Shown here: positions 1 through 33,912 of the stretch, piece by piece
How positions within the stretch are numbered: position 1 is the first letter of the stretch
Layout: each line of letters opens with the position of its first letter
Position numbers and translations under genes: made by a program
DNA from: Caldilineaceae bacterium SB0662_bin_25
GTDB lineage: Bacteria > Chloroflexota > Anaerolineae > Caldilineales > Caldilineaceae
Reading direction: 5' to 3'
Length of the DNA stretch: 33,912 nt
NCBI GenBank assembly: GCA_009840225.1
Contig: VXOE01000330.1
Coordinates: 1-33,912, forward strand
Notes under the pieces: model-generated
Told to the model about the DNA's origin: nothing
The model's input: only the letters and a program-made list of their open reading frames with translations
The model's database searches: none

Positions 1-122
1 CGTTACTCTATGTCATTCCAACCCCACTGCATCCAACTTAAATGCGGTTGTAGTATTAGACCTCAACCAAGAAATGTGAAAGTTCGCCCCCCTTTGGGGT
101 GCACCCGTTGGATTGGCATTGT
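1..122. other. non-coding upstream stretch
   Basis: I see no credible gene here. It carries a short inverted repeat, CCCC (89-92) with GGGG (96-99), which runs into the perfect palindrome GGGTGCACCC (97-106). No run of T follows, so it is not a convincing intrinsic terminator. It could be the end of an upstream transcription unit or a protein-binding site just ahead of the cox promoter. Confidence 0.4.
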
Positions 123-151
123 TTGCCCTTATGCAGACGGTAGGCTATAAT
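123..151 (+). promoter_or_regulatory. sigma70-like promoter of the cox operon
   Basis: A -35-like TTGCCC at 123-128 is followed, after exactly 17 bases, by a perfect -10 TATAAT at 146-151. Transcription would start near 158, leaving a leader of about 200 nt before coxG. The leader has no clear gene. It contains an inverted repeat TTCAC (312-316) with GTGAA (321-325) that could be an operator. The promoter is inferred from consensus match and spacing only. Confidence 0.6.
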
Positions 152-354
152 CTCGCGCATCATTTCCTGTACGGAATTTCCTAGTCCTCAATGCCGTGCG
201 GGGACGCGACTTGCGGACCCATCGGCATCGGTTCAGCGCCGACTTTTGCCACAGTTTGACGGACGGGTTTCTCATTCCACTCGCATTTCAGACCCTCTAA
301 CAATGCAATTGTTCACTTACGTGAAATCGATAGCAAGAAAGAGCACTGACTAAC

Positions 355-1095
355 ATGGTCAAATTGGCGGGCACACACAATTTTGACGCTCCCAAGAGCG
401 AAGTGTGGGAAGCGTTGCTTGATCCAGATGTTCTTTCGCGGATCCTGCCTGGCTGCAAACGGTTGGACAAGACCGCGGACAATGAATTCAGCGGCGAAAT
501 CAGCATTCGCGTGGGGCCGGTGCAAGGCAGTTTCAACGGCAAGGTCACGTTGGATGAGATCGATCCTCCCAATGGGTACCGGATGGAGATTGCGGGCCAG
601 GGACGGCCTGGTTATGTCAAAGGCGTAGGCACATTGCGTCTCGAAGGCGACGGTCCGACAACGCTTCACTATGACGGCGACGCACAGTTGAGCGGGCGCA
701 TAGCCAGTGTAGGTCAGCGACTGGTCGACAGCACGGCGCGTTCGCTGACCCGCCAGGGACTGCAGTCGCTCGAGAGTATCATCGCAGCACGACTTCAGCC
801 AGCGGAGCCCGAAGCGACAGCTCCTTCGAACGGCACGGAGGCGGCCTCGGAGTCGAGTGCCACCGCCGGCGCGCCCGGCCCGGCACCCCCGGCAAGTTCC
901 GCCGGTGCAGCTGCACAACCAGAAGTGGCAACGCCCTCGACAATGGAAGTGGGTATCAATGTGGCCAGAGACGTAGCTGCAGACCTTGCCAAGGAGATTC
1001 AGCACAATGGCAACGCGCGCAAGGTTCTCTACATTCTGGCCGGTTTCGCCGCCTTAGTATGGATGTGGCGGCAACTATTCGGTAAAGCCAAATAG
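355..1095 (+). CDS. coxG: CoxG-like SRPBCC protein with C-terminal membrane anchor
   Basis: This 246-residue protein opens with an SRPBCC/CoxG domain (about residues 1-150), recognisable from the N-terminal pattern with 'FDAPKSEVWEALLDPD' and 'ILPGC'. An Ala/Pro/Glu-rich linker of about 50 residues follows, then one hydrophobic helix (about 223-240) ending in positive residues. Family knowledge: CoxG ties molybdenum CO dehydrogenases to the membrane, and in mycobacteria it binds menaquinone to pass electrons onward. The layout here, a soluble lipid-binding fold on a flexible tether with a C-terminal anchor, fits that role. It is first in the operon, 39 bp before coxS. The ATG has only a weak purine-rich ribosome site (AAGAAAGAG). 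Confidence 0.88.
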   Translation: MVKLAGTHNFDAPKSEVWEALLDPDVLSRILPGCKRLDKTADNEFSGEISIRVGPVQGSFNGKVTLDEIDPPNGYRMEIAGQGRPGYVKGVGTLRLEGDGPTTLHYDGDAQLSGRIASVGQRLVDSTARSLTRQGLQSLESIIAARLQPAEPEATAPSNGTEAASESSATAGAPGPAPPASSAGAAAQPEVATPSTMEVGINVARDVAADLAKEIQHNGNARKVLYILAGFAALVWMWRQLFGKAK

Positions 1096-1134
1096 ATCGG
1101 ATTTCTTCAGAGCTCTAAAAGAGGAGGAAGCTCT

Positions 1135-1602
1135 ATGGGTATATCCATCGAACTGGAGGTCAATGGCGCAAGCGTCAGTAAGGAGGTTGAGCCAAGGCTG
1201 CTTCTTGCGCATCTCCTGCGCGAGGAACTGGGCCTGACGGGCACGAAGATCGGCTGTGACACGAGCCAGTGCGGCTCTTGCACGATCCTGCTCGACGGGC
1301 AGGCGGTCAAATCATGCACCGTACTGGCGGTCCAGGCAGACGGCAGCGAGATCACCACGATCGAGGGTTTGGCCAACGGGGAATATCATCCAGTGCAGCA
1401 GGCCTTCTGGGACAACCACGGGCTGCAGTGCGGTTTCTGCACACCGGGCATGATTATTTCCTGCGTCGACCTGCTGAGCACGAACCCACAGCCGAGCGAA
1501 GACGAGATTCGCCACGGGCTGGAGGGGAATCTGTGCCGCTGTACCGGTTATCACAATATCGTGCGTGCGGTGCAGGATGCCGCCGAGACGATGAACGGCT
1601 AA
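1135..1602 (+). CDS. coxS: CoxS-type [2Fe-2S] small subunit of molybdenum hydroxylase
   Basis: This is the iron-sulfur electron-transfer subunit, 155 residues, the normal length for the family. The N-terminal plant-type ferredoxin cluster uses C41, C46, C49 and C61. The C-terminal alpha-helical cluster uses C99, C102, C134 and C136, in the motifs CGFCTPG and CRCTGY. Electrons would pass from the Mo site of CoxL through both clusters to the FAD of CoxM. The start has a strong GAGGAGG site seven bases upstream. That site lies in the loop of a possible small hairpin (AGAGCT 1109-1114 with AGCTCT 1129-1134), which might tune translation. The SD of the next gene, coxL, overlaps this stop codon, indicating coupled expression. 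Confidence 0.96.
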
Positions 1603-1617
1603 AGGAGGAACTGGAAT

Positions 1618-3975
1618 ATGGCAGGTGAAAGCAACGGTGCGGGTGTATTCGGTTCATCCATCCGCCGACGAGAGGACCCTGAGCTGATTACCGGACGGGC
1701 AAAGTACACGGACGATCTGCAGCTGCCTAACACGGCCCATTGCACGATTTTGCGCAGCGACTATGCCCACGCAAAGATTAACAGCATCGACGCCAGCGAA
1801 GCCGAGGCATTGGACGGCGTAATTGCCGTCTACACGGCCTCGGATATTGCAGAAAGCGGTGTCCCGGGCGGCATCCCTGTCGGCTGGCTGCTTCCGGACA
1901 TGGTAATCCCCGAACATTTTATGCTGGCAAAGGACACAACGCGCTATGTCGGTGACGGCGTGGCAATCGTGGTCGCCGAGGACCAGTACACGGCGCATGA
2001 CGCGCTCGATCTGATTTACGTGGACTACGATCCGCGCGATGGGGTAGCCGACCCAAAGAAGGCGACGGAAGAAGGGGCGCCGCTCGTACATGATGAGGCG
2101 CAGAACAATATTGCCTTTGACTGGGAGATTGGCGACAAGGAGAGTGCCGACACCGCATTTGCCAATGCTGCGCACGTCGCCAGCCTGGACATCGTCAACA
2201 ACCGCCTGATTCCGAATGCGATGGAGCCGCGTGCCGCGCTGGCAGACTACAACAACATCACGGGCGAGTTGACTCTCTACATGACGACCCAGAATCCTCA
2301 TATCCACCGCTTGCTGATGAGTCTGGCCTCGCTGGGCTTGCCGGAGCACAAAATCCGGGTAATTGCGCCGGAGGTTGGGGGTGGTTTCGGCAGCAAGATT
2401 CATCACTACGCAGATGAGGCGATTGCGGCATGGGCGTCGATGCAGTTGGGGCGGCCGGTCAAATGGACGGCAACGCGCACCGAGACCTACCTGACCGATG
2501 CGCACGGCCGCGACCACGTGACGCACGCCGAGATGGCAATTGACGCGAACGGAAAGTTCACCGGCCTGCGGGTCGACACCTACGCGGCGATGGGCGCGTA
2601 TCTGTCCACTTTTGCGCCGGCTGTACCGACTTATCTGTACGGTACTCTGATGTCGGGCGAATATGATCTGCCGGCAATTCACTGCCACGTTTACGGTGTG
2701 TTCACGCATACTGTCCCCGTCGACGCATACCGCGGCGCGGGCCGGCCTGAGGCCACTTTCGTTGTAGAGCGATTGGTGGACGAAGCGGCGCGTGTCACCG
2801 GCCTTGATCCGGCCGAGATTCGCCGACGCAATTTCGTTGCCCCGGACAACTTCCCATTCCAGACGCAGGTTGCGCTTGCGTATGACAGCGGCAACTATGA
2901 AGGCGCGCTGGACAAGGCGCTGGAGGCGATTGGATACGACGACTTCCGCAAGGAGCAGGCTGCTCTGAGAGAACAGGGCAGATACGTGGGCATCGGCCTT
3001 TCAACCTACATCGAGGCTTGCGGCCTTGCGCCGTCGGCTGTTGTCGGATCGCTGGGCGCCCAGGCAGGCCAGTGGGAGAGCGCGGTCGTGCGCGTGCACG
3101 CCACCGGCAAGGTCACTGTGTACAGCGGCTGCTCGGGCCACGGTCAGGGTCATGAGACCACCTATGCGCAGATTGTTGCCAGCGCATTGGGGGTACCCTA
3201 CGAAGATATCGACGTCATCGAGGGCGACTCCGGCGTCATGCCTCACGGTTGGGGCACGTACGGCAGCCGCAGCGCGGCGACTGGCGGCAGCGCCATAGCT
3301 TCTGCGGCCGAGAAGGTCGTTGACAAGGCGCGGACGATTGCGGCCCACCTGCTGGAGGCCGCCGAGGAGGACCTGGAGTTTGAAGATGGGAACTTCTTCG
3401 TCAAGGGCTCCCCGGACCAGGCGCAGTCGTTACCCGACGTAGCGTTGCAGGCGTACCTCGCACACAACCTGCCGAAGGGTATCGAGCCGGCGCTGGAGGC
3501 GACCAGCTTCTACGATCCTGAGAACTTCGTTTTCCCGTTCGGCACGCACATCGCGGTCGTCGAGGTTTGCGCCAACACGGGTCAGGTTGATCTGCAGCGC
3601 TATCTGGCGGTTGACGACGTGGGCAACGTCATCAATCCAATGATTGTGGATGGACAGGTACACGGAGGCATTGCGCAGGGTGTGGGGCAGTCACTCTATG
3701 AGACGGCCGTATACGACGAAGGCGCCAACCTGCTGAGCGGTACGATGCTCGACTATGCGGTACCCAAGGCCCACTTCCTGCCCTCTTTCGAAACCGACCG
3801 TACGGTGACCCCTTGCCCGCATAACCCGCTTGGCGTCAAGGGTGTTGGAGAGGCGGGCACAATCGCGTCGCCGGCAGCGGTAGTGAACGCGGTGGTCGAT
3901 GCGCTGTCGCCCTTCGGCGTGAACCACATCGACATGCCGGTGACATCGGAGAAGGTCTGGAACGCAATGAACTAG
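1618..3975 (+). CDS. coxL: form II CoxL-type molybdopterin-binding large subunit
   Basis: This is the 785-residue catalytic subunit of the xanthine dehydrogenase/CO dehydrogenase family. The N-terminal domain begins with the usual 'SIRRREDPELITGRAKYTDD' pattern. The molybdopterin motif VGGGFGSK is at 253-260 and the GVGEAG motif, with the family's catalytic glutamate as E745, is near the C-terminus. The active-site loop reads AYRGAGR (370-376). Established knowledge: form I CO dehydrogenases carry AYxCSFR with the Cu-binding cysteine, while AYRGAGR marks form II proteins, whose physiological substrate is often unknown. CO oxidation should therefore not be assumed; an aldehyde, purine or other heterocycle is possible. 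An AAAGGAGG site nine bases upstream overlaps the coxS stop. The gene order S-L-M also fits form II rather than the M-S-L order of form I. Confidence 0.95.
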   Translation: MAGESNGAGVFGSSIRRREDPELITGRAKYTDDLQLPNTAHCTILRSDYAHAKINSIDASEAEALDGVIAVYTASDIAESGVPGGIPVGWLLPDMVIPEHFMLAKDTTRYVGDGVAIVVAEDQYTAHDALDLIYVDYDPRDGVADPKKATEEGAPLVHDEAQNNIAFDWEIGDKESADTAFANAAHVASLDIVNNRLIPNAMEPRAALADYNNITGELTLYMTTQNPHIHRLLMSLASLGLPEHKIRVIAPEVGGGFGSKIHHYADEAIAAWASMQLGRPVKWTATRTETYLTDAHGRDHVTHAEMAIDANGKFTGLRVDTYAAMGAYLSTFAPAVPTYLYGTLMSGEYDLPAIHCHVYGVFTHTVPVDAYRGAGRPEATFVVERLVDEAARVTGLDPAEIRRRNFVAPDNFPFQTQVALAYDSGNYEGALDKALEAIGYDDFRKEQAALREQGRYVGIGLSTYIEACGLAPSAVVGSLGAQAGQWESAVVRVHATGKVTVYSGCSGHGQGHETTYAQIVASALGVPYEDIDVIEGDSGVMPHGWGTYGSRSAATGGSAIASAAEKVVDKARTIAAHLLEAAEEDLEFEDGNFFVKGSPDQAQSLPDVALQAYLAHNLPKGIEPALEATSFYDPENFVFPFGTHIAVVEVCANTGQVDLQRYLAVDDVGNVINPMIVDGQVHGGIAQGVGQSLYETAVYDEGANLLSGTMLDYAVPKAHFLPSFETDRTVTPCPHNPLGVKGVGEAGTIASPAAVVNAVVDALSPFGVNHIDMPVTSEKVWNAMN

Positions 3976-4061
3976 CTTCTGTTTCTTCGTCGTCGGTTAC
4001 TGCGTAACACAGCGATTGGCTGAGAACGAAAAACTTGAAGCGCACAACGGGAGTAAAACGA

Positions 4062-4919
4062 ATGTACCCATCCAAATTCGATTACCATCGCCCGTCATCC
4101 GTTCAGGAGGCGGTTCAGATCCTTTCCGACAATCCGGACGCCAAAGTCCTGGCGGGCGGTCACAGTTTGATTCCTGTGATGAAGCTCAGGCTGGCGGCGC
4201 CGGCTGCGCTGGTCGATATCGGGCGCATCGATGCGTTGCAGGGCATCAGCCGGTCCAACGGCAGTCTGCGTATCGGCGCATGTGTCACCTACAATGAGAT
4301 TGCCAATTCGGCCGATGTGCAAGCGGCGGCGCCGTTGCTGGCGGAAGCGGCGGGGCAGATCGGCGACCGCCAGGTACGGTACCGCGGGACGATTGGCGGC
4401 AACCTCTCTCATGCCGACCCGGCTTCGGATCTTCCGGCGGCGGCGCTGGCGCTGGGCGCGACTCTGCATGTGACGGGAACCGGCGGCAGCCGTTCGGTCA
4501 GTGCGTCCGATTTCTTTGTCGATCTGATGATGACCGCATTGCAACCGGATGAGATCCTCACCGAGGTCGAGATTCCTGCTACGGCAGCAGGAACCGGTTC
4601 GGCATATGTGAAGTTCGAGCATCCAGCGTCCGGCTATGCGCTGTGCGGCGCGGCGGCCCTGGTTTCGCGAGGGGACGGGGGCAGTTGTACAGGGGCCAGC
4701 CTCTGCTTCAACGGCGTTTCGTCCACTGCAGTTTCGGCGAGCGGGGTCGCGTCAGGCCTGGTCGGTTCGGATCTCAGTGACGATGCAATTGTGAGCGCTG
4801 TCAGCGGTCTGTCGATTCCCGATGCTACAGGTGATATGTTCGCCTCGGCCGGTTACCGCCAGGAGTTGGCCAAGTCAATTGGCATTCAAGCATTGCTCAC
4901 GGCCAGAGACAGAGCTTAA
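4062..4919 (+). CDS. coxM: CoxM-type FAD-binding medium subunit
   Basis: This is the flavin subunit of the molybdenum hydroxylase, about 285 residues. Both FAD-pyrophosphate motifs are present: AGGHSLIP near residue 31 and TIGGNLSHADP near residue 110. The C-terminal CO_deh_flav_C-type region follows. I chose ATG 4062 because GGGAG (4049-4053) lies eight bases upstream and the protein then begins 'MYPSKFDYHRP', as family members do. The frame also has a TTG at 4035 but it lacks a good ribosome site. It lies 86 bp after coxL and completes the S-L-M set. It should accept electrons from the two CoxS clusters and hand them to the quinone pool, probably through CoxG. Confidence 0.93.
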   Translation: MYPSKFDYHRPSSVQEAVQILSDNPDAKVLAGGHSLIPVMKLRLAAPAALVDIGRIDALQGISRSNGSLRIGACVTYNEIANSADVQAAAPLLAEAAGQIGDRQVRYRGTIGGNLSHADPASDLPAAALALGATLHVTGTGGSRSVSASDFFVDLMMTALQPDEILTEVEIPATAAGTGSAYVKFEHPASGYALCGAAALVSRGDGGSCTGASLCFNGVSSTAVSASGVASGLVGSDLSDDAIVSAVSGLSIPDATGDMFASAGYRQELAKSIGIQALLTARDRA

Positions 4920-4940
4920 GGACGAGTAGTGAGAAACGGG

Positions 4941-4998
4941 GAGTGAGGACTGAAAGCCTTGGAGCGGGAACTGAAGGTAATTCTCGCTCCCCTCACTC
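4941..4998. repeat. two-part inverted repeat after coxM
   Basis: GAGTGAGG (4941-4948) pairs with CCTCACTC (4991-4998), and inside it GGAGCG (4961-4966) pairs with CGCTCC (4985-4990). The arms are directly adjacent on the right side and 12 bases apart on the left. It overlaps the nominal first codons of the next gene, which casts doubt on that gene's start. It may act in mRNA processing between the CO-dehydrogenase-like subunits and the maturation genes. Confidence 0.4.
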
Positions 4999-5554
4999 TT
5001 CTTCGCAACCTCTTCGTCTGGTCGTAATCGGTGTCAGCGGCTCCGGAAAGACGACGCTGGCGCGGCAGTTAGCGCAGAATCTATCCCTGTCTCACGTAGA
5101 GCTTGACGCGCTTTACTGGGAAGAGAAGTGGCAGCCGGCCTCAAGGCCGGTTTTCCGCGGGCGGGTGCAAGCTGCGACGGCGGAAGAGGCCTGGGTCGTT
5201 GACGGGAACTATAGCCAGAGCCGGGACATCGTCTGGAGCCGTGCCACGGATCTTGTCTGGTTGGACTACGGCTTGATCCCGGTGATGTGCCGGGTAATCT
5301 GGCGGACGGCTCGGCGGTTTTTTTCACAACAGGAGTTGTGGAACGGCAATCGCGAATCTCTCCGCAATATTTTTGGCCGAAACAGTATCGTATGGTACGC
5401 GTTTACAAGCCATCGCCGCCATCGCAAGAAATATCTTACACTTCTGGACGGCGAAGAGTTCAAACACATGAACGTGCACCGGTTCAACAGGCCGCAGGAA
5501 GCCTCACGCTGGCTGCAGTCATTACTTCAACCCAATACAGCGGCGCCCCAATGA
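4943..5554 (+). CDS. P-loop kinase-like protein (topology-modulation/adenylate-kinase-like)
   Basis: The protein has a clear Walker A, GVSGSGKTTLA, then 'LSHVELDALYWEEKWQP' and 'WVVDGNYS', a pattern typical of the small P-loop family annotated as DNA topology modulation protein FlaR or adenylate-kinase-like. The biochemical role is not established. It sits between coxM and coxD, and its TGA overlaps the coxD ATG by four bases, so the two are translationally coupled. This suggests a link to maturation of the molybdenum enzyme, but that is inference from position only. The only in-frame NTG start before the P-loop, apart from a CTG, is GTG 4943. It has no well-spaced ribosome site and lies within an inverted repeat, so the first 20-25 residues are doubtful. 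Confidence 0.75.
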   Translation: MRTESLGAGTEGNSRSPHSSSQPLRLVVIGVSGSGKTTLARQLAQNLSLSHVELDALYWEEKWQPASRPVFRGRVQAATAEEAWVVDGNYSQSRDIVWSRATDLVWLDYGLIPVMCRVIWRTARRFFSQQELWNGNRESLRNIFGRNSIVWYAFTSHRRHRKKYLTLLDGEEFKHMNVHRFNRPQEASRWLQSLLQPNTAAPQ

Positions 5555-6534
5555 CCACTCCGAATCAGTTGCCCTCCGTTCAATCCGTAGCCGAAGCCCT
5601 GCGAACGAAAGCGTATATTGCGGACCACAGCCTGGCGACGGCTATCTTCCTTGCACTCAAATTGAAGCGCCCCCTGTTCCTTGAGGGGGAGGCCGGCGTC
5701 GGCAAGACGGAAGTGGCGAAGATTTTGTCGCAGATGCTCGACACGCGGCTTATCCGGCTCCAGTGTTACGAGGGGCTGGATGTGAGCACGGCGGTGTATG
5801 AATGGAACTACGCGCGCCAGATGCTTCAGATCCGGCTGTTGGAAGCGACTGAACAGGGCTCCAATGCACCGGAGCATGCCGATGAAGCGGCCGGCAGGGA
5901 GTTGCGAGAGGCGGTGATCCAGGACCTGTTCAGCGACACGTTTCTGCTGCGGCGCCCGCTTCTACAGGCGATAGACAGCCGCGGTCAACACAACGGGAAG
6001 GCGCCGATTCTGCTGATCGATGAACTGGACCGAGCCGACGAGGAGTTCGAAGCCTTTTTGCTGGAGGTCTTGAGCGACTTTCAGATTACCATACCTGAAA
6101 TTGGCACGATCCAGGCGCCGACGCCGCCGGTGGTGGTCATTACATCCAATCGCACGCGCGAGATTCACGACGCGTTGAAACGCCGCTGCCTCTACCACTG
6201 GATCGACTACCCCAGCTTCGAAAAGGAGTATGCGATCCTGCACGCAAAGGCTCCGCACGCTTCTGAGAAGCTGTCGCGGGAGGTCGTGGGCTTTGTGCAG
6301 GAGCTGAGGCGAGGGGAACTGTACAAATTCCCGGGTGTTGCTGAGACGCTGGACTGGATGAATGCTCTCACCGCGCTCGATCAGGAGGAACTCACCGAGA
6401 ACGTGGTGGACGAAACGCTGGGCGTGCTTCTCAAGTACCGGGATGACATCGAAAAGGTGCAGGGACAGACCGTGCGCGAAATCGTACAGGTGTTACGGAG
6501 CCAGGATTCTGCACTGGCATCGCGCGATGAGTGA
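5551..6534 (+). CDS. coxD: CoxD-like MoxR-family AAA+ ATPase
   Basis: This 327-residue MoxR-type AAA+ ATPase has Walker A GEAGVGKTE (46-54), Walker B ILLIDELDRAD (153-163), sensor 1 VVVITSN (194-200) and a following basic RTREIHDALKRR segment that would supply arginine-finger or sensor contacts. In carboxydotrophs CoxD is a membrane-associated chaperone needed to build the Mo-site cluster, and it acts with CoxE. The frame stays open for 88 codons upstream of the ATG at 5551, but that part lies in another frame of the kinase gene. The ATGA overlap with the kinase stop and the family-like N-terminus support 5551. The 3' end overlaps coxE by eight bases, consistent with a stoichiometric pair. 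Confidence 0.93.
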   Translation: MTTPNQLPSVQSVAEALRTKAYIADHSLATAIFLALKLKRPLFLEGEAGVGKTEVAKILSQMLDTRLIRLQCYEGLDVSTAVYEWNYARQMLQIRLLEATEQGSNAPEHADEAAGRELREAVIQDLFSDTFLLRRPLLQAIDSRGQHNGKAPILLIDELDRADEEFEAFLLEVLSDFQITIPEIGTIQAPTPPVVVITSNRTREIHDALKRRCLYHWIDYPSFEKEYAILHAKAPHASEKLSREVVGFVQELRRGELYKFPGVAETLDWMNALTALDQEELTENVVDETLGVLLKYRDDIEKVQGQTVREIVQVLRSQDSALASRDE

Positions 6535-7807
6535 AACCGATAGCGGCGCGGTGGCCGAAGAGACATTCACGAGTGTAGAGAGCAATGGAAGCGGCGAGAC
6601 AGGACTTCATCTCCCGCACTTCATACCTACCCCCTGCGGGCCTGATGAGGAGCCTCCTCCCTCACAAGGCAATTTTCTACAGAACATGCTTCTCTTTGCC
6701 CGTCTATTGCGCGGGCTGAGCATCCCGGTCACGCCGACACAGATTCTAGATTTGGTGGAAGCTCTGACGCAGATCAATCTGCGAGTCAAGGAGCAAGCAC
6801 GGGACGCGGCCAGAGCAATTCTGGTCAGCCGGCAGGAGCATCTGGAGCTGTTCGACGAGGCGTTTGACCTGTTCTGGCGGGCGAGAGAGAGACAGGAACT
6901 TGCTCGCATCAACCTCGGAGAACTGCTGCAACAGACGCCGCAGGGAGAAATTCAATACCGCCTGATCCGGGCCGACCGCGAGAAGAAAGACGAACACCAA
7001 CGGGTCGACCAAGAGCCCCTTGTCGAAAAAATCTACACGTACAGCAGCGTCGAGGCCCTGCGCAGCCGGGATTTCGCGACGATGACCGAGTTTGAGTTGC
7101 AGCAGGTGAAGCAGTTAATGCAGGAGTTGCAGTGGGCACCGGCAGAAAGACGCACCCGGCGCCGGGTCCCCGCAACGCACGGCGACCAGGTTGATCTGCG
7201 GCGGTCGCTGCGCCAGAATGTGCGCTACGGTGGAGAGCCGCTCGTCATCGCCCGACGCGAGCGCAAAACCCGGCGCCGCCCGATTGTGGCACTGGCCGAC
7301 ATCAGCGGCTCGATGGATCGCTACAGCCGCGTGCTGTTGCAGTTACTTTACTCGATCACGCACGCGCTGGACAGGGTAGAGGCGTTTGTTTTAAGCACAC
7401 GATTGACACGGATCACGCGCCATCTGAAGCGGCGAGACATCGATCTTGCTCTGGACCAGACCGCACACGCGGTGCATGACTGGGCCGGAGGCACGCGCAT
7501 TGGTGAAGCGATCCGAGCGTTCAATTTTGACTGGGCGCGGCGCGTCTGCGGGCAGGGCGCAATCGTTCTGGTAATCAGCGACGGCTGGGACCGGGGCGAT
7601 CCGGAGATGCTGGGACAGGAGATGGCCCGGCTGCAACGCAGCTGTCACCGGCTGATCTGGCTGAACCCTCTGCTGGGGTCGCCGAGCTACGAACCACTGA
7701 CGCGGGGGATCCAGGCGGCGTTGCCGCATACCGACGAGTTCCTGCCGGTACATAATCTGATCAGCCTGGAGCAGCTGGCGCAGGTGATGGCGGACGCACA
7801 GGCGTGA
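6527..7807 (+). CDS. coxE: CoxE-like VWA domain protein
   Basis: This protein of about 426 residues has a charged N-terminal half and a C-terminal von Willebrand A domain. The metal-ion-dependent adhesion site is intact: DISGSM (258-263), T323 in GGTRIGEA and D352 in ISDGWDRGD. CoxE proteins partner the MoxR ATPase CoxD in post-translational maturation of the Mo hydroxylase; such MoxR-VWA pairs act as metal-insertion or remodelling machines. The start at ATG 6527 overlaps coxD by eight bases. The upstream open frame is the coxD shadow. The N-terminal ~30 residues are rich in Ser, Glu and Gly and are probably disordered. Confidence 0.92.
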   Translation: MSETDSGAVAEETFTSVESNGSGETGLHLPHFIPTPCGPDEEPPPSQGNFLQNMLLFARLLRGLSIPVTPTQILDLVEALTQINLRVKEQARDAARAILVSRQEHLELFDEAFDLFWRARERQELARINLGELLQQTPQGEIQYRLIRADREKKDEHQRVDQEPLVEKIYTYSSVEALRSRDFATMTEFELQQVKQLMQELQWAPAERRTRRRVPATHGDQVDLRRSLRQNVRYGGEPLVIARRERKTRRRPIVALADISGSMDRYSRVLLQLLYSITHALDRVEAFVLSTRLTRITRHLKRRDIDLALDQTAHAVHDWAGGTRIGEAIRAFNFDWARRVCGQGAIVLVISDGWDRGDPEMLGQEMARLQRSCHRLIWLNPLLGSPSYEPLTRGIQAALPHTDEFLPVHNLISLEQLAQVMADAQA

Positions 7808-7883
7808 TGGAGTCTGCATTATACTCATAAAGGCATGTCGCGCCGGGCAACTTTTGTAAACACAGAGGGATGTAGCTCATATC

Positions 7884-8198
7884 ATGAAAGAGATCCTGGC
7901 CGATATTGACAGTTGGCAGCAGACAGGTAGACAGGTCGCCCTGGCAACAGTAGTGCAGGTGTACGGTTCGGCGCCGCGTCCGTTGGGCGCGAAGCTTGCG
8001 GTGTCCGAGGACGGCGCCATGGTGGGTTCCGTCAGCGGTGGTTGTGTTGAAAGCGCCACCGTTCAGGAGGCGCTGGAGGTATTGGAGACGGGCAGGCCGC
8101 GTCTTGTCTCCTTCGGCATCGCCGACGAAACGGCTTGGGAAGTGGGACTTGCCTGTGGCGGCACGATCGAAGTTTTTATAGAGCCCTTGAACTGGTAG
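7884..8198 (+). CDS. XdhC/CoxI N-terminal-domain protein (short)
   Basis: This 104-residue protein corresponds to the XdhC_CoxI N-terminal domain alone, with 'VYGSAPRPLGAKLAV' and the conserved VSGGCVE segment, ending shortly after CGGTIEVFIE. Established knowledge: XdhC/CoxF/CoxI proteins bind the molybdenum cofactor, help its sulfuration and deliver it to xanthine dehydrogenase-type enzymes. Here the Rossmann C-terminal half is in the next gene, so the two may form a two-subunit chaperone. The ribosome site is weak (GAGGGA, about 13 bases upstream). It lies 76 bp after coxE. A frameshifted single gene was considered (see findings). Confidence 0.88.
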   Translation: MKEILADIDSWQQTGRQVALATVVQVYGSAPRPLGAKLAVSEDGAMVGSVSGGCVESATVQEALEVLETGRPRLVSFGIADETAWEVGLACGGTIEVFIEPLNW

Positions 8199-8214
8199 CT
8201 TGGAGAAGGCGGTC

Positions 8215-8982
8215 GTGGCTGAACTCTTCGATGCGGTCGCGCAGGCAATCCGACAAGATGAGTTGTGCGCGGTTGTTACTGTACTGAGCGGAGACAAAAT
8301 CGGGGGTAAGTTGCTGGTGCGCCGTGAGCGCAAGAGGGACGCGGGCGGTCCTTCCTTTGCGGCCACCGGGTCATTGGGAGACACGGCCCTGGAGCAAGCC
8401 GCCCTTGCTCACGCGAGGGAAGCGATGGAGGCGCGTAGGACGACACGCATTTCGCTGCCGGTGGAAGAAGGGGAATGGGAACTTCTGATCGACGTGCATG
8501 TTCCACAGGAGAGGCTGGTCATTGTGGGGGCGGTCCACATCGCGATTCCTCTCGTCGCCTTTGCCCGCGAGCTAGGTCTGAAAACTGTCGTTGTAGACGC
8601 TCGCCCCATTTTCGCTACCCAGGACCGCTTCGACCATGCGGATGAGTTGATTCGGAGCTGGCCTGAGGACGCTCTGCGAGAGATGAAGCTGAACGAATCG
8701 ACGTATGTTGTCACGCTAACGCATGACGAGAAGCTGGACACGCCCGCCCTGGTTTACGCACTGGGCCATCCCGTTAGCTACATTGGCGCGCTCGGCTCAA
8801 AACGCACGCATGCCAAACGAGTCGCGGTCTTGCGCGAGGCCGGCGTCAGCGACGAGCAGATTTCCCGCATTCACGCGCCGATAGGACTTGACCTTGGAGG
8901 CCGCAGCCCTGGAGAAATCGCGCTGGCGATCATGGCAGAGATCGTGCAGGTGCGGAATCGGGTTAAGGAGACGGGCCGATGA
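8215..8982 (+). CDS. XdhC-family protein with C-terminal Rossmann domain
   Basis: This protein of about 255 residues ends with a typical XdhC_C domain: a Rossmann-like '[17 protein letters not shown]' segment, '[14 protein letters not shown]', then '[18 protein letters not shown]'. About 100 residues precede it, including its own [15 protein letters not shown] segment, so it is more than a broken C-terminal half. The glycine-rich loop is GAVH, where GxGH is more usual. The frame opens at TTG 8200, but GTG 8215 has a GGAG (8202-8205) nine bases ahead and is preferred. It should act with the preceding gene in molybdenum cofactor processing. Its stop overlaps the glcD start (ATGA), which links the cox and glc parts of the operon. 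Confidence 0.87.
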
Positions 8983-10424
8983 ACGTTCATCCACTGATCG
9001 AGACGCTGTCGCGTTTATATGATGCCGACCGCCTCCTGACCCGTCCGGCCCAGTTGATGGCCTATGAATCGGACGCGCTGACGGCATTTCAGCAGAGAGC
9101 GGCGGCGGTGGTGATCCCACAGAATCGCGAGGAGGTAATCGAAACGATCCGTCTCTGCCACGGGTACAACGTACCGTTCGTAGCGCGGGGGAGCGGCACC
9201 AGTTTGTCGGGCGGCTCGCTGCCGATCGCTGATGGCATCGTCATCGCTTTGAATCGCCTCGACCGAATCCTGCGGCTGGACGCGGCGGAGCGCATCGCCG
9301 TGGTTGAGCCCGGTGTGATCAATCTCAAGGTCTCCGAGGCGGCGAAGCCTTACGGTCTCTACTATGCGCCCGATCCTTCCAGCCAGTCGATTTGCACAAT
9401 TGGGGGCAACGTAGCCTTCAACTCCGGGGGTGCGCACTGCCTGAAATACGGGATGACCAGCAACCACGTTTTGGGTATGACGGTTGCACTGCCTGACGGA
9501 GAGGTGGTCGAGCTGGGCGGCGAAAGTCTGGAAGGCATAGGGCCCGATTTGCCGGGTTTCTTTGTGGGGAGTGAAGGGCTGTTCGGCGTCGCGTTGGAGA
9601 TCACACTGCGACTGTTACCGATCCCGCAGACCTATCGCACCGTGCTGGCGGCATACGACTCGTTACATGCGGCAGGAGATGCTGTGACGGCAGTGGTGGC
9701 CTCTGGACTGCTACCGGGCGCGATCGAGATCATGGATGCGCTGGCGATCAAGGCGGCGGAGGTGGGCGCTAAGGCCGGCTATCCGACGGCGCCGGCGCTG
9801 CTGATCGTTGAGTTGGAGGGAGAAGAGAGCGCAGTGGAAGCTGAATTCTCCCAACTGATGCAGCTGATAGAGGAGACCGCGCCGGTCGAGGTGCGCATGG
9901 CGCAGACCGCGGACGAACGCGCCCGTATTTGGAAGGGGCGCAAGGCAGCTTTCTCGGCAGTTGGTCGTCTGGCCCCGGACTATATCGTTCAGGATGGGGT
10001 CGTGCCCCGCAGCCGGCTGGGGGATGCGCTGGCGGAGATCGACCGGCTCAGCGCCAGCTACGGCATCGACGTGGCCAACGTTTTCCACGCCGGTGACGGC
10101 AACCTGCACCCGCTGATCCTCTTCGACGGCCGCGAAGAGGGCGCACTGGAACGGGCGGAGGAACTAGCCGGAGAAGTCCTCGAACTGTGCGTCGAGCTAG
10201 GCGGCTCCATCACGGGCGAACACGGAGTCGGCATGGAAAAGCGCGCCTTCCTTCCCAAAATGTATGGTCCGTTGGAGATGCAGGCGATGGAGGATGTGCG
10301 CCGCAGCGTCGACAGCAAGTCGCTGGCCAATCGCGGCAAGATGCTGCCGGCGGGCGAGGCCGAGTCGTTGACGCACGTTGGGCCCCATCCGCTGGAGAAG
10401 GCGGGCGTCATCTTCAGGGAGTAA
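8979..10424 (+). CDS. glcD: GlcD-type FAD-linked 2-hydroxyacid oxidase subunit
   Basis: This 481-residue FAD-binding oxidase of the GlcD/D-lactate dehydrogenase type has normal length. FAD-binding motifs are [10 protein letters not shown] (70-79) and [12 protein letters not shown] (140-151). The C-terminal cap carries HAGDGNLHP (370-378) and GEHGVG (413-418), the usual metal/substrate-site histidines. With GlcE and GlcF downstream it should oxidise glycolate or a related 2-hydroxy acid to the 2-oxo acid and pass electrons to the membrane. D-lactate or another D-2-hydroxy acid is equally possible from sequence alone. The start overlaps the XdhC stop as ATGA, so it is translationally coupled to the cofactor-maturation genes. 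Confidence 0.93.
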
Positions 10425-10488
10425 GGGAAGACCAGGTCCGCGAGAAATACGCTTTGACAGAAACACAGACTTTCGGGGTAGGTGAGAG

Positions 10489-12621
10489 GTGAGAAGAACT
10501 GTACTCTTTGCCACTGCCCTGCTCGTCCTTTCCCTTATCGGCGCTTGCAATCCGAGTGAAGAGCTTCTTCAACCAGGCGTCGAATCTACTGTTGAACCGC
10601 AACCCGAGCCGATTGCTGCGCCGACTCCGGCCAGCGAAAACGTTGCCATGCTGGGAACTGCGGACGCCTTTGAAAGAAGCCAATTTGCGCAGTTGGCGAT
10701 CGACGGGGATCTGGAATCGATCTGGAATTCGCAGCAGTTGGCGCCGCAGTGGTTTTCGATAGCATTCGATAGCTTCTACCTGGTTGACAGAATCGAGCTG
10801 GTGGTGACGCAACTGCCCGCCGGCCCAACCACGCATGAAGTCTGGCTGGGGAGCGGTTCTGACACACGCGTCCTCCAGGAGAGGCTGTTTGACATATATA
10901 CGGAGGATGGCCAGACAGTTGAGATTGCCGTTGAGCCTCCTCGCAGGTTAAACGAAGTGTTGATTGTCACTCTCGATAGTCCCAGTTGGGTCGGGTGGCG
11001 AGAGATAAGGGTTTTTGGGTCGCCGGCTGTCGAACCTGTGCAAGAGGCAGGTGGAGAGATCGAGGCCGGCGGGACCGAGCGAACTGCAGCTGAACCGTCG
11101 ACGCCGGTGGAGGAGAATATAGCAACTGTTGGATCTGCGTTCGCTTCGGCAGAAGAGGAGTTGGCCGGCCAGGCGATTGACGGTGAGCCGGATACCTTCT
11201 GGACTGCCGGTCTTCCTGCGCCGCAGTGGTATTCGGTCTCCTTCGACGAACTATACGTTGTCGACAGGCTGGAACTGGAGATTGCACAGTCGCCAGCTGG
11301 CCCGACGACGCACGAGATCTGGCTGGGGAACGGTTCCAGCACGCGGACGATGTATTGGCGGTTTGACAACCAGCACACGGAAGACGGACAGACGTTGGAG
11401 GTCCCCATCGTTCCGCCGCGCAGCATCAGCGAGGTGCAGGTTCTGACACTTGACAGTCCGAGTTGGGTGGCGTGGCGAGAGGTCAAGGTTTTTGGTTCAC
11501 GGTCTGATGACCCGGTCGGAGATACGGGGCTGCCGAAGTTCGATTTGATCAAGACTGCCGAAGGTCTTGCGCTGCCTGTGCAGGTCACGCACGCCGGCGA
11601 TGGGTCTGGTCGCCTGTTCGTCGTCGAGCAGGAGGGTCAGATTCGAGTCGTCAAGGACGGCATAGTCGAAGAGACACCTTTCCTCGACATTTCAGGCCGG
11701 GTTCGATGCTGCGGAGAACGGGGCTTGCTCAACGTAGCATTTCCGCCGGGTTATGTCGACAAGAATTACTTTTATGCAAGTTATACGGACAGGGCCGGGG
11801 ACACGGTCATCAGCCGCTTCAAGGCGACTGCCAATCCTGACCGTGCCGACCCAGAGAGCGAGGAGGTTGTGCTCCTGATCGCACAGCCGGACCAGGTCCA
11901 CAATGGCGGCCGCATTGTCTTCGGTCCTGACGGGTTCCTTTACATCGGCAGCGGAGACGGCGGCCACCCTACGCTTAAGGATGTTGAGAATCGTGCGCAG
12001 GATCCGGGCACGCTGCTGGGCAAGATTTTGCGCATTGACGTAGAATCGGACGTCAGGCCGTACGGCATCCCGGCGGATAACCCATTTGTAGAGGTCGACG
12101 GTCACCGCGGCGAGATTTGGGCACTGGGGCTGCGCAATCCATGGGGCTTTGCCTTTGACAAGTTGACCGGCGATCTGTACATTCCGGATGCGGGCCACAT
12201 AAAGCACGAAGAGGTGAACTTTCAGCCTGCAGCAAGCCGCGGTGGTGAAAACTACGGCTGGAACATAAAAGAAGGGAGCAGGTGTTTCGAGTCGGTGTCG
12301 TGCAGCGCGCAGGGCTTGATTTCGCCTGTTGTCGAGTACGATCACGTGTACTCCTGTGCGATCGTGGGGGGCGCTGTCTATCGCGGCAACGACTATTCTG
12401 CATTGGACGGCGTATTCTTCTACGGCGACTTCTGCAGCGGCAGGGTCTGGGGGTTGAAACGGTCGAAAGCCGATTCAAATGGAAGCATCTATGATGGTTG
12501 GCTGAGTACACTGCCCGTAAACGCCAAAGTCCCTGTCAGCGGCGTGGGCGAGGACGAAGAGGGCAATTTGTACGTAACCGGCTATCAGGATGGCGCTCTG
12601 TACCTGATTACCGGGGAATAG
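10489..12621 (+). CDS. lipoprotein PQQ-type sugar dehydrogenase with two discoidin-like domains
   Basis: This exported lipoprotein of 710 residues starts at GTG 10489 (GGGTAGG about six bases upstream). Its signal peptide ends at the lipobox-like LIGAC, with C20 as the lipidated residue. Two tandem F5/8 type C (discoidin)-like domains follow at about 50-178 and 209-337, linked by a Glu/Pro/Thr-rich spacer. Residues about 351-710 form a six-bladed GSDH/sorbosone dehydrogenase-type propeller. It carries the 'HNGGRIVFGPDG' segment, with H471 as the expected catalytic base, and 'LRNPWGFAFD'. Such enzymes oxidise aldose sugars using PQQ outside the cytoplasm. The discoidin domains probably bind glycans or a cell surface. 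It splits glcD from glcE, which is unusual. An adjacent Cys pair near 406 could form a vicinal disulfide. Confidence 0.87.
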   Translation: MRRTVLFATALLVLSLIGACNPSEELLQPGVESTVEPQPEPIAAPTPASENVAMLGTADAFERSQFAQLAIDGDLESIWNSQQLAPQWFSIAFDSFYLVDRIELVVTQLPAGPTTHEVWLGSGSDTRVLQERLFDIYTEDGQTVEIAVEPPRRLNEVLIVTLDSPSWVGWREIRVFGSPAVEPVQEAGGEIEAGGTERTAAEPSTPVEENIATVGSAFASAEEELAGQAIDGEPDTFWTAGLPAPQWYSVSFDELYVVDRLELEIAQSPAGPTTHEIWLGNGSSTRTMYWRFDNQHTEDGQTLEVPIVPPRSISEVQVLTLDSPSWVAWREVKVFGSRSDDPVGDTGLPKFDLIKTAEGLALPVQVTHAGDGSGRLFVVEQEGQIRVVKDGIVEETPFLDISGRVRCCGERGLLNVAFPPGYVDKNYFYASYTDRAGDTVISRFKATANPDRADPESEEVVLLIAQPDQVHNGGRIVFGPDGFLYIGSGDGGHPTLKDVENRAQDPGTLLGKILRIDVESDVRPYGIPADNPFVEVDGHRGEIWALGLRNPWGFAFDKLTGDLYIPDAGHIKHEEVNFQPAASRGGENYGWNIKEGSRCFESVSCSAQGLISPVVEYDHVYSCAIVGGAVYRGNDYSALDGVFFYGDFCSGRVWGLKRSKADSNGSIYDGWLSTLPVNAKVPVSGVGEDEEGNLYVTGYQDGALYLITGE
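10636..11500 (+). repeat. tandem intragenic repeat encoding two discoidin-like domains
   Basis: Two copies (about 10636-11022 and 11113-11500) encode clearly related domains. Shared anchors are EN[VI]A at the start, AIDG, APQW[FY]S, PAGPTTHE[VI]WLG, TEDGQT[VL]E, LDSPSWV and WRE[IV][KR]VFGS at the end. Similarity is highest in the LDSPSWV-to-VFGS segment. This is an internal duplication within the dehydrogenase gene. Confidence 0.85.
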
Positions 12622-12655
12622 GTAGCAAGAGTAAACGGCCTGCGGCCTCAGTTCA

Positions 12656-12676
12656 CTGTGGCGCCGTGGCGCACAG
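12656..12676. terminator. small hairpin between the dehydrogenase gene and glcE
   Basis: CTGTG and CGC pair with GCG and CACAG around a CGTG loop, with one bulged G, giving about eight base pairs. No T-run follows, so this is at best a weak or factor-dependent terminator. The rest of the 138-bp gap (12622-12759) shows GGCCTGCGGCC (12638-12648) and no clear promoter. Confidence 0.25.
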
Positions 12677-12759
12677 ATACACTGGATTCCTCCTGTCAAG
12701 AAACATGTTTTAGTTCCCTGCAGACGGAACGAGAGTTTGACCGGCAAAGTGCTTGAACC

Positions 12760-13935
12760 ATGAACAGCGTTTCTGAAATCCAGGAGGCAGTACAGGGGGC
12801 GAAGAGCGTGCGCGTCCGAGGGGGCGGCTCCAAACCAGCTCTGTCGCAGCGAGACTGCCAAGTGGACGCGCAATGTCTTGACCTGTCCGCGCTGAAAGGG
12901 GTCATCGACTATCAGCCCGAAGAGTATACCTTTACCGCCCGCGCCGGTACACCCGTAGCAGAGATGACGGCGCTGCTGGCGGAGAAGGGCCAGTATCTGC
13001 CCTTCGATCCGCCACTGGCCGAACGCGGAGCAACGCTGGGGGGAACGGTCGCCGCCGGCCTGAGCGGGCCGGGACGCTACCGCTACGGCGGCATTCGTGA
13101 CTTTCTGATCGGCATTCGCTTTGTCGACGGGAAGGGACAGGAGGTGCGGGGCGGGGGCGCGGTGGTGAAAAACGCGGCTGGGTTCGACTTCCCCAAACTG
13201 TTTGTCGGCAGTCTGGGACGATTGGGCATATTGACCGAACTGACCTTCAAAGTCTTCCCCCAGCCCTCGGCGTACGCGACCGTGGCAGCGGAATTTGACG
13301 GGCTTTCCGATCTGCTAGGCGCTCTCGATGCGGTGACGCGCAGCGCCATCGACCTGCACGCGGTAGACTTTGCGCCGGAGGAGCAGGGTTGGACCCTCTG
13401 GGTGCGCATTGGCGGACTGCTGACCGTTCTGCAGGAGCGGGCGCAGGCGTTGCGGACGGTTGTGTCCGCAGGCACGGGGCAAATGCGCAGTCTCTCCTTG
13501 TACCAGGACCAGGAAGAAGAAGAGGGCCTCTGGCAAACGGTGCGTTCCATGAGATGGCTTACGGAAGGAACGGGGCTGGTTCGGATCCCGTTGACGCCGC
13601 AACGGATCCCGGCGGTGGAGGAAGCGCTTAGCGGCTCCCAGACCGCGACGCGGCGTTATAGCGTCGGCGGAAATCTGCTCTGGTTGGGCTGGCCGGACGT
13701 AACGGCACAAGCAGGTGTTGAGCAGGATTCTTCCCGAGACCTCCACGGCCTCTTGCAGGAACTGGGCCTGCAAGGTATACAACTGATCGGCCGCGCGCGA
13801 CGTGAAGGGGCAAACCGCGACGAAGGCGACGCTAGAGACCATGAAGGCCCATTGCTGGGTAGACCGCTGCAAAACGCGTTCCTGCGACGGATTGCGGCCG
13901 CCCTGGATCCGGAGGGAAAGTTCGAACCGTGGTAA
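12760..13935 (+). CDS. glcE: GlcE-like FAD-binding subunit
   Basis: This 391-residue protein of the glycolate oxidase GlcE type carries the FAD-binding core only. ATLGGTVAAGLSGPGRYRYG (91-110) is the flavin-binding segment. GGGAVVKNAAGFDFPKLFVG (131-150) and 'GRLGILTELTFKVFP' are the conserved tail of the FAD domain. The shortened C-terminal half, with many charged residues near 355-375, fits GlcE, which is smaller than GlcD and lacks its catalytic cap motifs. It should form a GlcDEF complex, although its gene lies 2.3 kb from glcD, after the PQQ dehydrogenase gene. The ATG has no strong ribosome site. Confidence 0.87.
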   Translation: MNSVSEIQEAVQGAKSVRVRGGGSKPALSQRDCQVDAQCLDLSALKGVIDYQPEEYTFTARAGTPVAEMTALLAEKGQYLPFDPPLAERGATLGGTVAAGLSGPGRYRYGGIRDFLIGIRFVDGKGQEVRGGGAVVKNAAGFDFPKLFVGSLGRLGILTELTFKVFPQPSAYATVAAEFDGLSDLLGALDAVTRSAIDLHAVDFAPEEQGWTLWVRIGGLLTVLQERAQALRTVVSAGTGQMRSLSLYQDQEEEEGLWQTVRSMRWLTEGTGLVRIPLTPQRIPAVEEALSGSQTATRRYSVGGNLLWLGWPDVTAQAGVEQDSSRDLHGLLQELGLQGIQLIGRARREGANRDEGDARDHEGPLLGRPLQNAFLRRIAAALDPEGKFEPW

Positions 13936-13975
13936 CGACAGCAAAAACCAACAATTCTGATCGAGGAGCAAGCTG

Positions 13976-14944
13976 ATGAAAGCGATTCGAGTGCAAGAGG
14001 TCGGCGACCCCAATGTGTTGCAGAGCGTTGACGTGCCGACACCTGAGCCGGGTGCGCGGGAAGCGCGCGTAAAGATCGAGGTGGCAGGCGTCAACTTTAT
14101 CGACACCTATCACCGACGTGGTTGGTATCCGTTGCCGCTGCCCTTCACCCCCGGAGTCGAAGGCGCGGGGGTTGTCGATGCCGTGGGCGAGGGCGTAACC
14201 GAAGTAGCGGTCGGCGATGCCGTGGCTTACGGGATGTCGACCGGATCCTATGCCGAGTACGCCATCGTTCCCTCGAAAAATCTGGTCCACCGTCCGGATG
14301 GCGTAGATGCCCAACACGGGGCGGCGGCGATGATCCAGGGGCTGACCGCCCACTACCTCGCGTGCAGCACCTATCCGCTCAAGCCGGGCGATACCTGCCT
14401 GGTGCATGCCGCGGCCGGCGGCACAGGGGCTCTGCTGGTACAGATCGCCAAACTGCGCGGCGCGCGCGTGCTCGGAACGGTTTCCACCGAGGAGAAGGCG
14501 CGCATCGCCAAGGCGGCCGGTGCAGACGCCACGATCCGCTACACAGAAGTAGACTTTGCGGAAGCGGTGCGCGATCTGACCGGCGGCGAAGGTGTCGAGG
14601 TCGTGTACGATTCGGTCGGCATCGCTACTTTCGATAAGAGCCTGGACTGCCTGAAGCCGCGCGGCTATATGGTACTGTTCGGCCAAGCGAGCGGCGTTGT
14701 TCCTTCAATCGACCCGCAGATCCTCAACCAGAAGGGCTCCCTCTTCCTGACGCGGCCAACGCTGGCCTCCCATATGCTCACGCGATCGGAGTTGGAGGGC
14801 CGCGCCAATGACATTTTCAGCTGGATCGCGGAGGGCAAGCTGGAGATCCGCATCGACCGCACATTCCCGCTCGACGATGCGGAGGGCGCACATACATACC
14901 TGGAAGCGCGCCAGACCAAGGGCAAGGTTCTGTTAACGACTTAA
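13976..14944 (+). CDS. qor: NADPH:quinone oxidoreductase (zinc-free MDR family)
   Basis: This 322-residue medium-chain reductase of the quinone oxidoreductase type has '[20 protein letters not shown]' near residues 38-57, typical of QOR/zeta-crystallin. The nucleotide-binding motif [10 protein letters not shown] is at 145-154. The structural and catalytic zinc ligands of alcohol dehydrogenases are absent. The family reduces quinones or reactive enones with NADPH in the cytoplasm. A strong GAGGAG site lies seven bases before the ATG, and only 40 bp separate it from glcE. Its position inside the glc set suggests a redox role coupled to these oxidases, for example dealing with reactive carbonyl products. 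That is inference. Confidence 0.9.
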
Positions 14945-14963
14945 CGCCAGAGACTGCAATCCC

Positions 14964-16220
14964 ATGCGCCACTCAATTCCGGTAGACTCTCTCGGTCCCC
15001 AAGCCCCGTCAATGGCGGAAGCCGTCGCCAACTGCGTCCATTGCGGCTTCTGTCTGCCGGCCTGCCCGACATACCTGGCGCTAGGGGAGGAGATGGACTC
15101 GCCGCGCGGGCGCATAATCCTGATGAAAGGCGCGCTGGAAGGTGAGCTGTCCCAGGAGGAGGTGCTGCCGCATGTGGACCGATGCCTGGGCTGCCTGGCC
15201 TGCGTCACGGCGTGCCCTTCTGGGGTCGAGTACGGGGAACTGCTCACACCTTTTCGGGAGATGACGGAAAAAGGGCGCAACCGTTCCGCCATGGAGGAGT
15301 TGTCGCGCACGCTGACCAATCAGACGCTCCCCTACCCCGGACGATTCCGCGCCGCAGCAATATTGGGGCGCTATACGAAATTCCTCAAACCGTTCCTGCC
15401 CGCGGCGCTGCAAACGATGCTTGATCTGCTGCCCGAACGGTTGCCGCCGCGCGTCGCTCTGCCGCGACTGGCGCCGGCTCGGGGGGAGCGGCGGGCGCGA
15501 GTTGCGCTGCTGAGCGGCTGCGCCCAACAAGTGCTAGCCCCCGGGATAAACAGCGCCACCGTCGAGGTTTTGACCAGCAATGGCGTAGAAGTGGTCATCC
15601 CGCCGCGCCAGGTTTGTTGCGGCGCACTTTCAATGCATACCGGCGCAGCAGACCAGGCGCGGGCGCTGGCCCGACGCAACTTCGACGCGTTCAACCTGGA
15701 CGAAGTCGATGCAGTGGTGACCAACGCGGCCGGTTGTGGATCCGGCATGCACGAGTACCCTTTGCTGTTTGCAGGCGAGCCAGAAGAGCAGGCGGCGCGA
15801 GAGTTCGCCGACAAGGTGCAGGATGTGACTGTATTCCTGGATGCACTCGGCATCGTGTCGCCGCCAGGGCTTCCTGAACCATTGACCGTCGCCTATCACG
15901 ACGCCTGCCATCTCGCACACGCCCAAGGGGTCACGGACGCGCCGCGCCGACTGCTGGCGGCGGTTCAGAACCTCACACTCGTACCGATCCCGGAGGGGGA
16001 GATTTGCTGTGGGTCTGCGGGGAGCTATAACATCGATCAGCCGGAGATTGCCGCCGAGTTGGGCCACCGCAAGGCCAGAGCCATTCTCAGCACCGGAGCG
16101 CAGGCTGTGATCACAGGCAACATCGGCTGCATGACCCAGATCGACAACCACCTGCGGCGGCTTGGGAAACAATTGCCCATTTATCACACTGTAGAGCTTC
16201 TTACCGGAAGCGAAGAGTGA
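14964..16220 (+). CDS. glcF: GlcF-like iron-sulfur subunit
   Basis: This 418-residue protein has two [4Fe-4S] ferredoxin motifs, C24-C27-C30-C34 and C74-C77-C80-C84. Two CCG domains follow, each with a CCG core: [10 protein letters not shown] and CCGSAGSYN. This is the standard GlcF layout, linking the flavin subunits GlcD and GlcE to the quinone pool at the membrane surface. It begins 19 bp after qor with a poor ribosome site, so it may depend on coupling. It is the last gene of the + strand run and is convergent with the - strand genes that follow. I see no clear intrinsic terminator after it. Confidence 0.93.
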
Positions 16221-16248
16221 TCAAGGGGCAGCGGAAGTTCTCCTGCGT

Positions 16249-16461
16249 TTAGCGAATACACTGTTCGCCGGCCACGCGAGACGAGTAACCGGTTCTTAAC
16301 CACTCGTCAACCGCCTCTTGCAGCCCGTTTAACCCACCTTGTCTAACCTGATAGTCGAAGCAGTCAACCAGAATTGGGAAGCCTGTTCTACGGGTGAGGT
16401 CGGCGCGCAGTTGCTTAAGGCGTTGACGGACTTGCCCGCCGCTTTCTGTTCCGGATGCGAG
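16249..16461 (-). pseudogene. decayed C-terminal fragment of a class IV aminotransferase
   Basis: The 365-bp gap between glcF and the membrane-protein gene hides a - strand fragment. It reads GGQVRQRLKQLRADLTRR then TGFPILV, matching the C-terminus of the intact aminotransferase at 19732-20637 at 18 of 25 residues. About 84 bases (16367-16450) align without a gap at roughly 75% identity by hand count. An in-frame TGA at 16462-16464 cuts it off upstream. Downstream the frame runs about 35 codons beyond the usual end, to a stop at 16249-16251. No start or catalytic region remains, so I call it a gene relic. The rest of the gap (16465-16585) shows no gene. Confidence 0.7.
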
Positions 16462-16585
16462 TCAGCGCGAGTAGACGATTGGGCGCAGCACATCTGCTGT
16501 TCCACCCCGGCATCTGACCATCGCCGATTCATCCGTCCCCATCCGAAACCGTGCCCGAAATGGACGCAGCCGGCCCGCAGTTCAT

Positions 16586-19372
16586 CTACTGGTCGCCTGA
16601 ACAGATATAGCAGGAGTCCTGCAGCTCCTCCGATAGTTGAAGTTTCAGCCTTACCAATAGCTGCCCGTCTTCGAACTGATTGTCCCCAGCATCATGCGGT
16701 CGGAGGGGCAATCGTTCTCCTGTGACAAAGTCGTAGAGTCCAACGCGAAGATGGTAGTCACCTTGTGCAAGATCGCCAGGCAACGTGATTTCACGGCGAT
16801 CGATATAGAGTGCATCGCTGTGCCACTGGCTGGTGGGCAGCAGTCCGCCCAAAGGAGGGCCATCGAATTGAGCGACCAGGTCACCATGGCCGTCCAGCAT
16901 GTGTATAAAGGTTATCCAGTCGTTTGAGACACCGTCTCCAGTCTCCCAGAAGAGGCGGAGCGTGAGATCTTCGCTTTGAGAAGCCAGGTCGTATCCTTGC
17001 AAGCGCATGCCGTCTGCAGTTTCGGCCGGCGTTTCAATCGCGGCCCGCACCTGCTGAAACATTCCTGGCCGGACAGGAGCGACTTCAATGTGACGCAGGT
17101 GCATGAGGCCGCTATCGGACCCCGTTACGTCCAGTCTTCCATGCGTAGACGAGGACAATCCCGCTGCCAGCGACAGTGTCAGAGGTGGGACATCCAGAGG
17201 TATCGGAAGATACATCGTTTCGATGTAGTACTTATCAGGGTCCCAGATCTTAGTTGGAATACGAATGGTACCTTGGGCGTCGGCGGCCCAAGAGTGCTTC
17301 AGAGAAGGCGAATACAGGTGGAGCAGAGTGTGCAGATCTTCGTTGATTTTCTGATTCGCCCGCCAGAACAGACGAATGATGATCGTTTCGCCAGGTTTGG
17401 GGGTGGGACTGCTTAGTAGCTTCCAGCCAAGCAGGGTCATTTGACCCGTCGAAGAGTCTCCAATGTTTGTTGGCTCCCCCTGGATGGAAAAGGGCACGTG
17501 GCCGGGAGGGGAGTTCCAGATGTACGGCCCTTCTGAATACTGGTCTACTGCATTGCGAGCCAGGAGCACCAGAAGAACGGTGACTGCCATAGGGACCGCT
17601 ACTGTCGGAAAACCCCGCCTCTCGACATTTGGTGCCTCTCCCCCTTGAACTGCAACGAAGGGTTGACGCTTACGGGCCAGCATTGCAAAACCCGCAGCGG
17701 TTACGAAGATCCCGAAAAGGCTGATGCGCTGTCCCCAGCGCTGCGATGTGGTGCCAGCCCAACGGATTTCCAGTTGCTCTCCGCTTTCAGGCCTTCTTGA
17801 AACCTGGGTCCAGCCCGACGTTCCTTTTTCGAGCACTGCCCCCTGGCCTGCAGCCCAACCAGGATGGAAATGTAGACGAATCAGAGATGGGCCTGATTGG
17901 AAGGGCAAGTCTGCTACAGCTTGGTGAGGGGAATGCCAGTACAATGGCGTTGCCTCAGGTTCCCCCTTCACTCCTTTGGCCAAGTCCATGTCGGCATCAC
18001 GAACCAGGAATTCACCGGTGCCAACAATGTAGTCCCAGTCGAAAGTTTGCTCCTGACCTGAAATTTCGCTTTTGCCAGGAATGCCTTCAACCGACCAAAA
18101 GGAAGTGAACGAGGCCAAATTCGGGAAAAGATAAGGAAACGCGGGCAAGATGGCGCCAAAGAGCAGGACGAATGCTGGAATCCATCGATGCCTACCTGGC
18201 CAGACATCCACGGCGAACGCGGCCGCAGAAAGAGAGCCTAGAGTTGCGAACGGCAGCAGACGAAAACGAAACTGGAGAAAGTTCAGCCATGGCAGGGAAT
18301 TCCAGACTGGCTCAGAAAAGGGCATCGTAAGAGCCAGAAAAAAAAGTGCCAGGAGGCATCCGGCAAGACCCCAAAGCCTTCGTTCGCGGGACCTCGCAAA
18401 GACTGAACTGATCAAACAGAGTACCAGGGCTAGCCACTGAACGACGCCGAAAGTAAAAGCCGGGGGCATCAAAGGGTTTCCCGCGCTGCTGTCCAAGAAG
18501 GCCGGCTGAAAGGATGTAAGCTCAAGCAGACTGTAGAAGCCTGACTTATAATTGATCCTGACTTTGAGCGCGTTCTCAAACTGCACAAAAGGCAGGTCGA
18601 CGAGGGCAGGCAGCCAGAAGGCAGCCGTAACGGAAGCCGCGACGAGCGCGGCCAGAGCGCAACGTAGCAGCCCGTCAACGCGCCGGTAAACCAGCGCAAG
18701 AAAAAGCCAGTTCAACAACAGGATGACTGCTCCCATGATCGCAGTCAAGTTGTGGCTGAGCACCAAGGCCGAAAGTGCGACCACGGCAGACAACCAGTAC
18801 CCTGGCGTTGGCCGGAAGTGGAGGGCCGTTACTGCCCACAGACAGACCGGCAGCAGCAAGAGGGCCAACATCTGTGGGTAATCACCCAGGTAGTAGTACT
18901 CTGCAAAGATAAAATGGGGTTGAGCGAGGAACAGGGCGGCGCCTGCCAGGGCTGCAGGCTGGCTGAATATCTTTCTGAGCCAGCCGTAAGTCCCCATTCC
19001 TGAAAGTAGAAACGCGCACGTGATTACTATCCGAAAGGCAGTGTCCAGACGGATACCTGCCCAGTGGACTGCTGCGACAAGCCAATACAGACCTGGACTG
19101 TAGTGGTGAAAGACGGGGGCGCCCAGACCCCGGTAAACATCAGGAACCCAACGCGGCCATATCACGCCTTGTTCAAAGGATTGCTCTACAGCAGCCGCGC
19201 GCAGAATGTGGATTCTCAGGTCGGAGTTGCCCCCTGGGATTCCTTGCGGATGCCAGAGGGGGCTAATCAAGAGCGCCGTTAGTAAAGCAATGAATGAAAT
19301 AACCGCCAGAGTCTGAAGCCAGCCTCCAATGCCGATGGCTCCTGGCGCCTTTGAGTCTAAGGTCGTCTGCAT
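16586..19372 (-). CDS. large polytopic membrane protein, PTPS-related/GT-C-like
   Basis: This 928-residue protein has about a dozen hydrophobic helices in its first ~430 residues and two more around 545-565 and 590-610. A soluble C-terminal region of about 280 residues, rich in beta-type sequence, follows. The N-terminal segment resembles the '6-pyruvoyl-tetrahydropterin synthase related' membrane domain family, a misnomer for GT-C-like or YfhO-like proteins: helix 1, then SDLRIH (50-55), WPRWVPDVYRGLGAP and a Tyr/Trp-rich helix. Acidic and basic residues in the first extracytoplasmic loop are typical of lipid-linked sugar transferases. The substrate is unknown. It is the only gene behind its own promoter (19457-19486). 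It lies between an intact aminotransferase gene and a relic of a second one. Confidence 0.75.
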   Translation of the reverse strand: MQTTLDSKAPGAIGIGGWLQTLAVISFIALLTALLISPLWHPQGIPGGNSDLRIHILRAAAVEQSFEQGVIWPRWVPDVYRGLGAPVFHHYSPGLYWLVAAVHWAGIRLDTAFRIVITCAFLLSGMGTYGWLRKIFSQPAALAGAALFLAQPHFIFAEYYYLGDYPQMLALLLLPVCLWAVTALHFRPTPGYWLSAVVALSALVLSHNLTAIMGAVILLLNWLFLALVYRRVDGLLRCALAALVAASVTAAFWLPALVDLPFVQFENALKVRINYKSGFYSLLELTSFQPAFLDSSAGNPLMPPAFTFGVVQWLALVLCLISSVFARSRERRLWGLAGCLLALFFLALTMPFSEPVWNSLPWLNFLQFRFRLLPFATLGSLSAAAFAVDVWPGRHRWIPAFVLLFGAILPAFPYLFPNLASFTSFWSVEGIPGKSEISGQEQTFDWDYIVGTGEFLVRDADMDLAKGVKGEPEATPLYWHSPHQAVADLPFQSGPSLIRLHFHPGWAAGQGAVLEKGTSGWTQVSRRPESGEQLEIRWAGTTSQRWGQRISLFGIFVTAAGFAMLARKRQPFVAVQGGEAPNVERRGFPTVAVPMAVTVLLVLLARNAVDQYSEGPYIWNSPPGHVPFSIQGEPTNIGDSSTGQMTLLGWKLLSSPTPKPGETIIIRLFWRANQKINEDLHTLLHLYSPSLKHSWAADAQGTIRIPTKIWDPDKYYIETMYLPIPLDVPPLTLSLAAGLSSSTHGRLDVTGSDSGLMHLRHIEVAPVRPGMFQQVRAAIETPAETADGMRLQGYDLASQSEDLTLRLFWETGDGVSNDWITFIHMLDGHGDLVAQFDGPPLGGLLPTSQWHSDALYIDRREITLPGDLAQGDYHLRVGLYDFVTGERLPLRPHDAGDNQFEDGQLLVRLKLQLSEELQDSCYICSGDQ

Positions 19373-19456
19373 GTGGTTTTTGTTTGACTCAGAGAGGACA
19401 GTCTGTCAGATGGCTTAGCAGCCAAGACGCGTATTCGCCGTTTCACCGCCTCTCAG

Positions 19457-19486
19457 AGTATACATTTCTACTGTGAGAGCAGTCAA
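19457..19486 (-). promoter_or_regulatory. sigma70-like promoter of the membrane-protein gene
   Basis: On the - strand, TTGACT (19486-19481) is followed after 18 bases by TATACT (19462-19457). Each hexamer matches consensus at five of six positions. Transcription would start near 19450, giving a leader of about 78 nt before the ATG at 19372. This makes the gene transcriptionally separate from the upstream aminotransferase operon. Confidence 0.55.
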
Positions 19487-19731
19487 AGGGGCAAGTAAAA
19501 CATGCCCTATTGCCTTCGCGGAGTTGGAGGCCTGACCTGACGCAACACTGGCTTCCTCCGGCGGACTGACAGCAGGGTTGCTCCCAGGAGACGAGCACAG
19601 TTCTCGCGCGGAGTCTCTGATACCGTCACCGAAGTCGCGTTGGGCGCGGCTTCAGACTTCGTGCACTACCAGACCCCGGCCGCTCGGAATCTGAACGAGT
19701 CGGGCCAGCCTGGCGTGACACTGCTTGTATT
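19487..19731. other. intergenic stretch with a protein-like + strand frame
   Basis: No complete gene is visible. A + strand frame without a start codon (about 19616-19735) reads as protein-like, including 'SDFVHYQTPAARNLNESG' followed by 'QPGVTLLVFQA', and runs into the 3' end of the aminotransferase gene on the other strand. It could be the tail of a lost gene or a chance frame. No ribosome site or upstream domain supports it. Confidence 0.25.
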
Positions 19732-20637
19732 TCAGGCGACCAGAATGGGAAAGCCTGAGCTACGGGTCAGTTCGGCGTACAGTTGACTCAGTCGTTGGGT
19801 GACTGGCCCGCCTTCTCCTGTACCAATTGTGCGTCCGTCCAACTCGGTCACGGGCGTTAATTCGCCCATCGTGCCGGTACAGAACAGCTCATCGGCCCGG
19901 TATAGCTCAGGCAGGGAAATATCGCGCACTTCTGCGAGAATTCGATGTGTCCGGCACAGGTCCAGCACAGTGGCGCGGGTGATTCCTTCGGGGCAGGAGT
20001 GGGTGTGGGAGGTCGCAACGATACCGCGTTTGACCAGGAAGAGATGGGTGGCATTGGTTTCGGCGACGAAACCGTTCGTATCCAGCATCACCGCATCGTC
20101 GACGCCGGCGGTGTTGGCCTGGATCTTGGCCAGTATTGAGTTGAGCATATTACAGGAGTGGATGTTCTGGTCCAGACAGTCCGGGGGAATGCGACGGATG
20201 CCGGAGGTGATCAGGCGGATGCCGCCGCGGTCGTAGACCGGCGGTTTGTGTTCGGCCAGGACGATCAGCGTTGTGCCGCTTGTATTGATGCGGGGATCCA
20301 TACCGCTTGTGTACTTGACGCCGCGGGTGAGGGTGAGGCGAACGTGGACATTGTCCTGCATTTCGTTGGCCTTAAGCGTTCGCCGCACCTGATCCACGAT
20401 CTCCTCATTCGACGGAACGCCTTCATAGGCAAGGGCCTTTGCACCATCCTGGAGCCGGTCCAGATGCTCCTCCAGTTTGAAGATACGCCCGTCGTAGAGT
20501 CGCAGACCTTCCCAGACAGCATCGCCGTTTTGCACGGAGGAGTCGAAAGGGCTGACTCCGGCCTCGTCCCTGTGAACGAGTTGCCCGTTGATGTTGACCA
20601 GAAGATGGCGATTGGCTTCGTAGAATCTCTGCAGCAT
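19732..20637 (-). CDS. class IV (branched-chain-type) aminotransferase with Lys-to-His change
   Basis: This is a 301-residue fold-type IV PLP protein. Family landmarks are present: GDAVWEGLRLYDG (38-50), GFVAETNATHLF (189-200) with E193 for the pyridine nitrogen, EGITRATVL (217-225) for the phosphate and TGTMGELTPV (254-263). The catalytic lysine, expected in a K-x-L-N-x-L context before 'ILAK', is replaced: the sequence is NIHSCNMLNSILAK and H160 is a clean CAC codon. It may be a non-transaminating member, or the family may use another residue. GGAG lies about ten bases before the ATG. It follows the sulfotransferase-like gene by 50 bp, so the two are probably co-transcribed. IlvE function should not be assumed. 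Confidence 0.85.
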   Translation of the reverse strand: MLQRFYEANRHLLVNINGQLVHRDEAGVSPFDSSVQNGDAVWEGLRLYDGRIFKLEEHLDRLQDGAKALAYEGVPSNEEIVDQVRRTLKANEMQDNVHVRLTLTRGVKYTSGMDPRINTSGTTLIVLAEHKPPVYDRGGIRLITSGIRRIPPDCLDQNIHSCNMLNSILAKIQANTAGVDDAVMLDTNGFVAETNATHLFLVKRGIVATSHTHSCPEGITRATVLDLCRTHRILAEVRDISLPELYRADELFCTGTMGELTPVTELDGRTIGTGEGGPVTQRLSQLYAELTRSSGFPILVA

Positions 20638-20687
20638 TTTTCAGTACTCCAAAGGTCAACGGACTGCGCGTCCAACCCCGCCACTGT

Positions 20688-21431
20688 TCACTGACCGCGA
20701 TTCCTTGTCGTCAGTCGGAACCGGTAAAGTTCCTGGTAAGCTTCCTGCGCCTGGGCGAGAAGGTTCTGCAGTTGCGGGGGCACCGCTTCGTTCTTGGGAC
20801 GGTAGGGAGCGAAGCCGGTTGATTGTTCTACGGCCGCGTACCAATGGGGAGCCCAGACGCCGTCGCTGTCGCGGCGGCCCGGCGGCCAGGAGAGCATCCG
20901 CTCGGAGAAGGGCACTGACACCGCTTCACAAAGCAGTTTGAGAGTTCCGCTGGGGTTCTCCAACACGTCCTGACTGTCTATGATCGGAGGAATCGAGCCT
21001 GAGTTGCGGCGGACGGCCTCAAACAGCCGCAGCAGTTGCGGGAAACCGAGATCCAGGAGCGTGGGCTGGGCCCGCACCTTGATATAAGAGGTGATGACCT
21101 CAACCGGCGACCGGATCAGAAAGCAGTTGGTCAGCTTGTCCAGCCAGTCCAGCTCGATATGGTCCAACATGTGATGGGCCATATGCTTCTGATACCAGAT
21201 CGCCGCGCCTTCGGGCAGATGGTCTTCGGTCAGCGTGCGAGCAACAATGCGCCAGTCGGTCTCATAGCTGGCGATGATTTCTTCACTCGCCGGATGGTCG
21301 ATGCCGGTGACGTGCAGGTAATGAGCATAAAACGGCTCGTCGATCACGGTCGTGTCCGGGCGATTTTCCCAGGCGCGCATGAGTGCCGTTGAGATGGTGC
21401 GCGGCGCACACCACATGGCAATCCGAGTCAT
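20688..21431 (-). CDS. sulfotransferase-like P-loop protein
   Basis: This protein of about 247 residues starts 'MTRIAMWCAPRTISTALMRA'. CAPRTISTALM is the 5'-phosphosulfate-binding P-loop of sulfotransferase-family proteins. 'FLIRSPVEVITSYIKVR' is the typical 3'-phosphate segment, with RSP followed by an arginine about ten residues on. I prefer ATG 21431 because GAGG lies six bases upstream and the P-loop is then near the N-terminus, as in the family; an in-frame ATG at 21524 would add 31 unconvincing residues. It would transfer sulfate from PAPS to an unknown acceptor, or be a non-sulfating relative. It pairs with the aminotransferase gene 50 bp downstream. Confidence 0.8.
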   Translation of the reverse strand: MTRIAMWCAPRTISTALMRAWENRPDTTVIDEPFYAHYLHVTGIDHPASEEIIASYETDWRIVARTLTEDHLPEGAAIWYQKHMAHHMLDHIELDWLDKLTNCFLIRSPVEVITSYIKVRAQPTLLDLGFPQLLRLFEAVRRNSGSIPPIIDSQDVLENPSGTLKLLCEAVSVPFSERMLSWPPGRRDSDGVWAPHWYAAVEQSTGFAPYRPKNEAVPPQLQNLLAQAQEAYQELYRFRLTTRNRGQ

Positions 21432-21487
21432 TTCGGTCCTCAAGCTGCAGTGGATATGGGTTAGTGGTATGTATTTCGCTGCTCTGT

Positions 21488-22213
21488 CTAGCTGCTGACC
21501 ACGCCCGTTGTCGCCTTCATCCATCCTGCCAGTGTTTCCGCCAGCAGACAGAAACGTCCGAGGCTGGCGAGACTGTAGGAATCGGCGCTCAAGACGGTAT
21601 GCGCCGTCTTGGACTCACCTTCCAGTAGTTCGAGACGGACATATCCGTGGTGCATCTGACCACCTGCTCCGTTCCCGTCATTCCCATGGGGGTAGAGGTC
21701 GGCAATGGAGCCATTTCTGCCATTTTGAAGGTGCAGGTGGGCAAGTTCGCCGTTGTGAACGCTAAGAGACGAATTGAGTTCCTCTTCGAGTACAGGTTGG
21801 GCGACGATACTTTGGCTCAGACTGTGCTCCTCCTGTCCTTCTCCGGTCAGGGAGCCCGTCGACTCTATTGCGTCTGTTCTTGCAGGGGAAAGGGAGTCCC
21901 ACGTTGATATCCTGGCTGCCTGTTCGACGGGCTCAGCGTCCTCGTGAGACTGAGGAGAACCCTTGCGGTAACTGATCTGCAGTTTGCAGGGCTCGCTGAC
22001 TTGCCAGGAAACAACTCCGTCGCGTGTTTGGATACAGGCGACCCGGCTTCGCAGATGGTAGCGAAGGGTCACCAGATCATCCCCGTCCACTTCCAAACTC
22101 TTCATTTCTCGGCGCAGATTCTGCGGCAGCGACTTCGACAGTTGCGGCAGGGAAGTCGAAGGGAACGCATAGGATCGTATTCGCACGAACTCTCTATCGA
22201 TCAACCTAATCAT
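21488..22213 (-). CDS. protein of unknown function
   Basis: I do not recognise this 241-residue protein. The N-terminal ~90 residues look folded: 'VRIRSYAFPSTSLPQLSKSL', then 'RYHLRSRVACIQTRDGVVSW'. The middle (about 95-165) is rich in Ser, Glu, Gln and Gly and probably disordered. The last ~50 residues return to ordered, hydrophobic sequence (HGYVRLELLEG, then 'SYSLASLGRFCLLAETLAGW'). There is no signal peptide or membrane helix. Its ATG overlaps the oligopeptidase stop by four bases (ATGA, 22210-22213), which strongly supports translation and coupling to that gene. The sulfotransferase-like gene starts 56 bp downstream. Confidence 0.65.
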   Translation of the reverse strand: MIRLIDREFVRIRSYAFPSTSLPQLSKSLPQNLRREMKSLEVDGDDLVTLRYHLRSRVACIQTRDGVVSWQVSEPCKLQISYRKGSPQSHEDAEPVEQAARISTWDSLSPARTDAIESTGSLTGEGQEEHSLSQSIVAQPVLEEELNSSLSVHNGELAHLHLQNGRNGSIADLYPHGNDGNGAGGQMHHGYVRLELLEGESKTAHTVLSADSYSLASLGRFCLLAETLAGWMKATTGVVSS

Positions 22214-24360
22214 CGTCCACCGCTCCCGTCATCGAAGGGGACAGAATCAGTGGTGTCCAGAATGAACGCATACTCCAAGGCAACCTCCTCCAGGTAGTCG
22301 TAGCGACCGGACTTGCTGAAATGACCGGCGCCCATCTCGGTTTTGAGTAGTAGCGGGTTATCGTCGGTCTTGCACGCCCGCAGTTTGGCCACCCACTTGG
22401 CTGGCTCCCAATATTGCACTCTCGGATCGTTGAGGCCCGCGGTGGCTAAAATGGCCGGGTAGTCCTTGGCCTCGACGTTGTCATAGGGCGAATAGCTCTT
22501 CATGTAGTGGTAGTACTCCGGATCGGCGGGGTTGCCCCATTCCTCCCATTCGATGACCGTTAAGGGGATGCTGGCGTCGAGCATGGTGTTAACGACGTCG
22601 ACAAAGGGAACACCGGCGACGACGCCTGCGAACAGATCCGGCCGCTTGTTGGTTACCGCGCCCATCAGCAGGCCGCCGGCACTGCGACCGCTGATCACCA
22701 GGCGTCGTGGTGATGTGTAGCCGCTATCGATGATTGCCTCCGCACAGGCAATGAAATCGGTGAAGGTGTTCTTCTTTTTGAGATATTTGCCGTCTTCTTT
22801 CCACTGTCTTCCCATCTCACCGCCGCCGCGAATATGAGCGTAGGCGACTACGAAGCCCCGTTGCAGCAGACTCACAAGGTTGCTGCTGAAGAAGGGATCG
22901 TAACTCATGCCATAGGAGCCATAGCCGATCAGCAAGCAGGGGTTCTGGCCGTCCTTGTTCAGTTCAGCGGGGTAGACAAGCGAAACCGGCACTTGGACGC
23001 CGTCGGACGCGGACGCCCAGATGCGCTCGGTCGTGTAGGCCGCGGGATCATAGCCGTTCACTTCGTCCTGTTTGCGCAGCGTACGGTTACGATTTCCCAT
23101 TTCATAGTCGAAGACTGTCGGCGGGGAGACAAGAGAGGTGTAGCGATAGCGCAAGACCTGACTCTTGAAATCAGGATTCTGGCCGCGGGAGACTGTATAG
23201 ACAGGCTCCAACTGTTCGACACGGTGGGATGAAGATTCTTCGCCCCTGAAAAAGGCCCCGGTTTGCAGGTCCTGAATCCGGATATGGGTAAGGCCTTTCT
23301 CCCGCTCCCAGACAACCAGGAAATCCTGAAACGGTTCGATATGGTCCAGCATGACCTCGACGGAATGAGGTATCAGCTCCTGCCAGTTTTCTTTGGCGGG
23401 CGCCTTGACCGGCGCCGCCATCACGCGAAAATTCTCCGCCTCCCAATTTGTAAGAATAAGGAAACGTTCTTCCCCTGTCCGACTGCGATGGTGGGTGACA
23501 AAGTACTCCATGTCCTGCACGCGCGGCTGTACCAGAATAGGCTGCCCGTCCCTGTTGACCGCGTCGATGGCATATACTTCTGAGGTTACGGCGCTCCCAA
23601 GAGCGCAAAAGATGTAGCGCTCGCTCTTGGCCTTATAGAGCCGCAGAAAGAAGCGCTCGTCCTCCTCATGATAGACGACCTCGTCATTGGAAACGGGGTC
23701 GCCCAGGCGGTGGCGGTGCAGCTTGTGAGGCCTAAGGGCGGGATCGAGCGTGGTGTAGTAAAGGGTACGATTGTCGTTGCCCCATTCGAGCCCGTAGTAC
23801 GTGTTTTCGATCCGGTCAGGCAGCAGGCCGCCGGTTGTCAGGTCTTTGACCTGCAGCGTGTAGGTTTCCGACCCGTCGGTATCGAGGGCAAATGCCAGGA
23901 GTGAATGGTCGGGACTAACCGAGAAATTTCCCATGCGCAGGTAGTCGCGTCCTTCTGCCTCGAGGTTCAGGTCTATCAACACCTGTTCATCGGCGTCCAG
24001 ACTGCCCTTTTTGCGACAGTAGATGCGATACTGCTTGCCCTCTTCTTCGCGGTGGTAGTAGAAGTAGCCGCCGTGGGCAACGGGCACCGATTCATCGGTC
24101 TCCTTGATACGACTCTTCATTTCGTCGTAGAGGGTTTCCTGCAGAGCCTCGGTATGGGCCAGCATCGCTTCCGTATATCTGTTTTCGGCTTCGAGATAGG
24201 CCAGAACCGCCGGGTTGTCGCGCTCCCGTAACCAGTAGTATTGGTCGACTCGTTCGTCGCCGTGATTGCGATGGGTGACGGTCTGCACCGTCGCCACCGG
24301 AGGCTTAAGGTTTGCTTTTGATTCTGGCACAGCGGTGCACTCGCCAGTCTGAACTGACAT
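22210..24360 (-). CDS. ptrB: oligopeptidase B (prolyl oligopeptidase family, S9A)
   Basis: This 716-residue serine peptidase has an N-terminal beta-propeller (about 75-430) and a C-terminal alpha/beta-hydrolase domain. The catalytic triad is S560 in GRSAGG, D645 in LNDPRV and H680 in GAGHFSKSGR. The N-terminal 'DQYYWLRERDNPAVLAYLEA' and the 'HIRGGGEMGR' and EEWGNP segments are typical of oligopeptidase B, which cuts short peptides after Lys or Arg in the cytoplasm. Length is normal for the family and no signal peptide is seen. A GAGG site lies eight bases before the ATG. It is the first gene of a - strand operon with the unknown protein, sulfotransferase-like and aminotransferase genes. Confidence 0.95.
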   Translation of the reverse strand: MSVQTGECTAVPESKANLKPPVATVQTVTHRNHGDERVDQYYWLRERDNPAVLAYLEAENRYTEAMLAHTEALQETLYDEMKSRIKETDESVPVAHGGYFYYHREEEGKQYRIYCRKKGSLDADEQVLIDLNLEAEGRDYLRMGNFSVSPDHSLLAFALDTDGSETYTLQVKDLTTGGLLPDRIENTYYGLEWGNDNRTLYYTTLDPALRPHKLHRHRLGDPVSNDEVVYHEEDERFFLRLYKAKSERYIFCALGSAVTSEVYAIDAVNRDGQPILVQPRVQDMEYFVTHHRSRTGEERFLILTNWEAENFRVMAAPVKAPAKENWQELIPHSVEVMLDHIEPFQDFLVVWEREKGLTHIRIQDLQTGAFFRGEESSSHRVEQLEPVYTVSRGQNPDFKSQVLRYRYTSLVSPPTVFDYEMGNRNRTLRKQDEVNGYDPAAYTTERIWASASDGVQVPVSLVYPAELNKDGQNPCLLIGYGSYGMSYDPFFSSNLVSLLQRGFVVAYAHIRGGGEMGRQWKEDGKYLKKKNTFTDFIACAEAIIDSGYTSPRRLVISGRSAGGLLMGAVTNKRPDLFAGVVAGVPFVDVVNTMLDASIPLTVIEWEEWGNPADPEYYHYMKSYSPYDNVEAKDYPAILATAGLNDPRVQYWEPAKWVAKLRACKTDDNPLLLKTEMGAGHFSKSGRYDYLEEVALEYAFILDTTDSVPFDDGSGGR

Positions 24361-24415
24361 CGAAGATCCTCACCTGCACTTGTCATGTACTGCGTCAAGG
24401 GGGTACCGCGGGACC

Positions 24416-24421
24416 ATTATA
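24416..24421 (-). promoter_or_regulatory. possible -10 element for the oligopeptidase operon
   Basis: The palindrome ATTATAAT (24416-24423) gives a perfect TATAAT on the - strand about 55 bases before the oligopeptidase ATG. No good -35 hexamer is visible at the right distance, so an activator or the AT-rich context would be needed. Confidence 0.35.
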
Positions 24422-24465
24422 ATGTATCAATGTTAGATGCCCTATTTCTGAGAGTGGTGAAAAAT

Positions 24466-24494
24466 TTGACAAAGAATTGGGCGTCGTGTAGCCT
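24466..24494 (+). promoter_or_regulatory. possible promoter of the ABC-transporter/catabolic operon
   Basis: A perfect -35 TTGACA (24466-24471) is followed after 17 bases by a poor -10, TAGCCT (24489-24494). Transcription would start near 24501. A strong -35 with a weak -10 is common at regulated promoters. It lies about 45 bases from the divergent -10 of the oligopeptidase operon. Confidence 0.4.
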
Positions 24495-24515
24495 ATCACC
24501 GGTTCCTCCGTTCAG

Positions 24516-24547
24516 GCGTCCCAAGCGTGTTGAGGCAATGGGGACGC
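24516..24547 (+). promoter_or_regulatory. inverted repeat in the leader of the ABC operon
   Basis: GCGTCCC (24516-24522) pairs perfectly with GGGACGC (24541-24547) around an 18-base loop. It would lie near the 5' end of the predicted transcript, so it could be an operator half-site pair for an unlinked repressor or a stabilising RNA hairpin. The remaining bases up to the first gene show nothing further. Confidence 0.4.
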
Positions 24548-24652
24548 GGGCCCATTGACCAGCTCAGGCAGCAAGTCAGAATATGCTTTTGCTGCGGCCA
24601 TTCAAGATGGCCGGACAGACTGTATTCCCCTGCGTCACCAGGAAATCCTCAA

Positions 24653-25666
24653 GTGATCAACGAGAAGCAGTTGGACAGGCAGGCCTCGTCGCCGCCAGAC
24701 CCGCACGGTTCTGAACAACCGGCGTCACTGAGTGAGCCCTTCTTGCACCGGCTCTTTGGCAACCAGCGGGAGTTCAAAACGAATCTTTCGTTGCTCTCGA
24801 TGTCGCTTCCCGGAATCGTACTGCTATTCATCTTCGCCTACCTGCCTATGCTAGGCATCATCATCGCCTTCAAGGACTACCGTTTCAATCTGGGTATCCT
24901 GGGCAGCGAATGGGTCGGATTCCGGAATTTCGAATTTCTATTCGGCACGGATGCAGCCTTTCGAATCACGCGCAATACACTGCTGATGAATCTTCTCTTC
25001 ATCAGCACAACTACAGTTTGTGCGTTGACGATTGCGATTCTGATGAATGAAGCTTATCGCAGCCGCATGAGCAAGTATTATCAGACGATGCTGTTCTTCC
25101 CTTACTTCATATCATGGGTAATCGTCAGCTATTTCGTCTTTGCATTCCTCAATGGCCAGACCGGGCTGATCAACCAGTGGGTAGATGCACTGAAACTGGA
25201 TCGAATTGCCTGGTACCGGTCGCCTGAATACTGGCCGGTCATCCTGGTGCTCGCCAATCTGTGGAACGGAATCGGTTTCAGCAGTATCATCTACCTGGCT
25301 GGGATTCTCGGCATTTCCCCGGAGTTGTTTGAAGCGGCCAAAATCGACGGTGCGGGCAAGATGCAACAGATCCGTTTCATCACCTTGCCGATGCTGTACC
25401 CGATGATCATCATTCTCACGCTGCTGGCAATTGGCCGCATTTTTCATGCCGACTTCGGTCTGTTCTTCTTTTTGCCCCGAGATAATCCGCTGCTCTATTC
25501 CACGACCGACGTCATCGACACATTTGTATACCGTTCACTGGTCGAGCTGGGTGAGATCAGCATGGCCGCGGCAGCCGGCTTTTACCAGTCGTTTGTCGGA
25601 TTCCTGCTGGTCGTGGGGGCCAACTGGGTGGTACGACGAGTCAACGAAGACTACGCACTGTATTAG
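24653..25666 (+). CDS. ABC sugar transporter permease, LplB type
   Basis: This 337-residue inner-membrane permease of the CUT1/LplB family has about six helices. Its cytoplasmic EAA loop is EAAKIDGAGKMQQIRFITLP (228-247), the contact site for the ATPase. The preceding 'NLWNGIGFSSIIYLAGI' and the 'FHADFGLFFFLPRDNPLLY' segments are typical of LplB/YtcP-neighbour permeases that import oligosaccharides or polysaccharide fragments. The frame opens at a TTG at 24527, but GTG 24653 has AGGA nine bases ahead and gives a normal-length protein. With the next permease, which starts nine bases after this stop, it should form a heterodimeric channel. No ATPase is encoded nearby. Confidence 0.9.
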   Translation: MINEKQLDRQASSPPDPHGSEQPASLSEPFLHRLFGNQREFKTNLSLLSMSLPGIVLLFIFAYLPMLGIIIAFKDYRFNLGILGSEWVGFRNFEFLFGTDAAFRITRNTLLMNLLFISTTTVCALTIAILMNEAYRSRMSKYYQTMLFFPYFISWVIVSYFVFAFLNGQTGLINQWVDALKLDRIAWYRSPEYWPVILVLANLWNGIGFSSIIYLAGILGISPELFEAAKIDGAGKMQQIRFITLPMLYPMIIILTLLAIGRIFHADFGLFFFLPRDNPLLYSTTDVIDTFVYRSLVELGEISMAAAAGFYQSFVGFLLVVGANWVVRRVNEDYALY

Positions 25667-25675
25667 GCCGCCTTC

Positions 25676-26584
25676 ATGTCCGTAACGACCACTCGCCAGA
25701 CAACATCGCTCAACCGCTACAGAGTACAAGCGTATTTGGGCCGGTTCGCAGTCCACACAGTGCTGACCCTGGTCGGCTTGACCTGTCTGATTCCGCTCAT
25801 ACTTGTCGTTAGCATATCGCTTTCTGACGAACTGCGGCTAGCAAAGGAGGGCTACCAGCTACTGCCGGTCGGCTTTACGACCTTTGCGTACGAATACATA
25901 CTGCAGGAACCGCGACAGATATTGCGGGCGTACGGGGTGACGGCCTTCGTAACGACGTTCGGGACTGTAGCCGGGCTGCTGGTCTGCTCACTGCTTGCAT
26001 GGCCGCTGGCGAGAAAAGATTTCCGGCTGCGCGGGCCGCTGTCGTTCTACGTGTTTTTCACTTTGCTCTTCAACGGCGGCATGGTTCCCTTCTACATATT
26101 GGTTACCCGCTACCTGGGCTTGAAGGACAATATCTTTGTATTAATATTGCCGTATATGGTAACGGCATGGTACGTCCTGATCATACGGACCTCATTTGCC
26201 CAGCTGCCGACGGAGTTGCTGGACGCGGCCAGGATAGACGGCGCCGGCGAGTGGCGGATATTCTTCCAGATCGTGGTGCCGCTCTCCAAGCCGGTGCTGG
26301 CAACGATCGGCCTCTTTTTCGTGCTTCGTTACTGGAACGACTGGTTTCTGGCACTGCTGTTTATCGACGACAGCTCGATGTATCCGCTTCAGTATCTGCT
26401 CTACGTGCTGATGGCCAACATCAATATCATGGCGGCCAATCCGCAAACGACGGGAATGCCGATTCCGACGCTCTCGGCGCGCATGGCGATGGCCGTTTTG
26501 GCTTTCGGACCGGCGCTCTTTACGTTCTTGCTGCTGCAGAAATACTTCGTCCGCGGGATTACAATCGGTGGGCTGAAAGGATAG
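25676..26584 (+). CDS. ABC sugar transporter permease, LplC/YtcP type
   Basis: This second permease, 302 residues, has about six helices and an EAA-type loop LLDAARIDGAGEWRIFFQIV (181-200) followed by VPLSKP. 'FFTLLFNGGMVPFYILVTRY' and the C-terminal KYFVRGITIGGLKG are hallmark sequences of the YtcP/LplC group. It pairs with the LplB-type permease just upstream. The binding-protein gene follows after 152 bp that hold a hairpin. The substrate is unknown; in this group it is typically an oligosaccharide or an acidic or otherwise modified sugar polymer fragment. Confidence 0.9.
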   Translation: MSVTTTRQTTSLNRYRVQAYLGRFAVHTVLTLVGLTCLIPLILVVSISLSDELRLAKEGYQLLPVGFTTFAYEYILQEPRQILRAYGVTAFVTTFGTVAGLLVCSLLAWPLARKDFRLRGPLSFYVFFTLLFNGGMVPFYILVTRYLGLKDNIFVLILPYMVTAWYVLIIRTSFAQLPTELLDAARIDGAGEWRIFFQIVVPLSKPVLATIGLFFVLRYWNDWFLALLFIDDSSMYPLQYLLYVLMANINIMAANPQTTGMPIPTLSARMAMAVLAFGPALFTFLLLQKYFVRGITIGGLKG

Positions 26585-26646
26585 TGCAGATCGAGGCGCC
26601 CTCTTATCCACTGTGTTTGCGGATGAACTCACTTTGGAGACCTTCG

Positions 26647-26677
26647 ATGACGGAAAGAGACTCTCGCCTTCCGTCGT
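26647..26677 (+). promoter_or_regulatory. hairpin in the leader of the binding-protein gene
   Basis: GACGGAA (26649-26655) pairs with TTCCGTC (26669-26675). The stem can extend by a G-U and an A-T pair to 26647 and 26677. The loop contains a further GAG/CTC match. An ATG with a GGAG site opens at 26647 in frame with the lipoprotein, so the hairpin also covers a possible alternative start. It may protect or separate the highly expressed binding-protein mRNA. Confidence 0.4.
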
Positions 26678-26736
26678 TGATCACTTTCCAGCATAGGATT
26701 TTCAACGTTCTGTTCACTCAAAAGGAGAAGACACAG

Positions 26737-28272
26737 ATGACTCGAAAGCGGATTCTGGCCATACTCAGCGTTTTGCTGGTCGCCTCACTGGTCCTTACGG
26801 CCTGCCCGGCGCCCGCGCCGGCGGCTACTTCGGCAGACGAAGGCCAACAGGCCGCGCCTGCGCCAGCCGAAGGACTGGTTAACATTACATACTCCTACGG
26901 AAGCCGCGGTATTCCGGCGGACCTGCAGATGGTGGAGGATGCGATGAATGAAATCCTCCACGAGAAGATCGGCGTAAACCTTACCCTGGAACCAATCGAC
27001 TTCGGCGCGTTCAACGATAAGATGCAGTTGCGCCTGTCCGCGGGTGAGGAGTGCGATATCATTTTCACGGCGCCCTGGATCAACAGTTACGCCAACAATG
27101 TTGCCAACGGCGTCTTGGCGCCGCTGGACGATCTTCTGCTCAATCACGCGCCTGGCCTGTGGGGCAGCATGCCGCCCACGACCTGGGATGCGGCACGCGT
27201 AAATGGCGTCATCTATGGCGTCATCAATCAGCAGATCTTTCCCAAGCCCTGGGGCGTCCATCCTCGCAAGGATTTGGCCGAGAAGTACGGCCTCGATCTC
27301 GATTCCGTAACGAAGTGGGAAGATATGGAGCCCTGGTTGGCCGATGTGCGTGACGGCGAGGGCATTACGCCTGTATTCGTTGCGGCGCCGGGAAGGGGAC
27401 TCTTTCTCTCCCAGTACTACGGCTTCGATCCCTTGGATGACGGTATTGGCTTTCTGGGCATGAAGGCTGATGACGAGACGCTGACAGCCGTCAATATGGT
27501 GGAAACAGTTGAATTTCAGATGGCGGCCGAGTCGACCAAGCGTTGGGTGGATGAAGGCTATATGCCGCTTGAGCCGCTGCCCAATGACGAGGCTCGATCC
27601 GCTTTCCGTGCCGGTCAGTATGCTATGGGCTATCATGTAGAAAAGCCGGGGAACGACGTTGAGGCGCAGAACGCCTACGGCTTCGAGTTCCTGAGCAAGA
27701 GCTTGACAGTCCCACTGATTCTGGACACTTCCGGTGCTACGGCAACGATGAACGCCATTTGCTCCACTTCCAAGAATCCGGGCAAGGCAATGGAGGTTTT
27801 GGAGGAGTTCAACACCAATGCCTATATCTATAACCTGCTTTCGCGCGGCATTGAGGGCGTGCACTGGGTCTGGGAAGATGAGGCCAACCAGGTGATGCGC
27901 TTCCCCGATGGTGTGGACGGCAACACCAGCACATATAATCCGAACACAGACTGGATGTTCGGCAATCAGTTCAACGCCTACTATCGGGACGCCAAGCAGG
28001 TCGGGGCCTGGGAAGCAACCAAGGAGATGAACGACACGGCCTTCCCGTCGGAAGCACTGGGCTTTGTCGTGGACCGCGAACCGATCAAGACGGAGATTGC
28101 CCAGACATCGGCCGTTTACAACGAGTTTGTGTTACCGATCCAGTACGGTTGGGTCGCATATGAGGATGGCGCGCCCGAGGCCATCGAGAAGCTGAATGAG
28201 GCCGGCGCCCAGACCATCATCAATGAAGTGAACCGCCAGCTGCAGGAGTGGCGGGCAAAGAACCCACGGTAA
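26737..28272 (+). CDS. lipoprotein extracellular solute-binding protein, LplA type
   Basis: This 511-residue lipoprotein has a signal peptide MTRKRILAILSVLLVASLVL ending in lipobox LTAC with C23, then an Ala/Pro/Glu-rich linker. The mature part is an LplA-like binding protein: 'LRLSAGEECDIIFTAPW' is the typical ligand-domain segment, and the C-terminal ~130 residues resemble the DUF3502-type domain of this group. It would sit on the outer face of the cytoplasmic membrane and feed the two permeases. I chose ATG 26737 because GGAG lies nine bases upstream and the signal peptide then begins properly. The frame is open far upstream only as a shadow of the permease gene. Inverted repeats on both sides may raise its expression over its neighbours. 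Confidence 0.92.
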   Translation: MTRKRILAILSVLLVASLVLTACPAPAPAATSADEGQQAAPAPAEGLVNITYSYGSRGIPADLQMVEDAMNEILHEKIGVNLTLEPIDFGAFNDKMQLRLSAGEECDIIFTAPWINSYANNVANGVLAPLDDLLLNHAPGLWGSMPPTTWDAARVNGVIYGVINQQIFPKPWGVHPRKDLAEKYGLDLDSVTKWEDMEPWLADVRDGEGITPVFVAAPGRGLFLSQYYGFDPLDDGIGFLGMKADDETLTAVNMVETVEFQMAAESTKRWVDEGYMPLEPLPNDEARSAFRAGQYAMGYHVEKPGNDVEAQNAYGFEFLSKSLTVPLILDTSGATATMNAICSTSKNPGKAMEVLEEFNTNAYIYNLLSRGIEGVHWVWEDEANQVMRFPDGVDGNTSTYNPNTDWMFGNQFNAYYRDAKQVGAWEATKEMNDTAFPSEALGFVVDREPIKTEIAQTSAVYNEFVLPIQYGWVAYEDGAPEAIEKLNEAGAQTIINEVNRQLQEWRAKNPR

Positions 28273-28322
28273 AGGCAAGCGCAACACAGCTGAAGGTATT
28301 GCAGATGCGCTGATAGCGTTGT

Positions 28323-28362
28323 GCCGCTGCGCCGGCCTCCCGCAGGGCCTTGGCGCAGCGGC
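28323..28362 (+). terminator. long GC-rich hairpin after the binding-protein gene
   Basis: GCCGCTGCGCC (28323-28333) pairs perfectly with GGCGCAGCGGC (28352-28362), 11 base pairs with no mismatch. The 18-base loop itself contains GGCC/GGCC that can pair. No T-run follows, so partial termination or protection of the upstream mRNA 3' end is more likely than full termination. It lies in the 171-bp gap before the next gene. Confidence 0.55.
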
Positions 28363-28443
28363 GAACGCTTACCCGTAGACAGTTCAGTTCGTGCCGGCGG
28401 CAACCGAATACACACAATTCCACACACAAGAGAGGTGAGCCTC

Positions 28444-30405
28444 GTGCTTACACTCACTGCCAGCGTCCCTCTTGATGCACCGCCCACCTGGGCCGTGATG
28501 GAGCGGGCGCTTTTCGATCTGATGGACCGGTCCGTAGAACCCTTTTTGAAGAAGTACACAAGGCCCGACGGGACGTTGATCTGGGCCGACAGGTGGAGTG
28601 ACTCACGCGACGGCGCCGATGATTTTTACGAGAGCTCCTACAACTGGCCCCTCTACTATCTGCTCGGGGGCGGCGATCACCTGCTCACGCAGGGGCAGCG
28701 CCAGTGGGACGCCATCACGAGACAGCTGGAAGAGCTCGGGCCGGTGCTGGACGAGTATGAACGGGGCTATGATCAGTTCCACCAGAGCGAGAGCTACATC
28801 TATTTCTACTTTCTCTGTCTGGCCGACCCGACAAATGAGCGCAATCGCGAGCGCGCAGTGCGGTTTGCGGGCCTGTATCTGAACGAGAACCCCGATGCGC
28901 CCAACTACGATCCTGAACGCATGCTGATCAGGGCGCCGCACAACGGCAGCGGCGGGCCGCGCTGGGGCTTCACGGACAGCCCGGAGCCGAGCTACGGTTG
29001 GAGCGCGTCCATGCGCACCTATGGCCTTCCTTACACCGACATTGAAGACGTTGGCGAATACGACGATTTGAAAGATCCGGCCCTGGCGCGTCGCATGGGA
29101 GAGGCGATGCAGGAGCGTATGGGCAAGGGGGACGTTGCCGGGAACTTGATGGTCACGAGTCTGATTGCGAATGCCTTCCTGCTCACCGGCGACGAGAAGT
29201 ACCGGCGCTGGATCGTCGAGTATTTTGATGCCTGGCGGGAGCGGGCCGCGAGCAGCTCTCCCGCGTCAAAGCAGTCCGGACAGCTGGACCGGCCAAAACC
29301 GGACGGCCTGCTGCCGGACAACGTGGGGCTGTCCGGAGAGGTCGGCGAGTACATGGATGGACGCTGGTACGGCGGTCTCTACGGCTGGAGCTGGCCGCAC
29401 GGTTACTACAATATTGGCATGGCCGCGACCGTCAGCGGCGGCAACGCCTTTTTGCTCACCGGGGAAAAGGGATACCTGCAGCTGGCCAACGACCAGTATG
29501 ACGCCATCTGGGATTTGGGCGAGTTGCGCAGTCCCCGCGGCGAAGAGATGAGCCTGCGAAGCCACTGGGTGGACCAGCTGGACGGCGAAGAGGAAGGGAT
29601 CTTTGTCGTCCCATACCGGCACAATGACGAGGGCTGGTTCGACTATCAGCCGATGTCGCCGGTCTACCCCACGGCTGTGTGGAACATGACGATGGATCCC
29701 GCCGACTGGGAGCGAATCGAGGCACTGCGACGGGTGGGGAAGTACGACTGGCGCCGCGTTCAGGGTTTCCGCAATAAGGAGGACAACGGCCACGAACAGC
29801 CGTGGCTGCGGTTCCTGGCAGGAGACAACCCTGACTATCCCGAGCAGATGCTGGCCGCCACCTACGGGCAGGTCTGCCGTCGACTGGCGTTGATTCGAGA
29901 AGACGTGGAGGACCTGACGCTGGTGCACATCCACCACTGGCAACAGCTCAACCCCGTGATCACAGAGGCTCTGGTTCAGCTAACACTGGGCGCGCCCCAG
30001 ATCATCTATAACGGCGGGCTACTCCACTGCCGGCTGCGGTACTACGACGCGGTCCGCAAGCGGCCGGGCCTGCCTCCTGACACGGCCGCGCTCGTAACGA
30101 GGCTGGAGGCGGAGCGCACGGTGGTGGAACTGGTCAACCTGAACCCAAATGAGACGCGTACGGTGATATTGCAGGCGGGCGGCTTCGGCGAACATCGTTT
30201 CGAGGTAGTCCGCTATACGAAGAGGACAAGCAGTTACCCGGGCCGACCACCAGCTTACCAGTCGCCTGAAGTCGAACAATCGACCGTAGAGGAGGACGTC
30301 AACGACGTCTACCTGCAGGTCGAGCTCCCGCCGGCGACGCGGATTGAACTGGATATAACGACGGCTCGATACGTCAACGAGCCTTCGTACAGGCAGCCCT
30401 GGTGA
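28444..30405 (+). CDS. large protein of unrecognised family in sugar cassette, possibly toroid-fold hydrolase/lyase
   Basis: I do not recognise this 653-residue protein. It has no signal peptide and no membrane segment, so it is cytoplasmic. Residues about 1-480 are rich in aromatic residues and helices, with repeated segments such as SSYNWPLYYLLGGGDHL, ANAFLLTGDEKYRRWI and GNAFLLTGEKGYLQLAND. This repeated 'xAFLLTG[DE]KxYxx' helix pattern is what (alpha/alpha) toroid enzymes show. Acidic and aromatic clusters (HQSESYIYFYF, YGWSWPHGYYN) could line a sugar site. Residues about 530-653 look like a beta-sandwich. GTG 28444 is chosen because of GAGAGG upstream; the frame is open further. It lies between the binding protein and the enolase-type dehydratase, suggesting it acts on the imported sugar. 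The fold is inference. Confidence 0.7.
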   Translation: MLTLTASVPLDAPPTWAVMERALFDLMDRSVEPFLKKYTRPDGTLIWADRWSDSRDGADDFYESSYNWPLYYLLGGGDHLLTQGQRQWDAITRQLEELGPVLDEYERGYDQFHQSESYIYFYFLCLADPTNERNRERAVRFAGLYLNENPDAPNYDPERMLIRAPHNGSGGPRWGFTDSPEPSYGWSASMRTYGLPYTDIEDVGEYDDLKDPALARRMGEAMQERMGKGDVAGNLMVTSLIANAFLLTGDEKYRRWIVEYFDAWRERAASSSPASKQSGQLDRPKPDGLLPDNVGLSGEVGEYMDGRWYGGLYGWSWPHGYYNIGMAATVSGGNAFLLTGEKGYLQLANDQYDAIWDLGELRSPRGEEMSLRSHWVDQLDGEEEGIFVVPYRHNDEGWFDYQPMSPVYPTAVWNMTMDPADWERIEALRRVGKYDWRRVQGFRNKEDNGHEQPWLRFLAGDNPDYPEQMLAATYGQVCRRLALIREDVEDLTLVHIHHWQQLNPVITEALVQLTLGAPQIIYNGGLLHCRLRYYDAVRKRPGLPPDTAALVTRLEAERTVVELVNLNPNETRTVILQAGGFGEHRFEVVRYTKRTSSYPGRPPAYQSPEVEQSTVEEDVNDVYLQVELPPATRIELDITTARYVNEPSYRQPW

Positions 30406-30416
30406 AGGGGAATTAA

Positions 30417-31562
30417 ATGAAGATTACAGCTCTAGACACTGTATGTCTCTCGCGCATGCACGAACCAGAACGGCAATGGATCACTGCCAGCTATCGCACG
30501 GTAAAGGCTGATTGCGCGGTCGTCCGGGTTCATACCGATGAGGGGCTGGTCGGAATCGGGGAAGCGAGCGCCTACGGCGTGCCGCCGCGTATCGCAGAAT
30601 GGGTCGACTGGCTGGCGCCGACGCTCATCGGCAAGGACCCGACAGACAGTGCCACGCCGCCGCATCCGAATGGCAGGGACCGCGCCCATGACGCCGCCAT
30701 CGCCGGCATCGACTGCGCGCTGTGGGACCTGCGAGGGAAAGCGGCGGGCAAGCGGGTCAGCGAGCTGCTGGGTGACAGCCCGGCTTCGTCAGTACCGATG
30801 TATGCATCCAGCGGATGCCGCTATGACTGGCGGGACCGGCCCGAACAGCTGATCGATGAGGCACTGGGATATGTAGAACAGGGCTTCCCGGTGATGAAGT
30901 TCCGCATCGGCACGGACTGGGAGTGGGACGGTGTGACTGTTGATCGCTTTCTCGGCCTGGTGCGAGAGCTGCATCAGGCGGTGGCGGGACGAATGAAGCT
31001 GGCGCTGGACGGTAACTGCCGGCTTACGCTGGAGGAGGCGCTGCCCATTGCCAGGGAGCTGGACCGACTGGAGTTCGCCTGGCTGGAGGAGCCGATCCCT
31101 TGGAGCGATATCGACGGCTATGCCGCACTCGCCGCGGCAGTGGAAATGCCTGTAACCGGCGGCGAGAGCTTCACGACTCTGGAGCAGTTTCGTCCGTATA
31201 TTGAAAAGCGGGCCTATGATATCGTGCAGCCTGACGCGGGTGTTTGCGGCCTGACCGAACTGGTGCGCATCGCGGAGCTGGCCGCGCATCACGGCCTCAA
31301 ACTTTATCCCCATTCCTGGCATAATGGATTGATGGCGATGGTGCACGCGCACGCGGTTGCAGCCCTGCCCAACCTGGAGATTCTGGAGGTCTGCCAGATT
31401 CAAGGGCCGCTGCAATGGGATATTGCCGCAGACCCGCCGGCAATGAACGGCGGCCATCTGCAGCTGCCGGACAGTCCCGGCCTGGGAATCGAGTTGGCGG
31501 AAGGGGTTGCCAAACGTTACCCTTACATTGAAGGGCACTACGCTTTGACGGTCGAACGGTAA
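30417..31562 (+). CDS. enolase-superfamily (mandelate racemase/sugar-acid dehydratase) protein
   Basis: This 381-residue enolase-superfamily member has the capping domain (about 1-125) and the barrel. Metal ligands are D198 in ALDGN, E224 in WLEEP and E250 in TGGES. The first catalytic segment is K161-F-R163 (MKFRIG) and the opposite base is the D273/H299 dyad (QPDAG and YPHSW). This is the mandelate racemase subgroup, which removes the alpha-proton of sugar acids and either racemises or dehydrates them. K-x-R in place of K-x-K is common in acid-sugar dehydratases. The substrate is unknown. GGGGAA lies seven bases before the ATG, 11 bases after the unknown gene, so the two are co-transcribed. 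A cytoplasmic role in sugar-acid breakdown is expected. Confidence 0.9.
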   Translation: MKITALDTVCLSRMHEPERQWITASYRTVKADCAVVRVHTDEGLVGIGEASAYGVPPRIAEWVDWLAPTLIGKDPTDSATPPHPNGRDRAHDAAIAGIDCALWDLRGKAAGKRVSELLGDSPASSVPMYASSGCRYDWRDRPEQLIDEALGYVEQGFPVMKFRIGTDWEWDGVTVDRFLGLVRELHQAVAGRMKLALDGNCRLTLEEALPIARELDRLEFAWLEEPIPWSDIDGYAALAAAVEMPVTGGESFTTLEQFRPYIEKRAYDIVQPDAGVCGLTELVRIAELAAHHGLKLYPHSWHNGLMAMVHAHAVAALPNLEILEVCQIQGPLQWDIAADPPAMNGGHLQLPDSPGLGIELAEGVAKRYPYIEGHYALTVER

Positions 31563-31580
31563 TCGCCGAAAGGCGGCGAT
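31562..31580 (+). other. short hairpin at the end of the enolase-type gene
   Basis: ATCGCC (31562-31567) pairs with GGCGAT (31575-31580), beginning at the last base of the stop codon. An alternative fold gives CGCC-GAAA-GGCG with a stable GNRA tetraloop. There is no T-run. It may protect mRNA ends rather than terminate transcription. The rest of the 84-bp gap carries only the ribosome site of the next gene. Confidence 0.3.
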
Positions 31581-31646
31581 GGACATGCATAGGCAGGGAC
31601 AGGCTGCGTTCAGCCTGACTCTGGACAGTGGACAACAGGAAACTAC

Positions 31647-32786
31647 ATGAAAAAGGTACGCGTTGCTGTCGTCGGCATGGGTATTGGCAGGCCCAATGGG
31701 CTCGCTCTGGCAAGCAACCCGCGCACAGAGGTAGTGGCGCTGTGTGATCTGGTCGAGGAGAGCATGGCCGACTTCGCGGCGCTGTTGCCGCAGCCGGACG
31801 AGGTTCGCCTGTACACTGACTTTGACGAGCTGTGCCGCAGCCGCGAGATCGATGCTATCTTTATCGGCACGCCCAATCAGCTGCATGTGCCGATGGGCCT
31901 GAAAGCGGTGGCCCATGAAAAACACGTCCTGATGACGAAGCCGCTGGCCGATTCAGTGGAGGCGGCGGAGCGGATGGTGGAAGCGGCAGAGGCTGCCGAG
32001 GTCGTTAACATGATGTCACTCTCCACCCGTTTTTCCGCTGAAGTGCAGTATATGGGCGCCCTGGCGCGATTGGGGACTTTCGGCGATCTTTACTACGCCC
32101 GCGCCCGCAGCATCCGCCGCAACGGCATTCCGGCATGGAATCCCGGCTTCATCCGCAGAGGCGGCGGCGCGTTTCGCGATATGGGCGTGCACGTGCTGGA
32201 CGCGGCGTGGTGGATGCTGGGTATGCCGCGGCCGGTGAGCGTGACCGGTGTCGCCGGTGCGAGGTTCGGGCCGCGCGGGCTGGGATTCTTCGGGCGCAAG
32301 GCGCCGGATGAAGTCGCGGCAGCCCCTAAGAGTTACTACAGCCAGTTTGCTGCTGACGATTACGCTGGCGGTTTCATCCGTTTTGAGAACGGCGGCGCGC
32401 TGCAGGTTGAGAGCTTTTGGGCCTCTCACCAGCCCGGTGACCTGCAGATCGAGTTGTTCGGAGAGGAGGCGGGTGCCCAGGTGCGGCCGCCAATGCTGTA
32501 CACGAACGGCCCTGTCCCCACCGCCGTCGTGGATACAGCCAAGAGATTCGAAGCCAAACCTGTGGCAGGCCGGAGTCTGAAAGGTGAGGGCCGACCTCTG
32601 GACATTTCGTTTGACGGCCTCACCAAAGAAAGAAACAAGGCTTGGAACGCCATAGCCGATCACTTCATCGCCTGCATTTTGGATGGCGTCCCTTGCGAGG
32701 CGCCCCTGCGCCATGGTTTGATCGTACAGGAGATGATGGAGGGCCTGTTGAGAAGCGCAGAAATCGAACGTGAGGTTCGACTTTAG
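31647..32786 (+). CDS. Gfo/Idh/MocA-family oxidoreductase
   Basis: This 379-residue NAD(P)-dependent sugar or sugar-acid dehydrogenase has a Rossmann start VAVVGMGIGRPNG (6-18), 'AIFIGTPNQLHVPMGLKA' (70-87) and the MTKPLA segment (96-101). Families usually read EKP; here the glutamate is Thr but the catalytic K98 remains. The C-terminal domain has GGAFRDMGVHVLDAAWWMLG (173-192), with D178 and H182 as the usual catalytic residues. It would oxidise a hydroxyl of a pyranose, inositol or sugar acid in the cytoplasm. It is 84 bp after the enolase-type gene and AGGA lies about eight bases before the ATG. Close context with the PhyH-type oxygenase suggests a joint route for a modified sugar. Confidence 0.9.
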   Translation: MKKVRVAVVGMGIGRPNGLALASNPRTEVVALCDLVEESMADFAALLPQPDEVRLYTDFDELCRSREIDAIFIGTPNQLHVPMGLKAVAHEKHVLMTKPLADSVEAAERMVEAAEAAEVVNMMSLSTRFSAEVQYMGALARLGTFGDLYYARARSIRRNGIPAWNPGFIRRGGGAFRDMGVHVLDAAWWMLGMPRPVSVTGVAGARFGPRGLGFFGRKAPDEVAAAPKSYYSQFAADDYAGGFIRFENGGALQVESFWASHQPGDLQIELFGEEAGAQVRPPMLYTNGPVPTAVVDTAKRFEAKPVAGRSLKGEGRPLDISFDGLTKERNKAWNAIADHFIACILDGVPCEAPLRHGLIVQEMMEGLLRSAEIEREVRL

Positions 32787-32845
32787 AGTGAGAGCGATGG
32801 AATGGCCTCTGCTCGACGGAGGGGTGAAGAAACAGGAGGAGAAAG

Positions 32846-33754
32846 ATGCCTGTATTGGATGAAAAAGACTGGGCGTTCTGGGAAGAAAACGGTTATGTCG
32901 TGATCCCAAATGCCGTGCCGCAGGAGAATCTGGACGCACTCATAGAGCAGATCTGGACTTTCCTGGAGATGGATGAGTCCGACCCGGAGACTTGGTATCG
33001 GTACAGACCGTACACGCGTGAGGATCTCTGTTCTCCGATCTCACAAGCAGGGATGGTGGAAATGTACCAGCATCAGTCGCTGTGGGACAACCGCCAGTAC
33101 CCGCGCCTCCATGAGGCTTTCAGCGAGATTCTGGGCACGGAGAAGCTGTGGGTATCCCTGGATCGCGCCAATATGAAGCCGCCCGACCGCGCCGACAGGC
33201 CGGAATGGGGCCACAAGGGTATGATTCATTGGGACATTGACACCAGCGCATTGCCGCTGCTGGAGGGTGACGACGTCGCCGCAACCTGGCGCCCGGATCC
33301 CACTTCCCATACTGGCGTGCAGGGCGTTCTCTATTTGACAGATACCGGCCCAGACCAAGGCGGCTTTCAGTGTATACCCGGTTTTCACAGGACGTTCTAC
33401 GAATGGGTAAGAACGCAGCCGGCTGACCGCAATCCGCGCTTTCCCGACATGGACGGCCTCGACATAAAAGTTGTAGAGGGTAAGGCTGGCGATTTTGTCA
33501 TCTGGCACAAGCTGCTGGCGCACGGTAACGGTCACAACCGTTCGACGCGGCCGCGGTTGGCCCAGTACATCACAATGGGGCCGGCCCCGGACAGGGACGA
33601 AGAACAACGGGCTGCGCGTATTCGCTCCTGGCAAGAGTGCCGCCCCATGGAACACTGGCCTGGAGACCTCCGCGACTGGGAACACCGGCATCAGACACCG
33701 GCCAAGCTGACGACTTTGGGACGCAAGTTACTTGGGGTGGACTCCTGGAACTAG
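32846..33754 (+). CDS. phytanoyl-CoA dioxygenase (PhyH)-family Fe(II)/2-oxoglutarate oxygenase
   Basis: This 302-residue PhyH-family protein opens with 'FWEENGYVVIPNAVPQENLD', the classic N-terminus. Iron ligands are H128-x-D130 (MIHWDID) and H226 (LLAHGNGHN). R235 or R237 in NRSTRPRLAQY should bind the 2-oxoglutarate carboxylate. 'GFQCIPGFHR' is the usual mid-barrel strand. These enzymes hydroxylate a substrate using O2 and 2-oxoglutarate. The substrate is unknown; in bacteria, PhyH genes next to Gfo/Idh and sugar ABC genes are often linked to modified sugars or cyclitols. A strong AGGAGGA site six bases upstream supports the ATG. It is the last gene visible in the cassette. Confidence 0.93.
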   Translation: MPVLDEKDWAFWEENGYVVIPNAVPQENLDALIEQIWTFLEMDESDPETWYRYRPYTREDLCSPISQAGMVEMYQHQSLWDNRQYPRLHEAFSEILGTEKLWVSLDRANMKPPDRADRPEWGHKGMIHWDIDTSALPLLEGDDVAATWRPDPTSHTGVQGVLYLTDTGPDQGGFQCIPGFHRTFYEWVRTQPADRNPRFPDMDGLDIKVVEGKAGDFVIWHKLLAHGNGHNRSTRPRLAQYITMGPAPDRDEEQRAARIRSWQECRPMEHWPGDLRDWEHRHQTPAKLTTLGRKLLGVDSWN

Positions 33755-33912
33755 ATGCGAGAGCACGCTTACAACCTAAGTCGTGACTGCTAAGTCCTTG
33801 CCCAAAGGCGCTCAAGATTCAGCATGGCGAAAGATGTTTCTCTCTCCTCACTCCTCCTTACTCTCTCCTCGCTTTTGGGCGGTCGGGCCTATTCGGCCCT
33901 CCCTTGTGCGGG
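33755..33912. other. non-coding end of window with pyrimidine tract and small hairpin
   Basis: No gene is visible. A pyrimidine-rich tract (about 33838-33871) is, on the - strand, a run of GAG/GTGAGG units like the inverted repeat after coxM. A five-base-pair hairpin, GGGCC (33885-33889) with GGCCC (33895-33899), follows and is trailed by TCCCTT. It may be a weak terminator for the oxygenase gene. The window ends before any downstream gene. Confidence 0.35.

Follow-up and report, generated by a model that had tools for sequence, protein, structure and literature searches.

Gene content of the locus

The window, i.e. the whole 33,912-nt stretch of DNA that was analysed, comes from a Caldilineaceae MAG, and the host bacterium is probably a sponge dweller. 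A check of its ORFs against Pfam placed seven cassette genes at positions 24653-33754, all on the + strand. The run of seven gene types that an earlier note on this DNA had named is thus present, and Pfam matched the families of all except ORF4. Two starts were corrected: the lipoprotein begins at an ATG at 26737 and ORF4 at a GTG at 28444, with a GAGAGG ribosome-binding site upstream. With these starts, the intergenic gaps in gene order are 9, 152, 171, 11, 84 and 59 bp. Promoter and terminator scans of the locus were at chance level, so the limits of the operon could not be set by those scans. An Rfam scan of positions 19000-33912 gave no match. The DNA of the window is GC-rich and contains long shadow ORFs.

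The importer

The first two genes encode CUT1 ABC permeases with BPD_transp_1 domains. Permease 1 (24653-25666) is AlgM1/LplB-like; its best match among PDB sequences was AlgM1 (4tqu, E 4e-57), and MalF was matched at 1e-12. For permease 2 (25676-26584), the nearest NCBIfam model was UgpE, with a score far under the cut-off. The third gene (26737-28272) encodes a substrate-binding lipoprotein with SBP_bac_8 and a C-terminal DUF3502 domain. Its lipobox, LTAC, ends at Cys23, and 5swa, 5mlt and 5suo were its nearest solved relatives in a PDB sequence search. It is the sole DUF3502 protein found in the host genome. There is no transport ATPase gene in the cassette; the host genome has four MsmX/UgpC-type ATPases (TOBE_2), all of them elsewhere. 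Two permeases and a binding lipoprotein, with the ATPase in trans, make up the gene complement of a CUT1 importer.

ATPase-less importers of Bacillus subtilis use the shared MsmX, and YtcQP-YteP serves galacturonic-acid oligomers (PMC5730181). The cassette resembles YtcQP-YteP and YesOPQ as an ATPase-less CUT1 importer, predicted here to carry acidic oligosaccharides with a shared MsmX. However, its partner enzymes differ and its binding protein is of the DUF3502 type, which the same search that was used on the host genome did not find in B. subtilis. The earlier label of "Lpl-type" permeases fitted only loosely: the best match of permease 1 is AlgM1, but the binding protein has the DUF3502 domain, for which that search gave no B. 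subtilis counterpart. The likeness to the alginate importer is also partial, as permease 1 is close to AlgM1 in sequence but the cassette has neither an ATPase gene nor a known alginate lyase family.

The three downstream enzymes

The fifth gene (30417-31562; MR_MLE_N/C) encodes an MR-type sugar-acid dehydratase or cycloisomerase of the enolase superfamily. It has the residues of the MR subgroup: K161xR163, the metal ligands D198/E224/E250 and the D273-H299 dyad. These ligands align with D194/E220/E246 of DauB (5olc), the 3,6-anhydro-D-galactonate cycloisomerase of the Zobellia carrageenan pathway (PMC5698469). The D/E/E ligands and the second-best PDB match of the MR protein relate it to DauB and the galactaro-1,4-lactone cycloisomerase 4ggb. 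However, the cassette has no anhydrogalactosidase and no DauA-like aldehyde dehydrogenase, and the function of DauB cannot be transferred to the MR protein at such a superfamily distance. No NCBIfam equivalog model of a named sugar-acid dehydratase (arabinonate, galactonate, talarate/galactarate and others) was matched above its cut-off; the best, AraD_Arch, scored 161.5 bits where 650 are required.

The sixth gene (31647-32786; GFO_IDH_MocA) encodes a Gfo/Idh/MocA dehydrogenase with a Rossmann domain, K98-P99 and D178xxxH182. Its closest solved relatives are DgpA1 (9m3d, E 2e-34) and DgpA (7xr9, E 2e-32), and the NCBIfam models of glycoside 3-dehydrogenase and disaccharide 3-dehydrogenase were matched under their cut-offs. 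In the available text of PMC11239390, DgpA acts on C- and O-glycosides by oxidising C3. These matches would suit another pathway, in which a DgpA-like Gfo/Idh oxidises C3 and elimination then breaks the bond; the substrate would in that case be not a polyuronide but a glycoside or glycoconjugate. We consider this very unlikely, because the similarity to DgpA is distant within a very diverse family, no DgpB/C-like C-glycoside eliminase partner was found in the cassette and, beyond the genus, ORF4 is not accompanied by this subtype of Gfo/Idh.

The last gene (32846-33754) encodes a PhyH-family Fe(II)/2-oxoglutarate oxygenase (PF05721 at 66 bits, cut-off 22). The facial triad is present, with H128xD130 and a distal H226, assigned by eye, near the R237 region. 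No PDB sequence was matched at E <= 0.01. The host genome holds 115 PhyH matches, the cassette gene among them, so that a PhyH gene next to an operon says little. The earlier suggestion of a methylated or otherwise modified sugar thus received no specific support, and the methylated-sugar substrate was dropped.

Sequence and predicted fold of ORF4

The fourth gene, ORF4 (28444-30405), encodes 653 amino acids and belongs to no described family. It had no match in Pfam at E <= 0.1, including GH88 (PF07470), GH76 and the AGE/YihS families, and none in NCBIfam. Single and profile searches of PDB sequences gave nothing relevant, with one chance match at E 0.7. No signal peptide was seen by eye. The AlphaFold model (pLDDT 89.4, pTM 0.91) is an (alpha/alpha) toroid followed by a C-terminal beta-sandwich, and the label "toroid-like", given from the sequence, was therefore right.

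The structural neighbours of the toroid included the sugar-active enzymes GH76 (Z 15.4), GH88 (Z 14.2) and AGE epimerases (Z 14), and no single family stood out. ORF4 thus shares the toroid arrangement of the GH88 unsaturated glucuronyl hydrolases and GH76 mannanases, but it differs in its additional beta-sandwich, an identity of about 12% and the lack of a Pfam match. A PL2 pectate lyase stood at rank 50 of one neighbour list; no other toroid polysaccharide lyase family (PL8, PL15, PL17, PL21 and others) was among the matches listed, which does not imply exclusion. The hydrolase, lyase and epimerase matches span approximately 1-2 Z units, at a level common for helical bundles, and comparison of the predicted fold does not choose among the three activities. 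D110, judged by position to lie near the start of an inner helix, might correspond to the GH88/GH76 catalytic Asp; this is a rough guess, and no argument here relies on it.

ORF4 might also be an AGE/YihS-like epimerase or isomerase, or a toroid enzyme of some other sort that acts on the imported acid sugar without cleaving a bond, in which case the operon would contain no cleavage step. AGE-superfamily epimerases and isomerases head the Foldseek lists. In addition, His113 is invariant among the relatives, His319 and His497 are nearly so, and in the model all three lie at or just before the starts of inner helices. However, the TM-scores are low (0.2-0.4), the epimerase chains listed have roughly 400 residues and lack the length and beta-sandwich of ORF4, and His319 and His497 are substituted in the haloarchaeal and Asticcacaulis members. 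We regard such an activity as quite unlikely, and we propose that ORF4 is a cytoplasmic glycosidase or lyase.

Distribution and neighbourhoods of ORF4

Relatives of ORF4 occur in Chloroflexota, Latescibacterota, Gemmatimonadota, actinomycetes and haloarchaea, the last with Halopiger HALXA_RS18100 and Haloterrigena HTUR_RS23190 among them; none was found in the viral contigs searched. We counted neighbouring genes at 79 ORF4 loci outside the genus and in 40 control regions. An acid-sugar gene (MR, UxuA, RraA, KdgD or UxaC) was present at 49 of the 79 loci, compared with 4 of the 40 controls (Fisher test, P = 2e-8), although just two Caldilineaceae genomes supplied the controls and the loci lack phylogenetic independence. 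MR alone was found at 32 loci (3 controls), RraA at 22 (1 control) and UxuA at 10 (0 controls). Comparatively, CUT1 permeases (E <= 1e-15) were not enriched (19/79 versus 13/40).

Some haloarchaeal copies have pectate lyases, GH3, GH4 and GH28 within about 10 kb, and others have MR, DHDPS-family enzymes and UxaC within the same distance. Such pectate lyases and glycoside hydrolases nearby point to cleavage of an oligosaccharide rather than to epimerisation. The Asticcacaulis copy has KdgD and DgoD nearby. A KdgF-type cupin beside it had no NCBIfam match and no relative at the other ORF4 loci, and this candidate was dropped. A search for GH88 genes throughout the Caldilineaceae family placed none near the cassette.

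Conservation of the seven genes

The full set was found in 14 of the 17 genomes of the window's genus and in none of the 29 other members of the family. The synteny expected from the earlier note was thus upheld within the genus but not elsewhere in the family. Within-genus synteny also takes in an unrelated prolyl oligopeptidase, which makes it weak evidence. Beyond the genus, the binding protein with ORF4, or ORF4 with MR, persists without Gfo/Idh and PhyH, so the idea of a single seven-gene unit holds for one genus only. The binding protein and ORF4 orthologs remain close to each other in eight genomes from other genera.

It seems possible, but unlikely, that two unrelated modules adjoin here, one of the importer and ORF4 for an oligosaccharide and one of MR, Gfo/Idh and PhyH for a monomeric sugar acid or an osmolyte, with no seven-step pathway. 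Two genomes of the genus are consistent with this: G015 keeps MR, Gfo/Idh and PhyH contiguous without the binding protein or ORF4, and G020 lacks MR. None of the 79 ORF4 loci outside the genus carried an ortholog of the window's Gfo/Idh or PhyH, and the 115 PhyH copies and the conserved peptidase point the same way. However, in tblastn counts MR orthologs with 58-67% identity adjoin ORF4 in several other Chloroflexota, which indicates that ORF4 and MR are coupled. Moreover, the gap between ORF4 and MR is only 11 bp, followed by 84 bp to Gfo/Idh and 59 bp to PhyH.

Proposed function

We think it somewhat more likely than not that the locus is a small operon for the utilisation of acidic oligosaccharides, with import, cleavage by ORF4 and dehydration by MR as its steps and Gfo/Idh and PhyH as lineage-specific parts. 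The DUF3502 lipoprotein and the two permeases would import a short oligosaccharide containing uronic acid, with energy from a shared ATPase of the MsmX type encoded elsewhere in the genome. In the cytoplasm, ORF4 would cleave the glycosidic bond of this oligosaccharide, either hydrolytically or by elimination. The sugar acid that is released (or formed by oxidation) might then be dehydrated by the MR-type enolase, which would yield a 2-keto-3-deoxy acid. Gfo/Idh may oxidise a particular form of the substrate and PhyH may hydroxylate or trim one, both as later additions in this lineage. The type of transporter, the presence of an MR dehydratase and the ORF4 neighbourhoods in many phyla support import and acid-sugar catabolism, as proposed in the earlier note.

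More tentatively, ORF4 could found a new carbohydrate-active family of cytoplasmic toroid enzymes that act as glycosidases or lyases on uronic-acid oligosaccharides; the family would be common to the Chloroflexota, Latescibacterota, Gemmatimonadota, actinomycetes and haloarchaea. In sponge-type Caldilineaceae, Gfo/Idh and PhyH might be joined to it as an undescribed route to a decorated, host- or seawater-specific acid sugar. We regard this extended reading as a whole as somewhat doubtful.

We found no named pathway with the exact seven-gene set in the literature searched, in agreement with the earlier note. In the available text of PMC6306507, however, degradation of uronic acids and glycosaminoglycans was already inferred from genomes for sponge Caldilineae and Anaerolineae. 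The lineage and the general substrate class match those of the cassette, but the route given in that text is the canonical one of UxaC, tagaturonate reductase, altronate hydrolase and oligogalacturonide lyase, and neither the cassette nor ORF4 is described there.

Of the parts of the cassette, the ORF4 family is the one that merits testing; the others come from well-known families. ORF4 is conserved and widespread, has no Pfam or NCBIfam model and is consistently found close to acid-sugar genes. Cleavage of oligouronides by ORF4, if shown, would establish a new family of carbohydrate-active enzymes and fill a gap both in polysaccharide use by sponge-associated Chloroflexota and in the pectin-type catabolism of haloarchaea. 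The haloarchaeal copies are labelled "hypothetical" in the records examined.

Gene organization and conservation of the cassette

The cassette (24653-33754, plus strand) comprises seven co-oriented genes: two CUT1 permeases, a binding lipoprotein, the toroid-like protein ORF4, a mandelate-racemase-type dehydratase (MR), a Gfo/Idh dehydrogenase and a PhyH oxygenase. Pfam matches agreed with the gene types guessed in the earlier note, and the corrected starts were ATG 26737 for the lipoprotein and GTG 28444 for ORF4. A prolyl oligopeptidase gene lies upstream in divergent orientation (22210-24360, minus strand). The window corresponds to contig C36 of a metagenome-assembled genome (MAG) that measures 5.6 Mb, is 95% complete and has Caldilineaceae MAGs as its nearest relatives (ORF4 95% identical). 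The bin names and the abundance of Caldilineae in sponges, as described in PMC6306507, suggest a sponge source.

We surveyed synteny in 46 genomes of the family, 17 from the window's genus and 29 from other genera. The genes for the binding protein, ORF4, MR, Gfo/Idh and PhyH occurred together in order in 14 of the 17, although the set was spread over two contigs in G014 and the binding protein was truncated in G011. The three exceptions lacked the binding protein (G008), lacked MR (G020) or had only MR-Gfo/Idh-PhyH (G015). The full set was found in none of the 29 other-genus genomes. The binding protein and ORF4 were close neighbors in eight of these 29 (G024, G025, G028 and G039-G043), accompanied by MR in G028, G042 and G043. 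Conserved gene order inside the genus says little for a pathway, because the unrelated upstream oligopeptidase was equally syntenic there (12 loci). The 4 kb after PhyH were less well kept (coverage 0 to 1, with 0 at the most divergent locus, L033), which fits PhyH as the putative last gene.

Predicted fold of ORF4

ORF4 (28444..30405, 653 amino acids) had no Pfam match at E <= 0.1, no NCBIfam match and no relevant match among PDB sequences in single or profile searches. Its AlphaFold model (51 aligned sequences; pLDDT 89.4, pTM 0.91) consisted of an all-helical toroid and, after it, a beta-sandwich, and a toroid-only model concurred (pLDDT 88.6); the description of this enzyme as toroid-like was therefore correct. 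Its structural neighbors were GH76 (Z 15.4, rmsd 4.8, 276 aligned), GH88 (Z 14.2, rmsd 5.1, 303 aligned), AGE epimerases (Z about 14) and GH47 (Z 13.5). With the toroid only, GH76, GH47, GH88, AGE and LanC-type cyclases were about tied. The fold class of the model is thus clear, but these neighbors, so close to one another in score, do not settle its chemistry.

Active sites of toroid enzymes lie at the starts of inner helices. Many invariant ORF4 residues were at or near such positions. In a set of 54 sequences with haloarchaeal and Asticcacaulis members among them, the invariant polar residues included D56, D59, D60, E63, E104, D110, H113, E116, R140, N154, D156, N234, R267, Y313, D421, D535 and E583 (numbered from the GTG start, shifted by -15 from the alignment). 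No signal peptide was seen by eye and the actinomycete ORF4 comes after sugar permeases, so we place ORF4, on these sequence features, in the cytoplasm.

Acid-sugar genes near ORF4

The genome collection yielded 152 confirmed ORF4 relatives, of which 80 were kept, from Chloroflexota, Latescibacterota, Gemmatimonadota, Spirochaetota, Nonomuraea, Streptomyces and Amycolatopsis. Plasmid records added 17, chiefly from haloarchaea. Pectate lyases lay within about 10 kb of ORF4 in Halopiger, Haloterrigena, Halosolutus, Halomontanus and Halostagnicola, and GH4, MR, DHDPS-family enzymes or UxaC did so in these or other haloarchaea. One Asticcacaulis ORF4 had KdgD and DgoD nearby, each scoring over its NCBIfam cut-off. 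Nonomuraea and Streptomyces shared the order permeases, ORF4, RraA and beta-helix proteins, one of the last with a GH141 domain match. A UxuA relative adjoined ORF4 at the Chloroflexota loci L040-L043 and L054. An RraA-like, aldolase-fold gene was near ORF4, mostly directly after it, at 22 loci across phyla (L017, L019, L051, L054, L062, L064, L068, L069, L073, L077, L084 and L089-L099); at L054 the match was weak (29%) and not adjacent. One of these proteins fell into the unnamed NCBIfam subfamily PRK08245. The RraA-like protein may be an aldolase or decarboxylase of the ORF4 pathway.

As controls for 79 ORF4 loci from beyond the window's genus (17 kb on average), we took 40 regions of 20 kb, placed at even intervals along two complete chromosomes of that genus. 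At least one of MR, UxuA, RraA, KdgD and UxaC was present at 49/79 loci against 4/40 control regions (Fisher p 2e-8), a comparison in which the ORF4 loci are interrelated, the controls represent a single genus and several query proteins came from ORF4 loci themselves, biasing toward matches there. RraA occurred at 22/79 versus 1/40 and UxuA at 10/79 versus 0/40. The MR figure (32/79 versus 3/40) is the least biased, because its query came from the window. No enrichment was seen for CUT1 permeases at E <= 1e-15 (19/79 versus 13/40), and none of the 79 loci had an ortholog of the window's Gfo/Idh or PhyH.

An acidic oligosaccharide is the best supported reading of the cassette's substrate, while the methylated sugar also proposed in the earlier note gained no support. 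The seven genes as a unit are specific to the lineage, assembled around a core of ORF4 and acid-sugar genes that is shared widely. Uronic-acid use has already been predicted for sponge Caldilineae in PMC6306507; the novelty of the cassette is the ORF4 family.

Transporter and downstream enzymes

Among PDB sequences, permease 1 matched AlgM1, a component of the alginate importer, at E 4e-57 and MalF at 1e-12. The lipoprotein carries SBP_bac_8 and a C-terminal DUF3502 domain (Pfam) and was the only one of its kind found in the window's genome; across 14 control genomes, the DUF3502-type search matched in Lactococcus lactis only, with none in Bacillus subtilis. The cassette contains no ATPase gene, and four TOBE_2 ATPases are encoded elsewhere in the genome. 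This arrangement resembles that of YtcQP-YteP, an MsmX-dependent importer for galacturonic-acid oligomers (PMC5730181), and the substrate class of the cassette importer is thus an informed guess by analogy.

All metal ligands and catalytic residues were present in MR, with D198, E224 and E250 aligned to D194, E220 and E246 of DauB; the offset of 8 was verified by counting along the alignment. It fell below every NCBIfam equivalog cut-off, so its substrate cannot be named. The motifs expected of Gfo/Idh were present, and the best match among its solved relatives was DgpA, described in PMC11239390 as a glycoside 3-oxidase; we treat this likeness as a lead, not an assignment. PhyH had the HxD motif and plausible distal His and Arg. 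With 115 PhyH-family matches in the 5.6 Mb genome, there is a real chance that its place beside the operon is incidental. Its position directly after Gfo/Idh was kept across the genus.

ORF4 paralogs and other genes in the window

Two further ORF4 relatives were found in the window's genome, with 33-46% identity in aligned pieces. The paralog on contig C206 (locus L108:4072-13856) has a peptide-type ABC importer and a class V aminotransferase on one side and three sulfatase-like proteins on the other (importer and sulfatases named by eye, aminotransferase by Pfam); its flanks also hold genes for a luciferase-like monooxygenase and a Gfo/Idh-like protein. This is possibly a sulfated-glycan locus. 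Its gene content suggests that members of the ORF4 family are used for several oligosaccharides, perhaps including sulfated ones. At the Chloroflexota loci L034, L035 and L037, too, the gene directly before ORF4 encodes a class V aminotransferase, which by eye resembles isopenicillin-N epimerase, as it does before the paralog at L108.

Elsewhere in the window, the minus strand carries a sulfotransferase-domain gene (20688-21524) beside one for a class IV aminotransferase (19732-20637). GlcD-, GlcE- and GlcF-like glycolate oxidase subunits (8979-16220) are interrupted by a GSDH + F5/8 type C protein and by a zinc alcohol dehydrogenase. A molybdenum CO-dehydrogenase-type cluster (355-8982) encodes CoxG, CoxS, CoxL, CoxM, an AAA protein, CoxE and XdhC/CoxI. 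CO oxidation by this cluster is not assured, because its CoxL carries the form II motif AYRGAGR and not the form I motif AYxCSFR.
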